This document shows, piece after piece, positions 1-64,000 of a stretch of 64,000 nt of DNA. The DNA is taken from positions 1-64,000 of the forward strand of contig CAIXZF010000052.1 of NCBI GenBank assembly GCA_903923925.1. Reading direction: 5' to 3'. Source of the DNA: an uncultured Bacteroidales bacterium (lineage in GTDB: Bacteria > Bacteroidota > Bacteroidia > Bacteroidales > CAIXZF01). Within the stretch, counting starts at the first letter, position 1. Every line of letters begins with the position of its first letter. The position numbers were made by a program, and so were the translations under genes. The notes beneath the pieces were generated by a model, which saw nothing but the letters and a program-made list of their open reading frames with translations, was not told the origin of the DNA and searched no databases.

Positions 1-2
1 AA

Positions 3-248
3 ACAGAAGATTTAAGTAAAATATTTAACCGCTTTAACAGGCTTGAAAATACAATTAATTCAATTAACAGAGGTAATGGCATTGGGTTGAGTATCAGCAA
101 AGAACTTACTGAAATACTCGGAGGAACAATTGAAGTGGAAAGCGAAGTTGGCAAAGGAAGCAAATTCAAAGTTCTGCTTCCATTGCCAGTTGAAGGATCC
201 GAAAACATTAACGAATATTCTGGTTCAGGTAATATTACATTATTTTAA
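3..248 (+). CDS. Histidine kinase, C-terminal end (partial)
   Basis: This is the last 81 codons of a sensor histidine kinase whose start lies before the window. The visible part is the end of the ATP-binding HATPase_c domain. A G2-box-like GNGIGLSIS is followed by the usual closing strand (GGTIEVESEVGKGSKFKVLLP), so the catalytic domain is complete at its C-terminus. The protein then ends after about 20 more residues with no receiver domain. The stop is 20 bases before cheD, so the kinase probably heads a kinase-cheD-cheB operon. The sensor region and phospho-acceptor histidine are outside the window, so the signal and partner are unknown. The family call is secure; its involvement in chemosensory signalling is inferred from position only. 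Confidence 0.85.
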   Translation, partial: TEDLSKIFNRFNRLENTINSINRGNGIGLSISKELTEILGGTIEVESEVGKGSKFKVLLPLPVEGSENINEYSGSGNITLF

Positions 249-268
249 AAAGCATATATCCAAACCGG

Positions 269-745
269 ATGATTTTAAGCGACCATTATCTCTTTCCTTC
301 TACCATATTTGCCTCGCCTATTCCCACAAAAGTTACAACAATTCTGGGCTCATGTGTGGCGGTTTGTCTTTATGATCCGGTTACCGGAACCGGAGGTATT
401 AACCATTTTATGTTGCCGTTCTGGAACGGAGAAGGTTTGGCTTCTCCCAAATACGGGAATATAGCAAATGAAAAATTGATTGAAAGTATGTTATACAACG
501 GTTCTAAAAAAAATAAGCTGATTGCAAAACTGTTTGGTGGAGCTAATATTTTTCAAGGCACTTTAACATTTAACGTCGGTCAACGAAACATCGACCTTGC
601 AACTAAAATGCTGGCAGATCATGGAATTCCTGTTGTTGCCGCCCATGTTGGAGGTTCAGCAGGAAGAAAAATAATATTCAACACCTATTCAGGAGAAGTA
701 CTTCATCAATTACTAATCAGTCCAGCACCAATTGGGAGAATTTAA
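269..745 (+). CDS. cheD: CheD, chemoreceptor glutamine deamidase
   Basis: CheD deamidates specific glutamines of methyl-accepting chemotaxis proteins and, in some bacteria, binds CheC or CheY-P. The 158 residues match the usual CheD length. The conserved core is visible: Cys29 in ILGSCVAVCLYD and His46 in GGINHFMLP form the catalytic pair. The central GGANIF and the C-terminal VGGSAGRKIIFNTYSGEV are also family-typical. The ATG at 269 is the first good start after the upstream kinase stop. There is no clear Shine-Dalgarno sequence, as is normal for Bacteroidota. The stop is one base before the cheB ATG, so the two are translationally coupled. No cheC is visible in the window, so CheD probably acts on the receptor encoded at 14386-16137 or on unlinked receptors. 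Confidence 0.93.
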   Translation: MILSDHYLFPSTIFASPIPTKVTTILGSCVAVCLYDPVTGTGGINHFMLPFWNGEGLASPKYGNIANEKLIESMLYNGSKKNKLIAKLFGGANIFQGTLTFNVGQRNIDLATKMLADHGIPVVAAHVGGSAGRKIIFNTYSGEVLHQLLISPAPIGRI

Positions 746-746
746 C

Positions 747-1829
747 ATGATTTCGCCTATAAAAATATTAATTATCGACGATTCCGCTGTTGTAAGACAA
801 GCACTTACGCAAATATTCAGCAGTGATCCTCAATTAAAAGTAATTGGTACGGCTCAGGATCCACTGTTTGCCATAACCAAAATCATGAAAGAGAGACCAG
901 ATGTTATTACTCTCGATATTGAAATGCCTAAGATGGATGGATTAAGCTTTCTTAAGAAAATAATGTCGCAACACCCTATTCCTACCATTATTATTTCAAG
1001 TTTTGCTCCTAAAGATTCGCATTTGGCGATAACAGCTTATGAGCTGGGTGCTATTGATGTACTGTTGAAACCCGATCTTTCAAGTCAGGCAAATATTGAT
1101 GCAGCTCATCAGAAAATTTGTGATTCTGTAAAAGCAGCCTCAATTGCAAAAATGACCAGAAAAGTTAACCTGCCTGAAATTCCCTCAACTCCAAAACTTA
1201 AAGCTGATGTAATCATCCCGAAACATGCTCCTTCTTTTGCTGAAAAAAATTCAGGAAACTATGCTGATAAAGTAATCGCCCTTGGCGCATCAACCGGAGG
1301 TACTGAAGCCATCCGCATTTTCCTGGAAGATCTCGACGAAAATTGTCCGGGAATTGTAATTGTTCAACATATGCCTGAACTATTTACCCGCTCCTTTGCC
1401 GATAGGTTAAATCAGCTTTGCCGCATCCATGTTAAAGAAGCAGAAAACGGGGATATTGTTGCACGCGGAAAAGCAATCATTGCCCCGGGCAACAAGCATC
1501 TCATTCTTATGAAAACTGCCGACCATTATACAGTTGGTGTACTCGACGGCCCCCATGTTAACAGGCACAAACCCTCTGTAGATGTATTGTTCCGGTCTGT
1601 TGCCCAGGTTGCCGGAAAGAACGCCATTGGCGTTCTTTTGACAGGAATGGGCAGTGATGGTGCCGAAGGTCTCCTCGAATTGATGGAAGCAGGAGCATTT
1701 ACAATTGCCCAGGATGAAAAATCAAGCATTGTATTCGGAATGCCAAAAGAAGCTATAAAATTAAATGCAGCTAAAAAAATTCTTCCACTCGATAAAATTG
1801 CTGGTTTTATAGTGGCAAATTTCAAATAA
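747..1829 (+). CDS. cheB: CheB, protein-glutamate methylesterase (first copy)
   Basis: Response regulator-methylesterase that removes methyl groups from receptor glutamates and can deamidate glutamines. An N-terminal receiver domain (residues 5-120) has the acidic pair Asp11-Asp12 and phospho-acceptor Asp57 in TLDIEMP. After a linker of about 50 residues, the C-terminal esterase domain has Ser182 in LGASTGG, His208 in VQHMP and the catalytic Asp in GMGSDGAEG near residue 304. The ATG at 747 directly follows the cheD stop (taa-c-atg). A TTG five codons upstream, inside cheD, is in frame but unlikely. It is one of two cheB genes in the window and differs in sequence from the one at 11065-12108, so the two may be tuned to different inputs. 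It is probably co-transcribed with the kinase and cheD. Confidence 0.95.
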   Translation: MISPIKILIIDDSAVVRQALTQIFSSDPQLKVIGTAQDPLFAITKIMKERPDVITLDIEMPKMDGLSFLKKIMSQHPIPTIIISSFAPKDSHLAITAYELGAIDVLLKPDLSSQANIDAAHQKICDSVKAASIAKMTRKVNLPEIPSTPKLKADVIIPKHAPSFAEKNSGNYADKVIALGASTGGTEAIRIFLEDLDENCPGIVIVQHMPELFTRSFADRLNQLCRIHVKEAENGDIVARGKAIIAPGNKHLILMKTADHYTVGVLDGPHVNRHKPSVDVLFRSVAQVAGKNAIGVLLTGMGSDGAEGLLELMEAGAFTIAQDEKSSIVFGMPKEAIKLNAAKKILPLDKIAGFIVANFK

Positions 1830-1854
1830 AATACATTTTTGATCCGTAAGGATG

Positions 1855-4638
1855 CTACAGCTTTGCAGCCTCTTTTCTGGCATCTTCAATAAGTTTGTTA
1901 GCCTTTGTATTTGCCTCCTGCTGCAATTGATCCGACTTATTTTTAGCCGTCTGAGATATCTTTTTTGCAGTTTCTTTTGCAGCCATCTTTGCTACCGGGT
2001 TAGAAGAATTATCAATTAATTTTTTTCCTTGATTATCAGCTTCTTTAATAAGCTGATCGCCGGTCTTTCTGGCTTCATCTTTTAATAGCTGTGCCTTTGC
2101 CTCGGCATCTGCAATCATTTTCTGAGCCTTCGCACTAACATCCTCCTTAACTTTTACAACTTCCTGATTGACCTTTTCCGTAACTTTCTCCTGCACTTGC
2201 TGCTTGATTTCTGTAATAGCTCCCTGAACGCTATTTTTAATGTCGGTTGTTATAACCGGATTTAAGAATGTTCCTTTCATTTTTGCTGCAACAACAATAG
2301 TAGAACCTGGTTTAACTGTAACACCCTGGCTTCCTGCCTTTTTAACCATACCTTCCAACACTGCATTTGCCTGACCACCGAAAAGTTCGCGTGTTATTTC
2401 TAAAACAGCATCATACGAAATACTTTGATCCAGTGAATTCCATCCGCTCATCGTTGCCGATACTTTATCCATTTTAAATGTATAAGGTCTTACATCCAGC
2501 CTTCCCTTACTGATACTGAATTCAAGCGAAGTGCTTCCGATGTTCATCTGTTTGAACTTTTCAATTTTCAGAGCCTCTGATAATTTATTCATCAGTATAA
2601 AATCTTTCACTTCAAGTTTCTCAGCATTTAACAAACCCTTTGCATTCATTGTTTCGTAAACCGGACTCATATGCTTATCAACATCCGTAGAAATATTCAT
2701 TTTCACACTCACATTACCTGAGCACTTTTCAGCAACAGGGGCCAGCTTTTTCACTGTCATGAATGTAGTATAACAGGAAGGAATATCAAATTTACTTACA
2801 TCCAGGTTAAAATTAATTGCCGGATTCTGAGGTTTAGAGTTATAATCACCATTTACAGTTATTGATCCTCCCAGCATATTGATTTTTAAATTATTGAGGG
2901 TAATCTTTTCATCAGATACTTTAAGTCCTCCGGAAACATTACTCATTACCATATTGTCATATAACAGCTTTCCAATTGAAGTAGTAGCTATGAAATCAAG
3001 ATTTCCGGGCACCCGGATTACAGTTAAGCTTGTTGTATCCTTTGGTGTAGTTTCAGTAGTTTCTCCTCCCATAAATTCATTCAGATCAATAAGGTTCGAC
3101 CTGCTTTCGAATGTTCCTTTCAATGTTTCATTTTTAAGTGCATACGCAATAAAATTCGATAATGTTCCACTCGCCTTTAGGTCAGATTTTCCAAAACGAA
3201 CATCACAAACAGGCATTACAACACTCTGTGGTGTAAATAATAATTTGAAAGAATTAACTGTTAAACCTTGTGTAAATTCCTTGCTCTTATAGTTCATTCC
3301 TGTTAATGCAAGCTCACCTTTTGCCTGAAACTCTTCGTATTTCTGCTTTTCTATGGATGACATCCTCCCTTTTAATGCAACATCAGCAGTTATATTCCCA
3401 CTAAGTTCGATTACCGGATCGAGCGGATAAAACTGTTTAACCTCTCCTAAGTTTATGCTGGCCTTAATTGTTCCGTTGACCGAAGGATCTGAAACCGGGG
3501 TAGCTATAGTCATCGATACATCAGTTTTATTGCTTCCCATTTCAACATGGAACTTACGAATATCAATACTGGTATTATCCGGCTGTCCGTTGCTGTTGGC
3601 AATTCTCATGTTTATATTGATATTCTTTACAGTTCCGGGTAATGCAGGATAATGAAACATCCCGTCAGAAACCAGAAGATTCAGACCAAAGGAAGGGATT
3701 TTTTTATCGTTGTAAGTGCCTTTTACAAAACCATTGAAAGCCAGTGTTCCTTTGGTTTCTACTTTATCAAAATCCTTGGCATAAATAGCAGGAACTAAGG
3801 AAAGAAAATTCTTGAATTCGTTCTTGTGTGCTTCAAATTTCAGATCCATTAACATATCATCCTTAGGCATTGCAAACCAACCGCTGAAACCTACACCCAA
3901 ATCATTCAATTTCAATTCAGTATCCCTGAAAACAAATTTAAAATTAGCGATATCTGCCTGAATACCAGAAGTAATATCCAAAACAGCATTCTTAAGATAC
4001 GAAATTCCTCCATACGAAAAGCCCATGGCTTTAGCAGTAGTATGCGTTTCAATATCAGTAACATCACCATTGATATCTGCCTTAAGATTCATATTTATTC
4101 CGGCAAGAGAAAATAGAACTCCCATTGATGCATCATCATAAATCATTTTACCATCCTCAATACTTACCTTATTAATTGATAGTTTGAATGGAGCAGAAGG
4201 TGCCTCTGCAGTAGTTGAAATTGCTGTTGGTTTAGTAATATCCCAGTTGACTTTCCCATTTTTAAGTGTTTTAAGCAAGATCCCTGGGTTTATTAGAGAA
4301 ATTTTCTTTAATACATATTTTTTACCACCAAATACACTTAAAAGATCAAGGCTTAAGCGGATATCATCTGCTTTTACGAGTGTGTCTTTATCAAAATCCC
4401 CTGTTCCGGAAACCGTAAGTTGCTCAAGTGTTAATGTAAAATCAGGGAAAGAACGAAAAAGCGACAAGCTGTAATCCTTAAATTCGACTTTTGCTGTCAG
4501 ATTATCATTAATTGATTGCTTAACTTTTGTTACAATCTGCTTCTGAAATAGAAACGGCAAACAAATCGCCAGGATAATAATCAATAAAATAATTCCTCCC
4601 AGAACTTTCATAATCAGCACACTAACTTTCTTATTCAT
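1855..4638 (-). CDS. AsmA-like envelope protein with coiled-coil tail
   Basis: A 927-residue AsmA-family protein. Residues 9-31 form one N-terminal membrane anchor (a GGIILLIIILAICLPFLF segment), followed by the family's start of a repeating beta-groove domain (VEFKDYSLSLFRSFPDFTLTLEQLTVSG). The middle is a long series of amphipathic beta strands, as in AsmA/TamB-like proteins thought to bridge inner and outer membranes and move phospholipids. The last 100 or so residues are unusual. They are rich in Ala, Lys, Glu and Gln (KVKEDVSAKAQKMIADAEAK) and should form a long coiled coil. The gene is convergent with cheB (26 bases apart) and divergent from the ABC ATPase gene, with a 95-base shared promoter region. 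The lipid-transport role is family knowledge, not something seen here. Confidence 0.85.
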   Translation of the reverse strand: MNKKVSVLIMKVLGGIILLIIILAICLPFLFQKQIVTKVKQSINDNLTAKVEFKDYSLSLFRSFPDFTLTLEQLTVSGTGDFDKDTLVKADDIRLSLDLLSVFGGKKYVLKKISLINPGILLKTLKNGKVNWDITKPTAISTTAEAPSAPFKLSINKVSIEDGKMIYDDASMGVLFSLAGINMNLKADINGDVTDIETHTTAKAMGFSYGGISYLKNAVLDITSGIQADIANFKFVFRDTELKLNDLGVGFSGWFAMPKDDMLMDLKFEAHKNEFKNFLSLVPAIYAKDFDKVETKGTLAFNGFVKGTYNDKKIPSFGLNLLVSDGMFHYPALPGTVKNININMRIANSNGQPDNTSIDIRKFHVEMGSNKTDVSMTIATPVSDPSVNGTIKASINLGEVKQFYPLDPVIELSGNITADVALKGRMSSIEKQKYEEFQAKGELALTGMNYKSKEFTQGLTVNSFKLLFTPQSVVMPVCDVRFGKSDLKASGTLSNFIAYALKNETLKGTFESRSNLIDLNEFMGGETTETTPKDTTSLTVIRVPGNLDFIATTSIGKLLYDNMVMSNVSGGLKVSDEKITLNNLKINMLGGSITVNGDYNSKPQNPAINFNLDVSKFDIPSCYTTFMTVKKLAPVAEKCSGNVSVKMNISTDVDKHMSPVYETMNAKGLLNAEKLEVKDFILMNKLSEALKIEKFKQMNIGSTSLEFSISKGRLDVRPYTFKMDKVSATMSGWNSLDQSISYDAVLEITRELFGGQANAVLEGMVKKAGSQGVTVKPGSTIVVAAKMKGTFLNPVITTDIKNSVQGAITEIKQQVQEKVTEKVNQEVVKVKEDVSAKAQKMIADAEAKAQLLKDEARKTGDQLIKEADNQGKKLIDNSSNPVAKMAAKETAKKISQTAKNKSDQLQQEANTKANKLIEDARKEAAKL

Positions 4639-4733
4639 ATATCTTCTTTTTTTTATTATTTCAAATTAATTTTAGTTGTAACTTTTGTCTTCTTTAAACG
4701 TCAAAAATAAAGCTCAATTTATAAAGGTACAAA

Positions 4734-5606
4734 ATGGAACTACTCATAACGGATTTATCCAAAACATATTCTAACGGCATTAAAGCACTAAATAGTGTGA
4801 GCCTTACAATACCAACCGGCATGTTTGGACTTTTAGGCCCAAACGGATCAGGAAAATCAACATTGATGCGAACGATTGCGGCATTACAAGATGCAGATTC
4901 TGGTTCAATAACATTCGGCGATATTGATGTATTGAATAATAAGGAAGAAATCCGCAAGGTTTTGGGTTATCTGCCCCAGGAATTCGGGCTTTATCCTAAA
5001 GTTAATGCAGAAGTACTCCTCAATCATCTTGCTCAGCTTAAAGGCATTAAAAATGCTTCAGAACGAAAAGAAACAGTAAAAATGTTGCTGGAGCAAACTA
5101 ACCTCTACGATTCCAGAAAGAAATATCTTGGTACTTTTTCGGGCGGCATGAAACAGCGTTTTGGAATTGCCCAGGCTTTACTTGGAAACCCCGGGCTTAT
5201 AATTGTAGATGAGCCTACCGCCGGATTAGACCCAGCCGAAAGGAACAGATTTCACAACCTTTTAAGTGAAATCGGCGAAAATATTGTTGTAATTCTTTCA
5301 TCTCATATTATTGATGACATCCAGAGCCTTTGCAAAAATATGGCTATTATACACAAAGGTTCAGTTTTAATGAGTGGCAGTCCTGAAAATGTTGTAGAAC
5401 AAATAAACGGGAAGATCTGGCGGAAAATAATAGAAAAAGATGCTCTTAGCGATTATAATGAATTTAAAGTCATTTCTCACCGTTTACACAGTGGAAAAGT
5501 TGAAATCCATGTTTATGCAGATGAATTGCCTGGATTAGGTTTTGAAGCGGAAACAGCCTCACTTGAAGACCTTTATTTCCTGACAATTGCAAATTTTCAA
5601 AACTAA
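4734..5606 (+). CDS. ABC transporter ATP-binding protein
   Basis: A 290-residue ABC ATPase. The Walker A motif is GPNGSGKST near residue 36, the Q-loop lies in GYLPQEFGLYP, the signature is FSGGMKQR, and Walker B is LIIVDEPTAGLD followed by the switch His in ILSSHII. The domain order and the short C-terminal extension are those of exporter or regulatory ABC-2-type ATPases (DrrA/CcmA-like group). The stop is four bases before the ATG of the permease-peptidase fusion, which is therefore its obvious membrane partner. The start at 4734 sits a few residues before the first conserved strand (LLITDLSKTYSNGIKAL). The substrate is unknown; pairing with a peptidase-bearing permease suggests peptide or envelope-protein handling. 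Confidence 0.93.
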   Translation: MELLITDLSKTYSNGIKALNSVSLTIPTGMFGLLGPNGSGKSTLMRTIAALQDADSGSITFGDIDVLNNKEEIRKVLGYLPQEFGLYPKVNAEVLLNHLAQLKGIKNASERKETVKMLLEQTNLYDSRKKYLGTFSGGMKQRFGIAQALLGNPGLIIVDEPTAGLDPAERNRFHNLLSEIGENIVVILSSHIIDDIQSLCKNMAIIHKGSVLMSGSPENVVEQINGKIWRKIIEKDALSDYNEFKVISHRLHSGKVEIHVYADELPGLGFEAETASLEDLYFLTIANFQN

Positions 5607-5610
5607 GGCT

Positions 5611-8600
5611 ATGCTTAAAGATATTTTCCTTTTCGAAATAGTGTACAGGTTAAAACGACCGGCGTCATACCTGTATTTCTTAATTCTTTTCATCATGGTT
5701 TTCTTCGCAATTGCCTCCGATCAGGTCACAATTGGCGATCAGACAGGTAATATGTTGCGAAACTCTTCGCTTGTGATCTTCAGAATAACTTCGATCATGT
5801 CGGCCTTTGGGATCATTATAATGTCGGCTATTATGAGTCCACCGGTGCTTAAAGACTTTGAACATGATACCTGGAATTTTTTATATGCTTATCCATTGAA
5901 TAAGTTCAGCTACCTGGCTGGCAGATTTTTAGGATCATACATGTATGCACTCTTTGTTTTCAGTGCTATTCCGCTGGGAATTCTTGCCGGCAGCTTTTTT
6001 GCCGACTACTTCGGATGGTTTCCTCACGAAAAATTTGCAGCTTTCAACATCGGATCATACTTTAAACCTTTCGTAATTGTTATTCTTCCCAATGCATTGT
6101 TTTCCGGGGCAATATTCTTTACACTATCAACCTTAAGCAGGAAGATTATCTACTCTTATCTGGGAAATGTGCTTCTGTTAGTTTTATACGTATGGGGTAT
6201 GTCTCAGCTTTCGGAACTCGACAACCGTTTCATTGCGGCTTTAGCTGATCCATTTGGGATAATCCCGCTTATGGATGTTACCCGATACTGGACTCCAGCT
6301 GATGTTAACACCCTGCAGGTACCTGTAAATGCATCTTTCCTTTTAAATCGTTTAATCTGGACAACAGTTGGATTGATAATGCTGGTAATTGTTTATTTCC
6401 GGTTCCGGTTCAGCGTGCAGGCAAGCCTTAATAAAACTACAAAGAAAACAATACTTTCTGAGACAACAGAAAAACGTAAATTCTTAAAATTAACTTCCCC
6501 AAAAATTGAATTTTCAACTATTCAAGCTTTAAAAAACAGCATATCTCTGGGATGGCTCGACTTCACCAATGTACTTAAATCCATTGCCTTTATAGGAATT
6601 GTGTTTGCAGGTTTGCTGCTGATGCTTTCCAATGTTGTAAATACAGGTAATTATATGGGAACAAATACTTTCCCGGTAACCTATCAGTTGCTTGAATCGA
6701 CAGGCGGAAATTTTTCATTGATTATTCTTATTATCATCACATTCTATGCGGGAGAGCTGGTGTGGCAGGAGAAGAAACTCCGTATTGATTCTATTACAGA
6801 TCCACTCCCGGTTCAGAACTGGGTGTACTCAAGTTCAAAAATCTTCGGAATGTTCCTGATTTTAAGCTTTCTGCTAATTGTTCTGATGATATTCTGTTTG
6901 CTTTCCCAGGTATTTATGGGATTCTTTTCCTTTAATTTTTCGCTGTATTTTACAGAATTATTCACCATACAATTACCAAATTATTTCTTTATCAGCTTAC
7001 TGGCTCTGCTCGTACAAACAATTATTCCGAATAAATTATCAGGACATTTTGTGATGGTAGTCTATTACATTATTGTTTTTGTCGCCATGCCGCAAATGAA
7101 CCTGGAACATTACCTGTACAGGTTTCCGCAAACTCCTGGCAGCCCCTACTCCGACATGAATGGTTTCGGCCATTTTTTACAAGCTGTACGCTGGTTCCAG
7201 GTATACTGGGGATTTGCTGCAATACTAATTGCATTGATTATCAATATTTTATGGCGACGCGGAAACGAAGATTCTTTTAAAAGCAGATTCCGGTCTGCTG
7301 CCTCAAACCTCAGCAAACCAATAAAAGTCGCGTTGGCAGTGTCGCTGGCTGGATTTGTACTTACAGGAGGATACATTTTCTACAATACCAACATCCTCAA
7401 TAAATTTTACAATAGCAAAACTCTCGAGAAGTTACAGGCTGACTTTGAAAAGAAGTATAAGAAATATGAAAAAATAGCTCAGCCAAGAATTGTAGCTGTT
7501 AATGTTAATGTAGATATTTTCCCTTATGAACGAAATTTCAGTGCTAAAGGAAGTTATATTTTAAAAAACAATACCAGAAAAAGTATTGATTCTATCCATA
7601 TCAGCATTAATAATGATATGATAATCAGATCATTTGAAATTGGAAGTACTTCAGAAATTATTTATTCTGACAAGATTTTCGGGTACTATATTCTAAAATT
7701 GCCAAAGCCGGTGATCCCGGGAGATTCTGTTGAATTTACATTTAATATTGAATATATTTCCAAAGGATTCAAGAATAACAGGAATGAAACCACGATTGCG
7801 TATAATGGTACCTTTATAAATAATCAACAGTTTTTTCCACGTATAGGTTACCAGTATGATAGCGAACTTTCTGATAAAGATGACCGGAAAAAATACGGTT
7901 TACCTCCAAAAGCAAGGATGCCGGATGTAAACGACCTCGAAGCCCGTAAAAATACATACTTAGGTACTGACGCCGACTGGGTAAGATTTGAAGCCACGGT
8001 GAGCACAGTTTCCGATCAGGTAGCACTTGCTCCCGGGTATTGCATCAAAGAATGGACTGAGAATGGCAGAAAATATTCGCATTTCAAAATGGACAGCAGA
8101 ATTCTGAATTTCTGGTCATTTCTTAGTGCGCGCTATGAAATAAAGAAAGACAAATGGAAAGATGTAAATCTTGAACTATATTATCAGAAAGGACATGAAT
8201 ATAACATTGATAAAATGTTTAAGTCAATGAAAAACTCACTTTCCTACTACACTTCAAATTTTAGTCCATATCAATACAAACAGCTCCGGATAATTGAATT
8301 TCCAAGGTATTCCAGTTTTGCGCAATCCTTCCCCAATACCATCCCATTTTCTGAAGGTATAGGATTCATTGCCAACCTGAAAGATCCTGAGGATATTGAC
8401 TATGTATATTACGTTACAGCTCATGAAATAGCACATCAGTGGTGGGCGCATCAGGTAATTGGGGGAAATGTTCAGGGTGCCACATTAATGTCGGAATCTT
8501 TTTCACAATATTCTGCTCTGATGGTAATGGAAAAAGAATATGGCAAAGATCAGATGACCAAGTTTCTTAAGTATGAACTCGATCAATACCTGAGAGGCAG

Positions 8601-9201
8601 GATGACTGAGCCTGAGAAAGAAAGACCAATCATGCTTTGTGAGAATCAGCAATATATCCATTATGCAAAAGGTAGCCTTGTTATGTATGCCTTAAGAGAT
8701 TACATGGGAGAAGACAGCCTCAATAAGGTTCTTGCCAGGTATATCCGGAAAACGGCCTTACAACCACCTCCTTTCACTAATTCTATTGAATTTCTTAATG
8801 AGTTGCGCCCTTCCTTACCAGATTCCCTTAAATACCTGATAAAAGATTTATTTGAAACAATAACAGTGTTCTCAAACACGGCAAAAGAATTTTCGTACAG
8901 GAAATTATCTTCTAACGCTTATGAGGTAACATTACAAACCGAATCACACAAATTCCGCGCCGACAGCCTTGGTTTTGAAACTGAAATACCGCTTAACGAC
9001 TATATCGATATCGGCATTTTCGGAAAAGAAATTAAAAACGGAAAGAAGCATGAAAAGGTTCTTTACATGCAGAAACACAAGATTAGCAAATGCAGGAATA
9101 CATTTAAAATTATTGTAAAAGCAGAGCCGGAAAAAGGTGGTATAGACCCTTACAACAAACTCATCGACAGGGTTTCAGATGACAATAAAAAAGGTCTGTA
9201 G
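5611..9201 (+). CDS. ABC-2-type permease fused to M1-like aminopeptidase
   Basis: A fusion of about 1196 residues. The first 590 or so residues contain two groups of about six membrane segments each, resembling two ABC-2 permease halves (for example LYFLILFIMVFFAIA and SLIILIIITFYAGELVW). After one more membrane segment near residue 580 comes a soluble gluzincin domain with the zinc motif HEIAHQWW and a third ligand Glu about 20 residues on (LMSESFSQYSAL). The classical GxMEN exopeptidase motif of M1 enzymes is absent; SEGIGFIANL stands in that place. The ATG at 5611 follows the ATPase stop by four bases. A TTG eight codons earlier lies inside the ATPase gene and is less likely. Such fusions recur in Bacteroidota, but their substrate is not known to me. 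It is tail-to-tail with the next gene, 12 bases apart. Confidence 0.9.
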   Translation: MLKDIFLFEIVYRLKRPASYLYFLILFIMVFFAIASDQVTIGDQTGNMLRNSSLVIFRITSIMSAFGIIIMSAIMSPPVLKDFEHDTWNFLYAYPLNKFSYLAGRFLGSYMYALFVFSAIPLGILAGSFFADYFGWFPHEKFAAFNIGSYFKPFVIVILPNALFSGAIFFTLSTLSRKIIYSYLGNVLLLVLYVWGMSQLSELDNRFIAALADPFGIIPLMDVTRYWTPADVNTLQVPVNASFLLNRLIWTTVGLIMLVIVYFRFRFSVQASLNKTTKKTILSETTEKRKFLKLTSPKIEFSTIQALKNSISLGWLDFTNVLKSIAFIGIVFAGLLLMLSNVVNTGNYMGTNTFPVTYQLLESTGGNFSLIILIIITFYAGELVWQEKKLRIDSITDPLPVQNWVYSSSKIFGMFLILSFLLIVLMIFCLLSQVFMGFFSFNFSLYFTELFTIQLPNYFFISLLALLVQTIIPNKLSGHFVMVVYYIIVFVAMPQMNLEHYLYRFPQTPGSPYSDMNGFGHFLQAVRWFQVYWGFAAILIALIINILWRRGNEDSFKSRFRSAASNLSKPIKVALAVSLAGFVLTGGYIFYNTNILNKFYNSKTLEKLQADFEKKYKKYEKIAQPRIVAVNVNVDIFPYERNFSAKGSYILKNNTRKSIDSIHISINNDMIIRSFEIGSTSEIIYSDKIFGYYILKLPKPVIPGDSVEFTFNIEYISKGFKNNRNETTIAYNGTFINNQQFFPRIGYQYDSELSDKDDRKKYGLPPKARMPDVNDLEARKNTYLGTDADWVRFEATVSTVSDQVALAPGYCIKEWTENGRKYSHFKMDSRILNFWSFLSARYEIKKDKWKDVNLELYYQKGHEYNIDKMFKSMKNSLSYYTSNFSPYQYKQLRIIEFPRYSSFAQSFPNTIPFSEGIGFIANLKDPEDIDYVYYVTAHEIAHQWWAHQVIGGNVQGATLMSESFSQYSALMVMEKEYGKDQMTKFLKYELDQYLRGRMTEPEKERPIMLCENQQYIHYAKGSLVMYALRDYMGEDSLNKVLARYIRKTALQPPPFTNSIEFLNELRPSLPDSLKYLIKDLFETITVFSNTAKEFSYRKLSSNAYEVTLQTESHKFRADSLGFETEIPLNDYIDIGIFGKEIKNGKKHEKVLYMQKHKISKCRNTFKIIVKAEPEKGGIDPYNKLIDRVSDDNKKGL

Positions 9202-9213
9202 TATTATTGAACA

Positions 9214-11010
9214 TTATGAAATATTCATTACATTATTTATTAAGGAAATCAACTGTTCTCTTTTAAAAGGCTTTGGAAGAAAATGAGAACACCCATTTGA
9301 AGTAACTTTCAATTGTTCTTCTCTGCTGGTATAGCCGGTAACAGCAATAATCGGAAGTTTCTCATACCCCTTAATAGTGCGTATTTCTGTAGCAGCCTGC
9401 ATTCCGTTAAGCCCTGCACCAAGGTTAATATCCATGAGGATTAAATCGAATTGCTTTTCTCTTGCTTTCTGTATCGCTAATTCACCGCTGAATGCAGATT
9501 CAGTTGTACAGAATTTTTCCAGATAAATCTCAACAAGCTGAGTATTTAAATCATTATCTTCAACAATTAATACAAAAGGTTTATTGTTAGTTACTTTATG
9601 TACCTTTTGAAATGGGATATCAGGGATATTCGTTTCCAGCACCTTTGGTGCCGAAATATCTGAATTATTATTTGAAGCTGGAATTTTTATTGAGAAAACT
9701 GATCCCTCTCCCAGGGTACTTTTAACATCTATAGTCCCTTTAAGCAAGTGGGTAAATTTCTTACATAATGTCAAACCTAAGCCATTACCTTCATAACTCC
9801 TTCCAAATCCACTACTTAGCTGTTTAAACTCATCAAAAATCAATCCCAGATTTTCAGAAGCAATACCAATCCCTGTATCATTAACATCAATCAAAACCAA
9901 AGAATCTGAATCATAACTCGCAGATATTTTAACTGATCCTTTCGGTGTAAACTTTATTGCATTATCAACAAGAATCTGAATAGTTTTTCTAAAAATGGTT
10001 TTGTCTGCGTAACAATTTACTTCTGAAGGAATGTCCAGAATAAGCTCAATGGCTGAAGAAATGGCCTGTTCTTGAAAACCATAAATAACATCACTAATCT
10101 CCTTGTTAACATTTATTATCTCAAACTGCAGCATCGTTTTATCTGCCTGTAGTTGAGAAAGATCCATTATTGAATTTAGCGTATCCATCAATCTGTTTGC
10201 TGAACGCTGAATACTCCCTGCCATTTTCTTGTTTTCCGGATTGGTAAGAGACTCTTTCAATAATGATGAGAATCCCATTATACCATTCATCGGTGTTCTT
10301 AATTCATGGCTCATATTTGATAACAATGATGACTTCAGCCGATTTGATTCTTCAGCTTTATCTCTTGCCTTTATTAACTCAGTTTCAGCAATTTTTAATT
10401 CATCAATTACTTTTTGAAGTGATATTGTTTTTTCGATTACTTTTTCATTCAGATGGTCATTTAAATTCCTGATCTCCATCTGAGCTTCTTTCAATTTAGT
10501 ATTCTGAAGCTTAACGTGCTCGTAGGTAGAAACAAGGAGGTTTATCATTTGCCGCTGTGAAGTTGCATTCCCTGCTTTATTGTCCTCGCCCTCATTATAA
10601 GCCACCGAAATATTTTTATTATAGTTTTCAAAAATATAATCAACTTTTGTCAATAGATGGTCTTCGTCGCATGGTTTTGTAAAAAAGAAATCTGCACCAG
10701 CATCCACTGCTCTGATAATATTTTCTGATTCTGAAAGCGTAGTGAGAAGTATAATAGGAATATGTTTTATTGATGGATTTCCTTTAACTGAGTTACAAAG
10801 TTCAAATCCATCCATTTCAGGCATTAAAATGTCACTGATTACTAAATCCGGCTTATGATGTATTATAAGTTCCAAGGCAATAGTACCATTTCCGGCCACT
10901 AAAACCCTATAACCATGTTCCGTCAACAGAAATTCAAGTTTTGCGGCCTGTGTCGGACTATCTTCAGCGAGTAAAATCAGAAAATTGTTATTCTCTTTAA
11001 TAGATTCCAT
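9214..11010 (-). CDS. REC-histidine kinase-REC hybrid at end of che operon
   Basis: A soluble 598-residue signalling protein with no membrane segment or sensor domain. Order: an N-terminal receiver (residues 10-125, acidic pair in LLAEDSPTQ, acceptor Asp in LVISDILMP), a coiled-coil linker (about 150-215), a HisKA domain with the acceptor His in MSHELRTPMNG near 235, HATPase_c (about 340-455, G2 box GNGLGLTLCKK), and a second receiver (about 480-598, acceptor Asp in LILMDINLG). It is the last gene of the minus-strand chemosensory operon, 54 bases after cheB. The N-terminal receiver could take phosphate from CheA and gate the kinase, making this a plausible output relay where no free cheY is present. 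That route is inference; the domain calls are direct. Confidence 0.93.
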   Translation of the reverse strand: MESIKENNNFLILLAEDSPTQAAKLEFLLTEHGYRVLVAGNGTIALELIIHHKPDLVISDILMPEMDGFELCNSVKGNPSIKHIPIILLTTLSESENIIRAVDAGADFFFTKPCDEDHLLTKVDYIFENYNKNISVAYNEGEDNKAGNATSQRQMINLLVSTYEHVKLQNTKLKEAQMEIRNLNDHLNEKVIEKTISLQKVIDELKIAETELIKARDKAEESNRLKSSLLSNMSHELRTPMNGIMGFSSLLKESLTNPENKKMAGSIQRSANRLMDTLNSIMDLSQLQADKTMLQFEIINVNKEISDVIYGFQEQAISSAIELILDIPSEVNCYADKTIFRKTIQILVDNAIKFTPKGSVKISASYDSDSLVLIDVNDTGIGIASENLGLIFDEFKQLSSGFGRSYEGNGLGLTLCKKFTHLLKGTIDVKSTLGEGSVFSIKIPASNNNSDISAPKVLETNIPDIPFQKVHKVTNNKPFVLIVEDNDLNTQLVEIYLEKFCTTESAFSGELAIQKAREKQFDLILMDINLGAGLNGMQAATEIRTIKGYEKLPIIAVTGYTSREEQLKVTSNGCSHFLPKPFKREQLISLINNVMNIS

Positions 11011-11064
11011 AATGTCAAAATAATTTCAAAAAAAATAAACATTAAACCATGTAAATTAATAACT

Positions 11065-12108
11065 TTATTCCATTGAAAAAAGCAGTTCCGCTATTTCCAT
11101 CGGATTCAAAATAAGGTCGGCAGCATCAAGCTTTACTGCAACTCCCGGCATTCCATAAACCATTGAACTATTCATATCCTGAGCAATTGTAAGTGCACCT
11201 TTATTCCTAAGCTCTTTTAAAGCATGTGAACCATCGCTTCCCATTCCGGTAAGCAGCAAAGCAATGCTAGCAGAACCATATTCTTTTGCAAGGCTTTCAA
11301 ATAAATTTGTTACAGATGGACAAATAATTGCACCTTCCTCACAATTACTTAGTTTTACAATTCCTTTGGCATTTACTGTCATTTGGCTATTATCAGGCGC
11401 AAAATAAACATGTCCCGGAGTCAAAATTTCGTTATGTTTTGCAATACTCATCCCAATATTATTTGTTCCGGAAAGCCAGTTTACCAAACCTACAAGAAAT
11501 CCTTCACTAATATGCTGAACAACAACAATTGGCAGTGGAAACTTTCTGCTTATTTTCGAGAAAATCTGCTTTAGAACGTTCGGGCCACCAGTTGAGACAC
11601 CAATTGCTACTATTTTCTTCCTTTTAATTAAATCCGAAGCAATTAATTCCCTGACTGGTAATTGAATATCCTCTGACTTTTTAATTTTTAATGATCTGTG
11701 AGTAACTACTTTTACTTCAGCCATTAATTTTACCATAATTACCAATTTCCGAATCGATTCTTCTTCTCTGGGATGATTAACACCGTATGGTTTCTGAATT
11801 ACAGACAATGCCCCCGCAGAAAGTGCTTCGATTGAAGTTTGCACCTCATTAGCATTACGGCTACCTGTAACAATTAGTATTGGTACAGCTGTGGTGGACA
11901 TAATATATCTTGTTGCCTCAAGTCCGTTCATTACCGGCATGTCTATGTCCATAGTAATAACATCCGGCTTAGTATGCTTAAGAAATTCAATAGCCTGTCT
12001 TCCATTATGTACAAACCCAATTACTTCAATATCAGAATCGGCATTCAATATAAATTTAAGGAATTCACCCGCCACTTTCGAATCTTCTACTATTAATACC
12101 TTAATCAT
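11065..12108 (-). CDS. cheB: CheB, protein-glutamate methylesterase (second copy)
   Basis: A 347-residue CheB with an N-terminal receiver (Glu8-Asp9 acidic pair in LIVEDS, acceptor Asp54 in TMDIDMP) and a C-terminal methylesterase domain. The esterase has the nucleophile Ser in AIGVSTGGP, the His in VQHISEG and the catalytic Asp in LTGMGSDG. The ATG at 12108 opens directly on MIKVLIVEDS. A GTG seven codons upstream is in frame but adds only a non-conserved stretch. It lies 39 bases after cheA and before the REC-kinase-REC gene, so it is probably the operon's own adaptation esterase. It differs markedly from the CheB at 747-1829, for example in its shorter linker and in VQHISEG against VQHMPEL. 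Confidence 0.95.
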   Translation of the reverse strand: MIKVLIVEDSKVAGEFLKFILNADSDIEVIGFVHNGRQAIEFLKHTKPDVITMDIDMPVMNGLEATRYIMSTTAVPILIVTGSRNANEVQTSIEALSAGALSVIQKPYGVNHPREEESIRKLVIMVKLMAEVKVVTHRSLKIKKSEDIQLPVRELIASDLIKRKKIVAIGVSTGGPNVLKQIFSKISRKFPLPIVVVQHISEGFLVGLVNWLSGTNNIGMSIAKHNEILTPGHVYFAPDNSQMTVNAKGIVKLSNCEEGAIICPSVTNLFESLAKEYGSASIALLLTGMGSDGSHALKELRNKGALTIAQDMNSSMVYGMPGVAVKLDAADLILNPMEIAELLFSME

Positions 12109-12147
12109 AATCAATAAATTGTTAATCACATAAGTAACTCATAATCT

Positions 12148-14382
12148 TTAAAGCAAGCGTTCAATTACATCCAGCAAAGTATTCTGATCAAAATTACTCT
12201 TTATTATATAGGCATTTGCCCCTACTTCCATTCCTCTTTGCTGGTCTTCCTGTTTTGATAATGAAGTTACCAGCACAACCGGGATATCCCTGGTGTTCTC
12301 AGCTGTTCTTAATGCAGAAACAAAATCGAAACCACTCATCCTTGGCATATCTATATCAGAAATTACCAGATCGAACTGGCCAGCTTTTAATTTCACTAAG
12401 CCATCAACTCCATCATAAGCAGTAGTAACATTGTAACCTTCATGCTCAAGAATATTTTTCAGAAGCGTTCGCGATGTAATTGAATCCTCAACAATTAATA
12501 AGCTTTTTATCCTGTCTGTTCGTACAATTTCTCTCACAGAATTTGGATAAACATTTGTTGCAGACTTGAGCAGATCGGTTACATTTAACATTGGAATTAC
12601 CTTTCCTGAACCACTAACAGTTGCTCCTGAAATATTCCGCACCCGAAGCAGGTGTTTATTAAACCGTTTTAACAGCATTTCATCCTCATCAAGTATTTCA
12701 TCGACAATAAAACCAGTGCGACTGCCATTCTTTCCCAGTACAATTAACTGATAATGTAATAAACTTGCTACTGGCCGGGGTATATCCAGAACAACACCAA
12801 GATATACCAGGGGAATAAGCTTATTATCCAACGTAAAAACAGCTCTGTTCTCAACTGTCTTCACATCGCTAACTGGAACTCTGGTTACTAATTCAATTTT
12901 AATTGTTGGTATTACAAATTCCTGATCCGCAACTCTTAACCTGACACATCTGAATGTTTCGATTGATAAGGGCAAATTTATCCGAAATGCAGTTCCTTCA
13001 TTCCTAACGGAGTAAACCCTGATTATTCCACCTAATTGCTCAATTTTTTCTTTTACAATCGCAAGACCGAGACCTCTTCCCGACAATTCAGTAATAATTT
13101 CACTTGTTGAAACGCCCGAACTAAACATGAAATCAAGCAGAATTGAGTCTTCAACTTCAATTGTTTCATTATTCCCGGTGAATTTATTGTACTTTGATTT
13201 AAGCCTGTCAAAATTGATTCCTCTGCCATTATCCGAAATAATAATTTCAACCTTATTATCATCCAATTGGGCAATATCAATCCTTATAGCAGCTTTATCC
13301 TGTTTGCCGGAGGCTAACCTCTCCTCATGATTTTCAATTCCATGGTCAATGCAATTCCTTAGTAAATGAAGGATAGGGATCCTTATTCCCTGCAAAATTC
13401 TTCTGTCGATAACAGTGTTTTCGCCTGAAACCTGAAAGTCGACATGCTTACCGAGTTCCTGTGATAGCCGGCGGACAGAATTCGGGAATTCATCTATTAA
13501 AGTTGTAAAAGGGACAGCCAAAACCTTTTTGACTTCATCAAGCAGTGTATCAACCCGTTGTGATGTTTCGTAACCTTCAGTCACAGAAAACTTCCTTAGT
13601 TCTTTTAAATCATCATTAATGGATTTTAAATCACTTAATGGGTTTTTAATAGACTCTCCAGACTTTGAATTATCAAAAGATTTTGTCAGGTTAGTTAACT
13701 TAGAAATTATGCTGCTGAGTTCCTTCGTGATTTGGTTCGAACTAAGTTTTACAGAAAGCATTTCTTCTGTAACCACAAGGAATTCATCAAGCTGTTCTGT
13801 CGAAACTCTTATTGTCTGCTGTTGTGTATTCTGTTTTTCAGGATTTAGTTTTGAAATAATTTCCTTTTCCGGACTAACCGATGGCATATTTTCTGACAGC
13901 TTAGCTAAAAAATCTTCAGGCTGCTTTTCAGAAACTGAAGTATTGGTTGAAAAGCTGTTATCAGAACTAATTAATATTCCCTTCTCAGCTTTCAGGAGAA
14001 GTTCCAGCAATTCAGACTTTCTGGTTTCCAGGTCTCTATTTAATAGTTCAGGGGATTCCAGTACTTCATCCATTAATGAAACAGCAATAAGCAAAACTGA
14101 TATCAGCCCGGCCGACACATCAATCTGTTTTCTTTTCAAAACAGAGAATACACCCTCTAAGCCCTGGCAAATGGATTCAATAGCATTGTTATTAACAGCC
14201 CTGGCAGCTCCCTTAAGGCTGTGTGCCTCGCGGAATGCTGCTTCAAGAATCACCATTTCCCGTTCCACTGAAGATACTTTCTCAAGCTCAAGAACATTAG
14301 AAGTTATTTTCTGAATTCCCTCTTTTGCCTCAGCCCTAAATGTTTCAATAATCTTTTTCAGGAATTCTTCCCTGTTATTCAT
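12148..14382 (-). CDS. cheA: CheA histidine kinase fused to a receiver domain
   Basis: A 744-residue CheA-type kinase. Residues 1-110 are the HPt domain with phospho-acceptor His54 in EAHSLKGAAR. A variable Ser/Lys/Glu-rich linker replaces a recognisable P2 CheY-binding domain. The dimerisation helices lie at about 195-290 and the HATPase_c at about 300-440, with N-box LLRNCIDHGIENHEE and G boxes SDNGRGI and GRGLGLAIVKEK. A CheW-like domain (about 475-590) couples to the receptor array. The C-terminal receiver (about 620-744) has its acceptor Asp in LVISDIDMP near 675. The fusion of CheA with its own receiver is common in CheY-less or alternative-function pathways. Only three bases separate it from the upstream MCP gene. 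The role of the receiver as phosphate sink or output is not decided by sequence. Confidence 0.95.
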   Translation of the reverse strand: MNNREEFLKKIIETFRAEAKEGIQKITSNVLELEKVSSVEREMVILEAAFREAHSLKGAARAVNNNAIESICQGLEGVFSVLKRKQIDVSAGLISVLLIAVSLMDEVLESPELLNRDLETRKSELLELLLKAEKGILISSDNSFSTNTSVSEKQPEDFLAKLSENMPSVSPEKEIISKLNPEKQNTQQQTIRVSTEQLDEFLVVTEEMLSVKLSSNQITKELSSIISKLTNLTKSFDNSKSGESIKNPLSDLKSINDDLKELRKFSVTEGYETSQRVDTLLDEVKKVLAVPFTTLIDEFPNSVRRLSQELGKHVDFQVSGENTVIDRRILQGIRIPILHLLRNCIDHGIENHEERLASGKQDKAAIRIDIAQLDDNKVEIIISDNGRGINFDRLKSKYNKFTGNNETIEVEDSILLDFMFSSGVSTSEIITELSGRGLGLAIVKEKIEQLGGIIRVYSVRNEGTAFRINLPLSIETFRCVRLRVADQEFVIPTIKIELVTRVPVSDVKTVENRAVFTLDNKLIPLVYLGVVLDIPRPVASLLHYQLIVLGKNGSRTGFIVDEILDEDEMLLKRFNKHLLRVRNISGATVSGSGKVIPMLNVTDLLKSATNVYPNSVREIVRTDRIKSLLIVEDSITSRTLLKNILEHEGYNVTTAYDGVDGLVKLKAGQFDLVISDIDMPRMSGFDFVSALRTAENTRDIPVVLVTSLSKQEDQQRGMEVGANAYIIKSNFDQNTLLDVIERLL

Positions 14383-14385
14383 AAT

Positions 14386-16137
14386 TTACTTTACCCTATA
14401 ATGAATAATTAAATCATTTAATCTGGCTCCAATAATCTGTATCTCTTTTACTGAATCAACAGATTGCTTTGTGCTTGCTGAGGCCTGAATAGTTGACTCC
14501 CGGATATTGTTCATGGCAATTGCTATCTGATCCATACCTTCGAGCTGCTGCCTGCTGGAAGCAGCAATCTGAACTGCTGCATTTACTGCTTCACCCAGAC
14601 TTTCTGAGAGCATACTAATTGTTTTACCTGAAATATTCGTTAGCTTAAGTCCTTCATCAACAGCTTTATTTCCTTCTTCAGTAGCTGAAACAGCAGAATT
14701 TATAGATTTCTGAACATCCCTTAATATTGTTTTAACCTGGTTTGCAGCCTCTTTTGAGCGATTCGACAAGTTCTTGATTTCCTGGGCAACAACAGTAAAA
14801 CCTTTACCATGTTCACCGGCTTTTGCAGCCTCAATTGCAGCATTAACAGATAATAAATTCGATTGCTCTGCCAACTCAACAACTGCCGATGTTATCTCCC
14901 CTATCGTCTGACTCTGCTCACTTAACTGCACAACAGTTCTGGCAATTAAATCCATTTGATCTTGAATTCTCGACATACCTTCTATGCTATTTCCAACAGC
15001 ATTTATTCCTTCTTTCGAAAATGCCATAGATTTTACTGCGCTTTCTGAAACCTCTTTTGCTTTAAAATGAACGAGTTCAGCGGTTTGCTTAACCTCATCA
15101 ACTGTAGTAGCCGTTTCACTCACTGAGGTTACCGTTTCAACCGATGTGGCTGCTAATTGTGTGATGGAAGCAGTTATTTCGCTCGATGAAGATGCCAGCA
15201 CACCTATTCCCTCACTTATCTCATTCAGTTGTAACCGCAATTTATCGGCCATTCGGTTAAATGCAAGTCCCATTTGGTCTTTTTCTGATAAAAGACTTAT
15301 TGAAACCGTAAGATTTCCTTTCGCTATTTCTTCAGCCTGCTCCGATCTCTCAAGCAAACCTTGCTGCATTTTCCGGAAGGAATCAGAAAGTTCTCCAATT
15401 TCATCTTTGAACTTTTCCTCAATTTTAGTTTCAAGGTCTCCCATTGCTATTTTTCCAGAAATTTCTTTAAGCTCACTAATTGGTATTAATAAAGTTTTAG
15501 AAATAGCATAAGCTATTAATAACGACACTAATAAAATTATTAAAGAAACCAAATACATAATACGAACACCAGTTTTGTTTTGACTTATAGAATCAAGCAT
15601 AAACAGATTAGCTTTCTTACTTGCAAAATTCCGGGCTTCTGAAATTGATTCTACAATTTTCAACACCTGTGGATTGCCAGTGTTCTTAAGCGCTTTAATA
15701 GCTTCGGCATTCTTTCCGGCCTTGGATAAATTGACTATTGAGTTACGAATTGGCTCCCATTCTGCAAGAACTACAGAAATCTTATCGATATGAGATTTTT
15801 CGCCTAAATACTGTGACCTGACAATTACAAGTGATTCCTCAATGGATTTCTCCAGAGAATCGATTCTGTTTTCCTCGACAACGAGCTCCTTTAGGTTTTC
15901 AGCAAGGCAAATCTTATTCACACTCCTGCTTACATCTAACACGTCAATATATATATCATTAACAGAATTACTTACAGTAAAAGGATGTTCATATATATTT
16001 ACAATATTTTCCGACAAATTGCCCATTCTGATGATTGCAGCTAAAAAACCTGCAACCATAATCAGCAGAATAATGGCGAAACCAATCCCAAGGCGCAAAC
16101 CTATTCGTATTTTTCTCAAGGATTTAAAGTAAAGCAT
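14386..16137 (-). CDS. Methyl-accepting chemotaxis protein (4HB-type sensor)
   Basis: A 583-residue membrane chemoreceptor. TM1 lies at about 15-37 and is followed by a helical extracytoplasmic region of about 150 residues, resembling a four-helix-bundle sensor. TM2 (LVSLIILLVSLLIAYAI) is at about 192-212. A HAMP domain follows (about 213-265), then a second HAMP-like segment, then the coiled-coil signalling domain. The hairpin tip, around residue 425, is canonical (EQSNLLSVNAAIEAAKAGE and GKGFTVVAQEIK). The C-terminus (NDLIIHYRVK) has no NWETF-like pentapeptide, so CheR and CheB are probably recruited another way, perhaps through the TPR of CheR. It sits between cheW and cheA in the operon. 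The ligand cannot be read from sequence. Confidence 0.95.
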   Translation of the reverse strand: MLYFKSLRKIRIGLRLGIGFAIILLIMVAGFLAAIIRMGNLSENIVNIYEHPFTVSNSVNDIYIDVLDVSRSVNKICLAENLKELVVEENRIDSLEKSIEESLVIVRSQYLGEKSHIDKISVVLAEWEPIRNSIVNLSKAGKNAEAIKALKNTGNPQVLKIVESISEARNFASKKANLFMLDSISQNKTGVRIMYLVSLIILLVSLLIAYAISKTLLIPISELKEISGKIAMGDLETKIEEKFKDEIGELSDSFRKMQQGLLERSEQAEEIAKGNLTVSISLLSEKDQMGLAFNRMADKLRLQLNEISEGIGVLASSSSEITASITQLAATSVETVTSVSETATTVDEVKQTAELVHFKAKEVSESAVKSMAFSKEGINAVGNSIEGMSRIQDQMDLIARTVVQLSEQSQTIGEITSAVVELAEQSNLLSVNAAIEAAKAGEHGKGFTVVAQEIKNLSNRSKEAANQVKTILRDVQKSINSAVSATEEGNKAVDEGLKLTNISGKTISMLSESLGEAVNAAVQIAASSRQQLEGMDQIAIAMNNIRESTIQASASTKQSVDSVKEIQIIGARLNDLIIHYRVK

Positions 16138-16168
16138 AGCAATGTTTATTAATTTTTATAAATAGAAT

Positions 16169-16690
16169 TCAAACTTCATCATTAATAATTACGCTCTCAT
16201 CATTTAACAAAAGAATGGCATTCAGCAAAATTCTTCCATCAGAATCTATACCTTTCAGAATAGTTTTCAGCACTCCTGAAATTCCATGGAACTCCTTCTG
16301 CAGCAAGTCGCCATTAATTGTAATATCACCATAAATTTCATCAGCAAGTACACCAAATTCAAGACCTTCATGACTCAGATAAATAATTCTGTTTTGATTG
16401 GTTAAAGAGTTTTCAGAAAGATTTAAAAATTTTCTCAGGCTGATAACAGCCATAATTTTACCTCTGAAATACGTTATCCCTTCAATAAATGCAGGAGTGC
16501 ACGGTAAAGGTGTTAAGCTTTGTAAATGCTGTACTTCTGTTATAAACTGCGTTTCAATTACATAATGTTCGTTTCCGATAAGAAATTCAAGTCCGGAGAT
16601 CTCATTCTTTATTATACCTGCCTCAAAAGGTTTGACTCTCAACAAATCAGCCCTTCTTTTGAGTATTATATGTTTTTTATCTGTCTCCAC
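16169..16690 (-). CDS. cheW: CheW scaffold protein (operon copy 2)
   Basis: A 173-residue CheW-like protein that would couple the receptor to CheA. After an N-terminal extension of about 30 residues (KKHIILKRRADLLRV), the SH3-like CheW fold is evident in GLEFLIGNEHYVIETQFITE, then TPLPCTPAFIEGITYFRGK and MAVISLRKFLNL, the usual first, middle and interface blocks. The chosen start is a GTG at 16690. No ATG occurs before residue 86, and the preceding codons are upstream spacer. It lies 24 bases after cheR and 31 bases before the MCP gene. A second CheW opens the operon; whether the two are used with different arrays or in the same one is not clear. Confidence 0.9.
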   Translation of the reverse strand: METDKKHIILKRRADLLRVKPFEAGIIKNEISGLEFLIGNEHYVIETQFITEVQHLQSLTPLPCTPAFIEGITYFRGKIMAVISLRKFLNLSENSLTNQNRIIYLSHEGLEFGVLADEIYGDITINGDLLQKEFHGISGVLKTILKGIDSDGRILLNAILLLNDESVIINDEV

Positions 16691-16714
16691 TACGCTAAAA
16701 ATAATCTTAATTAA

Positions 16715-18070
16715 TTATCCAATAATTTTCAACAAACTTCCAGCTGTCAATCCATCCGATTCCTGAACAATTTCATCAGGATCACATTTTGCCAAAATTA
16801 ACTTTGCATTCTTCATGTGTTTTTTACTTTCGGCAAATTTACCATGTTTCTTTTTTATATTACCCAATTGAAAATGAGCCAGTACTAAATTTTGATTTAA
16901 ATAAAGTGCATAATTAAGTAATTCGATGGCAGAAACATCATCACCAGTTTCATGCATAATTAATGCTTTTAAATAGTATGCAGAATGACATGTTTTATTA
17001 AGTTCGATGGCATTGTTGCATAATTCAACAGCAGTCGTATAATTCCCGACATTAGCTTCCTTTCCTGAAAGCAGAAGGTAAGTCATATACTGATCTGCTG
17101 TTTTATCTTCAACTTTTTCTTCAATGAGAGAAGTCACCGAATGCACAAATTTTTCAGCAGGAACAAAGTGTTCAGGTATTTCAGGTTTATTAATATTGAT
17201 TATATATTTTTCTGCAATATCTACAGGCCTATTTTGATCTTTGGTATAAAAAGTAAAACCCTCATAAAAGCGTTTTCCAAATTCAGAGCTTATCAGACCT
17301 GTCATTTCTACCGGGCTTAAAACCAGAATGCCATCATTTGAAAGCGATTGAAAAAAACGTTCTGAAAGACCGCGAATACCTTCCTGTGAAAAATAGATCA
17401 TTACATTCCTGCAAAACAGGATATCAATATTATTTGTCCCGTTTTTAATTGATGGATATATATCTTTAGCCAGATTAAAAGTTGAGAATTTCACCATCCT
17501 CATAATTTCAGGTGACAGCTGAAAACGATTAACATCAATTTCAGTAAAATACTTTTCAACAAAGCTTTCCGGACAATTTCTGAAAGACCACCTGGTGTAA
17601 ATACCTTCTTTAGCTTTTGCAAGAAAATTCGGGTTAATATCTGTTGCGATCAGTGATATTTTCCAGTTATGAATATCCGGAATACATTTTTTTAACAGAA
17701 TTGCAATTGAATACGGCTCTTCTCCTGAAGAACAACCGGCACTCCATATTCGTAATTCCTTTCCTGCAAAGGTTCTTCGTTTTATCAGCTCCGGCAAATA
17801 GATCTTCTCAAGAAAATCGAAACTGGTTCGCTCCCTTAAAAAATAGGATTCTCCAATAGTAAAAAAAGTTGCAAGTTTCGAAAGATTATCCTGTGTGAGG
17901 TCAGAACTGGTAAGCCATTTTACAAATTCGTCAATACCCTGATATCCAAAAGATTCTGCAGCAAGTTTAATTTTACTAAAAAGCTCATTATCATACTTTT
18001 CATTAAGATTCAATCCAAGTCCTGAGAAAAGCAATGAACGAAAATCATCGAGTATTTTTTTTGAAACCAT
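16715..18070 (-). CDS. cheR: CheR methyltransferase with C-terminal TPR domain
   Basis: CheR transfers methyl groups from S-adenosylmethionine to receptor glutamates. Of 451 residues, about 1-75 form the N-terminal helical domain and 75-275 the methyltransferase fold. The SAM motif is IWSAGCSSGEEPYSIAI, followed by ATDINPNFLAKAKEGIYT and the characteristic DILFCRNVMIYFSQE. The last 110 or so residues hold TPR helices (NYTTAVELCNNAIELN and LVLAHFQLGNIKKK). TPR-bearing CheRs bind partners rather than a receptor C-terminal pentapeptide, which fits a receptor lacking one. The ATG at 18070 is preferred to a GTG three codons upstream. It is 41 bases after the first cheW and 24 before the second. 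Confidence 0.95.
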   Translation of the reverse strand: MVSKKILDDFRSLLFSGLGLNLNEKYDNELFSKIKLAAESFGYQGIDEFVKWLTSSDLTQDNLSKLATFFTIGESYFLRERTSFDFLEKIYLPELIKRRTFAGKELRIWSAGCSSGEEPYSIAILLKKCIPDIHNWKISLIATDINPNFLAKAKEGIYTRWSFRNCPESFVEKYFTEIDVNRFQLSPEIMRMVKFSTFNLAKDIYPSIKNGTNNIDILFCRNVMIYFSQEGIRGLSERFFQSLSNDGILVLSPVEMTGLISSEFGKRFYEGFTFYTKDQNRPVDIAEKYIININKPEIPEHFVPAEKFVHSVTSLIEEKVEDKTADQYMTYLLLSGKEANVGNYTTAVELCNNAIELNKTCHSAYYLKALIMHETGDDVSAIELLNYALYLNQNLVLAHFQLGNIKKKHGKFAESKKHMKNAKLILAKCDPDEIVQESDGLTAGSLLKIIG

Positions 18071-18111
18071 AATAGTCACTATTTGAGAATCTCTGAATTC
18101 ATTCCAGGCTG

Positions 18112-18585
18112 TTAGGTTTTTAGTGCTCTCTTCAGCAAATCAAGCTGTTCGCTCGTAAAAAACATAGCTGGATCACATATGAGTACAGTTCCATTTTCAA
18201 GCTTAAATACTCCTTTAATATAATCTTTTTGAACCAATATTTTTCCTGAATCCTGAATTTTATCAAGCTGAATTTCATGTACGTCACCAACAAAATCCAC
18301 CCATAATGCGTACTTCATAAAGTCAGAAGTAATTATCAAAAGCTTATCGCTAAGCAAATATTCCCGTACTGGAAGAGAAAATGCATCTCTCAGATTAACC
18401 ACTGCAATAAATTCTCCATGATAATTTATTGTACCCACAATAAAATCAGGAGCATGCGCAAGTTGAGATATTTCAACAATATCAACCACATGCTCAACAT
18501 ACCTGAGTGGAATAGCCACTTGTTGCTGATCTATTTTACAAACTACATATGTTTCTATGTTATTTACCGGCACTATTATTTCCAT
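18112..18585 (-). CDS. cheW: CheW scaffold protein (operon copy 1)
   Basis: First gene of the minus-strand chemosensory operon. Its 157 residues are a single CheW domain with little extension: TYVVCKIDQQQVAIPLRYVE, APDFIVGTINYHGEFIAVVNLRDAF and, near the end, GVFKLENGTVLICDPAMFF. It would link the chemoreceptor to CheA in the signalling array. The start ATG at 18585 is the only sensible one. A 176-base region separates it from the divergent secreted-protein gene and must carry the operon's promoter. I see no clear TAnnTTTG box on this strand, but a short inverted repeat lies at 18613-18630. The C-terminal AMFFTSEQLDLLKRAL is a plausible extra helix. Confidence 0.92.
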   Translation of the reverse strand: MEIIVPVNNIETYVVCKIDQQQVAIPLRYVEHVVDIVEISQLAHAPDFIVGTINYHGEFIAVVNLRDAFSLPVREYLLSDKLLIITSDFMKYALWVDFVGDVHEIQLDKIQDSGKILVQKDYIKGVFKLENGTVLICDPAMFFTSEQLDLLKRALKT

Positions 18586-18612
18586 GAAATGAACTAACTG
18601 GTCTTTATGTAA

Positions 18613-18630
18613 TAGGTAATTGAATACCTA
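18613..18630. promoter_or_regulatory. Short inverted repeat upstream of che operon
   Basis: A 6-base inverted repeat, TAGGTA and TACCTA, with a 6-base spacer lies 28 bases before the first cheW start. Its position between two divergent genes would suit a regulator site, but it is short, and AT-rich DNA gives such matches by chance. Confidence 0.25.
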
Positions 18631-18728
18631 AATGGTTAAATAAGTATGTTATGGGATGTAAATATATTAATATTACAATGGGATTGCAAAAGTTTATTAT
18701 AAAACGGGATATTGTTTAGGACAAGTGC

Positions 18729-18736
18729 TATATTTG
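18729..18736 (+). promoter_or_regulatory. Candidate -7 box of the Omp28-like gene
   Basis: TATATTTG fits the Bacteroidota -7 consensus TAnnTTTG and lies 26 bases before the ATG at 18762. No good -33 TTTG is seen at the expected 19-21-base spacing, so the call is tentative. Confidence 0.35.
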
Positions 18737-18761
18737 AAACTGCATTTAACAAAGCTCCAGT

Positions 18762-20615
18762 ATGAAAATAATAACAATTTTATTTGTTTCTTTTTTTACA
18801 GTTTATTCAGCCATGAGTCAGACTTTAAACGAAAGTTTCGACGGCACTGTATTTCCACCAACAGGCTGGTCAAATACCCAGGTATCAGGAAGTGGTTTGT
18901 GGGCAAGAGCCATTGCCGGCACCGACCCGGTTTGTGCACCTCATAGCGGAGCTGGCATGGCACACTATAACAGCTATAATTTCCAGCCTAATGCCAATGC
19001 TTTGCTTATTTCTCCTCCATTAGCATTCAGCGGTTCGAGTATACACGAATTAAGCTTTTGGAAATATGGCGATTCAGGATGGTTAATTTACAACGACAGC
19101 CTTGGCGTTTATTACAGTTCTTCACCAAATTTATCTTCTGCAATTCACCTGGCAACCATTCCAAGATATAATCCGATAGATGGGTGGTATAAGCACAGTT
19201 TTATTCTGCCTCAGAGTCTTACAGGTACTATTTATATAATTTTCAGAGGTTACAGCCAGTATGGCAATAATATGTTTCTTGATGATGTAAGCCTTGCAGT
19301 TCCGCCAACTGATGATGTTTCAGCATTGTCTGTTGATAACCCTGTTTACCTCAGCAATTCTTCTCCGACAATCTTCAATTCCACACTAAAAAATACAGGA
19401 TTAAACAGCGAAACGTTTAATGTTAGCTGCGAGGTTTCTAACTATTCGGGCAACTTATTGTTCAGCAACACTCAGTCAGGTATAAGCTTGCCTTCCTGGG
19501 GAACTACGACTGTTAGTTTCGATCCGTTTACTTTACCAAATGCTGAATCTATCTACAAGGTTAAAATTTACACCTCCCTTGCAGGAGACTTGAATCACTC
19601 GAACGACACTATTGAAAAGACGTTTTACACTTATACCCACGAAAGGCAATTCGTTCTGCTAGAGGTCGGTACAGGTACATGGTGCCAGTATTGTCCGGGG
19701 GCTGCCCTTGGTGCCGACGACCTGGTTACAAACGGCAAAAGTGTGGCAGTAGTTGAGAATCATAATGGCGACACATATACCTATGCTGCCTCTGATGCAC
19801 GCAATAACTATTATGCCATAACAGGTTATCCTACCGCCATTTTCGATGGAATTAAAAAACTTGTCGGAGGCGATCATACGCTAAGTTTATATACCTCCTA
19901 TCTGCCTATTTACGAAAGCAGGATAGCAATAAGAACAGCATTCGGACTTTCGATAAGTGGTAATGCTGCTGGAAATACCTATACTATTTCGCTCAATATT
20001 GACAAATATGGAGAAACACCATTTGCCGACAGTAATTTGGTAGTTCACCTGGCGCTCACACAATCAAATATTCTGGAAAACTGGCAGGGACAGACGCATC
20101 TTGAATATGTGAGCCGTGCAATGTCGCCAGATGCGAATGGAACATCCATCAGTTTTTCAACTTCCACTCAGATAAATGTTCCATTAAGTATAACCTACAA
20201 TCCTGCATGGGGAGGAAGTATTGCAAATCACGATTTTGAACTTGTAGCCTGGATACAGGATCTTGCTACAAAAGAAGTTGTTGCAACACAGAAATTTGAC
20301 CTCGCAAATATAACAGTTGGCATTAACAACCCTGACAAGGAAACCGTTTTTTCAGGAATAGCGCCTAATCCTGCTTCAAACAGCACAACAATCAGTTTTT
20401 ATCAGAAAAATTCTTCAAAAGTGAGCATTGATATTTACAATTCAACAGGACAACTAATCCGAAATCTGTCTGAAGCAATTTATTGTTCAGGTCCTCAATC
20501 AATAAATTGGGATTTAGCTGATAACTATGGTAATAAAGTTCAGAATGGTCTTTATTTATGTAAAATTAAAACAGGACAACAAGTTTACAGCAGCAAAATT
20601 CTGGTTGTAAAGTAA
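18762..20615 (+). CDS. Secreted Omp28-like protein with T9SS sorting domain
   Basis: A 617-residue exported protein. A signal peptide (about 1-19, ending near YSAMSQ) is followed by a cleaved-adhesin/MAM-like beta-sandwich (LNESFDGTVFPPTGW through FLDDVSLAVP, about 22-180). Next comes a CARDB-like beta domain, and then an Omp28-type thioredoxin-like domain with a CxxC pair at Cys308-Cys311 (GTGTWCQYCPGA). The last 80 or so residues form a type A T9SS sorting domain (GIAPNPASNSTTISF ... YSSKILVVK). The protein is therefore expected on the cell surface or outside it. The CxxC may support redox or structural disulfide chemistry; activity is not shown. The TPR kinase follows 19 bases downstream and may be co-transcribed. 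Confidence 0.85.
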   Translation: MKIITILFVSFFTVYSAMSQTLNESFDGTVFPPTGWSNTQVSGSGLWARAIAGTDPVCAPHSGAGMAHYNSYNFQPNANALLISPPLAFSGSSIHELSFWKYGDSGWLIYNDSLGVYYSSSPNLSSAIHLATIPRYNPIDGWYKHSFILPQSLTGTIYIIFRGYSQYGNNMFLDDVSLAVPPTDDVSALSVDNPVYLSNSSPTIFNSTLKNTGLNSETFNVSCEVSNYSGNLLFSNTQSGISLPSWGTTTVSFDPFTLPNAESIYKVKIYTSLAGDLNHSNDTIEKTFYTYTHERQFVLLEVGTGTWCQYCPGAALGADDLVTNGKSVAVVENHNGDTYTYAASDARNNYYAITGYPTAIFDGIKKLVGGDHTLSLYTSYLPIYESRIAIRTAFGLSISGNAAGNTYTISLNIDKYGETPFADSNLVVHLALTQSNILENWQGQTHLEYVSRAMSPDANGTSISFSTSTQINVPLSITYNPAWGGSIANHDFELVAWIQDLATKEVVATQKFDLANITVGINNPDKETVFSGIAPNPASNSTTISFYQKNSSKVSIDIYNSTGQLIRNLSEAIYCSGPQSINWDLADNYGNKVQNGLYLCKIKTGQQVYSSKILVVK

Positions 20616-20634
20616 AATATATTAGACCTTTTAT

Positions 20635-22794
20635 ATGAAATATACTCACATATTTGTGCTGATTTTACTATTAGCACAATTCGCCGGATTTTCGCAACCT
20701 AAGAATGCAAAGGCTGATAGTTTATCCCGGCTTATTGCGGCCACAACTAAGGACGACAGTGTTAAGGTTAATCTTCTGATTGAATATGCAAGATGCGTTA
20801 TAAAAGTGGATAATGGCTTAGCACTCGATAACTTCAAATTGGCGGAAAGCATTTCTTCTAAAATAGGTTTCACAAATGGCATTATAAAAGGACTAAACGG
20901 AGAAGGTTCATGTTACTGGATTCAAAATAAAAAAGATCAATGCATAAGCACTTTTCAAAAAGCGCTGAAGCTGGCACAGAAAGCCAATAACTCAGACCTT
21001 CAGATTGTAATATCAGGAAATCTTGGAGCGTATTATGGGTTAATCGGAATCTCTGACAGCGCTGAAAAGTATCAAAAGTTATCGGTAATTAAAGCCCGCA
21101 TATTAAATGACCCCAGGAGGTCTGCTGGTGCGCTTAAAGGTCTGGGTCTGGTATACTACAACAAAGGCAATTATTTTGATGCAATTCAATGTTATCTTGA
21201 AGCGAAAGATCTTTTTAAAAAATGCAATAATGATGAAGGTCTGGTGGGGATCAATATACAAATAGGAATGATTTATTATGATCTTCACAATTTTAATAAA
21301 TCTATTGCGGCTTACAGGGAAGCACGAATTAAAAATAAGAAGCTCAATAATGTTTTCAATGAAATGACACTTCTTCAGAATATGGGTCTTAGTTACGCTG
21401 AACTAAAAAAAGACAAAGACTCAGCAAGGATTCTTATTAATAAAGCATTGTTAATGTCGCGTGAAAATAAATTATTTGATGGTGAATTGTCTTGTCTGAC
21501 TAATTTAGGAAACATTGCTTATGATGACAAAAACTATAAACTGGCAATACAGTTATTCGAGGAAGTCTATAATTCACCTTTAATTAACAGCAGGAACAAA
21601 ATTAAGGCCGGAATTCTTATTAATCTGGGAACTTCCTACTTGAATACAGGAGATTTAAAAAGGGCAGAAAAATATGCTCTTGAGGGATTGAAGCTGGCTG
21701 AAGAACAAAAGTTTGTAGCCTATGAACAGGTTGCATGTAAGACTCTGGCAAATATCCTTACAGAGAAGAAAAGTTACAAAGAGGCCTGCGATTTTTTTAT
21801 CAGGTTTAACCTTCGTAATGAAACAATTGAAGATGATGAAGTTAATCAGAAAGTAGCAGAAGCAGTATTTGATAATTCTCTGAAACAAAAAGAGAATGAG
21901 AATCTTTTACTCCTTAAAGAAAATGAGTTGAAACTCAAAATCATTCAGACTCAAAAATATTACATCTTTTTTTCAAGTGCGATTCTTATCCTTGGGATTC
22001 TGCTGTTTTTTGTAATTATCAGAAACAATCGAAGAATTAATGGCATGAATCAGATTCTGGATCAGAAGAACAAGGAGTTAACCAGTCTTAATGCAACTAA
22101 AGATAAATTATACTCTGTAATTGCCCATGATCTGAAAGCACCATTCAATAGTTTGTTAGGTTTATTAGTTGAACTTGATGAGAATTTTGATGATTTTGAG
22201 AAGCCTGCCATAAGGAGAATTCTCAGTAACCTTAGAAAAAGCAGTCAGAACACCTACAATCTGCTTGTTAATCTGCTCGACTGGACGCAATCTCAGCGGA
22301 AGCAAATTGAGTACCGTCCCAGCACAATTTCAGTTAAAAACATTATTAAAGAAGTAATGGCAGTTTTGTCAACCCGCTCGGATGCTAAAAAACAGAATTT
22401 GATTGATGAGACTGATAATGAACTTAGCATTTTCTCTGATCCTCAAATCATTAAATCGATTCTTTTAAACCTTGTAAATAATGCCATCAAATTCACAGCA
22501 GATTCTGGAACAATCACAATTCGATCACAATTCACAGAGAAGTTTTTAAGGATAGAGGTTATTGATTCCGGAATTGGCATTCCCCCCTCACAGATCAGTA
22601 AACTCTTCAGAATAGATTCGAATTATCAGCGTTATGGAACAGCCAATGAACCAGGTACAGGACTTGGGCTTGCGATGTGTAAAGAGTTTATAACAATATT
22701 AGGAGGCGAAATAGGAGTTCAAAGCGATCCTGAATCCGGAAGCCAGTTCTATTTTACAATCCCAGTTTCCCGCTCAACAAATTTACCAGAGTAG
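20635..22794 (+). CDS. TPR-containing membrane histidine kinase
   Basis: A 719-residue sensor kinase. A signal peptide (about 1-20, VLILLLAQFAGFSQ) precedes a periplasmic region of roughly nine tetratricopeptide helical pairs (for example GALKGLGLVYYNKGNYFDAI). One membrane segment lies at about 441-461 (SSAILILGILLFFVIIR). Then come a short coiled coil, HisKA with the acceptor His in VIAHDLKAPFNSL near 497, and HATPase_c (N-box LVNNAIKFT, G boxes DSGIGIP and GTGLGLAMCKE). There is no receiver domain, so phosphate must pass to a separate regulator, none of which is adjacent. TPR kinases are common in Bacteroidota; the ligand of this one is unknown. It lies 19 bases after the Omp28-like gene. 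Confidence 0.92.
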   Translation: MKYTHIFVLILLLAQFAGFSQPKNAKADSLSRLIAATTKDDSVKVNLLIEYARCVIKVDNGLALDNFKLAESISSKIGFTNGIIKGLNGEGSCYWIQNKKDQCISTFQKALKLAQKANNSDLQIVISGNLGAYYGLIGISDSAEKYQKLSVIKARILNDPRRSAGALKGLGLVYYNKGNYFDAIQCYLEAKDLFKKCNNDEGLVGINIQIGMIYYDLHNFNKSIAAYREARIKNKKLNNVFNEMTLLQNMGLSYAELKKDKDSARILINKALLMSRENKLFDGELSCLTNLGNIAYDDKNYKLAIQLFEEVYNSPLINSRNKIKAGILINLGTSYLNTGDLKRAEKYALEGLKLAEEQKFVAYEQVACKTLANILTEKKSYKEACDFFIRFNLRNETIEDDEVNQKVAEAVFDNSLKQKENENLLLLKENELKLKIIQTQKYYIFFSSAILILGILLFFVIIRNNRRINGMNQILDQKNKELTSLNATKDKLYSVIAHDLKAPFNSLLGLLVELDENFDDFEKPAIRRILSNLRKSSQNTYNLLVNLLDWTQSQRKQIEYRPSTISVKNIIKEVMAVLSTRSDAKKQNLIDETDNELSIFSDPQIIKSILLNLVNNAIKFTADSGTITIRSQFTEKFLRIEVIDSGIGIPPSQISKLFRIDSNYQRYGTANEPGTGLGLAMCKEFITILGGEIGVQSDPESGSQFYFTIPVSRSTNLPE

Positions 22795-23103
22795 GAAGAA
22801 GTTCACTTTATGTAGCTTTGTTAAATAACAAACCCAAAAAGCTGATTAAAACAGTTGCTGATCTATCTGCTATAAATAAAAATTATGGCACTATGGCGAA
22901 GGCAGTAAATTTCTGGAATATAATTACTTGACACCAGCTACCTAAAAGCCTCTCAAAAGGACACATTTCCAGTCCAGAAACTATCCTGGAACTATGGATA
23001 GGCATAATAATCGTGAGATAAACAAACACTAATACTCAAAAAAAAAGGCCAAATGTTTAAACTTCGTTTAAACCGGCCTTTCTCAAATCTTCTGTATCCC
23101 TAG
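22795..23103. other. Spacer with terminator, no clear gene
   Basis: About 300 bases between the TPR kinase and tRNA-Gly. A stretch of 47 codons (22791-22931, plus strand) is open, but it lacks a start codon near its beginning and I do not recognise the translation. The only convincing element is the hairpin at 23038-23081 serving the tRNA. Confidence 0.5.
23038..23081 (-). terminator. Rho-independent terminator after tRNA-Gly
   Basis: Read on the minus strand, a hairpin whose arms contain GGCC and GTTTAAAC blocks around a short GAA loop is followed by eight or nine T residues. It lies about 22 bases after the tRNA-Gly 3' end. The plus strand has only a short T run, so it mainly ends minus-strand transcription. 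Confidence 0.75.
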
Positions 23104-23176
23104 AGCGGAAAACGGGACTCGAACCCGCGACCCTCAGCTTGGGAAGCTAATGCTCTACCAACTGAGCTACTTCCGC
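23104..23176 (-). tRNA. trnG: tRNA-Gly (anticodon CCC)
   Basis: A 73-base cloverleaf: acceptor GCGGAAG pairs with TTTCCGC, the D arm is GCTCAGTTGGTAGAGC, the anticodon loop TTCCCAA gives anticodon CCC, and the T arm is GCGGG-TTCGAGT-CCCGT. The discriminator base is T. CCA is not encoded. Confidence 0.95.
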
Positions 23177-23185
23177 CTCTGCCTG

Positions 23186-23193
23186 CAAAAGTA
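23186..23193 (-). promoter_or_regulatory. -7 promoter box of tRNA-Gly
   Basis: On the minus strand TACTTTTG matches the TAnnTTTG consensus ten bases before the tRNA 5' end. A TTTG at 23218-23221 may be the -33 element, although the spacing of 24 bases is longer than usual. Confidence 0.55.
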
Positions 23194-23352
23194 AATAAAT
23201 ATTCGGTTTCGGAATATCAAATTTAAAAATATTCATTATTGCATCCAGAATAAACATATTCACTCTCCGACTGTTGTAATATGTGAACATTATTTACATA
23301 TCAACTATCCTGGTAAACCATAACTTCTTTTAATAATCCTTTTCCTACTAGA

Positions 23353-25794
23353 ATGGCAAACGAACTTAACACCGAACCTGATGACATGGATTATTCATCA
23401 CTTAAACAGTCGCTGCGGGAAATTGAAGAAAAATACCGGTCTCTGTTTGAAGATGCTGTTTTCCCTATTTGGGAGGAAGACTTCTCGGATGTAAAACGTT
23501 TTTTTGATCATCTGAAAGAAACAGGGATTGTTGACTTGAGAGCACATTTTGACCAGTATCCTGATGATCTGTTAAAATGTGTATCCCTGGTAAAAATTAC
23601 GGATGTCAACACTGCCTGCGTCAGTCTTTTTGAAGCCGACTCTAAAGCGCAATTTTTCCATCTGCAACCATCTACCTTCACGGATGAAACATGGCAGGTC
23701 TTCAGGGAAGAAATAATTTCCCTCGCCGCAGGAAATACAGAATATGAGAGTGAGATGCCCATCATCGATTTTAAAGGAAATGAGAAGAATGTCATCCTTA
23801 AACTAAAAGTTTCAAGAGAAAGCAAGGAGACCTTATCCAGGGTGTTCATCTCCTTGATTGATATCACCTCAATAAAAAGGGCAAAGGAATTAATTAAAGA
23901 AAGTGAAATGCGCCTGAACAGGGGCGAAAATGTTTCAAAAGGAGGAAACTGGGAATTATATTTTGATACAGGAATTATTACATCCTCTTCAGGAGCCGCG
24001 AAAATTTACGGAATCCCGGGACAGAAATGGGAATTGTCTGTCGTACAAACTATTCCACTACCTGAATACAGACCAATTCTTGACAATGCTCTTAAACGGC
24101 TTGTTGATTATGGTGAACCTTACGATTTAGAATTCAAAATAAAGCAAAATGGAACGGAAAAAATTCTCGATATCCATTCAATTGCAGAATACGACGCAAA
24201 AAAAAGGATGCTCTTTGGTGTAATACAAGATATTACCGACAGGAAACAGGCAGAAGAAGCAAAGATCGTAAGTGAAGAAAAATACAAGGGTTTATTTGAC
24301 GCCAACAAAGATGGAATATCTATCTTCTATGTGAACCCTGAAAACGGGCAACTCAGCAATTTTGCGGAGGTAAACGATACTGCCGCATTAATGGTTGGGT
24401 ATACAAAAGAAGAATTCCTGAAGCTTTCTGTTTTTGATCTTGAGGCAAATCCAGACAAGAATTCTCTAATAGATATGCAACGTCAGATCATGGAAAAGAA
24501 TTCTGCCACTATCGAAACTATCCTAAGGCATAAAAACGGGAGAGAAATTCCAGTTGAAATAGTTGTAGCTCCAATACGGTATAACAATCAAATTGCTTTG
24601 ATGAATATTGTACGGGATATTTCAGAACGGAAACAAACAGAGATGGAGTTGATTGCAGCAAAGAACAAAGCTCAGGAATCAGATCGGCTTAAAAGTGCTT
24701 TTCTCACGAATATGTCACACGAGATCCGCACACCGGTAAATGCGATAATTGGTTTCTCTGGTCTGCTGGATGACGAATTCCTAAGTCAAAAGGAAAGAAG
24801 TGATTACGTTTCAATTATTCGTAACAGTGGCAATCAGCTGGTAAGGATTATCAATGATATCATTGATATTTCCAAAATCGACAGTAAGCTGATTGTAATG
24901 AGTAAAATCGATTTTAATTTAAATAATTTTCTTGATAATCTCTTTCAAATCATTCAGAATGAAAAGATTGTAAAAAACAAAAGTCAGCTGGAGGTTCACC
25001 TTTTTAAGGCCTTACCCGACACCATGAGTACCATGCATTCAGATGAAGAGAGGTTACGTCAAGTACTTTTTAATCTTCTTGAAAATGCTATTAAATTTAC
25101 TTCAGCTGGTTTTATCCAATTTGGGTATACAATTCAGGGTGACATGATTCGTTTTTTCGTGAAAGATACAGGGAGGGGTATATCTCCCGAAAAGCAATCT
25201 GTGGTTTTCGAGCGGTTCAGGCAAGAAGATGAAACCTACACACGCCAATTTGGTGGCACAGGACTGGGTCTGACAATTTCTAAAGGCCTGGTGGAATTGC
25301 TTGATGGCACTATCTGGCTGGAATCAATTGAAGGGCAAGGAACATCATTCTTTTTCAATCTGCCATTTACGCTAATTGAGGATGTACTGGCTATTGATGA
25401 ACCTAAAGCTGTACAAGCTAATGCATATGATTTTTCGGGCAAAACCCTCCTGATAGCTGAGGATGTAGTTGAAAACTACGAATTGCTGAAAATATACTTC
25501 AATCAAACTCAGGCAGAAATACTGTATGCAGAAAACGGAATGAAGGCAATTGAAATCCTTAACCATCACAATTACATCGATTTGATCCTGATGGATATCC
25601 AGATGCCAGTGCTAAACGGATACGAGGCTACCACAGTCATAAGAAAAGCCTACCCTACCCTGCCAATTATTGGAATAACAGCCTATGCATTCCCTGAGGA
25701 CAGGCAGCGATGCCTTGATGCCGGCTGCAACGAAGTAATTACCAAACCTATTGTAAAGGCTGCTCTGCTTGATTTAATAGACAGTTATCTTTAA
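23353..25794 (+). CDS. PAS-domain hybrid histidine kinase with receiver
   Basis: An 813-residue cytoplasmic hybrid kinase with no membrane segment. Three PAS-like units lie at about 20-180, 185-300 (ending GVIQDITDRKQ) and 315-430 (ending NIVRDISERKQ). They are followed by HisKA with the acceptor His in TNMSHEIRTP near 455, HATPase_c (N-box LLENAIKFT, G2 GTGLGLTISKG, about 560-680) and a C-terminal receiver (about 695-813) with its acceptor Asp in LILMDIQMP near 745. It stands alone between tRNA genes with no paired regulator or output gene. The three sensor units suggest cytosolic cue integration such as redox or small ligands, but no cofactor-binding residue can be named. Confidence 0.93.
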   Translation: MANELNTEPDDMDYSSLKQSLREIEEKYRSLFEDAVFPIWEEDFSDVKRFFDHLKETGIVDLRAHFDQYPDDLLKCVSLVKITDVNTACVSLFEADSKAQFFHLQPSTFTDETWQVFREEIISLAAGNTEYESEMPIIDFKGNEKNVILKLKVSRESKETLSRVFISLIDITSIKRAKELIKESEMRLNRGENVSKGGNWELYFDTGIITSSSGAAKIYGIPGQKWELSVVQTIPLPEYRPILDNALKRLVDYGEPYDLEFKIKQNGTEKILDIHSIAEYDAKKRMLFGVIQDITDRKQAEEAKIVSEEKYKGLFDANKDGISIFYVNPENGQLSNFAEVNDTAALMVGYTKEEFLKLSVFDLEANPDKNSLIDMQRQIMEKNSATIETILRHKNGREIPVEIVVAPIRYNNQIALMNIVRDISERKQTEMELIAAKNKAQESDRLKSAFLTNMSHEIRTPVNAIIGFSGLLDDEFLSQKERSDYVSIIRNSGNQLVRIINDIIDISKIDSKLIVMSKIDFNLNNFLDNLFQIIQNEKIVKNKSQLEVHLFKALPDTMSTMHSDEERLRQVLFNLLENAIKFTSAGFIQFGYTIQGDMIRFFVKDTGRGISPEKQSVVFERFRQEDETYTRQFGGTGLGLTISKGLVELLDGTIWLESIEGQGTSFFFNLPFTLIEDVLAIDEPKAVQANAYDFSGKTLLIAEDVVENYELLKIYFNQTQAEILYAENGMKAIEILNHHNYIDLILMDIQMPVLNGYEATTVIRKAYPTLPIIGITAYAFPEDRQRCLDAGCNEVITKPIVKAALLDLIDSYL

Positions 25795-25842
25795 ACATTT
25801 CAGAACAAACCTAAAAATATTTTAAAATATTTTCAGGAAAGC

Positions 25843-25872
25843 TTGCAGGATTAAAACCTTTTCGTACTTTTG
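25843..25872 (+). promoter_or_regulatory. Promoter of the tRNA-Ser/Pro/Arg cluster
   Basis: A -33 TTG at 25843-25845 and a -7 TACTTTTG at 25865-25872 are 19 bases apart, the Bacteroidota sigma-ABfr arrangement. The predicted start of transcription is about ten bases before the tRNA-Ser 5' end. Confidence 0.65.
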
Positions 25873-25889
25873 CCGCCTCATTCATGCAC

Positions 25890-25977
25890 GGAGAGGTGGG
25901 TGAGTGGCTGAAACCAACAGTTTGCTAAACTGTCGTACTCGTGAAGGGTACCGGGGGTTCGAATCCCCCCTTCTCCG
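25890..25977 (+). tRNA. trnS: tRNA-Ser (anticodon GCT)
   Basis: An 88-base class II tRNA: acceptor GGAGAGG pairs with CTTCTCC, the anticodon stem ACAGT/ACTGT encloses loop TTGCTAA (anticodon GCT), a long variable arm follows, and the T arm is built on GGGGG-TTCGAAT-CCCCC. Discriminator G; CCA not encoded. First of three tRNAs in one transcript. Confidence 0.96.
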
Positions 25978-25991
25978 CACAAGAATAAACA

Positions 25992-26066
25992 CGGGGTATA
26001 GCGTAGCCCGGCTAGCGCGCCTGCTTTGGGAGCAGGAGGTCGCAGGTTCGAATCCTGCTACCCCGA
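25992..26066 (+). tRNA. trnP: tRNA-Pro (anticodon TGG)
   Basis: A 75-base cloverleaf: acceptor CGGGGTA pairs with TACCCCG, the anticodon stem CCTGC/GCAGG encloses loop TTTGGGA (anticodon TGG), and the T arm is GCAGG-TTCGAAT-CCTGC. Discriminator A. It is 14 bases after tRNA-Ser. Confidence 0.96.
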
Positions 26067-26079
26067 CATAATGAACAAG

Positions 26080-26153
26080 GGTCTCGTAGCTCAGTTGGAT
26101 AGAGCAACAGCCTTCTAAGCTGTGGGTCGTGGGTTCGAATCCCTCCGGGATCA
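26080..26153 (+). tRNA. trnR: tRNA-Arg (anticodon TCT)
   Basis: A 74-base cloverleaf: acceptor GGTCTCG pairs with CGGGATC through two wobbles, the D arm is GCTCAGTTGGATAGAGC, and the anticodon stem ACAGC/GCTGT encloses loop CTTCTAA (anticodon TCT). The T stem GTGGG/CCCTC has one T-T mismatch. Discriminator A. The last tRNA of the cluster, followed by a terminator. Confidence 0.92.
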
Positions 26154-26169
26154 CAGCAGTAAAGAAAAA

Positions 26170-26206
26170 ACGCCTGTAAATTAAACACTTACAGGCGTTT
26201 TTTTAT
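26170..26206 (+). terminator. Terminator of the tRNA cluster
   Basis: Perfect 11-base arms (AACGCCTGTAA and its complement) with a nine-base loop are followed directly by seven T residues. The hairpin lies 17 bases after tRNA-Arg. Confidence 0.9.
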
Positions 26207-26291
26207 TTCTACTAACAAAACTACAGACAAATTTATTCCTTGTCATCTGTATCGGAGCAGGCATCACTATAAGCAGAAATGAACTTTAACT

Positions 26292-26336
26292 AAAGCAAAG
26301 AGGCTGATTCAACTTTTGAATCAGCCTCTTTGCTTT
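26292..26336 (-). terminator. Long perfect hairpin, terminator of W/Y/H-rich protein gene
   Basis: Two perfect 21-base arms (26292-26312 and 26316-26336), built on GAGGCTGATTCAA, enclose a three-base loop 15 bases after the minus-strand stop at 26352. The stem is unusually long. T-rich DNA follows weakly on the minus strand, and T/A-rich DNA on the plus side, so it may work both ways. Confidence 0.75.
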
Positions 26337-26351
26337 AAAATATTTAATTAG

Positions 26352-27554
26352 CTAACGCTTATCGTTTCGGCTGTCTGGTGTTGATGCCTTTGGCATTTCC
26401 TTCTTAGGAGCATCCTTCTTAGGAGTTTCCCTTTTAGGTGCATCCTTCTTAGGTGCATCCTTCTTAGGAGTTTCCATTTTAGGTGCATTCTTTGTAGCTT
26501 CAGATTTATTATTCTCTCTGGCATTCGCTTTGCTGCTTTCTGTTCTGCCTGAAGCTTTCCTTTCTATCGGCTGTTTGGTGTTTGTCCGGGTGCCCTGATT
26601 TTCAATATTTTTCACCTTATCAGTTTTAGAATTCTGCGCAGATGCTACCCTGATATTTCTTACCTCAGGATCTTTTATATCTGATCCGGCTTTTCCTGGA
26701 TTCTGCTTCCTGAAGTAATCTGATCCATCGCGAATTGACTCCGGCTTTGAATAACTTGAGTTGTAAGCTCCTCTTTCCCTTCTTGCATGTACAGTGTTTG
26801 AAATTGTACGGTGATGTCCGTAGTAAACATCATGCCAGTTGTTATCATACCCGTTATGATGTCCGTTATGGTAATGTCCGTAATACTCATTTTGCCAATA
26901 GTAATGGTATCCGTAATATTGGTGCCAGTACCAAGGTGTCCATGGACGCCAGTAGTTAGGATAGTAGCCGTAGTACCAGGGTGAATGCCATGCAATATAG
27001 CTTGGTAAGAAAATAAACTGAATCAAGGGCCAGGCATCATACTGAAATGTAGTAGTTTGCTGAACAACTACCGTTTGAGTGCTGCTGGTATTACCCATAT
27101 AACCAGGATTTGGAGTTGATGAAGTTTCATTCCCATAGAAAGGTTCAACAATATAATACTTCCCGTAAAGTGCTTCATCGCCAACCAGTTGGATTACAAC
27201 TTTATCATCAGGATCTTTTCGTACAACAAAAACTGCAACATCCTGATTTTCAGATTGAGAAACAGCTACCTGCAGAATAATATAATGAACATTTTTCTCA
27301 ACATAATCAACAACTTTAATGTAATCAATATAGTTGTCGCCATTAAGATCAAGGTTATTAATTTTCGCATCTTCTTCATTTAGCTTTTTTTCGAAAATTT
27401 CCAGAGTTTCAGATTCCTGGAAGATCTTCATAACAGCATAAAGATTCAGATTATCACCAGGAAGGTTAAGTTGTTCTGGTTGCTGTTGAGCTTTTAAAAT
27501 TCCGGCTGGAATTAGCAGCAGGGCAATGAGCAAATAAATTATTCTAGTTTTCAT
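26352..27554 (-). CDS. Exported W/Y/H-rich protein with PKKDAPK-type tail
   Basis: A 400-residue protein of no assigned function. A signal peptide (about 1-22, LLIPAGILKA) leads to a conserved-looking alpha/beta region (about 30-165), including a Ca-site-like LDLNGDNYIDYIK. A middle part (about 175-255) is extremely rich in Trp, Tyr, His and Pro (SPWYYGYYPNYWRPWTPWYW). The last 110 residues are charged and contain a tandem KKDAPKK/KRETPKK repeat ending near the C-terminus, which is also visible as a DNA repeat at about 26395-26480. No lipobox or T9SS domain is present, so it is probably periplasmic. I recall similar architecture as Bacteroidota hypothetical proteins but know no role. It is followed by a strong hairpin. 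Confidence 0.8.
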   Translation of the reverse strand: MKTRIIYLLIALLLIPAGILKAQQQPEQLNLPGDNLNLYAVMKIFQESETLEIFEKKLNEEDAKINNLDLNGDNYIDYIKVVDYVEKNVHYIILQVAVSQSENQDVAVFVVRKDPDDKVVIQLVGDEALYGKYYIVEPFYGNETSSTPNPGYMGNTSSTQTVVVQQTTTFQYDAWPLIQFIFLPSYIAWHSPWYYGYYPNYWRPWTPWYWHQYYGYHYYWQNEYYGHYHNGHHNGYDNNWHDVYYGHHRTISNTVHARRERGAYNSSYSKPESIRDGSDYFRKQNPGKAGSDIKDPEVRNIRVASAQNSKTDKVKNIENQGTRTNTKQPIERKASGRTESSKANARENNKSEATKNAPKMETPKKDAPKKDAPKRETPKKDAPKKEMPKASTPDSRNDKR

Positions 27555-27738
27555 GGCTTTGAATTTTAACGTAAGGTGTTTTCTTTACCTGTTATAAGCC
27601 GATTCCAAAAAACATGCCAGAATTTATCAAAACAAAGACCGGCTCATCCTTAGCTAATTTAGTAAAGATATAATACCGTTTGAGATAACTTACTTCAATT
27701 TACTTATATTTTTATTGTTAAAATATTAACAACAATGC

Positions 27739-27768
27739 TTTGAAAATGCAACTAATTACCATATCTTG
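27739..27768 (+). promoter_or_regulatory. Candidate promoter of LruC lipoprotein gene
   Basis: TTTG at 27739-27742 and TATCTTG at 27762-27768 are separated by 19 bases, close to the TTTG/TAnnTTTG consensus. Transcription would begin about 15 bases before the ATG at 27790, which supports that start over an upstream TTG. Confidence 0.5.
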
Positions 27769-27789
27769 CGCCTATTAAATCTACTGATT

Positions 27790-30075
27790 ATGAGGAACAA
27801 CAAATGGGCATTCTGGGCGATGGCTATCCTGACAATCACCCTTTTAACAACCTGCCGAAAAGAAATTCCATCGGGAACACACAATACTAATTCTATGGAT
27901 GATCTTGTGATTTCCCCAGATTTCAACTGGGAATCCAGCATGCCCGTCCACATAAAAGTGAGTGTGAACATGATCGTCCAGAACATCGGAAAGCTTTGTA
28001 AGATCTCAGTTTATGACGGCAACCCATCACAGGGAGGAAACCTGATGACCACAGGTGCAGCAGGATTCGACTATCCATTCGAAGCTGAATGGAAGCTGCC
28101 CACAGCATTGAACCTTATTTATATTCAGGCTGAAAACGACAATGGAATAAGCCTGCTCGACAGTGTTGAGGTGAGCGGGAATATAACATATACATTTGCC
28201 CAGTCGATGTTCAAGGGAAGTAAAGAAATGCTAACTGAGCCCGATTGTTCACCAGCAAATGCCACTAACACCCTTACTGGGAACGCAGTTTACAATCTGA
28301 ATAACGGCACTAACTATTATGTTACAAACAGTTTTACAGGAACGATCCATTTTTCTGGCAGTGGCGCCACAATAACAGTTTGTGGAACTATGCATCCCCA
28401 ACTCATTTCTGGAATGGGAGTATCATGCAGTATTGTTGTAGCTTCAGGCGGAACGTTCACATACGAAAATACACTTTCGATGAGCAATGGTGCAAGACTT
28501 TATTCCTATATTAATTCTCATGTGACTCTGGGTGACCTGAACCTGAATGGGGCTACAACCAAAGTATTGAACTACAGCAATTACTGGACGATCAGTTCCC
28601 AGTTCATTCCGAATGGTATTCTGGAGAATTACGGATCTATGACAATGAATAACGGACTAAAAATTACATCTACAATTCTATCTGTGGTTCAGAGCGGTTC
28701 AATAACTATACACGGAGACCTTATGCTGACGACCACACTCACCAACAACGGGAGCATTGAAATCTTCGGGCATTTAAACCTGAATAATGGAACATTAAAC
28801 AATAACTGCAAATTTATCGTCCATGAGGATCTTACTTTAACTTCCGGCTCAATTGTCCTTAATGGCGGGTATTTTAAAGAAACTCAGTCGTTGTATATTA
28901 ATAATCCTGCAGTTGTGATACTCAAGAACAAGTCTCTGCTGAGCGCGAACAATTACCATCAGGGTGTGACAGTCACCGCTTCAGGCAGCAAAAGTACTAT
29001 AAAGGCCACAGGGCAAGCTTATATTACCGGAACAGCCAAAGTAAGTGGTCCTATTGAAATGATCACTAGCAGCGGAACACTCGGCAGTGGGAATTTATCA
29101 AATTTCATTAATGGAGCCACCTTAGCTTCTATTGCAAATGCAACCAATATTATAAATTTGGGAGACTGCAATCCTGAAGGAGCTGGTCCGAATGCAACCC
29201 CACCCGACCTGGATGCTGACGGGGTTCCGGATAACCTGGATGCCTTCCCTGCCGATCCAACAAGAGCCTACATTAACTATTATCCATCTGTAAATGTATT
29301 TGGCAGTCTTGTTTTTGAAGACCTATGGCCATCAAAAGGCGATTATGACATGAACGACCTGGTTATTAACTATCGTTATAAAATGATTACCAATGCCCAT
29401 AATTACGTTGTAGACCTTGAGCCCTGGTATTTTGTGGCCGCAGCCGGAGCGGGATATTCTAACGGCTTCGGTTTACAGCTCGACGGCGTACTTCCCGGGC
29501 AGGTACAGTCAGTAACTGGATGTTCATTGCAGAACAGTATTATCTCAGTGGCATCAAATGGCACAGAAAATGGGCAGTCGAGAGCGGTGATTGTAGTTTT
29601 TGATAACTTTAATAATATTATTCACCGTGTACCAAATGGAGGAAGTTTCTTCAACACAGACACCACATATGCTAAAGGATACAGCGATACACTTAAGGTA
29701 CTCATTCATTTTGTCAGTCCTGTCACTCAGGCATCCCTTGGATCACCTATTTACAATCCATTCCTGATTAAAAACATGAACCGTAGTGTCGAAGTCCATA
29801 TGGTTGATCATTTACCTACTTCTCTGGTCGATTTTTCACTTTTCGGAACACAGAGTGATGACAGCAATCCATCTGCCGGGAGATATTACAAAACAAGTAA
29901 CAACCTGCCCTGGGTACTGAATCTGCCGGTGAAATTTGATTATGTTGTAGAGAAAACACCAATTATTCAGGGGTATAATTTCTTTGCTAACTGGTCCGAA
30001 TCAACAGGTGTATCTTCCACCGACTGGTATACAAATAAAACTGGCTACCGGACTAAAAACAAAATTTTCCATTAA
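27790..30075 (+). CDS. LruC-domain surface lipoprotein
   Basis: A 761-residue protein. The N-terminus (residues 1-25) is a lipoprotein signal ending in LLTTC. The middle is a long repetitive beta-rich region with many Asn/Gly/Thr turns (NGTLNNNCKFIVHEDLTLTSG), consistent with a beta-helix. From about residue 470 an LruC domain begins with a Ca-binding-like DLDADGVPDNLDAFPADP and contains the diagnostic FEDLWPSKGDYDMNDLV block, extending to about 700. LruC proteins are exported in many bacteria, and some occur on the surface; no enzymatic role is established. The ATG at 27790 is preferred because an in-frame TTG eight codons upstream lies within the predicted -7 box. It is isolated, with the nuclease gene 58 bases downstream. 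Confidence 0.85.
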   Translation: MRNNKWAFWAMAILTITLLTTCRKEIPSGTHNTNSMDDLVISPDFNWESSMPVHIKVSVNMIVQNIGKLCKISVYDGNPSQGGNLMTTGAAGFDYPFEAEWKLPTALNLIYIQAENDNGISLLDSVEVSGNITYTFAQSMFKGSKEMLTEPDCSPANATNTLTGNAVYNLNNGTNYYVTNSFTGTIHFSGSGATITVCGTMHPQLISGMGVSCSIVVASGGTFTYENTLSMSNGARLYSYINSHVTLGDLNLNGATTKVLNYSNYWTISSQFIPNGILENYGSMTMNNGLKITSTILSVVQSGSITIHGDLMLTTTLTNNGSIEIFGHLNLNNGTLNNNCKFIVHEDLTLTSGSIVLNGGYFKETQSLYINNPAVVILKNKSLLSANNYHQGVTVTASGSKSTIKATGQAYITGTAKVSGPIEMITSSGTLGSGNLSNFINGATLASIANATNIINLGDCNPEGAGPNATPPDLDADGVPDNLDAFPADPTRAYINYYPSVNVFGSLVFEDLWPSKGDYDMNDLVINYRYKMITNAHNYVVDLEPWYFVAAAGAGYSNGFGLQLDGVLPGQVQSVTGCSLQNSIISVASNGTENGQSRAVIVVFDNFNNIIHRVPNGGSFFNTDTTYAKGYSDTLKVLIHFVSPVTQASLGSPIYNPFLIKNMNRSVEVHMVDHLPTSLVDFSLFGTQSDDSNPSAGRYYKTSNNLPWVLNLPVKFDYVVEKTPIIQGYNFFANWSESTGVSSTDWYTNKTGYRTKNKIFH

Positions 30076-30133
30076 AATCTCAATGTTTTTACTTCTGAAT
30101 AATGACCGACAGAAATTTTAAATTACATCTAAA

Positions 30134-31534
30134 ATGAAGATTCAATTTCTTGGTGCAGCACGTGAAGTAACCGGAAGTAAACATCTGATTACGATGACAA
30201 GTGGGAAGAGGATTCTTCTCGATTGTGGAATGTTTCAGGGGAAAGGCCTCGAAACCGATGCAATGAACCGCAACCTTGGCTTCGATCCGGCCAGCATCGA
30301 CCATATCATCCTTTCCCATGCCCATATTGATCACTCCGGCCTGATTCCTTATGTATACAAACTTGGCTTTCGTGGGTCGGTGATTTGTACAGATGCCACC
30401 CGCGATCTGTGTGCAATTATGCTTGCCGACAGTGGCCACATACAAGAGGGCGACGTGAAATGGTTTAATAAACGCCGTGTTGCGAAAGGTATGAAAGCAG
30501 TAGAAGCAATCTATACTGAGAAAGATGCTCGTGCCAGCATGGAACTTTTTATTGCAATTTCATACGACAGGAAATTCAATATTGATGACAAAATCCAGGT
30601 GAGTTTCAGCAACACAGGGCATATGCTTGGCGGAGGTGTTGTTAATCTAAAAATAACAGAAAACGGTAAAACAACGCGCATTGCATATACCGGTGATATC
30701 GGCCGGCCAACAAACCGTATATTACAGGAACCTAAGTCGTTTCAGCAATGCGATTACCTTATTACAGAATCAACCTATGGCGACCGGCTTCACCCTCAGT
30801 TGCATGAAGCAGAAGGAGAGTTGTTGCGTATTTTGCTGAAAACCTGTGTTGAGAAACAGGGCAAACTTATCATACCGTCATTTGCCATCGGGCGAACCCA
30901 GGAAGTTGTTTATTCATTAAACAAATTCTTTAATGAGGGAAAACTGCCAAAAATAAAAATCTTCGTTGATAGTCCGTTGGCAGTGAATGCCACCGGAATC
31001 TTCAGAATGTACACCGGATATCTGAACGAAGATGTGAAACACGTTATGCTTACCGACCATGACCCTTTTGGTTTCAGCTCTTTATATTACGTAACCAGTC
31101 TGGAAGAATCAAAAAAACTGAATACACTTAAGCAGGCCTGTGTAATTATTTCCGCTTCGGGGATGATGGAAGCCGGCAGAATTAAACATCACCTGGCAAA
31201 TAATATTTCGGATCCAAAGAACACTATTCTGGCTGTTGGTTACTGCTCACCTATTACCCTGGGTGCAAGAATTCTGAGTGGTGAAAAAGTTGTTTCTATT
31301 TTTGGTGAAAAACATGAGGTTAAAGCTGATATAGAAAAAATTGAAGCCTTCTCAGGCCACGGCGACTATAACGAAATGATAAATTTTTTAGGCTGTCAGG
31401 ACAAAAAGCAATTAAAAAATGTTTTCCTTGTTCACGGAGAGGCTGATGCTCAGGTATATTATAAAAATGAGCTCGAAAAAGCTGGATATAGCAATATCGA
31501 AATTCCGGAACAAGGACAGGAATTCAACCTATAG
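30134..31534 (+). CDS. Beta-CASP metallo-beta-lactamase RNA-processing nuclease
   Basis: A 466-residue enzyme of the beta-CASP family (CPSF73/KH-less aCPSF type). The metallo-beta-lactamase core has the zinc motif H62-A-H64-I-D66-H67 in ILSHAHIDHSG, a later GHMLGGG histidine and TGDIGRPTN. The beta-CASP part contains PSFAIGRTQEVVY and ISASGMMEAGRIKHHL, and the end has the motif-C histidine in VHGEADAQ. Members cut or exonucleolytically trim RNA, and this length is normal for bacterial members. It is cytosolic, with no signal peptide. The gene appears monocistronic, with a 152-base gap to the transporter gene downstream. Confidence 0.93.
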   Translation: MKIQFLGAAREVTGSKHLITMTSGKRILLDCGMFQGKGLETDAMNRNLGFDPASIDHIILSHAHIDHSGLIPYVYKLGFRGSVICTDATRDLCAIMLADSGHIQEGDVKWFNKRRVAKGMKAVEAIYTEKDARASMELFIAISYDRKFNIDDKIQVSFSNTGHMLGGGVVNLKITENGKTTRIAYTGDIGRPTNRILQEPKSFQQCDYLITESTYGDRLHPQLHEAEGELLRILLKTCVEKQGKLIIPSFAIGRTQEVVYSLNKFFNEGKLPKIKIFVDSPLAVNATGIFRMYTGYLNEDVKHVMLTDHDPFGFSSLYYVTSLEESKKLNTLKQACVIISASGMMEAGRIKHHLANNISDPKNTILAVGYCSPITLGARILSGEKVVSIFGEKHEVKADIEKIEAFSGHGDYNEMINFLGCQDKKQLKNVFLVHGEADAQVYYKNELEKAGYSNIEIPEQGQEFNL

Positions 31535-31583
31535 AAATCACTGCCTTTCAATCTCCGGAGTATAGCAATCCAGTTTCAGGGCA

Positions 31584-31614
31584 TTGCCATACCTTAAAAT
31601 AAATACTAATTTTG
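31584..31614 (+). promoter_or_regulatory. Promoter of acetate-type transporter gene
   Basis: TTG at 31584-31586 and TAATTTTG at 31607-31614 are 20 bases apart, matching the Bacteroidota consensus. The 5' leader would be about 65 bases long. Confidence 0.55.
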
Positions 31615-31686
31615 CGACCTGTGACAAACCAACTACTCCTTAACCTATACAAAACTCAATATTAATCTAATAAATCACAGTACGCT

Positions 31687-32262
31687 ATGAACACTAAATT
31701 AGGAAATCCGGCTGTTGTTGGATTAGCAGGTTTCGGTTTAACAACACTTTTACTACAATTCCACAATCTTGGACTGTGCGGGCTGGGGCCAGTAGTTGCA
31801 ATGGGCTTTATATTTGGCGGATTTGCACAACTTGTTGCAGGTTTTATGGAACAAAAAACTGGCAATAATTTTGGGTTTGCTGCTTTTTCGAGTTATGGTT
31901 CTTTCTGGATTGGCTTAGGAATTATCTGGATATTAAATTATTATGGGATATACCAGTCATCCACTACAGATGTTGGATATTACCTCCTTGCATGGACATT
32001 GCTTACCGGCATTTTTACAGTTGGATCATTATTTATTCATACTGCAATGGTAACTACTTTCGGAACCTTGCTGCTTGGATTTATTTTGCTGGATTTCGGA
32101 CATTTTGGGTACCCTCAGATGAATGTTATCGCTGGATATGAGCTAATTATCTGTGCTTTTGCTGCCTGGTATATGATGGCTGCTATCATCCTGAATGACC
32201 TTTCCGGAAGAGAATTTTTAAGGCTCGGCCAGCCGTGGATTAAGCCAGTACTAAAAAAATAA
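31687..32262 (+). CDS. GPR1/FUN34/YaaH-family acetate/succinate transporter
   Basis: A 191-residue membrane protein with six predicted helices. The N-terminal family signature NPAVVGLAGFGLTTLLLQ is a close variant of NPAPLGL. The next helices (VAMGFIFGGFAQLVAGFMEQKTGNNFG and AFSSYGSFWIGLGIIWIL) match the pore-forming blocks of SatP/AceTr proteins, which import acetate or succinate with protons. Length and topology are normal for the family. The WG-TonB gene starts 20 bases downstream, so the two may share the promoter at 31584-31614. The exact substrate is inferred from the family. Confidence 0.9.
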   Translation: MNTKLGNPAVVGLAGFGLTTLLLQFHNLGLCGLGPVVAMGFIFGGFAQLVAGFMEQKTGNNFGFAAFSSYGSFWIGLGIIWILNYYGIYQSSTTDVGYYLLAWTLLTGIFTVGSLFIHTAMVTTFGTLLLGFILLDFGHFGYPQMNVIAGYELIICAFAAWYMMAAIILNDLSGREFLRLGQPWIKPVLKK

Positions 32263-32282
32263 GTATAAAAATCCCGGAACAA

Positions 32283-33218
32283 ATGAATCGACTATTGCTT
32301 TTATTTTTCGTAGTAAGTATTTCATTAACAGCAAATTCACAAACAGGAACTCCTCAACTTAAACTAAAAAAAGGCAGGTATGTGTTTGTAAAAGAAGGAA
32401 AAAGAAAACTGGCTATTAAAAGGAAGTTCAGCTTCGCAAATTCATTTAGCGAAGGGTATGCATTGATTGAAGAAAATCTCAAATTCGGGTATATTGATAC
32501 AAAAGGCGAATCAATGATACCCTGTCAGTATTATGATGCAGGCGATTTTTCAGATGGACTTGCATATTTTTCTAATGGTGGGAAATATGGATATATTGAC
32601 AAAAACAGCAAGGTTCTTATTAAACCCATGTTTGTTAAAGCCTATGATTTCCGAAGAGATGTTGCCCTGGTTATGGTAAGCAACCCCGATACTTCAATTT
32701 ATGGAGACGGCGAAACTGTTTACGGCTATGTTAACAAATCTGGAAAATTCATTTGCGAAAAATATTTCACTGAAATACTTCGTCCGTTTAACGATTCTAC
32801 AGCAATTGTTACAATAAAAAAGGCTGAATTCAAATTGAAAAAGAACGGAAGCCTGATTCCTTTTTTGAGTGAGCCCAAAAAAGGAGATTCAACAGCAGAG
32901 GGAATGGTGATAGTTGAACAAATGCCTCAATATAGGGGTGGTGATAATAAAAGGCTGGAATTCCTTCAGGAAAATATCAATTATCCATCATCGGCAAAGG
33001 AGGCAGGCTATAAAGGGATGACATATGTTGGCTTTATTGTAACTAAAACTGGTGAAGTTACTGAGGAAAGAATAGTTTGCAAAACGAATATTCATCCATT
33101 ACTTGAAAAAGAATCAATAAGGGTAGTTAAACTAATGCCTGATTTTATTCCCGGCTATCAGGATGGCAAAGCGGTAAGCGTTAGTTTTACAATGCCCATT
33201 AAATTTTCATTGAATTAA
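32283..33218 (+). CDS. WG-repeat protein with TonB C-terminal domain
   Basis: A 311-residue exported protein. A signal peptide (about 1-20) precedes at least three WG-type beta repeats (for example FGYIDTKGESMIPCQYYDAG and KYGYIDKNSKVLIKPMFVKA). The C-terminal 95 residues form a TonB C-domain-like fold (MPQYRGGDNKRLEFLQENIN, YPSSAKEAGYKG, and the closing KAVSVSFTMPIKFSLN). Usually TonB C-domains hang from a membrane anchor and energise outer-membrane receptors. Here the protein has a cleavable signal and no transmembrane rod, so it is unlikely to transduce energy. It may instead bind envelope partners. The stop is one base before the next gene's ATG, showing translational coupling. Confidence 0.85.
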   Translation: MNRLLLLFFVVSISLTANSQTGTPQLKLKKGRYVFVKEGKRKLAIKRKFSFANSFSEGYALIEENLKFGYIDTKGESMIPCQYYDAGDFSDGLAYFSNGGKYGYIDKNSKVLIKPMFVKAYDFRRDVALVMVSNPDTSIYGDGETVYGYVNKSGKFICEKYFTEILRPFNDSTAIVTIKKAEFKLKKNGSLIPFLSEPKKGDSTAEGMVIVEQMPQYRGGDNKRLEFLQENINYPSSAKEAGYKGMTYVGFIVTKTGEVTEERIVCKTNIHPLLEKESIRVVKLMPDFIPGYQDGKAVSVSFTMPIKFSLN

Positions 33219-33219
33219 C

Positions 33220-33759
33220 ATGGCAGAAACAATTGAAGTAAAACAAACCTGGACAAATTATCTTGCAATTACCACAGTATTATTTGCAGTTTGTGCAACA
33301 TTATCAACATTTAAAGGAGGCGGGTATAGCACACGATCGTTACTGAATCAAACTCAGGCAGCAAATAAATGGTCGTATTACCAATCAAAAAGCATAAAAT
33401 CATATTTGTTTGAATTGCAGAAAAGCACACTTGAGTTTCAGAAAAGCACTTTAAAAGATGCCCCTGGCGAATTGCTTGGCAAATATGACTCCGAAATAGC
33501 ACGTCTCGACAAAAGTATTCACAGGTATGACGAGGAGAAAATAACAATTAAGAGAGATGCAGAAGATCTTGAAAAGAACAGAGATCTGTATAAGCTTCAC
33601 TCCAGTGAATTTGGGTTTGCAGTTATATTTCTGCAGGTTTCAATCCTTCTTTCCTCTATTGCAGCGCTAACAAAAAAGAAATATATCTGGTTGGTCAGCA
33701 TTGCTGTTGGCTCCGTGGGTATTTTCTATTTCGCAAATGGATTTCTATTGTTTTTCTGA
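33220..33759 (+). CDS. DUF4337-like membrane protein
   Basis: A 179-residue protein with an N-terminal membrane helix (about 13-31, YLAITTVLFAVCATLSTFKGG), a helical middle segment and two C-terminal membrane helices (FAVIFLQVSILLSSIAAL and YIWLVSIAVGSVGIFYFANG). The conserved block GGYSTRSLLNQTQAANKWSYYQSKSIK fits the DUF4337 family as I recall it. No function is known to me. It is translationally coupled to the WG-TonB gene (taa-c-atg), so the two products may work together in the envelope. The coiled middle part (about 60-125) could reach into the periplasm or cytoplasm depending on topology. Confidence 0.8.
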   Translation: MAETIEVKQTWTNYLAITTVLFAVCATLSTFKGGGYSTRSLLNQTQAANKWSYYQSKSIKSYLFELQKSTLEFQKSTLKDAPGELLGKYDSEIARLDKSIHRYDEEKITIKRDAEDLEKNRDLYKLHSSEFGFAVIFLQVSILLSSIAALTKKKYIWLVSIAVGSVGIFYFANGFLLFF

Positions 33760-33771
33760 ACATAATTTGAA

Positions 33772-33799
33772 GTAGGGACATGCCATGGCATGTCCTTAC
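33772..33799. repeat. Large palindrome behind the DUF4337-like gene
   Basis: A perfect 20-base palindrome, GGACATGCCATGGCATGTCC (33776-33795), is extended by GTA and TAC at the outside around one mismatch, giving arms of about 14 bases without a loop. It lies 13 bases after the gene's stop and lacks a T run. It resembles dispersed palindromic repeat cores more than a terminator. Confidence 0.65.
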
Positions 33800-33825
33800 A
33801 AAATTTTTGATTGGGCAGGCAACTA

Positions 33826-33859
33826 TTGGGTTTTTTACATGACTATGTAGTATAACTTG
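33826..33859 (+). promoter_or_regulatory. Candidate promoter of T9SS protein gene
   Basis: TTG at 33826-33828 and TATAACTTG at 33851-33859 lie 22 bases apart, a loose match to the Bacteroidota consensus. It argues for the ATG at 33892 rather than a GTG at 33859, which would lie inside the -7 box. Confidence 0.4.
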
Positions 33860-33891
33860 TGAATATCTATAACCACAATATACTACCCGAT

Positions 33892-34809
33892 ATGAAGAAA
33901 TTTTCTCTTTTATTTATTTTTGCTGTCGTATTTTTTAGCCTATCGAATGCTCAACAGGATATTAATGCAGCAAAAGTTAATGAATTAAGAACCGGGCAGA
34001 CGTCTTTTCCTGCGTCCAGAAGCATTTTAGTCTCCTCATTAAACGAAAGTTTCGAGAATACCTGGCCACCTGATGGCTGGACGATTTACAGTCCGGATGG
34101 AGGATCAGGCTGGACGTATGTGAATGTTGGAACAGCAATACCAGGCTGGAATGGTGGCAGTGTAGTGATGACGCCTGATGGAAGCGGCGGACAAAAACAG
34201 GCCTTCTGTACCTGGACAACGGGAGGGGCTGCCAGTAACGACCAATGGCTTGTTACTCCTCAAATAAGTATTGCCTCAAATTATACAATGTCGTTCTGGA
34301 TTCGTAAATATGGGAATTACAAAGATAATCTTCGTGTTCTTTTATCATCATCGACAAATTCAATGAGTGATTTTACAACAGAAATTGCAAACATTGAATA
34401 TCAGGTTACTGACAGTGGTTGGTATTCAAGGCAATACAGCATGGGAGTTTACAATGGTCAGAATATCTATATCGCTTTTAATGAAACAGTTGACAATACT
34501 TATGTTGACGGAGCTGCTATTTTTATTGATCTTGTAAAAATTGATCAGGGTACTGCCATTGACAGTCCTTCAGAAAAAGTTGAAATCAGCCTCTCTCCTA
34601 ACCCGGCGCATGATAATCTGACTATATTATCTGAACTTCCAATTAAAAAGATTCAGCTTACAGATTTAACCGGAAGAGTTTATTCTGAAAATAATTACAA
34701 CAATCAAAGGGTTCAACTTTCTGTTAGTGATCTGAACCCGGGAATTTACCTGATCCGGGTTGAAACAAAAAATGGCTTTAGCACGCGAAAGTTCTGTGTT
34801 TCGAAATAA
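33892..34809 (+). CDS. Secreted choice-of-anchor/MAM-like protein with T9SS domain
   Basis: A 305-residue secreted protein. The signal peptide (about 1-20, LLFIFAVVFFSLSNA) is followed by a short linker. A beta-sandwich of the cleaved-adhesin (choice-of-anchor J) type runs from LNESFENTWPPDGWTIYSPD to AAIFIDLVKI (about 45-225). A type A T9SS sorting domain (VEISLSPNPAHDNLTIL ... FSTRKFCVSK) makes up the last 75 or so residues. The adhesin domain resembles the first domain of the protein at 18762-20615. It is probably displayed on or released from the surface. The start is the ATG at 33892, not the longer GTG form. The small cytochrome gene follows after 26 bases. Confidence 0.85.
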   Translation: MKKFSLLFIFAVVFFSLSNAQQDINAAKVNELRTGQTSFPASRSILVSSLNESFENTWPPDGWTIYSPDGGSGWTYVNVGTAIPGWNGGSVVMTPDGSGGQKQAFCTWTTGGAASNDQWLVTPQISIASNYTMSFWIRKYGNYKDNLRVLLSSSTNSMSDFTTEIANIEYQVTDSGWYSRQYSMGVYNGQNIYIAFNETVDNTYVDGAAIFIDLVKIDQGTAIDSPSEKVEISLSPNPAHDNLTILSELPIKKIQLTDLTGRVYSENNYNNQRVQLSVSDLNPGIYLIRVETKNGFSTRKFCVSK

Positions 34810-34835
34810 TTGCAAGGAATATATACTATTTTACC

Positions 34836-35126
34836 ATGAAGAAACACCTTATACCAGCAATACTGGTTGTTTTGTTATGTGCATGCAGCGCTAAACTTTA
34901 TGAACCAACAACAGCGAATGTATCTCCCGGTACTACCCTTGAGGATCTGCAGAAAGGGAAACAGATTATGTTTGAAAAATGTGGTAATTGCCATGGAATG
35001 CCTAGACCATCAAGATATACAAAAGAAAAATGGGTTAGTATTCTTGATAAAATGGCACCCAAATCAAAAATAACCAACGATCAGAAGAATCTCATCTACC
35101 AATACGTTACAAGTGTCCCAAAATAA
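34836..35126 (+). CDS. Small monohaem cytochrome c lipoprotein
   Basis: A 96-residue lipoprotein. The N-terminal signal ends in a lipobox VLLCAC (Cys about 17). A single haem-binding CGNCH motif lies in KQIMFEKCGNCHGMPRPS near residue 49, and a downstream Met in DKMAPKSK is a candidate axial ligand. The size and order are those of small class I-like cytochromes attached to the membrane. Its redox partner is not encoded nearby. It lies 26 bases after the T9SS protein gene and may be co-transcribed with it. Confidence 0.88.
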   Translation: MKKHLIPAILVVLLCACSAKLYEPTTANVSPGTTLEDLQKGKQIMFEKCGNCHGMPRPSRYTKEKWVSILDKMAPKSKITNDQKNLIYQYVTSVPK

Positions 35127-35250
35127 AATTTAATTTCCCATTTTGAACCTATTTCCCAATTTAATTGTTATATGCTAGATTGAAACATTATTTTAAGCAT
35201 TTAAGTACTGCTTTGAATAAGGGTTAGTAATAACAACTAAAACTGGAAAC

Positions 35251-36234
35251 ATGAAAAAACAGGTTCTACGTTCAATTATTATGCTCGCTTTTATAAGTTT
35301 GAGCTTACACGCAAGTGCTACCGTTCGGCGTGTAAACAGTGCACCGGGTTCAAGTGCAGCTTATTCGACTGTACAGGCTGCACACGATGCAGCCTCACCC
35401 AATGATACTTTATACCTTGAAGCTTCAGCATTCGGGTATGGGATATTATCTGCAACAAAAAAATTAGTAATTCTTGGCTCAGGTTATTTTCTTTCGCAAA
35501 ATCCGCAAACACAGGCAATCAATTCTGGTTCTACTATTCAGTATGTCACCTTAGGAGCCGGCAGTGCCGGAACTAAAATTGCTGGCTGTACGATAGGTTA
35601 TGTTCAAATCTCTGCTAACGACATTCTTCTTACCAGAAATTACATAACCTGTGCAGGATATTACGGGATCAGTAACTATGGCTCTATCGGGAATATAATT
35701 ATTACTCAAAATTACATCCTTGCTCCATATTCAAGTTATTATGCTATTTATTTAAATTACTCTGCAAGTAATGTATTAGTTAGCAACAATTACATTTATG
35801 GTTATATTTCCTCAGGCACTGAATTTTCCGGAATTGTAACTAACAATATTCTTTACGGTTATCAGGCATTTTACAATACTACCTACAAAAACAATATTTT
35901 TAGTGGTTATTTCTATGATAACAATTGTACCTATTCAAATAATATTGCAGACGGAACTCAGCTTGGAAATGCAAATAACAACCAGCAAAATGTTGCCTGG
36001 ACAAGCATTTTTGTTGGTGCAACGGGTAATAGTGCCGATGGTCAATGGAAGTTAAAAGTTGGTTCACCTGCTATTGGTGCAGGAGAAAACGGAGTAGACT
36101 GCGGCATGTTTGGAGGACCTTATCCCTATATTCTCTCGGGAATGCCAAATATTCCGGCAATTTATTATTTTAATGCACCTTCAGTCCCTTCGAATACAAT
36201 TAATGTGAGTATCAAGGCAAAATCACATAATTAG
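35251..36234 (+). CDS. Secreted right-handed beta-helix protein
   Basis: A 327-residue exported protein with a signal peptide (about 1-22, LAFISLSLHASA). Most of the sequence is repeating short strands with Asn/Tyr/Ile-rich turns (NYILAPYSSYYAIYL, SNNYIYGYISSG, NNILYGYQAFYN), the pattern of parallel beta-helix (pectate-lyase-like) folds. The opening VRRVNSAPGSSAAYSTVQAA is typical of such proteins. The C-terminus has a short beta tail but no clear T9SS domain. A Cys-containing end (GVDCGMFGGPYPY) is typical of this class. Enzymatic residues cannot be named. It precedes the seven-repeat protein by 42 bases and may be co-expressed with it. Confidence 0.75.
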   Translation: MKKQVLRSIIMLAFISLSLHASATVRRVNSAPGSSAAYSTVQAAHDAASPNDTLYLEASAFGYGILSATKKLVILGSGYFLSQNPQTQAINSGSTIQYVTLGAGSAGTKIAGCTIGYVQISANDILLTRNYITCAGYYGISNYGSIGNIIITQNYILAPYSSYYAIYLNYSASNVLVSNNYIYGYISSGTEFSGIVTNNILYGYQAFYNTTYKNNIFSGYFYDNNCTYSNNIADGTQLGNANNNQQNVAWTSIFVGATGNSADGQWKLKVGSPAIGAGENGVDCGMFGGPYPYILSGMPNIPAIYYFNAPSVPSNTINVSIKAKSHN

Positions 36235-36276
36235 TCAAAGCCCATAATTTCACCAGTTTAAAACAAAAACAGAATT

Positions 36277-39200
36277 ATGAGCCTGGCACCTAAACTTTAT
36301 ATGAGCAAGCCCGGCAGGTACCTTGTAAGTACGATGATAGTTTTATTGTTTCTAAGTCACTTAATTGTGGGTGCACAGAACATCAACAAGGTCGAATATT
36401 TCTTCGACAATGATCCCGGGCTGGGCCTGGGAACTGATGTTCCGGTAAGCCCGGATACCAATCTAAGCAACTTTAATTTCAATATCGGCATCAACGCACT
36501 TTCGCAGGGTTTTCATCACCTCAACGTAAGGGCTAAAGATGATAACGGAAAATGGAGTTTAACACACAACCAAACTTTTTACAAGGTTGCGACCAATTCT
36601 ATTACACCCAATATCATAGCAGTTGAATACTTCTTTGATACAGATCCCGGCTACGGAAATGGTCATCCCATATCAATAATTCCAGGGACATTAATCAATA
36701 ACATCAATTACACAATCGGAATTGGATCACTCAGCAACGGGTTTCACGCAATAACTGTGAGGGCTAAAGATGCAAACGGAGTTTGGAGTACAGCACATAG
36801 TGCCAGTTTTTTTAAAGAGACCTTTGTACCACAAACACCTGATATAGTTGCACTTGAATACTATATTGATACAGACCCAGGGTATGGCAATGCAACTTCA
36901 ATACCTTTTACTGCCGGCCAGAATGTTGAGGTAATCGATTATTACATTAGTTTACTGGCCATTAACAATGGGTTCCATAAATTTGCTGTACGGGCAAAGG
37001 ACAGTTTTGGAAAATGGAGTCATTGTTTTTCATCAGGTTTCTATAAGGAGAATTATGTTCCTTCGCTTCCGGATATTGTAAAAGTTGAATACTTTTTAGA
37101 TATTGACCCTGGCGTGGGGAATGGCATTGTAATACCCTCGACAACCGGTTCTAATGTTGAAGCACTTGATTTCATTATTAGTCTCGACAGCGTTTCAAAC
37201 GGTTTTCACCAGCTTTTTGCAAGAGCTGAAGATGCTAACGGAAAATGGTCTCACACAACAGCCCGTGCCTTCTTTAAGGAAATATACAACCCGACACTCC
37301 CAAATCTGGTTAAGATGGAGTACTTCATCGATACAGATCCTGGTTTTGGCAATGGAAGCAATATCCCAATTTCTCAAGGACCGCAACTTAACAACGTCAT
37401 TTATAATATACCAATCTTCGCGCTTTCAAATGGATTTCATGCATTGTTCGTGCGGACTAAAGATGCCAATGGCAGGTGGTCGCTTACACACATGCATCCG
37501 TTCTTCAAGGAGGCGTATGTACCTGTTTTACCAGATATTGTTAAACTCGAATACTATTTCGATACTGATCCCGGATTTGGGAGTGGTGTAAATATTCCAA
37601 TTTCAGGTGATACAACGTTTACCGAACAGTCGATAACGATCGACATGACTGGAATAGCGAACGGATTCCATAAAATTTTCTTCAGAGCAAAAGATTCTAA
37701 AGGAAAATGGAGTCTGACGAATTTCAGAGCTTTCTACAAAGAGATCACCTACGATACCCTGCCAAATGTTGTTAAGGTAGAGTATTTTTATGATACTGAT
37801 CCTGGATTTGGAAATGGAATTAATGTACCTGTAACGCCTTCCCAGAACATTACCTTTCTGGCTTTCGCACTGGATCTTACCAATGTTGCATTCGGGCAGC
37901 ATCAGTTAAATGTACGGGTAAAAGATAAAAATGGTCTCTGGAGTCTTGTAACACAGGATACAATCTTCTATTACCTGAGCTCGCTCCCAACTGCTTCTCT
38001 GGCTGGTCCGCAAGGAGTTTGTGTGTATTCACCTGCTGAATTTACTGTTACTTTAACCGGATCTGGCCCCTGGACAATCATTTACAACTCCGGTGAGGAA
38101 ACAGATACAATCAGTAACATTCAGACATCATTTTATACACTTAATATCACACCTCAGACAACAGGAACACATACGGCAAAGATCCTGAAAGTATCAGACA
38201 GCCAGTACACCGGATTATATACAGGCATACCTATTGAATTTGAAGTACATCCATTCCCGGCTGCTGCAGATCCGGTAACAGGAACTGCAAATGTTTGCAG
38301 GGGTACAACTGGTGTTACCTATTATGTTCCTAATATTGCCAATACTGTGGATTATGTGTGGACAGTGCCTTCGGGATGTACCTATACCCAATACAACAAT
38401 TACTGGTATTATTATGGCAGCGTAATATATGTGAATTTTCCTGTTGGTGCTCAATCAGGCGATATCATGGTACATGGCATTAATGGCTGTGGGATAGCTT
38501 CTTCTTCTACTTTCCATGTTGATGTGCGTGAAACACCTTCTGTAAATGCCGGAAATGACATTGTAATTGATTATGGTGGAGATACTACTCTGAATGCAAT
38601 AGCAACAGGAGGTAATCCACCCTATACTTTCAGCTGGTCGCCATGGTACTATTGCAATAATGCAGGCATTTCAAATCCTGTGGTAACTCCTCCATCTACT
38701 GCTGGTTTTACTGTAAATCTAACTGACTTTTATGGATGCGCAGCAACAGATAATCTTACTGTATATGTGGGAGGTCCTCCCGGTTCAAACATCACAGGTA
38801 TAATGTCCTACGATAACACTTTCCATACACCAATGAATAATTCGACTGTATTCCTGAAACAGGGATCAACAATTATCTCTCAAACTACAACCGATGGAGC
38901 AGGCCATTATTCTTTAACAGGGGTTCCGGCAGGATATTATACAATAACGGGCAGCAGCAGCAAAACATGGGGAGGAGTTAATGCTACGGATGCGTTGTTG
39001 ATTCTAAAACATTTTGCTCAGGTTCAGTTACTCAACGGATTAAAGATTACTGGTTCGAATGTAAATGGCGATGGCACAGTTAATTCGATTGATGCTTTAT
39101 TAACAGCCAAAAGGTTTATTGGAACAGTAACGTCCTTTGCAATAGGTGATTGGGTAAGCGAATCACCCTATTTCTATGCTGATGTAAGTGGTGATATCAC

Positions 39201-39936
39201 TCAGGATTTCAAGGCGCTTTGTACAGCTGATGCTGATGGTTCCTATATACCAGCAGCAAAGCAGGAAGCAGCTGTTATTCTTGTATACAATTCAAGTCTG
39301 CCAATTAAAGATGGTGATATTGTTGATTTACCTGTAAAGGCAGCCTTTGACTGTAAGCTGGGGGCTATGTCGCTTGTACTTAGTGTTCCAGATTGGATTG
39401 AAGTACTTGATGTAAAACCAGGAAAATCCTCAATGGGAGAGCTTCTATATTCCATTGAAGGAGAGCAGTTGCGAATAGGATGGTATTCACTGAAGTCGGC
39501 TGATTTTATCAGCGGAGAAACTTTACTTACACTGAAAATCAAAACAGAAAAGAATCAAAATTCTGATTGGCTAACAGGAAGTGAAAGTGTTTTTGCTGAT
39601 GGAAACGGCATTAATTTGTCCCAAAGCATAATCACTATGCCTCATTTGATCAATATTGAATCCGGTGGACTTAATTCATGGAATTTACCTAACCCTTTCA
39701 ATGATCAGACCCGAATTTCGTATACTCTGCCTTATTCAGGCAAAGTTCTGGTAAAAATCTATAATTCACTGGGACAGGAAGTGCTAGTTCCTGTGAATAC
39801 AGAACAAAATGCTGGTACATATTCTATCCTTGTTGAAGGAAATTCGCTCCCGGTGGGTGCATATGTCTATAAGCTTATTCTTGAGACAAATACGGAAACA
39901 CTCACTACCGCAAACAGAATGATAGTTACAAGATAA
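36277..39936 (+). CDS. Seven-repeat surface protein with dockerin/cohesin-like and T9SS domains
   Basis: A 1219-residue secreted protein. The signal sequence (about 9-33) is followed by seven tandem units of about 80-90 residues, each opening with a form of VEYFFDTDPGFGNG and closing with FHxLxVRAKDxNGxWS, from about residue 37 to 565. Next come Ig/PKD-like beta domains (about 570-840), a carboxypeptidase-regulatory-like loop, and a dockerin type I-like pair (GVNATDALLILKHF and NGDGTVNSIDALLTAKRF, about 905-950). A cohesin-like beta domain (about 985-1090) and a type A T9SS domain (NLPNPFNDQTRISY to the end) complete it. Together these suggest a cell-surface or matrix scaffold; the ligands are unknown. 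A strong terminator follows at 39961. Confidence 0.85.
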   Translation: MSLAPKLYMSKPGRYLVSTMIVLLFLSHLIVGAQNINKVEYFFDNDPGLGLGTDVPVSPDTNLSNFNFNIGINALSQGFHHLNVRAKDDNGKWSLTHNQTFYKVATNSITPNIIAVEYFFDTDPGYGNGHPISIIPGTLINNINYTIGIGSLSNGFHAITVRAKDANGVWSTAHSASFFKETFVPQTPDIVALEYYIDTDPGYGNATSIPFTAGQNVEVIDYYISLLAINNGFHKFAVRAKDSFGKWSHCFSSGFYKENYVPSLPDIVKVEYFLDIDPGVGNGIVIPSTTGSNVEALDFIISLDSVSNGFHQLFARAEDANGKWSHTTARAFFKEIYNPTLPNLVKMEYFIDTDPGFGNGSNIPISQGPQLNNVIYNIPIFALSNGFHALFVRTKDANGRWSLTHMHPFFKEAYVPVLPDIVKLEYYFDTDPGFGSGVNIPISGDTTFTEQSITIDMTGIANGFHKIFFRAKDSKGKWSLTNFRAFYKEITYDTLPNVVKVEYFYDTDPGFGNGINVPVTPSQNITFLAFALDLTNVAFGQHQLNVRVKDKNGLWSLVTQDTIFYYLSSLPTASLAGPQGVCVYSPAEFTVTLTGSGPWTIIYNSGEETDTISNIQTSFYTLNITPQTTGTHTAKILKVSDSQYTGLYTGIPIEFEVHPFPAAADPVTGTANVCRGTTGVTYYVPNIANTVDYVWTVPSGCTYTQYNNYWYYYGSVIYVNFPVGAQSGDIMVHGINGCGIASSSTFHVDVRETPSVNAGNDIVIDYGGDTTLNAIATGGNPPYTFSWSPWYYCNNAGISNPVVTPPSTAGFTVNLTDFYGCAATDNLTVYVGGPPGSNITGIMSYDNTFHTPMNNSTVFLKQGSTIISQTTTDGAGHYSLTGVPAGYYTITGSSSKTWGGVNATDALLILKHFAQVQLLNGLKITGSNVNGDGTVNSIDALLTAKRFIGTVTSFAIGDWVSESPYFYADVSGDITQDFKALCTADADGSYIPAAKQEAAVILVYNSSLPIKDGDIVDLPVKAAFDCKLGAMSLVLSVPDWIEVLDVKPGKSSMGELLYSIEGEQLRIGWYSLKSADFISGETLLTLKIKTEKNQNSDWLTGSESVFADGNGINLSQSIITMPHLINIESGGLNSWNLPNPFNDQTRISYTLPYSGKVLVKIYNSLGQEVLVPVNTEQNAGTYSILVEGNSLPVGAYVYKLILETNTETLTTANRMIVTR

Positions 39937-39960
39937 GTGATTTGATTAGTTAGTTATCTT

Positions 39961-39993
39961 AAGGCTGCTTCAATATTGAGGCAGCCTTTTTTT
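39961..39993 (+). terminator. Terminator of seven-repeat protein gene
   Basis: A 13-base stem (AAGGCTGCTTCAA with its complement, one wobble pair) and a two-base loop are followed by seven T residues, 24 bases after the stop. Confidence 0.88.
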
Positions 39994-40005
39994 ATAAGAA
40001 ACGAA

Positions 40006-40395
40006 TCAATCTGAATCTTTAAGCCTATCGATCTGTCGCCTGTCTTTTTTTGTTGGCCTTCCGGTTCCTCGCTCGCGGTATTCTACGTTGAGCTCACGTT
40101 TCATCTGCAGACGTTCAAATTCTTCGGGTGGAGTAAGGTCTTCCATGTATACAGGCACAAGTTTTGCAGCCACTCTGCTGTGAGGCGATGAAACGACTTT
40201 CACAGTACGGGTCATTACGCCGGTTTGTACACTGTAGGTTTCACCAATCAGAATATCGCGCGATGGCTTTACATTCTGCCCTGCAGCTTTTACTTTTCCA
40301 GCTCTGCAGGCATCGGTGGCTATACTGCGGGTTTTAAAAATACGCACCGCCCACAGCCACTTATCAATTCGCTGGCTTTCACCTGGCTTTTCCAA
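40006..40395 (-). CDS. hslR: S4-domain RNA-binding protein, Hsp15 (HslR) family
   Basis: A 129-residue protein with an N-terminal S4 RNA-binding fold: RIDKWLWAVRIFKTRSIATDACRAG, then KVKAAGQNVKPSRDIL. The C-terminal basic tail (RERGTGRPTKKDRRQIDRL) is typical of Hsp15, which binds stalled 50S-peptidyl-tRNA complexes. The start is a TTG at 40395: no ATG precedes the conserved RIDKWLW, and a stop lies three codons upstream. It begins six bases after der ends, so translational coupling with der is likely. The length is normal for the family. The exact function in Bacteroidota is inferred. Confidence 0.9.
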   Translation of the reverse strand: MEKPGESQRIDKWLWAVRIFKTRSIATDACRAGKVKAAGQNVKPSRDILIGETYSVQTGVMTRTVKVVSSPHSRVAAKLVPVYMEDLTPPEEFERLQMKRELNVEYRERGTGRPTKKDRRQIDRLKDSD

Positions 40396-40401
40396 GTGAA
40401 G

Positions 40402-41706
40402 CTATTTTTTTCTGAAATAGATCTCAACCGGAACGCCGGTAAAATCGTACAATTCCCTGAGTCTGTTCTCTATATACCGTTTATAAGGGTCTTTTACGTA
40501 TTGCGGAAGGTTGCAGAAGAAAACAAAAGCCGGAAAATGAAGTGGCAACTGAGTTACGTATTTGATTTTCACCTCTTTGCCCTTGGTCATTGGAGGTGGA
40601 TTATCAGCCAGCATAGGAAGAAAAACTTCGTTTAATTTAGCAGTAGGTATTCGTCGTGTGCGATTTTTGTACACCGTAATAGCTGCTTCCAGTGCCTTAT
40701 GAATTCTTTGTTTGTGAATTACCGAAGTGAAAATAATGGGAACATCAGTGAAGGGAGCCATTTTCTCTTTAATGGCTTTTTCATAAAATACATGTGTATT
40801 TGTCTCTTTATCAAGAAGATCCCATTTATTAACCAGGATAACAACCCCTTTATGATTCCGTTCTACAAGGTGTAAAATATTTATATCCTGTGATTCAAAT
40901 CCAGTGGTAGCATCAATAAGGAGAATGCAAACATCGCTATTCTCTATAGCCCTGATAGAGCGCATTACAGAATAGAACTCAATATTCTCGCTAACCTTGC
41001 CTTTTTTTCTCAATCCTGCTGTATCTACGAGCATGAAATCGAAACCATAACCTTTAAAATTGGTATAGATGGAATCGCGGGTTGTACCAGCAACAGGTGT
41101 AACAATGTTACGTTCGGTACCAAGAAGGGCATTTACAAGTGATGATTTGCCAACATTCGGGCGACCAATCACTGCAATTTTAGGTAACTCAATTTCTTCT
41201 TCTTCTTCAATCTTTGCAAAACCTGAGACTACAGCATCAAGCAGATCGCCTGTGCCGGCACCGGTTATTGATGAAATTGCAAAAATATCGCCTAATCCAA
41301 GTGCATAAAACTCTGCAGAAAGATTTGCACGTGCATTCGTATCAGCTTTATTAGCAACGAGAATAACCTGCTTTTTCGATCGCCTCAGCACATCTGCAAC
41401 ATCATGGTCCATGCTGGTTAATCCTTCCATTACATCGACCATAAAAAGCACTACATCAGCTTCATCCATAGCAAGCTGAACCTGTTGTTGAATTTCTTTT
41501 TCAAAAATATCATCAGAATTCTTCATATAACCGCCGGTATCAATTACCGAAAATACGATTCCATTCCAGTCGGATGAACCATAATGACGATCGCGGGTAA
41601 CACCACTGCTAGCATCAACAATAGCCTGCCTCTCCCCCACCAGCTTATTAAAAAATGTTGATTTACCAACATTGGGCCTGCCAACAATTGCAACGATATT
41701 CGACAT
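40402..41706 (-). CDS. der: Der (EngA), tandem-GTPase ribosome assembly factor
   Basis: Der is an essential 50S-subunit assembly GTPase with two consecutive G domains and a KH-like end. Here 434 residues show G1 motifs [14 protein letters not shown] (about 8) and [15 protein letters not shown] (about 181). The G3 motifs are DTGG and DTAG, and the G4 motifs are NKAD and NKWD. The C-terminal KH domain carries [21 protein letters not shown] and [21 protein letters not shown]. Length and order are standard. The ATG at 41706 lies nine bases after era stops, and the S4-protein gene starts six bases after der ends, so era-der-S4 form a ribosome-biogenesis operon. It is cytosolic. Confidence 0.98.
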
Positions 41707-41715
41707 AATTAGTAT

Positions 41716-42594
41716 TTAAAGTTGATAACCAAAACGTTTTAGCTGCGACTGATCATCGCGCCAGTCCTTACTTACTTTAACAAACATTTCCAGATAAACC
41801 TGTTTACCAAAAAATGTTTCCAGTTCCTTTCTGGCGGCAATTCCCAAACGTTTCATTGCCCTGCCGTTCTCTCCAATAAGGATAATTTTCTGAGTTTCCC
41901 TGGCAACGTAGATAACAGTGCGGATACGGACAATTTTTTCATCCTCCTCAAAAGTATCAACTGTTACCTCAGTGCAGTAAGGTACTTCTTTTTTGTAGTA
42001 TTCCAGAATGTTAGCACGAACTATTTCTGTAACAAAGAAACGTTCCGACCTGTCAGTAAGTTCATCAGGAGGGTAAAAAGGCGGGGCTTCTGGTAAGCGG
42101 CCAAGAATAAGCTGAATTATTCCATCAATATTAAACTTCTCTTTCGCTGAAATTGGTAAAATTACAGAATTGTTGATTCGTCCTTCCCAGGTAATTATCT
42201 TTGCAGCTACCTCTGTTTGCGTGAACATATCAATTTTATTGATCAACACAATAACAGGGATCTGACATTTATTGAGTTTATCGATAATTTCCTGGCGGCC
42301 AAACTCCTCGTACATTTCGGTAACGAGCAAAAAAACATCGGCATCAGCCATAGCAGAATCAACAGCTACCATCATTGATTTCTGTAATAAATATTTTGGA
42401 TCGAGTATGCCTGGAGTATCTGAATAAACAATCTGGTAATCCTCTCCGGTAACAATTCCAAGTATTCTGTGGCGGGTAGTCTGGGCTTTAGCTGTAATAA
42501 CTGATAAGCGTTCGCCTACTAAAGCGTTCATTAGCGTTGACTTACCAACATTTGGGTTGCCAATAATATTAACAAAACCAGCTTTGTGTTGCAT
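41716..42594 (-). CDS. era: Era, 16S rRNA-binding GTPase
   Basis: Era binds the 3' end of 16S rRNA during 30S maturation. Its 292 residues have the G domain with G1 GNPNVGKSTLMNAL, the switch region TAKAQTTRHRILG, G3 SDTPG and G4 INKIDM. A type II KH domain closes the protein, with the usual KIILIGENGRAMKRLGI and the terminal FGKQVYLEMFVKVSKDWR. The start ATG at 42594 directly precedes the core (MQHKAGFVNIIGNPNVG). It heads the era-der-S4 operon. It is separated by 80 bases from the hybrid kinase gene upstream on the same strand, so it may have its own promoter. Confidence 0.98.
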   Translation of the reverse strand: MQHKAGFVNIIGNPNVGKSTLMNALVGERLSVITAKAQTTRHRILGIVTGEDYQIVYSDTPGILDPKYLLQKSMMVAVDSAMADADVFLLVTEMYEEFGRQEIIDKLNKCQIPVIVLINKIDMFTQTEVAAKIITWEGRINNSVILPISAKEKFNIDGIIQLILGRLPEAPPFYPPDELTDRSERFFVTEIVRANILEYYKKEVPYCTEVTVDTFEEDEKIVRIRTVIYVARETQKIILIGENGRAMKRLGIAARKELETFFGKQVYLEMFVKVSKDWRDDQSQLKRFGYQL

Positions 42595-42674
42595 TTACGA
42601 ATTGAATTTGAGTACAAAGTAACGAAATATGCCTCAGAAGTCCTATTTAAATGCTTCATTGTAAAGGGCAAAGG

Positions 42675-45398
42675 CTAGTCTGCAACACCCACCCACTTAT
42701 CCACAACCTGCAAAAAAGTCAAAAGTTCGATTGGTTTGGTTAAATAATCTTTGGCACCTGCATTGATTAATTTCTCAATCTGCAGAGGCATAGCATCGGC
42801 GCTGACAATAACAACCGGAATATCCTTAGTTTTTTCACCCATTTGAAGAAGTTGCATCACTTCTAAACCCTGTATGTCTGATAAATCCAGATCAAGAAGA
42901 ATTAAATCCGGCTGGAATTCGATGGCTAATGAAACAGCCTGCTTTCCATATATGCTGCACACCAGATTAATGGATGACCTGTAACTGAGCAAGATTTGTT
43001 CAACCAATTCGGTATTGGCCAGATTATCTTCTAAATAGAGGATAATTCCGGTTTTTCGATGATCATGGCTGCCTTTCAGAGAATCATTTTTATTAAAAAA
43101 GACAAGTTCTCTGTTTGCCCCAACCAGCTCATCAGCACGCTTTGCCTTTTCTTCATTTTGCAGTTCAATTTCAGGATTTGCACCTCCTATCTCAGAAATC
43201 TGTTTTAGATTCTCTTCATTTTGCTGTTTATAACTTTTAGTATTTTCGGTCCAGGGCAGCTCAACCCAGAAGGTACTTCCTTTACCAAACTCACTATTGA
43301 CGCCAACTGATCCTCCCATAGCCTCAATAAGTCTTTTCACAATCATTAAACCCAATCCACTTCCTTCGATTTCGGTTTTATCAGCTCCTATTCGCTCGAA
43401 GGCCTGAAAGAGTTTGGATATATCTTCCGGTTTAATTCCAAGACCAGTATCAATTATTGAAATCCTGACCTGAGTATTTCCCTGAATGCCCGAAGACCGC
43501 ATTTCAGTTTTAATACTAACCAAACCACCTTCCCTATTGTACTTTATAGCGTTGCTCAATAAATTAAGCAATATTTGTTTCAGTCTTAGTTTGTCGACGA
43601 AAGCAGAAACATTATTGGCAGGAGAATCAACAAGATCAATTGTTATCGTTCCGATATATGCTGAAACCTGAACAATATCAGTAACTTCCTGAATAATATC
43701 TGATAATTTAACCAGTTCCGGTGTCAAAATTTGCCGTCCGGCTTCAATTCCAGCAACATCAAGCACTTCGTTTATTAAATTAAGCAGATGTCGTCCACTG
43801 TTTAAAATATGGTTTACCCCCTTTTGGTGAGATGCTTTCAGATCTCCCATTTTCAATAACTGGGCAAAGCCAAGTATAGAATTCATCGGAGTCCTTAACT
43901 CATGGCTCATGCGCGAAAGGAACTCGCTTTTGGCCTGGTTAGCCTTCACGGCTTCGTTTCTTGCTTCGATAAGAGCTTCTTCAGCTTGTTTTCGAAGGGT
44001 GATATCACTTAAAGAAGTAACTCTTACAGTTTTCCCCTTATAATGCATCATCCTTCCACTTAACATACAAGGGAATGTTGATCCGTCTTTTTTTAAGGCA
44101 GTAACTTCGTAAGGTTCTTCATAGCCAGCGAGCATATTATCCATCACCATTTTTCTATCGGCCTCATCAATCCAATCAGTGCCATATCTTCCAATTGCCT
44201 CCTCGTTGGTATAGCCGAACATTTTCTCAGCCATTTGGTTTTGCTCAATACAGAGTCCCTTTTCAGAGAAGAAGATTGAATCAAAAGCTGCTTCACTCAG
44301 CCCCCGATGCTTCTCAGTGCTTTCTTTGAATTCAGCTTCAGCTTGTTTGCGATCGGTGATGTCGGAAATGTAGCCATGCCACATTATAGTACCATCAGCT
44401 TCTGCCTGAGGCTTTGCATTTCCAGATAACCAACGCAGCGTACCATCATCAAACCTAAGCCTAAACTCTTGCTGCCAAATATTTTGATCTTTTGCCGATG
44501 TCATAATAGAATCCATCACATCATCAATATCATCGGGATGAATCCTGGTAAATATTATGGAAGCATCCACAGCAACTTCTTCGGGGCAAACCCGGAAAAC
44601 ATCCTGAATGCCATCGCTGGCATAAGGGAAACAGGAGGAGCCATCAGGGTTAAGACAATATTGGAAAACAAAACCAGGAATACGGTCTTCAATTTTATAT
44701 TGCCTTTCCAGGGCTTCTTTTAAAGATTCTCCTACTTTAATACGTTCTTCAATTTCTTTAAAACGGTTTTCATCTGATTCTTTAAGCTGGAAGGTCTGTT
44801 CGTTTAAAATATTTTCCAACCTGGCATTTAAAAAACGTATTTTTTCTCCTGCAATATGTCTTTGAGTGATATCAACAGCAATTATGTTGCAATGATTCCC
44901 TTGTTCGTTAGCAATGCCGGAAAGATGAATATATACTGGCTGTTTGTCTGAATAATTCAGGCTTATTTCACAGGATTCCTTTACTTTATTAATAAATACT
45001 TTATTAAGGAAGATTTTAAAAACTGGCTTAGTGCTGTCGGAAATAAAACTCTTAAAGCTGCTGTTAATCAAATTTGAACGCCCCTTACCAAGCATTTGAG
45101 CTGCTGCAAGGTTTAGCCCAATTATTTCACCTCCTCTTGAAAGCGTAAAATAACCTGATGGTGCAAAATCATATAATTCGGCATATTTCCTGGCAACTTC
45201 ATCAGCCAGCTCTTTTGCCAAGGTGAGTTCATGATTCTGCAATTCAAGCTCTATCTGATGCACTTCCAACTCAAAGATAAGTTTTAAATATTCTGCTTCT
45301 GAAAATGACAAAACATGCTTTAATGGTTTGTTTTTCAGCAATTCTTCGGCTTTCTGCCTTAATACAGTTGCTTCTGATTTGTTTACAGGCTTTTTCAT
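42675..45398 (-). CDS. PAS-domain hybrid histidine kinase with receiver
   Basis: A 907-residue cytoplasmic hybrid kinase. It starts with a charged helical region (about 1-70), then three PAS-like units (about 70-180, 245-365 ending YISDITDRKQ, and 370-480 ending SLSDITLRKQ), with a coiled segment between the first two. HisKA has the acceptor His in SRMSHELRTPMNS near 497, and HATPase_c shows N-box LLSNAIKYN and G2 GSGLGLMIVKR (about 600-715). A second coiled linker precedes the C-terminal receiver (about 790-907) with its acceptor Asp in LILLDLDLS near 834. No membrane segment is present. It has no paired regulator gene. The receiver might pass phosphate to an unlinked HPt protein. Confidence 0.92.
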   Translation of the reverse strand: MKKPVNKSEATVLRQKAEELLKNKPLKHVLSFSEAEYLKLIFELEVHQIELELQNHELTLAKELADEVARKYAELYDFAPSGYFTLSRGGEIIGLNLAAAQMLGKGRSNLINSSFKSFISDSTKPVFKIFLNKVFINKVKESCEISLNYSDKQPVYIHLSGIANEQGNHCNIIAVDITQRHIAGEKIRFLNARLENILNEQTFQLKESDENRFKEIEERIKVGESLKEALERQYKIEDRIPGFVFQYCLNPDGSSCFPYASDGIQDVFRVCPEEVAVDASIIFTRIHPDDIDDVMDSIMTSAKDQNIWQQEFRLRFDDGTLRWLSGNAKPQAEADGTIMWHGYISDITDRKQAEAEFKESTEKHRGLSEAAFDSIFFSEKGLCIEQNQMAEKMFGYTNEEAIGRYGTDWIDEADRKMVMDNMLAGYEEPYEVTALKKDGSTFPCMLSGRMMHYKGKTVRVTSLSDITLRKQAEEALIEARNEAVKANQAKSEFLSRMSHELRTPMNSILGFAQLLKMGDLKASHQKGVNHILNSGRHLLNLINEVLDVAGIEAGRQILTPELVKLSDIIQEVTDIVQVSAYIGTITIDLVDSPANNVSAFVDKLRLKQILLNLLSNAIKYNREGGLVSIKTEMRSSGIQGNTQVRISIIDTGLGIKPEDISKLFQAFERIGADKTEIEGSGLGLMIVKRLIEAMGGSVGVNSEFGKGSTFWVELPWTENTKSYKQQNEENLKQISEIGGANPEIELQNEEKAKRADELVGANRELVFFNKNDSLKGSHDHRKTGIILYLEDNLANTELVEQILLSYRSSINLVCSIYGKQAVSLAIEFQPDLILLDLDLSDIQGLEVMQLLQMGEKTKDIPVVIVSADAMPLQIEKLINAGAKDYLTKPIELLTFLQVVDKWVGVAD

Positions 45399-45780
45399 CC
45401 TTAAATCCAGTTATTGAGCTGCGTAACGGTAATATTGAAATTTCCTAGCCCCATTCGCCATTTCAGTATAATTCTCAAAGATACTACTCATAATTAAATT
45501 TCCAATTATAGAATTCCAAAAACCAAATAATTAATATTATCAATTTAATACCATATACTATATTATATAAATATATTCAAGCACAAAGCGCAGTAGTGTT
45601 GTTATTAAGAAACCCGCGGCCTTGAGCAAATTGGAACCTTAGCCTTTGAATGAAGCCAAAGGTGAGAAATAAAAAAAGAGGCTGAATCAACTTTTACACC
45701 AACCTCCTTGTATTCGAATGTACATGCTAAAAAAGTGCAGCGCAAAACTGAAAAGTCCAGGTTTGCGCTGCAAAATAAAA
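45399..45780. other. AT-rich upstream region of the hybrid kinase plus terminator
   Basis: About 380 bases with no plausible gene. The 200 bases nearest the kinase start are very AT-rich and likely hold its promoter, although no TAnnTTTG box with good spacing was found. A decayed copy of the hairpin arm of 26292-26336 lies at about 45671-45692 (AGAGGCTGAATCAACTTTT). The terminator of the nitroreductase gene is at 45730-45772. Confidence 0.5.
45730..45772 (-). terminator. Terminator of the nitroreductase operon
   Basis: Perfect 11-base arms TGCAGCGCAAA and TTTGCGCTGCA (45736-45746 and 45762-45772) are followed on the minus strand by a six-base T run. It lies nine bases after the nitroreductase stop. 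Confidence 0.85.
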
Positions 45781-46407
45781 TTATTTCAGAATAAACAAAT
45801 TTTCCTTGCTCTTACGAACTTTAGCTGCATTTACAAGGTAATCATTAGCTTCATCACGATAACCGAGTGTTAGTACAGTCACTGCACTTAGGTTTTGATC
45901 ATTCAGTCCAAGTATTTTATCCATAGCTTCTGCACTGAATCCTTCCATTGGGGTAGCATCAACATTCTCCATTGCTGCGGCTGTAAGACCTACACCAAAG
46001 GCGATATACGCCTGGCGGGCAGTCCAGTTGAAATTTTGCTCTTCAGTACCGGAAATAATACGATCGAATGCAGCTCTGAAACCACTTAAGGTATCAACAG
46101 ATACTCCCCTGGTAGTGGCAATTAGTTGCATGTATTCATCAACTTGCCCGGCACTTACTTTCTTGTTAGCAGCAAAAACAAGTACATGCGATGCTTCTTT
46201 AATCTGTGGTTGCTGGCATGCGCCTTTAAATATTTCTTCACGCAAAGCTTCATCTTCAATAACGAAAACTTTAAAACCCTGCAATCCTAAAGAAGTTGGA
46301 GCTAAACGAATAGCCTCTAAAATATTTTCTACCTTTTCTTGCGGAACTTTAGTTCCGTTCATCCGCTTGGTAGCATAACGCCAGTTAAGTTTTTCTATAA
46401 TATTCAT
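45781..46407 (-). CDS. Nitroreductase-family FMN oxidoreductase
   Basis: A 208-residue protein of the nitroreductase fold. The FMN-binding start RYATKRMNGTKVPQE and the RLAPTSLGLQGFKVFVIED block are typical, as are ARQAYIAFGVGLTAAAME near residue 130 and the C-terminal AVTVLTLGYRDE. Such enzymes reduce nitroaromatics, quinones or other electrophiles with NAD(P)H. The ATG at 46407 begins MNIIEKLNWRYATKR; the TTG one codon earlier is unlikely. It is the last gene of the minus-strand set after pirin (46 bases). With DoxX, MarR and pirin it suggests an oxidative or electrophile response. The preferred substrate is unknown. Confidence 0.92.
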   Translation of the reverse strand: MNIIEKLNWRYATKRMNGTKVPQEKVENILEAIRLAPTSLGLQGFKVFVIEDEALREEIFKGACQQPQIKEASHVLVFAANKKVSAGQVDEYMQLIATTRGVSVDTLSGFRAAFDRIISGTEEQNFNWTARQAYIAFGVGLTAAAMENVDATPMEGFSAEAMDKILGLNDQNLSAVTVLTLGYRDEANDYLVNAAKVRKSKENLFILK

Positions 46408-46453
46408 CAAGTTATTTAAATTAGATTGTTTGATTTTTAATATTTTTGAACTG

Positions 46454-47305
46454 TCAGGATTTAATAAAATCGCCGCGCTTTAATTCTGCAAAAGCGATTT
46501 CAATTTCCGCATCAGTGTTCATTACTATTGGGCCGTGCCAGGCGATAGGTTCGTTAATTGGTTTGCCAGCAATAAGAATAAACCTGGCTTTTGATGCTCC
46601 TGATTGTACAATAATCTGATCACCATCACCAAAGAGAGCGCCCTCACCAGAAAGTAAGGGTGATTTGCTGTTTTCATCAAATCCGGCTTCTCCGTCATAA
46701 ATATAGGCAAACACAGTGTGGTCAGCAGCCACTGGTAAAACGAGCTGAGTATTCTCAGGCATCTCAATATCAAAATACTCAGGATCAGCGATAATATCTT
46801 CAACCGGACCTTTTACCCCATTAAATGTACCAGCCAAAACCTTCACCCTGATTTTATTTTCAAGTTCAACCACCGGAAATTTGCTGGCTGGAATATCCTG
46901 GTAACGGGGTGATATCATTTTCGATGCCGAGGGTAAGTTCACCCATAATTGAAATCCATACATCCTGCCACCTTCATATTTTGGCATTTCCTGATGAATA
47001 ATGCCACTTCCGGCTGTCATCCATTGAATATCGCCCTTACCGATAATCCCTTTGTTGCCAAGGCTGTCTTCATGTTCTACCTTGCCTTCGATCATATATG
47101 TAACTGTTTCCATTCCCCGGTGAGGGTGCCAGGGGAAGCCTGCCATAAAATCTTTCGGATTGTCGGATCCGAAAAAATCAAGCATCAGAAAGGGGTCAAG
47201 CAAATCCTGGGTATTGTGACCCAGAATCCTTGTTAATCTAACTCCAGCGCCATCCGATGTAAGCTGACCTTTAATTATACGGTCGATTTTTCTCGTTCTT
47301 TCCAT
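46454..47305 (-). CDS. Pirin-family cupin protein
   Basis: A 283-residue bicupin of the pirin family. Metal ligands are visible: the histidines in FPWHPHRGMETVTYMIEG (about His60 and His62), then His and Glu in AGSGIIHQEMP (about 104-106). The second cupin (about 170-270) ends in the conserved ARFILIAGKPINEPIAWHGPIVMNT. Bacterial pirins can have quercetinase or regulatory activity, and their redox-sensitive metal is important in eukaryotic relatives. The length is standard. The gene lies 40 bases after marR and 46 bases before the nitroreductase gene, so all are likely one transcript. Its role here is probably tied to quinone or oxidative stress. Confidence 0.95.
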   Translation of the reverse strand: MERTRKIDRIIKGQLTSDGAGVRLTRILGHNTQDLLDPFLMLDFFGSDNPKDFMAGFPWHPHRGMETVTYMIEGKVEHEDSLGNKGIIGKGDIQWMTAGSGIIHQEMPKYEGGRMYGFQLWVNLPSASKMISPRYQDIPASKFPVVELENKIRVKVLAGTFNGVKGPVEDIIADPEYFDIEMPENTQLVLPVAADHTVFAYIYDGEAGFDENSKSPLLSGEGALFGDGDQIIVQSGASKARFILIAGKPINEPIAWHGPIVMNTDAEIEIAFAELKRGDFIKS

Positions 47306-47345
47306 GTATAATATTGTAATGTTATAGTGCGATATACTAAATTTC

Positions 47346-47795
47346 TCAACTCCTGATTTTATCCAGGATTCTGTTTAACTCATTTACTTCATCAAGTGTG
47401 AGATTTTGCAAAAGCTGATCTGCTTTTTTATCACACTCAATCATTTCTGATAGTAAATTAAGCCCTTTATCGGTAATTTCAATTTCCTTTTGCCTTCGGT
47501 CTAAGGAGCTTTCTTTCCTCGAAATCAAGTCTTTTTCCAGCAAATTGTCCACTATCCTGCTCACATCTGAACTTTTATCGAGCATTCGCTCTTTTATAAA
47601 GTTAATTGAAATTGAGCCTTCACTCCTGAATCCCCTTAAAACCCTTAATACATTGTATTGAGGCTCTGTAAGTCCATGAGCTTTTATTGACTGCATTAAC
47701 TGATAGCCCAACTGGTTTACTGTATAAGTTAAGTTGATGATGGCTCTGTGGTAATCGTTGCGAAAACGGCCTTTTATTTCATCCTCAATTTTCAT
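47346..47795 (-). CDS. MarR-family transcriptional regulator
   Basis: A 149-residue winged-helix repressor. The DNA-binding core runs from GLTEPQYNVLRVLRGF to the wing ISRKESSLDRRQKEIEITDKGLNLL, including the helix pair FIKERMLDKSSDVSRIVDNLLEKDLI. Helices at both ends serve dimerisation, as in all MarR proteins. It overlaps the upstream doxX gene by 11 bases, so it is probably autoregulated along with the operon. An inverted repeat in the operon's promoter (48205-48220) is a candidate operator. The inducing ligand is unknown; quinones, phenolics or oxidants are usual for related proteins. Confidence 0.94.
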   Translation of the reverse strand: MKIEDEIKGRFRNDYHRAIINLTYTVNQLGYQLMQSIKAHGLTEPQYNVLRVLRGFRSEGSISINFIKERMLDKSSDVSRIVDNLLEKDLISRKESSLDRRQKEIEITDKGLNLLSEMIECDKKADQLLQNLTLDEVNELNRILDKIRS

Positions 47796-48147
47796 TTTTC
47801 AGTATTTTCAATAGCTGTGGATTTCTTAAAAATCCGATGCCCCATATTAGAATAAGGACAACTGAAGGGAAAGCTATACTCATTCCATTTGTCATATGTA
47901 TAATAATTGCCCCACCCATATACGCACTTAACAATAAAGTGCCATAAATGTTTGTACGTGGAAAAAGGAATAATAATGCTGAAGCTATTTCTCCACAAGC
48001 AATCAAAATACGCCAATCAGCAAGATGCATCTGGTTCATAGACTCAGGTTGAAGAAATAACTTTCCTGCTGCACTGTAAAAAAAAAGAACCGCTAACATG
48101 CCGGATAATACCCAGGCTGCAATCTTTTTCGTTTTTAAGATGTCCAT
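47785..48147 (-). CDS. DoxX-family membrane protein
   Basis: A 120-residue protein with four predicted membrane helices (AWVLSGMLAVLFFYSAAGKLF, WRILIACGEIASALLFLFP, IYGTLLLSAYMGGAIIIHM and FPSVVLILIWGIGFL). The topology and the AAGKLFL block are typical of DoxX/DoxD-like proteins, which often stand next to MarR regulators and redox enzymes. The ATG at 48147 is preferred to a TTG three codons upstream. Its stop lies inside marR, with 11 bases of overlap. It is the first gene of the DoxX-MarR-pirin-nitroreductase operon. DoxX proteins are implicated in thiol or redox stress, but the biochemical role here is not known. Confidence 0.9.
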   Translation of the reverse strand: MDILKTKKIAAWVLSGMLAVLFFYSAAGKLFLQPESMNQMHLADWRILIACGEIASALLFLFPRTNIYGTLLLSAYMGGAIIIHMTNGMSIAFPSVVLILIWGIGFLRNPQLLKILKNEN

Positions 48148-48192
48148 TTTTGTCAAGTTTTAATTGTTAATGCGAAAATTGTATTTTTTTTG

Positions 48193-48200
48193 CAAATATA
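48193..48200 (-). promoter_or_regulatory. -7 box of doxX-marR operon
   Basis: On the minus strand TATATTTG matches the TAnnTTTG consensus, about 45 bases before the doxX ATG. A clear -33 TTTG at the right spacing is not evident. Confidence 0.5.
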
Positions 48201-48204
48201 CGGC

Positions 48205-48229
48205 ACAACTTTAAATGTTGCTACATGTA
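48205..48229. promoter_or_regulatory. Candidate MarR operator
   Basis: An inverted repeat CAAC...GTTG with a seven-base AT spacer (about 48206-48220) and an adjacent TACATGTA palindrome (48222-48229) sit just upstream of the doxX -7 box, between the -10 and -40 region. This is where MarR repressors usually bind. The arms are short. Confidence 0.4.
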
Positions 48230-48730
48230 ATTAAATTATTATCAAAATAATTAGTGTCCAATCTCAGCAGGTACTTAGGCCGTTGTTTGGAAAAATGAGA
48301 AACAGATTGCAGTAAGGAAGATTATCCTTACATAATTGAGAATTTATAGTAAACAGTTTTAGGAACTACACTTATACAACTGCGGAATCCTTTTGGAAAT
48401 AGACAACCTTAAGCCTTGCGTTCTTTACGCCTTCAATGTGCTCCTAGCGTTTAAAATGAAATTGATGCTAAGTCGACCTCTTTTCAGGGAGGAATAACAT
48501 ATATACTTTTTCTTCAATGTAATGGAAACATAGAAGGCGCAAAAAGCGCAAAGAACAAGCAACTTTTATTATTCATTTTGGTTATGTTTCAGGATAATGA
48601 ACATGATCTGACGCTTATGCCACGATATAATATATTTTTATTTAACTTATTTCACATAAATCATTTTTATTAAAAATAAATTGTTAATTAACTGTTAATG
48701 CCGCAACAAATCTTTACTTGAATTGTCTTT

Positions 48731-48761
48731 TTAGAATCATTCTTATTTATAATGATTCTAA
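48731..48761. promoter_or_regulatory. Perfect inverted repeat before the giant protease gene
   Basis: Arms TTAGAATCATT (48731-48741) and AATGATTCTAA (48751-48761) are perfectly complementary with a nine-base spacer, ending 11 bases before the ATG at 48773. It could be a regulator site or a leader hairpin controlling translation. No T run makes it a terminator. Confidence 0.6.
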
Positions 48762-48772
48762 ATTGACATTTT

Positions 48773-51700
48773 ATGAAACACAAATTCCAAATATTTATTT
48801 TTATCACATTCTCTGTGATTGCTTTGTTGGGACAACAAACGTTTTCTCAGCAGATTCCTGACAAATCATTTTCAGACATTTCCGAATCGCGTATTCCCGC
48901 GACAGGGAAGAGATACACCATTCCAGAGCATTACAGAACACTAAAACTGAATAAGCTCAGCATTGACAAAATTCTGAATAATGCTCCTGATGAAACACCA
49001 ATGGCGGTTAAAACCAGCCCGGCACTATTTGCAATGCCAATGCCTGATGGCAGTATTTCAAATTTCAGAATTGTAAAAACTCAAATGATGGAATCAGGTC
49101 TTGCCTTGCAATATCCAGAGATAACAACGTATGGAGGACAAGGTATTGATGATCCTACAGCAACACTAAAGCTGGATATGACACCTCATGGATTTCATGC
49201 AATGGTAATTTCATCAAAAGGAAGTTATTTTCTGGATCCATATAGTGATGGTATAACTGATTATTACTTTTGTTATGATAAGAAAGACCTTAAAAGGTCG
49301 AAAGAATTTATTTGCGGAGTAGATGATGTCCTCACTTCAGACGAAATCCACAAGCTTCTTCCCGATGGGCAAATAGCATCAAAATCGTCAGGAACACAAC
49401 TAAGAACTTACAGGCTAGCTTTAGCAGCAACTGGAGAATACACTGCTTTTCAGGGAGGTACCGTTGCCTTGGCACTGGCTGCCATGGTTACCACTATGAA
49501 CAGGGTCAACGGAGTATATGAATCAGAAGTTGCTGTTCGATTGATACTTGTGGCAAATAACAATTTAATTGTTTACACAGATGCTGCCACCGACCCTTAT
49601 TCAAATTTTAACGGAGGTACCATGCTGGGACAAAATCAGTCCAACCTCACTACAGTAATTGGCTCTGCTAATTATGACATGGGTCACGTATTCAGCACCG
49701 GAGGGGGTGGAATTGCAGGTTTGGGAGTAATTTGTTCAAATACAGCCAAGGCCAGGGGTGTAACTGGTTTACCCTCTCCTGTCGGCGATGCCTTTGATAT
49801 TGACTATGTTGCCCATGAGATGGGGCATCAATTTGGAGGAAATCATACGTTTAACAGTGTAACTAGTAGTTGTGGCGGTAACAGGGCAGCAGCAGCAGCA
49901 TTTGAACCCGGGAGTGGCATTACGATAATGGCATATGCCGGAATTTGCGGAAGCGACAACCTTGCACCACATAGCATTGCATATTTTAGCACAAAGAGTT
50001 TTGATGAGATCGTAAATTATACAACAAGCGGAACTGGAAATACATGCCCGGTAAGAATAAATACGGGCAATGCAATTCCGGTAGTTAGCAGTATGGGGTC
50101 AAACATTTCAATTCCGGTGTCAACCCCATTTATTCTTACAGGAGCAGCAACTGATGCTGACAACGATCCGCTCACGTATTCCTGGGAAGAATTTGACCTG
50201 GGTTCTGCAGGCGCATGGAATGTTCAATCAACAACAGCTCCCATGTTCAGGCCGTTTAGTCCTGATATCTCCGGATCGCGTACTTTCCCTAAGCTCACAG
50301 ATATTATTAACAACACAATCACAGTTGGCGAGTTGTTGCCTTCCAATGCACGCACACTGAAATTCAGGTTAACTGTTCGCGACAACAAGCCTGGCGGAGC
50401 AGGTGTATCACATCCTGATACTACCTTGAATATTAATGTTGTGAACAACGGTGGTCCGTTTACAGTAACTGCCCCAAACACAGCAGATACATGGGCAAGT
50501 GGCTCCACACAGACAGTAAGCTGGAATGTTAACGGAACCAACCTTGCACCAATAAATTGTGCAAATGTAAAAATCTCTTTATCTACTGACGGGGGCAGCA
50601 CATTCCCAACTGTAATTCTGGCAAGCACTCCGAATGATGGCAGTGAAAACATAACTGTCCCTTTTGTTGCGACTACCCAGGCAAGAATAAAAGTTGAAGC
50701 AGCAGACAATATCTTTTTTGACATGTCGAATGTTAATTTTACCATCACATTCACTCTGCTTTCAGCAATTACCACTTCGACAACTCTCCCTGTATCAATT
50801 TGTACAGGATCGAATCTGAATGTGGATTTTACTGCTAATGGGGTTGCAAACGCAGGTAATTTCTTTTCCGTGCAGCTTTCTAATGCATCTGGTTCATTTG
50901 CAAGTCCAGTTGTGATTGGGACAATGGTTTCGCAGAATACAGGATCTATCGCTTGCACCATACCAGCAAATACAGCAGTTGGCAATGGATACAGAATTCG
51001 GGTTATTGGCAGCAATCCAGCAATAAATGGAAGCGACAATGGCGGCAATATCTCAGTAAATCAGATGGCACAACCTTTTATTATTGCGTCAGGACCAGCT
51101 GAAATTTGCAGCGGACAACAACTTCAGTTATTTACCAATGCAAGCGGAAATTCAATTCGATTTGATGGGATAAATGATTATTTGCTCGGGCCTAACGACG
51201 TAATACCAGTAACTGGCGATTACACGGTTTCAGTATGGGCGAAACAGGCAAACCCTCATCCCGGACAATTTAGCCAGATTATTGCCCAGGGACGCAATTT
51301 CTATATCGGTTCCAGCAATACGGGTACTATAAGAGTTGGCGATTCATGGGCGAATACTGGTATTCCATTCCCAACTGATGGTCAATGGCATTTTTACACC
51401 GTTGTAAGAACAACAACAAATACTTTTCTTTACTTAGACGGCTCACTTGCTGCAACAAAAGGAAGCGCAATACCTCCTCCTGACGGACTTGGCAACACCT
51501 TTCCCCACACCCTGATGATAGGAACCCAATGGATGCCTATTGAATATTTTGATGGCTACATTGATGATGTTCAAATCTGGAATGCTGCCAGAACAGCTTC
51601 TCAGATCCTGATTGACAAGTACGCTCAATATAATGCCTCTACTCCTGGCCTGGTAGCTTACTACCCTTTCAATGAAGGCACAGGAGCGACTACTTTTAAC

Positions 51701-54700
51701 GCTATTAATAACGGAACCCCTTTAAGCTTTACGAATGGACCGGTTTGGCAGCTCCCATCAAATTCACCAATTGGTGGCAATGCATACGCAACTTACCAAT
51801 GGTCATCCGGCTCAACAGCACCATCTGCCACAATTAATTCTGAAGGAACCTATACGGTTACAATTACTGACAACAAAGGCTGTTCAGGTATTGCCAGCCA
51901 GGCAGTAATTGTTCACCCAATACCAACAGCCATTGTAACTCCTTCTGCACAGCAGGTTTGCACAGCTGCTGCAATGGTTCCGATAGTATTGTCAAGCAAT
52001 GTTAGCGGCACCACATTCACATGGACAAAAGTATACGGAAGTGCAACAGGATTAGCTCTTTCAGGCAGCGGTGATATTACCGGTACTCCCACAATAGTCC
52101 AAACTAGTGCACAGCTTGTTCTTTATGATATTGTACCAAGATATATAAATAACATTCTTACCTGCACAGGACCAACAGAAAGGGCGGCAATTATTGTCAA
52201 CCCATTGCCAGGTATTACACCACCAGCCAACCAGGCTGTTTGCAACAATAGTTTAATTACACCTAATGGATTCAATGGCCCGGTTACAGGAACTGGCTTT
52301 AGCTGGTCGAACAACAATACTTCGATCGGTCTGGCAGCAAGCGGTGTTGGGAATATTGGCAGTTTCACAGGTACAAATCCAACAAATTCTGATGTTTCTG
52401 CCACTATTACAGTAACACCACTTCTCCCCGCTTCACAAGCTATGGAGAATTTTGACAACTACTCTGCAGGTGATATCTGCGGACAAAATTGGAGATGGTC
52501 ACACTGGGGTGCCCAAGGCTGTGGTTCTGTTGTAAACAATATAGCTTACAGTGGTTCGAACAGCCTTTTGATTTCAGGTCCGGCAGTATATGGGTCAACA
52601 TCTGTTGACAATCTGTATTACCTTGGAAATCAGACAACAGGAGAATGGGATCTCTCGTTTAAAATGTACGTCCCAGCCGGAAAAACCGCTAATTACAATA
52701 TGCAGCATTGGTATTTCACTCAATGGGGTCAACAGGTATATTTTGCTTCCAACGGAACTGGGGTTCTCTCTGGTGTTGCCGGTGCTACAGTTCCTTTCAC
52801 TTATCCACAAGGGCAATGGTTCGAGGTTAAACAACTCATTAACCAGAATACTGACCAGACTTCACTCAGCATTAATGGCGTTTCAGTTGCTAGCTGGAGG
52901 TTTTCAAATATGTGGGAGAATGTTATTGCATCAAATGTAATTGGTGGACTTGATTTTTTTGCACAAACAAACTTGACTCCAAGTATTGAACCGAATATTG
53001 CTGCAAGCGGATTGTTTTATATTGATGACATCAGTCTTACAAGCCTGTCGCCAGTTACACAATTCAGTTGCCCTGGAAACCCTGCAACATTCAATATAAC
53101 GGTTCATCCAACTCCTGAAGTTAGTTTCAGCAATGCTTTACCTGCACAGGCTTTATGTGGTGATGCAATACTTCTCTCAGGTGGTCTGCCGGCAGGAGGT
53201 ACATACAGCGGCCCCGGTGTGAATGCAAATCTTTTTGATCCCTCAGTTGTGGGCCCGGGTGTTCATCCGCTCACTTATACTTATGCAAGCTCTTTCGGCT
53301 GTATTAATTCAACAACAAACACCATTTTAGTAAATACTCCTCTGTCCTATGTTTACAATGTTGGAATTGGCGGAGATTTCCCTGATCTTACAGGAACAAA
53401 TGGTTTATTTGCTTTCCTTAATGCAAACCGTCGCTGCGGAAATGTCACTGCATATATCCTCAACGACCTGAATGAGAGTGGATTAAATGGATTAAATGAA
53501 AGTGTAGAAGTATTACCCGGCGGTTTTACTATAGTTATTCTTCCATCCGACAACACTACTAAATTAATCAGCGGCAATGTGTCGCAAGCATTGATCCGTT
53601 TAAACGGAATCGACAGAATTAGTATTGATGGAGGTATTTTCTGGCCAAACAAAGCCTTGAAGTTCCGCAATTCTAATACGAATGCCCCTACCCTCTTAAT
53701 CAGCTCCGGCGTTTCGAGCGCAAATATTTCCGGTTGTGAATTTGAAGGGAGTAACACAAATGCAAACAGTGGTGTTATTGCATTAGAATCAAGTATTGCG
53801 GCAAACAGTGGAATCAATTTTACCAGAAATATAATCGGGAATATTGACGAAATTAATGTGCCGTCGAATCTGTTTATTTCAACGGGAAGTGGTGCATTCC
53901 TGAACAGTAATGTAACATTTAACACGAATGAATTCCGTAATTACAACAGCAATGGCATCTCTGTTTCCGGAGCAGGGAATGGCAATTCATGGAACATTCA
54001 GAATAACAGTTTCTACTCAACTATTGTCATTGGAGGTAATCAGGCAGCTATAAACTTCATTCCCGGCTCTCTATCGACTGGAAATGAGATTAAGACAAAT
54101 TACATTGGTGGCAGTACTTACCAGGTTTTTGGCACTCCAATGACAAATTCCGGCTCTGGATTCTTCAAAGGAATCTCATGCAATTCGGCCAATACAATTG
54201 TTTCCGGAAACACCATCAGCAATATAAAACTGACTAACATAGGAATGCCTGTATTTAGTGGAATAGAGATCCTTGGCGGAGCAGCAGTCGTTGGGCAGGG
54301 CAATATCATTGGAAGCATAAGCGCACCCTATGCAATTTCAATTCATGGTGCAGGTACTTTTGAGGGGATTAAATCATTAGCAGCATCAAATGTGATAATT
54401 GTAGGAAATAAGATAGCAAATATCAATTTCACAAGCAATTCCGGAAGCCCTAATGCTATATGCCTATATCTGAAACAAGGCAAAGTGGATGAAAATCTGG
54501 TATTCAATATCGGAGCTCAATACTCTAATGTATCACCTTTTATTATAGGGGTTAAGAATGAAAGTGCAGGAATTCCGAACAGCATTACTAACAATATGAT
54601 TGCCTTAAAAGGAGGAAATTCAGCAAACCCGAGGTTATACGGCATCTATGATAAATCATCCGGAAATGCAGGAACAATTTCATGCAACACTGTTTCGATT

Positions 54701-55444
54701 TCAGGTATTGCAAATCCGTCAGCTACGAATCTGAGTTCAGCATTTTACAGGGAAAGTTCCGCTACACTAATTCTGAACAATAACATCCTCTTTAACTCTA
54801 AATCAAGTACTTTGGGAGCAAAACATTACGCTGTTTACAGTACAACAACAAGCGGACTAACTTCTAATTACAATGATTTATACAGTATCTCACCAAACCT
54901 GGTAAATTGGGCGGGAAGTGTATACACTAATCTGACAAACTGGAAATCAGCTACTGCAAAAGACTTGAGCAGTATCAGTATTACACCTGTATTCAATTCA
55001 GCCACTGACCTGCATCTTACTCCTGCAAATTCAGGCATCGATAATAAAGGCACACCTCTAAGTGGCATTGTATACGACTTTGATGCAGCTCCACGCAGCA
55101 GCCTGACACCTGATATCGGAGCTGACGAATTTGTGAGTGCACCGGCATTTTCAGCTTTTGAAGAAACTGAAGTATCCATTGCGGAACCAGCATTAAAGAT
55201 TTATCCAAACCCTGTGTCAACAAACGCTATGCTAGTTGTTTCTGTGGGCGAAGAAAGTAAGGTCAATTTGAATATATACAACATTATTGGCGAGCTGGTG
55301 CTAAATCTCGATGAACAGATAGTACAGAAAGGCGACAATAACATTGAGTTGAATGCTTCAATGCTAAGGCCAGGACTATATATCTGCACAATGCTTGTAA
55401 ACAAAGAGAAATCAATCAAGAAACTGATTGAGGTTATCCGCTAA
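48773..55444 (+). CDS. Giant secreted reprolysin-like metalloprotease, multidomain, T9SS
   Basis: A 2223-residue secreted protein. A signal peptide (about 1-25) and a propeptide-like region precede a zinc metalloprotease domain (about 210-430). The zinc motif HEMGHQFGGNH (His348, His352, His358) and the Met-turn in IMAYAGICG near 386 mark the reprolysin/metzincin fold. Then follow Ig/fibronectin-like beta domains, a LamG/concanavalin domain (about 793-980, FDGINDYLLG), more beta domains, a second concanavalin-like unit (about 1225-1420, ENFDNYSAGDICGQNW), a parallel beta-helix (about 1530-2060) and a type A T9SS domain (IYPNPVSTNAMLVV to the end). Such proteins degrade or bind polymers outside the cell. 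A terminator follows at 55510, and an inverted repeat lies just before the start. Confidence 0.9.
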   Translation: MKHKFQIFIFITFSVIALLGQQTFSQQIPDKSFSDISESRIPATGKRYTIPEHYRTLKLNKLSIDKILNNAPDETPMAVKTSPALFAMPMPDGSISNFRIVKTQMMESGLALQYPEITTYGGQGIDDPTATLKLDMTPHGFHAMVISSKGSYFLDPYSDGITDYYFCYDKKDLKRSKEFICGVDDVLTSDEIHKLLPDGQIASKSSGTQLRTYRLALAATGEYTAFQGGTVALALAAMVTTMNRVNGVYESEVAVRLILVANNNLIVYTDAATDPYSNFNGGTMLGQNQSNLTTVIGSANYDMGHVFSTGGGGIAGLGVICSNTAKARGVTGLPSPVGDAFDIDYVAHEMGHQFGGNHTFNSVTSSCGGNRAAAAAFEPGSGITIMAYAGICGSDNLAPHSIAYFSTKSFDEIVNYTTSGTGNTCPVRINTGNAIPVVSSMGSNISIPVSTPFILTGAATDADNDPLTYSWEEFDLGSAGAWNVQSTTAPMFRPFSPDISGSRTFPKLTDIINNTITVGELLPSNARTLKFRLTVRDNKPGGAGVSHPDTTLNINVVNNGGPFTVTAPNTADTWASGSTQTVSWNVNGTNLAPINCANVKISLSTDGGSTFPTVILASTPNDGSENITVPFVATTQARIKVEAADNIFFDMSNVNFTITFTLLSAITTSTTLPVSICTGSNLNVDFTANGVANAGNFFSVQLSNASGSFASPVVIGTMVSQNTGSIACTIPANTAVGNGYRIRVIGSNPAINGSDNGGNISVNQMAQPFIIASGPAEICSGQQLQLFTNASGNSIRFDGINDYLLGPNDVIPVTGDYTVSVWAKQANPHPGQFSQIIAQGRNFYIGSSNTGTIRVGDSWANTGIPFPTDGQWHFYTVVRTTTNTFLYLDGSLAATKGSAIPPPDGLGNTFPHTLMIGTQWMPIEYFDGYIDDVQIWNAARTASQILIDKYAQYNASTPGLVAYYPFNEGTGATTFNAINNGTPLSFTNGPVWQLPSNSPIGGNAYATYQWSSGSTAPSATINSEGTYTVTITDNKGCSGIASQAVIVHPIPTAIVTPSAQQVCTAAAMVPIVLSSNVSGTTFTWTKVYGSATGLALSGSGDITGTPTIVQTSAQLVLYDIVPRYINNILTCTGPTERAAIIVNPLPGITPPANQAVCNNSLITPNGFNGPVTGTGFSWSNNNTSIGLAASGVGNIGSFTGTNPTNSDVSATITVTPLLPASQAMENFDNYSAGDICGQNWRWSHWGAQGCGSVVNNIAYSGSNSLLISGPAVYGSTSVDNLYYLGNQTTGEWDLSFKMYVPAGKTANYNMQHWYFTQWGQQVYFASNGTGVLSGVAGATVPFTYPQGQWFEVKQLINQNTDQTSLSINGVSVASWRFSNMWENVIASNVIGGLDFFAQTNLTPSIEPNIAASGLFYIDDISLTSLSPVTQFSCPGNPATFNITVHPTPEVSFSNALPAQALCGDAILLSGGLPAGGTYSGPGVNANLFDPSVVGPGVHPLTYTYASSFGCINSTTNTILVNTPLSYVYNVGIGGDFPDLTGTNGLFAFLNANRRCGNVTAYILNDLNESGLNGLNESVEVLPGGFTIVILPSDNTTKLISGNVSQALIRLNGIDRISIDGGIFWPNKALKFRNSNTNAPTLLISSGVSSANISGCEFEGSNTNANSGVIALESSIAANSGINFTRNIIGNIDEINVPSNLFISTGSGAFLNSNVTFNTNEFRNYNSNGISVSGAGNGNSWNIQNNSFYSTIVIGGNQAAINFIPGSLSTGNEIKTNYIGGSTYQVFGTPMTNSGSGFFKGISCNSANTIVSGNTISNIKLTNIGMPVFSGIEILGGAAVVGQGNIIGSISAPYAISIHGAGTFEGIKSLAASNVIIVGNKIANINFTSNSGSPNAICLYLKQGKVDENLVFNIGAQYSNVSPFIIGVKNESAGIPNSITNNMIALKGGNSANPRLYGIYDKSSGNAGTISCNTVSISGIANPSATNLSSAFYRESSATLILNNNILFNSKSSTLGAKHYAVYSTTTSGLTSNYNDLYSISPNLVNWAGSVYTNLTNWKSATAKDLSSISITPVFNSATDLHLTPANSGIDNKGTPLSGIVYDFDAAPRSSLTPDIGADEFVSAPAFSAFEETEVSIAEPALKIYPNPVSTNAMLVVSVGEESKVNLNIYNIIGELVLNLDEQIVQKGDNNIELNASMLRPGLYICTMLVNKEKSIKKLIEVIR

Positions 55445-55509
55445 CTGAATACTTAAATTGTAGTCACCGTGAAATCTATGCCTGCGATTTCGCAAAATCA
55501 ATAATTATA

Positions 55510-55552
55510 AAAAAGAAAGCGGCCTCCATATGACAGAGGTCGCTTTCTTTTT
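55510..55552 (+). terminator. Terminator of the giant protease gene
   Basis: A 17-base stem (AAAAAGAAAGCGGCCTC with its complement, one wobble) and a nine-base loop end in a T run about 65 bases after the stop. Confidence 0.85.
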
Positions 55553-55677
55553 AGTATATTGTTGCAAAAATAACAGGGACTTCCAGACTGCACATTATTT
55601 GCAAATGGAATACTTTGAATTTTGGCAAGTTAATATCAGCATGCCTTCGGTTTATAATTAATTTAAACAATATAATA

Positions 55678-56295
55678 ATGACAAATCATTTCGACCAGGT
55701 GGCACAAACCTGGGATAATAACCCTATCCATTGGGAAAGGACTCATGCAATAGCAGCAGAGATGCTGAAACTGATTGCTCTCAAAAAAGACATGAATGCA
55801 ATGGAATTTGGCTCAGGCACCGGCCTGCTGAGCTTTGCACTGAAAGAGCAATTTGCCGGAATTACGCTCATGGATAGCTCAATTGAGATGAATAATCAGG
55901 CAAAAGTTAAAATAGCTGCTACTGAAACTACTCACTTTACTCCACTGCACTTTGATCTTGAAAAGAATGATTTTACCCTTGAAACGTTTGATATCATCTT
56001 TACACAAATGGCAATGCACCACGTAAAAGACGTTCCTGCCATGATAAATAAGTTTTATGGTCTTTTGAATCCTGATGGATTTATTGCCATTGCCGATCTG
56101 TATACCGAAGATGGTTCATTCCACGACAGCAATTTTGATGGACATTATGGTTTTGATCCTGATTTAATGAAAAACGCCTTACTAAATGCCGGCTTTACTG
56201 ATCCTGTTCTAGTACCCTGCTTTGAGATTAAAAGATCTGATTCCAATAATACAGAGAAAGTTTTTCCAGTCTTCCTGGCTATAGCAAAAAAATAA
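55678..56295 (+). CDS. Class I SAM-dependent methyltransferase
   Basis: A 205-residue methyltransferase with motif I MEFGSGTGLLSFALKEQF near residue 41. An acidic ribose-binding residue follows in LMDSSIEMNNQAK, then motif IV-like DIIFTQMAMHHVKDVP. The fold is the common Rossmann type used on small molecules or proteins. The ATG at 55678 begins TNHFDQVAQTWDNNPIHWE, the usual N-terminal pattern of this subgroup; an in-frame TTG 21 codons upstream would add a low-complexity stretch. It is followed 78 bases later by the NifX-like gene. No substrate can be named. The spacing suggests, but does not prove, a shared transcript. Confidence 0.88.
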   Translation: MTNHFDQVAQTWDNNPIHWERTHAIAAEMLKLIALKKDMNAMEFGSGTGLLSFALKEQFAGITLMDSSIEMNNQAKVKIAATETTHFTPLHFDLEKNDFTLETFDIIFTQMAMHHVKDVPAMINKFYGLLNPDGFIAIADLYTEDGSFHDSNFDGHYGFDPDLMKNALLNAGFTDPVLVPCFEIKRSDSNNTEKVFPVFLAIAKK

Positions 56296-56373
56296 ATTGA
56301 ATAAATAAAATATACATTTCTTAAACTAAATTACTAACTTACAACATATTACAAACTATTTAAGAACTAAAAA

Positions 56374-56760
56374 ATGAGAATAGCAATTCCAATAACAAGG
56401 AGTAATGAAGTTGATGACCATTTTGGTCATTGTGAATATTACAGAATCTTTGATGTGTCAGAAAACAAGGATGTAAAAGAATTGGTAACTATAAAATCAG
56501 AACAGGGATGTGGCTGTAAATCGAATATTGCTGGTGTTCTGGCGGGTAATGGCGTCACTATTATGCTTGCAGGAGGTATTGGAGGTGGTGCTATTAATGT
56601 ACTTAATTATGCTGGGATAGAAGTTGTAAGAGGCTGCTCTGGAAATGCAATGGACGTTGTTAATCAATATGTTACGGGATCAATTACAGACAGTGGCGAA
56701 AGTTGTGCTGCACATGACCACCATCAGCATGAAGCTGGTGGCCATGTTTGTAATCATTAG
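56374..56760 (+). CDS. NifX/NifB-like dinitrogenase iron-molybdenum cofactor-binding family protein
   Basis: A 128-residue protein of the FeMo-cofactor-binding (NifX/NafY/DUF NifB-C) family. The fold is visible in MRIAIPITRSNEVDDHFGHCEYYRIFDV and the core AGVLAGNGVTIMLAGGIGGGAINVLNYAGIEVVRGCSG. A Cys motif EQGCGCKSN and a C-terminal His/Cys-rich tail (CAAHDHHQHEAGGHVCNH) are notable. Many members occur in non-nitrogen-fixing anaerobes and are thought to handle metal or Fe-S clusters. No nif genes are in view, so a role in metal or cluster transfer is inferred. It precedes an exported Ca-motif peptide by 86 bases. Confidence 0.9.
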   Translation: MRIAIPITRSNEVDDHFGHCEYYRIFDVSENKDVKELVTIKSEQGCGCKSNIAGVLAGNGVTIMLAGGIGGGAINVLNYAGIEVVRGCSGNAMDVVNQYVTGSITDSGESCAAHDHHQHEAGGHVCNH

Positions 56761-56846
56761 TACAATAATTCTGCATGCCAGGCGGAAGTTTTATCATTGT
56801 GAAGTGTCTTTTAATAGAGATCACTATTAACTTAAAATACTGAGCG

Positions 56847-57248
56847 ATGAAAACAAAATTGAAAACAATAATTATGATAGCCGCCGCTACAGTGGTAATT
56901 TCACTGGCTGCCCAGGCTCAAAATACTGACCCTTCCAAACCTGAAAAGGAAAATACACCAGCAGTTGATGTCAATAATTCGAGAACATTTGTCGATAAAA
57001 ACAATAACGGTAAATGCGATAACTATGAAGCCAGGCAAACAACTGGCAGCAGGAGTAACTTTGTTGATAAAGACGGGGATGGAATCTGCGATAACAAGCA
57101 AAACTCAGGAGCTAAATGTTCAAGCAGCAGCCCAAATGGGCGCTTTTGTAGTCAGAAAGGAAATGGCAATGGTAATTGCTGCGGAAGCAGAAAGGCTTAC
57201 AGGCATCGTTCAGGTGGAAATATGCAATGCAGAGGCAATGTAAAGTAA
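56847..57248 (+). CDS. Small exported protein with twin Ca-binding-like motifs
   Basis: A 133-residue protein with a signal peptide (about 1-24, MIAAATVVISLAAQA). Two close copies of an EF-hand/dockerin-like loop occur: FVDKNNNGKCDNYE and FVDKDGDGICDNKQ, spaced about 22 residues apart. The C-terminal third is rich in Gly, Ser, Asn and Cys (CSSSSPNGRFCSQKG, NGNCCGSRK) and basic residues, so it may bind metal or form disulfides. The translation continues normally and ends 28 bases before the ECF sigma gene. I know of no named family. The neighbourhood suggests a metal- or redox-linked role. Confidence 0.75.
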   Translation: MKTKLKTIIMIAAATVVISLAAQAQNTDPSKPEKENTPAVDVNNSRTFVDKNNNGKCDNYEARQTTGSRSNFVDKDGDGICDNKQNSGAKCSSSSPNGRFCSQKGNGNGNCCGSRKAYRHRSGGNMQCRGNVK

Positions 57249-57276
57249 TTAACAGATAATCAATTAATTAAGACTT

Positions 57277-57864
57277 ATGACAGACAAGGAACTGATTAGC
57301 GGAATTATCAATCGTGATAATGTGGCTATTCAGCACCTTGTTGTCAACTTCCATAAAAAAGTTATTAAAACGGCATACTATTTTGTACACGATATGCAAG
57401 ATGCAGAAGACCTCGCCCAGGACGTTTGTATTGAGATTCTTGAATCTGCAAAACATTTTAAAGGAATGTCTTCGTTAAATACATGGATTTACCGGATTAC
57501 TGTAAATAAGTCATTGAATTTTATCCGGAAAAACAAAAGAAAACAATTATTCAGCCAGATTGAGGCTGTTTTTATGAACAGAGATGGTTCCCATGCAGTT
57601 GAACGGCTTGAACCTAGCTATATTGATACAAAGTTTGATGATGGTGAACGTAAAGTTTTACTGGGAAAATCGATTAATACATTGCCTGAGAATCAAAGAA
57701 CTGCTTTTATTTTGAGCAAATATGATGAACTGCCTTACAAAGAAATTGCCGAAATAATGAACGTTAGCCTGGCTTCAGTTGAGCAGCTGCTGCACCGGGC
57801 TAAGATGAACCTGCAAAAGAAATTAATTGTTCATTATGCTGAGTATTCAACTAAAAAACAATAA
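57277..57864 (+). CDS. ECF-type RNA polymerase sigma factor
   Basis: A 195-residue sigma-70 family protein lacking regions 1 and 3, as in extracytoplasmic-function sigma factors. Region 2 runs through VIKTAYYFVHDMQDAEDLAQDVCIEIL with the usual AEDLAQDV core, then FKGMSSLNTWIYRITVNKSLNFIRK. Region 4 is in NTLPENQRTAFILSKYDELPYKEIAEIMNVSLASVEQLLHRAKMNL. The stop is two bases before the anti-sigma ATG, so the products are made in step. The trio with the next two genes suits a signal-responsive regulon, most likely metal or envelope stress. The target promoters are unknown. Confidence 0.95.
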   Translation: MTDKELISGIINRDNVAIQHLVVNFHKKVIKTAYYFVHDMQDAEDLAQDVCIEILESAKHFKGMSSLNTWIYRITVNKSLNFIRKNKRKQLFSQIEAVFMNRDGSHAVERLEPSYIDTKFDDGERKVLLGKSINTLPENQRTAFILSKYDELPYKEIAEIMNVSLASVEQLLHRAKMNLQKKLIVHYAEYSTKKQ

Positions 57865-57866
57865 GC

Positions 57867-58316
57867 ATGAACTGCACAAATTTCAGAAACAGCATTTTTT
57901 CCTGGTCCGAGAATGACTTTTCAGCTTTTTCGGCTGCGGAACTTGAAGCGCATTCAAAAGAATGTGCTGATTGTTCTTTTCTTTTGGAGGAGTTTCGCAA
58001 AACCATGGCAATCATTGAACAGGAAAAACGTATTGAACCCAATCCTTTCGCCGAAACCCGTTTACTGCAAAAACTTGAAAATTACAAAGAAGCTGAAAAT
58101 TGGTGGGATTTTCCTGTTCCGAAGCCTTTTCTTCGTCCGATATATCTGGGTCTGGGAATTACAGCAGCAATTTTACTGGGTGTAGTAATGGGCTTCGAAG
58201 AAGGTGGAATTTATTTGAATTTGACTTCTAAAATTACCAATATTGAATCTGTTCGATCGGAGTTAAATGTGCCTGACATTATGGGAGAAGATATAATTGA
58301 GTTCTCAAATCAATAA
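57867..58316 (+). CDS. Membrane anti-sigma factor with ZAS-type zinc motif
   Basis: A 149-residue protein. Its N-terminal cytoplasmic part has the His29-x3-Cys33-x2-Cys36 arrangement in EAHSKECADC, the zinc-binding anti-sigma (ZAS) motif, plus an N-terminal Cys3. One membrane segment (IYLGLGITAAILLGVVMGF, about 92-110) leads to a short periplasmic tail of about 40 residues. This is the usual layout of anti-ECF factors that hold the sigma until a signal arrives. It starts two bases after the sigma gene and ends 12 bases before the sensor gene. It probably binds the sigma at 57277-57864. Confidence 0.85.
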   Translation: MNCTNFRNSIFSWSENDFSAFSAAELEAHSKECADCSFLLEEFRKTMAIIEQEKRIEPNPFAETRLLQKLENYKEAENWWDFPVPKPFLRPIYLGLGITAAILLGVVMGFEEGGIYLNLTSKITNIESVRSELNVPDIMGEDIIEFSNQ

Positions 58317-58328
58317 ATATATAAGCAT

Positions 58329-58859
58329 ATGAACCTCTTTAAAAAATATCGTATATTACCATGGATTCTGGCTTTTGTAAGCATAGTAATCGTTTCGGCG
58401 GCAACATCCTACCTTATTTTTAATGCTGGTGTTCTTACAAAAGAGAGACCTATTGAGAGTGCTAAACCAGGAACTGTTCTGGAAACAGAATTATCGCTGA
58501 CACCTGATCAAAGTATTAAAGTTGAGCAGATTAACAACTCGTTTAAAGAAACAACTGAGACGGTTATTTCTGAAATTCAGGAAAAAAAAGTTGAACTACT
58601 CGATGAACTTTCAAAAGATCAAACAGATACAAATATAGTTTCAAAAATTGCCGACGAACTTTCCGCTGAACAAAAGCAACTACAGAAAGCTAATATAAAT
58701 CAGTTCCTGGAATTGAAGAAGGTATGCAACACTGAGCAAACCAAGAAATTATCCCAAATATACTCTGAACTTTACGGATGTAGCGGTAAAGGAAAGGGAC
58801 AAGGACAAGGAATGGGCCACAGGCATCGTTGGGGACAGCAGAGGAATAATAATCAATAA
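58329..58859 (+). CDS. Periplasmic sensor/heavy-metal resistance (CnrX/CpxP-like) protein
   Basis: A 176-residue protein with an N-terminal membrane anchor (about 8-30, ILPWILAFVSIVIVSAATSYLIF) and a periplasmic helical domain. It contains ELSLTPDQSIKVEQINNSFKE and QKKVELLDELSKDQT-like amphipathic helices typical of CnrX, ZraP and CpxP relatives. A late Cys (KKVCNTEQ), a YGCSG motif and a C-terminal Gly/Gln/His-rich tail (GMGHRHRWGQQRNNNQ) could bind metal. It starts 12 bases after the anti-sigma gene. In the CnrYXH model the sensor and anti-sigma jointly restrain the sigma until metal binds. The comparison is by architecture and position only; no metal is known. Confidence 0.8.
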   Translation: MNLFKKYRILPWILAFVSIVIVSAATSYLIFNAGVLTKERPIESAKPGTVLETELSLTPDQSIKVEQINNSFKETTETVISEIQEKKVELLDELSKDQTDTNIVSKIADELSAEQKQLQKANINQFLELKKVCNTEQTKKLSQIYSELYGCSGKGKGQGQGMGHRHRWGQQRNNNQ

Positions 58860-58959
58860 AAGTTAAATTGCCAACCACTTTCCGGCAAGTGAAATCTAGT
58901 GTTCGGTGGGGACATTATACTTAAAGCTTTCGAAGAAAGGTAATCAGAATCTTTCAGCA

Positions 58960-59257
58960 AGGCAGGTTCACCATGAACTGCCGATTTATCTTTAGGATTT
59001 CCACCAAAACCTATAGCTATTTTACCATGACCCTGTTGAACAAGTTGATCGACTCTGCTCCTTATGTCAAGAGACATTTCTGGTTTTGCACAAATTGATA
59101 AAGTATTTTCTATGCCTTTATGGGATACTTTTTCAGCACCGAAAGCGAGGACCAGGTAATCATAATTAAGTTCCTGATTAGCCAGAAGAACTTTATTCTC
59201 AGTTGCATTGATGCCAATAACTTTTTCAATAACTACCGGTTGTGCATGAAACCGGTA
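58960..59257 (-). pseudogene. Remnant of an NAD(P)/FAD-dependent oxidoreductase
   Basis: On the minus strand one frame is open from a TAG at 59258-59260 and reads HAQPVVIEKVIGINATENK, then NYDYLVLAFGAEK, KPEMSLDIRSRVDQL and GKIAIGFGGNPKDKSAV. This is the middle of a sulfide:quinone-reductase/NDH-2-like flavoprotein, with the typical YDYLVLAxG strand and the following helix and second nucleotide-binding segment. After GEPA the sequence no longer resembles the family. The region upstream continues only in another frame, perhaps after a +1 shift, up to about 59340. The start and both nucleotide-binding ends are missing, so this is a decayed fragment. It once may have belonged to the neighbouring redox/metal cluster. 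Confidence 0.7.
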
Positions 59258-59376
59258 CTATCCGGAAACCAGATCCCCGAAAAATTGTGCGTACTTGTGC
59301 AGCATCATTTTCCATTCCATAGCAATATGCTGAACCTATTCTTTTAAAGTTCATCAGGGCCAACAGCAAATTACGC

Positions 59377-59413
59377 AAAATAGGGCGTCTCCTATAAGAA
59401 AACGCCCCATTTT
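59377..59413 (-). terminator. Terminator of the ABAB-repeat protein gene
   Basis: Arms AAAATAGGGCGT and ACGCCCCATTTT pair with one wobble and enclose a 13-base loop. It lies about 20 bases after the stop at 59432. The following T run is short. Confidence 0.65.
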
Positions 59414-59431
59414 ACAATTCTGGTTTACTGA

Positions 59432-60940
59432 CTATTGTTTAAGTATTTTCCGAGTTGTTGTAGTTCCCTCATTATCAATTCTAACATAATAAATACCTTG
59501 AGTCAGGTCATTAATGTTTAACTGAAACTGATTAGTTTGTGTATTTGAATTTAAAACAATTTGTCCAAGACTGTTAAACACCATAATGTGCCCAATTGCA
59601 CTGTTGGAAGCTATTGTTAAATAATCAATTGCCGGGTTAGGATAAATTGTTAGTTCTGAATTGCTTAGCTCTTCATTTGCAATTGCAGATTTTGCTCCTG
59701 AAAGTATAATGGAGAAGGTCAGATCGCTGATATCGAAAATAGAAGGATTTGATACACTTACTATTTTAACAGCATAATCTGTCCCAGCTAAAACACAGCT
59801 TGGTATCATCCAGTCGAAACTTCCACTGTTTGCAGCTGAAGAAGCAATCAGACACCTCTGAACACCATTCTTCAACAGAAGAATGCGAACATTTCCAACA
59901 ATATCGCTTGTCCATGTAATTGTATTTGTTGTGCCTACTGTATATGTTTCACCACCATTTGGTGAAACTACAGCTAGTGTAGAGCCACTGCCTCCAGTGA
60001 TTGAGAAGGTTGAATCAGAAATATCTGAGATTGTAGTATTGATACAGCTGGAAATTTTTACAGAATAATCTGTACCATTAATAATAGTAGCAGGAAGAGT
60101 CCAGCTGTAGCTGCCCGTATTTGGCAAGAAACCAGCAATTACAGAATATTGTATTCCATTTTTCAACAGAACTATCCTTAAATTACCTGTAACATCACTG
60201 TTCCATGTAATCAGATTGGTTGTGCCAGCTGTCCATATTTCACCGCCATTGGGTGAAGTAAGAGTAACCATAGTGCCACCACCAGCAATGATTGAGAAAG
60301 TAGCATTACTTAAATCGGAAATAGTTGGATTTGAAATACTAATAACTTTGACCGTATAATCAGTTCCAGCAAGCATGCCAGCAGGGATTAACCAGGCAAA
60401 ACTACCTGTATTCGGAGCTGCTGAAGCAATGAGAGCTTTCTGAATACCATTCTTCATAAGCAAGATTCGAACATTTCCAATAACATCACTGGTCCAGGTG
60501 ATCGTATTCGTTGTTCCGGCTGTATAAGTTTCGCCACCGTTTGGTGAAACTACTGCCAGCGTAGAACCGCTACCACCGCTTATAGTGAAGTTAGCATCAC
60601 TTTCATCCGTAATTGTAGTATTGATACAGCTATATATTTTTACTGAATAATTGGTACCATTAATAATAGCAGCAGGTATTATCCAGTTAAAGCTTCCTGT
60701 ATTGGTAACAAAAGCAGCAATTACTGAATATTGTACCCCATTTTTTAATAAAACTATTTTTAATTTGGTTGTTACATCACTGGTCCAGGTGATTGTGTTA
60801 GTGGTTCCGGCTGTCCATAGTTCACCTCCATTAGGTGAAGTAACAGAAACTGTAGCTGCCTGAACAGAATTAAACCCTGACATAACAAACATTAGTAAAA
60901 ATACTGTCAGAAAGATCTTTACGTGAGAAATTGTTTTCAT
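59432..60940 (-). CDS. Secreted four-repeat (ABAB) beta-sandwich protein with T9SS domain
   Basis: A 502-residue secreted protein. The signal peptide (about 1-28, ending NSVQAA) is followed by four beta-sandwich repeats of about 97 residues. Each begins TSPNGGE or VSPNGGE and ends in a form of ISDxSxxTFSI, resembling the Ser/Thr-anchored (Kre9/Knh1-like) domain group. Repeats 1 and 3 share VLLKNG(V/I)QYSVIA and SCINTTI, and repeats 2 and 4 share STLAVVSPNGGETYT and ASxAxN(T/S)GSF, giving ABAB order. A type A T9SS domain (LTIYPNPAIDYLTIA to the end) closes the protein. It is likely a surface adhesin or polymer binder. It is monocistronic, with a terminator at 59377. Confidence 0.88.
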   Translation of the reverse strand: MKTISHVKIFLTVFLLMFVMSGFNSVQAATVSVTSPNGGELWTAGTTNTITWTSDVTTKLKIVLLKNGVQYSVIAAFVTNTGSFNWIIPAAIINGTNYSVKIYSCINTTITDESDANFTISGGSGSTLAVVSPNGGETYTAGTTNTITWTSDVIGNVRILLMKNGIQKALIASAAPNTGSFAWLIPAGMLAGTDYTVKVISISNPTISDLSNATFSIIAGGGTMVTLTSPNGGEIWTAGTTNLITWNSDVTGNLRIVLLKNGIQYSVIAGFLPNTGSYSWTLPATIINGTDYSVKISSCINTTISDISDSTFSITGGSGSTLAVVSPNGGETYTVGTTNTITWTSDIVGNVRILLLKNGVQRCLIASSAANSGSFDWMIPSCVLAGTDYAVKIVSVSNPSIFDISDLTFSIILSGAKSAIANEELSNSELTIYPNPAIDYLTIASNSAIGHIMVFNSLGQIVLNSNTQTNQFQLNINDLTQGIYYVRIDNEGTTTTRKILKQ

Positions 60941-61032
60941 AGTGTTTAGAATTTGAGTTAGAAAAGAAAAAGAAAAAAATTGTGTAAACCTTTTTTTAAA
61001 CTTGAACTTAAAGAGAATGCATTCCTCGAAAC

Positions 61033-61040
61033 CAAAAGTA
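61033..61040 (-). promoter_or_regulatory. Candidate -7 box of the ABAB-repeat protein gene
   Basis: On the minus strand TACTTTTG matches TAnnTTTG about 93 bases before the ATG at 60940. No TTTG lies at the usual -33 spacing. The 5' leader contains a long A/G-rich run on the plus strand. Confidence 0.35.
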
Positions 61041-61114
61041 AATGAAACCTAATATGTAGCTGTTATGATATTTTATTAAAAGTGTATAAGATTTAATGTT
61101 TAAAAAATATATTT

Positions 61115-61801
61115 CTATTGAACAATAGCATCAAATTCAGCCTGTGTAATAAATTGCGGAACATAAGTGATCCCGCGATTAACAAGTTGAAAGTTAAATG
61201 CTCTCAAATGGTTTTTGGATCCATTCATCAGGTTATTAAATACAAAAAGCATATCTGCATTATCAACATACTGCATACGATCTTTCAGATCAAATATATC
61301 CTTGTCCTCGATTGTCGCTCCAACTTTTAGGGCATCATTCAAAGAGGAGCTTCCCTGGGCAAGAAAAGCGTTGTATAAGCTTTGTAAATCCGGATCGGTA
61401 AAAACACCAATTTGGTGGTTTGCTGCCGGATCAGGAAGGTTGTATAAAAGGATTAATTTCTGGATGGCTGTTGTATGAACAAGCTCACTTTTGGCAATAT
61501 TTTTGAAAACAGGCAAAGTATAGAGATTTTGCATACTCAAATAAATGTCCCTGGCGAGCAATTCCTCTTCCCTCATGAAATTTAAGGTAGTAATTTCAAT
61601 TGGATCCAAAACACCAGGAGTGAAGGCAGCTAACTTTGAAGACAACTCGGGGTCGGTAATTTCAGCATATTTTGCTGTGTTCGACTGATTAGTGTCAGAA
61701 GTTTGAACAGATGCATCCTTCTGGCAGGAGATCATGACCATTGAAAGGCCGATTGCACTCATCAGAATAAGACGAGTTAGAAAATTCTTTTTAGTTTTCA
61801 T
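61115..61801 (-). CDS. DUF2202 ferritin-like lipoprotein
   Basis: A 228-residue protein with a lipoprotein signal ending VMISC (Cys about 26). The conserved domain begins TTLNFMREEELLARDIYLSM and continues through FKNIAKSELVHTTAIQKLI, then DKDIFDLKDRMQYVDNADM and NHLRAFNFQLV. The paired E-E/H blocks look like the four-helix ferritin-like core of DUF2202 proteins. Whether it binds metal is not known. It is preceded by 314 bases of the ABAB gene region in the other direction of transcription order and followed by the U32 protein. It is likely monocistronic. The start ATG at 61801 gives a complete signal peptide. Confidence 0.85.
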   Translation of the reverse strand: MKTKKNFLTRLILMSAIGLSMVMISCQKDASVQTSDTNQSNTAKYAEITDPELSSKLAAFTPGVLDPIEITTLNFMREEELLARDIYLSMQNLYTLPVFKNIAKSELVHTTAIQKLILLYNLPDPAANHQIGVFTDPDLQSLYNAFLAQGSSSLNDALKVGATIEDKDIFDLKDRMQYVDNADMLFVFNNLMNGSKNHLRAFNFQLVNRGITYVPQFITQAEFDAIVQ

Positions 61802-61915
61802 TTTTTTATGGTTTTAAGTGATTGGTTAAAGAGCTTTGTAAACATATGGACACACAAGAGCGGATAAACTTCCGCTGCTGCATCGAAATAATTAAAATGT
61901 ATTGGAAGAAATAAC

Positions 61916-64000
61916 TCAGATTCCCTTTTTATACTGGCTGCAGGTGGTTGGGTGGATACTGCTGCTGATATCCTGCACAGAGTCAGGAATGCCATTCAGA
62001 AGATTCTCGAAACACATTATAATATTTGGCTTATCAACCTTAACATTAGTTTTAGTTTCGATATCTCTTAAATCAAGTAAATAAGCAGTGAAGAGTTCCG
62101 GAATATCAGCTATAATACCTGTATTCAGGTAATTAGTATCATGATATACATTGTGATAGTTTCCCTTTGTTTTACTAATAAAAGAGGTGACAGCCTTTAA
62201 ATTTGTAATAGACGAAACCTTCTCACACTGCTGAATGCAGGAATCATCAATTTTATTTTTTTCGCAGCCCGTAACCTGGTGAAACAGGCATTGCCTGCTC
62301 GTCATCACCATTATAGGATGATAAATACTATAGAATAATTCGAAGTCCTTAGGTTTTTTAATGGCTTTAATCTGGGTATTATTAATTTCATTGGAGATAA
62401 ATGCGCCTGAACAGTTAAACTTTTCTTTCAGACATAACAAACTGAATGAATTAACAATATTAAGATAAGGACCTGCTATCCAGTTAATTCCCTGCTGAAA
62501 AGCTTCAAAGGCTATTCCAATATTATTGGTCACGATATTTTTCGGTTTCAACTGACCCAGAAAGTTAACAGCTGCAGTGTATTCCTCCCCAATGAGAATT
62601 GAAGGAAACCAGGGAATGAGCCTTTCATTTTGAATAAAAAGCTCAATTAATCCTTTAGAATCATTGCTAATAGAATTGGGAAGCTGGAAGTAAACATTTG
62701 CCTTCGTTGAATCACACAAGTATTTATCCTCAATGGAGGATATTAATATGCAAAGACCTGATTTAATCGTTTTTGAAGTACTCCTGTTTAGGACAGGAAC
62801 ATCGACGGGTGAAACAGTTTCTCTTGATCCATTAAGTGTATATAATATTCTGTTTTTAAGAGAGTTGATTTCTTTAAAAGGAATAAAGAGATTTTTTTGT
62901 AGTTTGTCCGAATCTAGATGTTCGATAAAATATTCTGTATCGTTTAAGGCTTTCAGCCTTTTTAGCAGCATTTCATGATCCAATTTTTGCTCGGTTACAC
63001 TTACAAGATTGATATCTGAAATAACAGAAAATAGCATATCAGGCGTTTCTGCTGATATTTCCAGAGGTCTCCCCTCCTTACCCGAAATGCTTATTGTTAA
63101 TGGTGCCCTGGCGATACTTAAATTGTTGATTTCGTTTTCAACTGTATTGATAATTTCCGTTCTTTCATCATAGATATCGCCTTTTGCTTTTTCTAATGTT
63201 TCTTCAGAAGCAGGCCCATTTATTCCTGATAAATGAATAGCAGAATTGTCCCTGGGATTATCGATAAACATTTCATTGCTGATCTCACCGCTCAGGAAAG
63301 CATTCGAAAAATCACGGTTAAATACTTTGTAAAGAGCGCTTTTGTCATGGTTTATGTCATTTGACTTAAAGAAAAGGTTTAACTGTTTTCGCCAGGCGTC
63401 CACAACAGTATAAACATAGTGAAACTTTTTAATCCGGCCTTCAATTTTGAGAGCGTCGACACCTGCCGCAATCAATCCTCTTAAATCATTAAAGGCAGAA
63501 TTATCCTTCAGGTTAAGGGGGAAATCTTTACCCATTTTTGTACCGACGTACTGATCTCTGCAGGGCTGACTGCAGCGACCCCGATTACCTGAATTACCAG
63601 TATGGACAGAACTCATATAGCAGAGTCCGGAAAAAGATATACAGTTAGAACCATGAACAAAGACTTCTGCCAGCATAGAATTCTGATGACAAACCTCAGA
63701 TAAGTCCTTTATTTCATGGATATTAAGTTCCCGTGACAGGTTTACACGGGTTGCTGACAGTTTATTCAAAAATTGAACCTGGCCAGCATTATGGGTTGTA
63801 AGCTGAGTAGAAGCGTGTACTTTAAATCCCTTGAAATAGGTAGATAAAATGTAAAACAGACCCAGATCCTGAACAATAATTCCGTCAATGCTTGTATTGA
63901 TTAATTTATTCAGCATTTGAAAAAGGGCAGGAAGTTCACTGTCAACGATGATAATGTTGAGCGTCAGAAAAACCTGGCAATTATTTTTATGTGCAAGTCG
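61916..64000 (-). CDS. U32-family peptidase/RlhA-like protein (5' end beyond window)
   Basis: The reading frame is open to the window's right edge, so the visible 694 codons are the C-terminal part of a larger protein. The visible start reads RLAHKNNCQVFLTLNIII, typical of the U32 TIM-barrel. The core shows GLCYMSSVHTGNSGNRGRCSQPCRD and DALKIEGRIKK, the U32 signature. A late Cys-rich segment (SRQCLFHQVTGCEKN, then DDSCIQQCEKV) matches the Cys-bearing extension of RlhA/YdcP-type U32 proteins. Some of these carry an iron-sulfur cluster and hydroxylate 23S rRNA. An internal ATG at 63914-63916 is not the true start. The assignment to RlhA rather than another U32 subgroup is tentative. Confidence 0.85.
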   Translation of the reverse strand, partial: RLAHKNNCQVFLTLNIIIVDSELPALFQMLNKLINTSIDGIIVQDLGLFYILSTYFKGFKVHASTQLTTHNAGQVQFLNKLSATRVNLSRELNIHEIKDLSEVCHQNSMLAEVFVHGSNCISFSGLCYMSSVHTGNSGNRGRCSQPCRDQYVGTKMGKDFPLNLKDNSAFNDLRGLIAAGVDALKIEGRIKKFHYVYTVVDAWRKQLNLFFKSNDINHDKSALYKVFNRDFSNAFLSGEISNEMFIDNPRDNSAIHLSGINGPASEETLEKAKGDIYDERTEIINTVENEINNLSIARAPLTISISGKEGRPLEISAETPDMLFSVISDINLVSVTEQKLDHEMLLKRLKALNDTEYFIEHLDSDKLQKNLFIPFKEINSLKNRILYTLNGSRETVSPVDVPVLNRSTSKTIKSGLCILISSIEDKYLCDSTKANVYFQLPNSISNDSKGLIELFIQNERLIPWFPSILIGEEYTAAVNFLGQLKPKNIVTNNIGIAFEAFQQGINWIAGPYLNIVNSFSLLCLKEKFNCSGAFISNEINNTQIKAIKKPKDFELFYSIYHPIMVMTSRQCLFHQVTGCEKNKIDDSCIQQCEKVSSITNLKAVTSFISKTKGNYHNVYHDTNYLNTGIIADIPELFTAYLLDLRDIETKTNVKVDKPNIIMCFENLLNGIPDSVQDISSSIHPTTCSQYKKGI

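Follow-up and report, generated by a model that had tools for sequence, protein, structure and literature searches.

A four-gene envelope-response operon, probably autoregulated and switched on by its own sigma factor, is predicted from the genome sequence of an uncultured Bacteroidales bacterium. The DNA analysed (the window) is a stretch of 64,000 nucleotides from contig CAIXZF010000052.1, in which five plus-strand open reading frames were confirmed at positions 56374-58859. As the preliminary description had it, all five are adjacent and on one strand, and the same gaps of 2 and 12 bases were measured within the trio of sigma factor, anti-sigma factor and CnrX-like protein. Since a promoter-like motif sits between the NifX-like and peptide genes, the unit probably consists of four genes, those for the peptide, the ECF sigma factor, the membrane anti-sigma factor and the anchored CnrX/Spy-like protein. 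The features are:

56374-56760, plus strand: NifX-like protein (PF02579), outside the proposed operon and 5' of the promoter-like site
56784-56811, plus strand: ECF-type promoter-like site GGAAGTTTT-N13-GTCTTT (17.5 bits), 35 bases 5' of the peptide start codon
56847-57248, plus strand: putatively exported twin-loop peptide of 133 amino acids with a signal-like N-terminus and two loops, gene 1 of the proposed operon
57277-57864, plus strand: ECF sigma factor of 195 amino acids (PF04542, PF08281)
57867-58316, plus strand: membrane anti-sigma factor of 149 amino acids with H-x3-C-x2-C, a single hydrophobic stretch and a short tail
58329-58859, plus strand: anchored CnrX/ZraP/Spy-like helical protein of 176 amino acids (PF13801) with an HRHR tail, the proposed sensor
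61115-61801, minus strand: DUF2202 ferritin-like lipoprotein (PF09968, E 2e-49), a possible extra target with a weak motif

No RND metal efflux pump was found among the open reading frames listed for positions 53000-62500.

Promoter-like motif

The consensus of the motif is (G/A)CAAGTTTT-N13-GTC(T/A)(A/T)A, of which the window site is a weak variant, with GG for GC plus GTCTTT. When both strands of the window were scanned it was the sole site above 16 bits; four shuffled windows held 0, 0, 0 and 1 such sites, and three other shuffles peaked at 16.1 bits or less. Based on a matrix derived from peptide-free loci only, the site scored 15.3 bits, a value reached by 2 of 1500 shuffles. The preliminary description does not mention this site.

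Among the 65 related loci discussed below, the motif exceeded 12 bits at 46 operon heads, with a spacer of 13 in 45 of the 46. The matrix from the 48 peptide-free loci gave more than 12 bits at 12 of 17 peptide operons versus 6 of 510 shuffles; by this independent matrix the head motif is missing in 5 of the 17, and 14 of the 48 peptide-free operons also scored below 12 bits at the head. In one peptide operon lacking it (L069) a motif of 18.2 bits lies 5' of an upstream DUF2202 gene, which leads the operon. A DUF2202 gene with its own motif (24.9 bits) was also identified in L095, while that of the window has a weak one at 61846-61873 on the minus strand (11.8 bits; 8 of 413 background genes score as high). 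A peptide gene with no trio on its stretch (L116) is still preceded by the motif, at 23.1 bits. Between the sigma and anti-sigma genes the motif was found in 44 of 48 peptide-free loci versus 1 of 17 peptide loci.

An exact-pattern search of 246 genomes returned 103 places versus about 75 for the reversed control (hand counts), so that many single pattern sites are due to chance. The gene following 53 exact-pattern sites encoded an anti-sigma factor (13), a member of one outer-membrane barrel family that played no part in deriving the motif (13), a peptide (5), a sigma factor (5) or a CnrX-like protein (2), and was unrelated at 15; the 53 sites represent 51 loci of the 103 places (29 from the pattern search, 2 from an earlier set and 20 hand-picked, mostly new places), and these shares are not an unbiased sample. 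Within the organism's own genome, the pattern at two mismatches occurred no more often than in its reversed form (50 versus 86), which makes genome-wide scans with mismatches uninformative; nine partial matches inspected elsewhere in that genome revealed no recurring gene. The EcfO motif is stated to differ from the second B. thetaiotaomicron motif (PMC7366714). No paper containing the word DUF2202 was found in the open-licence literature.

Sigma factor, anti-sigma factor and anchored protein

The sigma factor matched PF04542 (E 5e-16) and PF08281 (E 4e-18), with sigma-H and sigma-E as solved relatives. In the anti-sigma factor the H-x3-C-x2-C motif reads HSKECADC and is accompanied by one hydrophobic stretch (mean 2.2 over 19 residues); its match to an NCBIfam anti-sigma model is weak (E 1e-4, under the cut-off). 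In an alignment of 32 of the 65 anti-sigma factors, H29, C33 and C36 are nearly invariant (at least 90%). The last protein gave an above cut-off match to PF13801 (Metal_resist, E 1e-9), and possesses an N-terminal hydrophobic stretch (mean 2.36 over 19 residues) and the C-terminal end GHRHRWGQQRNNNQ. The three assignments made earlier, to an ECF sigma factor, a ZAS-type anti-sigma factor and an anchored helical protein with a His/Gln tail, thus held.

Profile searches with the proposed sensor matched ZraP (E 2e-8), Spy (7e-5) and NccX (7.5e-4), and CnrX only at 0.05 or worse. In its structural model (pLDDT 80; helix at 6-36) the top match was CnrX with Z 11.1, where unrelated helical proteins reached Z 8 to 9.5 and values below about 13 may mean a common helical arrangement only; a Foldseek search with the model returned nothing at E 0.001 or better. 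His42, His46 and His119 are metal ligands of CnrX. Met123 is named as a CnrX metal ligand in PMC7689651. At the Met123 column the window protein has L and at the His119 column Q; as read off the NccX alignment, no His occupies the His42 and His46 columns. The sensor alignment comprised 44 of the 65 sensors. A His fills the His119 column in 4 of the 17 peptide loci versus 30 of 48 others, and the Met123 column is M in 0 of 17 versus 14 of 48. HRHR-type tails occur in 12 of 17 peptide loci versus 4 of 48 others, an exploratory result, the tail patterns having been picked after viewing the data. Because the protein resembles CnrX without its metal ligands, metal is no more than a candidate signal, with stress on envelope proteins a strong competing one.

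Twin-loop peptide

The product of the first gene has a signal-like N-terminus, two loops (FVDKNNNGKCDNYE and FVDKDGDGICDN), 7 Cys and only 1 His, and agrees with the exported, twin-loop, Cys-rich peptide first described. Members of the family usually have two FVD-x-N-x-DG-x-CDN loops and a Gly/Cys-rich tail. Among 20 of the 21 members, aligned after omission of L011, in which the frame seems to break, D50, G55, C57, D58 and C81 are invariant and F48, N59, G79 and D82 nearly so. The original label "Ca-motif" is fair as a description of the loops; it does not extend to EF-hand membership, which was rejected at 11.4 and 10.6 bits versus a Pfam cut-off of about 25 bits. No Pfam or NCBIfam model exceeded its cut-off with the peptide, and the peptide profile matched no solved structure. 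The predicted structure, based on 3 sequences, had a mean pLDDT of 40 and was left out of the fold search. In the wider class a low-complexity profile query, applied to at most 14 of up to 95 candidates per genome, found the peptide in 1 of 295 genomes, the organism's own, which makes for a weak negative. A match with internal stops in G040 was not confirmed by profile.

Of 18 genomes that gave a peptide match, 14 have the peptide gene next to a trio. It stands beside 17 of the 65 trios, before the sigma gene in 14 cases and after the CnrX-like gene in 3, and on three stretches (L118, L119 and L121) it is present with no trio on the stretch read. The peptide probably acts outside the inner membrane, where it would bind metal ions or damaged protein.

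Distribution among relatives

The sigma factor, anti-sigma factor and CnrX-like protein were found together in 65 loci, and the trio is therefore no chance arrangement. These loci are a sample of 71 places, in which higher-scoring places were taken first and a few of the rest added. Where a sigma gene had no CnrX-like gene with it, it was left out, which applied to three (L085 and the second copies of L014 and L016); five stretches had no sigma gene (L116, L118, L119, L121 and L125). L009 formed part of the initial reading and was omitted from later counts, while four loci near contig ends were counted as is (L074, L102 and L113, peptide-free with a single CnrX-like gene, and the peptide locus L117).

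A single CnrX-like gene is present in 17 of 17 peptide loci versus 11 of 48 others. In 37 of the 48 peptide-free loci a second CnrX/Spy-like gene, predicted to be exported, was identified (the two tested gave weak CpxP/Spy matches), and the peptide occupies the place of this second gene of most relatives. The contrast of one with two genes was picked after viewing the data and is exploratory; it is weakened by kinship among the loci, with only 5 changes of the peptide label on the sigma tree and 1 supported pair in an independent-pairs test, which is powerless.

NifX-like neighbour

The first of the five open reading frames encodes a PF02579 protein (E 3e-20; solved relatives 1t3v and 1o13) with the His/Cys tail claimed for it. 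It shares this domain with NifX/NifB-type proteins; identity with the nitrogen-fixation NifX was rejected, the score of 23.5 bits being far under the NCBIfam NifX equivalog cut-off of 112 bits. The motif 5' of the gene is poor in the window (7.5 bits) and in two other loci where it adjoins the peptide gene (-4.4 and -8.8 bits), and the gene was rejected as a sigma target for want of a good motif in these three. Of 30 NifX loci read, 1 has this sigma gene at a distance of 1.5 kb or less, namely the window itself; homologues are usually near DUF134 (22 of 30 loci). Based on these counts and on the position of the promoter-like site, a five-gene unit was rejected, and the NifX-like gene looks like a neighbour rather than an operon member. 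Conservation of the five-gene order, proposed earlier as a check, extends to the peptide, which is kept with the trio, and not to NifX.

Comparison with known systems

CnrYXH of Cupriavidus metallidurans similarly combines an adjacent ECF sigma factor and membrane anti-sigma factor with an anchored sensor in the periplasm, which belongs to the same family as that of the window. The window differs in gene order, in having the peptide as gene 1, in lacking the CnrX metal ligands and in the class I motif of its anti-sigma factor; H-x3-C-x2-C marks zinc-binding class I anti-sigma domains, while CnrY is called class II (PMC7406223). The analogy with CnrYXH drawn at the outset is supported for the trio, beside which the peptide recurs, and not for the five-gene set.

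The closest studied system is CirY/CirZ/Spy of Phocaeicola vulgatus (PMC13114119), which also has ECF sigma, anti-sigma and Spy-like genes in one Bacteroidales operon; co-transcription in the window is suggested by gene order and gaps, and the comparison is one of gene content. According to that paper, deletion of the anti-sigma gene raises expression of the operon's own sigma gene and of spy, and the system is read as an envelope-stress response; no peptide is mentioned in the passages considered, and the main text never uses the word "motif" (PMC13114119, 2026). Spy, ZraP and CpxP resemble the window sensor by profile and structure, but are soluble and exported, whereas the latter has retained its membrane anchor and is encoded next to a sigma/anti-sigma pair. 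A second trio in the same genome (L127, contig C99) has a sigma factor 41% identical to that of the window, an anti-sigma factor, a CnrX-like protein and the head motif. Unlike the window it has two CnrX-like genes, no peptide, a second motif 5' of the anti-sigma gene, and a shortened anti-sigma factor without H-x3-C-x2-C. The type of switch is already known; neither the peptide nor the shared promoter was found to have been described before in the open-licence literature, where PMC13114119 was the single near match.

Proposed regulation

In the resting state the anti-sigma factor would hold the ECF sigma factor at the inner membrane, and the anchored CnrX/Spy-like protein would determine the state of the anti-sigma factor. 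On a signal from beyond the inner membrane the sigma factor would be freed and would transcribe from the CAAGTTTT-N13-GTC type promoter that separates the NifX-like gene from the peptide gene. The peptide would be made first, and with sigma factor, anti-sigma factor and sensor carried on the same message, amplification and shut-off would be coupled. Further likely targets are the DUF2202 ferritin-like lipoprotein and the outer-membrane barrel, the latter in relatives and elsewhere in the organism's own genome. Metal or thiol-metal chemistry has nearly an even chance of being the signal, misfolded envelope protein is a distinctly possible one at rather less than even, and something else is quite unlikely.

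The preliminary description had proposed one five-gene metal-responsive circuit, with the NifX-like protein and the peptide as metal carriers under a CnrX-type sensor. Its shared strand and short gaps, the His/Cys tails of both proteins, the NifX-peptide adjacency in 3 genomes and the commoner occurrence of NifX in peptide genomes (11 of 18 versus 76 of 277 others by hand count; p 0.006, ignoring kinship) speak for it, but the promoter-like site 3' of NifX with no good one 5', the preference of NifX for DUF134 over this sigma gene, and Q, L and no His at the CnrX ligand columns make it very improbable. A more serious possibility, if still a minority one, is that the same four-gene operon serves purely as a Spy/Cpx-like folding response, in which misfolded protein is bound by the sensor and the peptide is chaperone-like or surface-protecting with no metal role. 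The likeness of the sensor to Spy, ZraP and CpxP, its missing metal ligands, the second exported gene of most peptide-free loci, the barrel as a likely target and the interpretation given to CirYZ-Spy in PMC13114119 all favour this; the Cys and Asp residues that do not vary in the peptide loops and the HRHR-type sensor tails of peptide loci suggest instead metal or redox chemistry.

Peptide and sensor tails are alike within the same loci, although such low-complexity tails could converge. CpxP competes with or covers the sensor in the Cpx system. That the peptide is mainly a feedback regulator of this kind and not an effector is improbable; it would come from the same operon, and since few peptide loci have a separate anti-sigma promoter, shut-off may rest on something else, but the three stretches with a peptide and no trio count against it. 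Returning to the autoregulated four-gene operon, a speculative and rather unlikely extension is that twin-loop peptides are exported metal buffers under sigma control and make up a new family, with two Ca-like loops each bearing a conserved Cys and a sensor-like His/Gly tail. Holding the sensor's ligand, they would protect the envelope and close a feedback loop, in place of the Spy-type protein found in the sister layout.

Significance

A sigma/anti-sigma/Spy operon has only just been described in a gut Bacteroidales (PMC13114119, 2026). Across many genomes of the order the fixed-spacing motif stands before genes for sigma factors, anti-sigma factors, peptides, Spy-like proteins and outer-membrane barrels, so that such regulons are predictable from sequence. 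The peptide family offers a small, expressible target for metal or unfolded-protein binding tests. There are two layouts, one a peptide-led single operon and the other with one promoter for sigma and another for anti-sigma, sensor and Spy; they suggest that feedback has been built in two ways around the same kind of sensor.

Gene organization and conservation

A check of the open reading frames bore out five genes on a common strand, the last three separated by gaps of 2 and 12 bases:

56374-56760, plus strand, NifX-like protein (PF02579, E 3e-20)
56847-57248, plus strand, exported twin-loop Cys-containing peptide
57277-57864, plus strand, ECF sigma factor (PF04542 and PF08281)
57867-58316, plus strand, anti-sigma factor with one hydrophobic stretch
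58329-58859, plus strand, CnrX-like protein, the proposed sensor (PF13801, E 1e-9), with one hydrophobic stretch

Assignments are from family scans, in which no family model reached the cut-off for either the peptide or the anti-sigma factor. The genome of the bacterium (4.6 Mb, 117 contigs) carries a second trio on another contig, with a sigma factor 41% identical, two CnrX-like genes and no peptide; PF13801 matched at three places in this genome, all within the two trio loci.

Among 295 genomes of the order, matches were found in 68 for the sigma factor (E 1e-38 or better), 18 for the peptide (E 1e-5) and 87 for the NifX-like protein (E 1e-15). Sixty stretches from these genomes, two of them from the genome under study, were read, as were 11 loci from a public collection of genomes. 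Genes for sigma factor, anti-sigma factor and CnrX-like protein stood in a row at 65 loci, 17 of which had the peptide adjoining (14 upstream of the sigma factor, three downstream of the CnrX-like gene). The peptide adjoined the trio in 14 of the 18 genomes with a peptide match (in G206 as a second copy); it lay on a stretch without the trio in G091, G147 and G226, and the G040 match contained stops and was not confirmed by the profile.

The preliminary description had tentatively joined all five genes in one metal-responsive circuit resembling CnrYXH, with the NifX-like protein and peptide as added metal carriers. Trio and peptide held together in this comparison; for the NifX-like gene, neither a place in the conserved order nor membership of the circuit was supported, since among 30 NifX loci read this sigma factor was nearby solely in the window, where the promoter-like motif follows the NifX-like gene. 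Within the fetched stretches (1.5 kb per side, shorter near contig ends), DUF134 was present at 22 of these 30 loci and the peptide at two. NifX and peptide genes were directly adjacent in the window, L116 and L121. A methyltransferase gene (55672-56295, plus strand) precedes the NifX-like gene, and because its relatives are close to NifX at six of the 30 loci, window included, the two may constitute a separate module.

Promoter-like motif

Comparison of upstream stretches revealed the consensus GCAAGTTTT, 13 bases, GTC(T/A)AA. Scored with a two-box matrix, the motif exceeded 12 bits at the heads of 46 of 65 operons, the spacer being 13 bases in 45 of them. As a guard against circularity, an independent matrix was trained solely on the 48 loci without the peptide; above 12 bits were 34 of these 48 and 12 of the 17 peptide operons, versus 6 of 510 shuffles. 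The window site (56784-56811, plus strand) lies downstream of the NifX-like gene, 35 bases upstream of the peptide start. It scored 15.3 bits with the independent matrix, a value attained by 2 of 1500 shuffles, and with the first matrix, at 17.5 bits, was the sole site above 16 bits on either strand of the window (next best 15.9; four shuffled windows gave 0, 0, 0 and 1). In L069, the nearest relative by sigma factor, the motif heads a row of DUF2202, peptide, sigma factor, anti-sigma factor and CnrX-like genes. The peptide, sigma factor, anti-sigma factor and sensor genes of the window thus probably form a four-gene operon.

With the independent matrix, no motif was found at the operon heads of L122, L123, L124 and L126. 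At the peptide loci L123, L124 and L126 another repeated box, GTAGGAAA, is located upstream of the sigma factor. Some 13 bases separate it from a following GTCTAA or close variant, and it perhaps reflects a sigma factor with a shifted -35 preference.

Two layouts of the locus

The motif lay between sigma and anti-sigma genes at 44 of 48 loci without the peptide versus 1 of 17 with it (p 1e-10), and at least two CnrX-like genes were present at 37 of the 48 versus one at all 17 peptide loci (p 1e-8). These statistics are weakened by kinship: on the sigma tree 5 changes account for the peptide label, against a mean of 15 after shuffling, and a pairs test lacked power. The window belongs to a set of eight peptide loci on this tree (SH-aLRT 99). 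The second CnrX-like proteins (14 sequences, by inspection) have a signal-like start, Gly/Met-rich flanks and often Cys or His; two gave weak CpxP, ZraP or Spy matches under the cut-off. We read the peptide as one exported product in place of another, the second CnrX-like protein.

The proposed sensor

AlphaFold predicted a confident helical domain beyond the anchor (mean pLDDT 80), ranking closest to CnrX (Z 11.1), ZraP (10.8) and Spy (9.0); the fold alone is not decisive, because unrelated helical proteins reach Z 8 to 9.5 and the best Foldseek E was 0.03. Profile matches were to a Salmonella VirG-like protein (E 2e-8), ZraP (2e-8), Spy (7e-5) and NccX (7.5e-4). The metal ligands of CnrX include His42, His46 and His119. 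Met123 is a further ligand according to a source on CnrX (PMC7689651). By our interpretation of the NccX alignment, the sensor has Q at the His119 column, L at the Met123 column and no His at the His42/His46 columns; although related to CnrX, it would therefore be unable to use the CnrX metal site. Metal could be bound elsewhere only, for instance at a column occupied by Cys in 14 of 17 sensors from peptide loci and in 28 of the 48 from other loci, or by the tail (HRHR-like in 12 of 17 versus 4 of 48, a pattern chosen after the data were seen).

Candidate regulon

Searching 246 genomes of the order, the exact pattern was found at 103 places, in 65 genomes, versus about 75 places for a reversed control (counted by hand). 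At 53 sites read, in part chosen by hand, the following gene encoded an anti-sigma factor (13), a member of a single outer-membrane barrel family (13), the peptide (5), a sigma factor (5, one weak, E 5e-7), a CnrX-like protein (2) or another product (15). One barrel site is in the genome under study (L164: motif 1501-1528, gene from 1564; PF14905, TonB plug and carboxypeptidase regulatory-like domain), with 12 further ones among those read; a barrel with the motif had been noticed in L108 before this search. Because the barrel was not used in building the motif, its recurrence supports a real regulon, though the sites were partly hand-chosen.

DUF2202 is a weaker candidate; on inspection, its conserved residues (Glu, Asp and His) suggest a ferritin-like protein. 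The motif before it was strong in L069 and L095, 13.5 bits in L123 and 11.8 bits in the window, a score reached by 8 of 413 background genes; it was absent in L011, L093 and L126, the last having DUF2202 as the final gene of an operon-like row. Single cases, possibly due to chance, were exact motifs upstream of a DUF302-like gene (L233) and of a small Cys/His-rich exported protein (L206).

Relation to known systems

This kind of system is already known. PMC13114119 describes in P. vulgatus a sigma/anti-sigma pair, CirY/CirZ, co-transcribed with spy, and a second such locus; these genes were up 130-fold and more in colitis, insertions in them were not under-represented there, and the regulon was determined through anti-sigma deletion. 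Anti-sigma classes are treated in PMC7406223 (class I near 6% of Bacteroidetes ECFs), B. thetaiotaomicron promoters and ECFs in PMC7366714 and PMC12596196, and the Dma anti-sigmas, of a different design, in PMC13088901. In the literature searched, no prior description of the peptide family, the shared promoter or the swap with Spy was found.

Genomic setting of the peptide

The locus is flanked by large secreted-looking proteins, and two gene remnants are joined end to end at 58958-59354 (minus strand):

48773-55444, plus strand, secreted-looking protein of 2223 aa, its end resembling that of 59432-60940 by inspection
59236-58958, minus strand, pyridine-nucleotide oxidoreductase remnant (62% over 93 residues), much shorter than its L121 relative
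59354-59235, minus strand, DUF1847-like remnant (45% over 40 residues), much shorter than its L121 relative
59432-60940, minus strand, secreted-looking protein that carries a type IX secretion tail besides four Ig-like stretches of the Kre9/KNH type

A thioredoxin sequence cluster, in which single linkage joins thioredoxin reductases and rhodanese-like proteins, was represented on 9 of 71 stretches: the peptide loci L011, L070, L071, L073, L116, L118, L119 and L121, plus L125. Some also carry OsmC, DUF302, pyridine-nucleotide oxidoreductase or Crp-type regulators (several named by inspection). These neighbours point to a chemistry of thiols or sulfur in the surroundings of the peptide, but of such genes the window retains only broken pieces of two.
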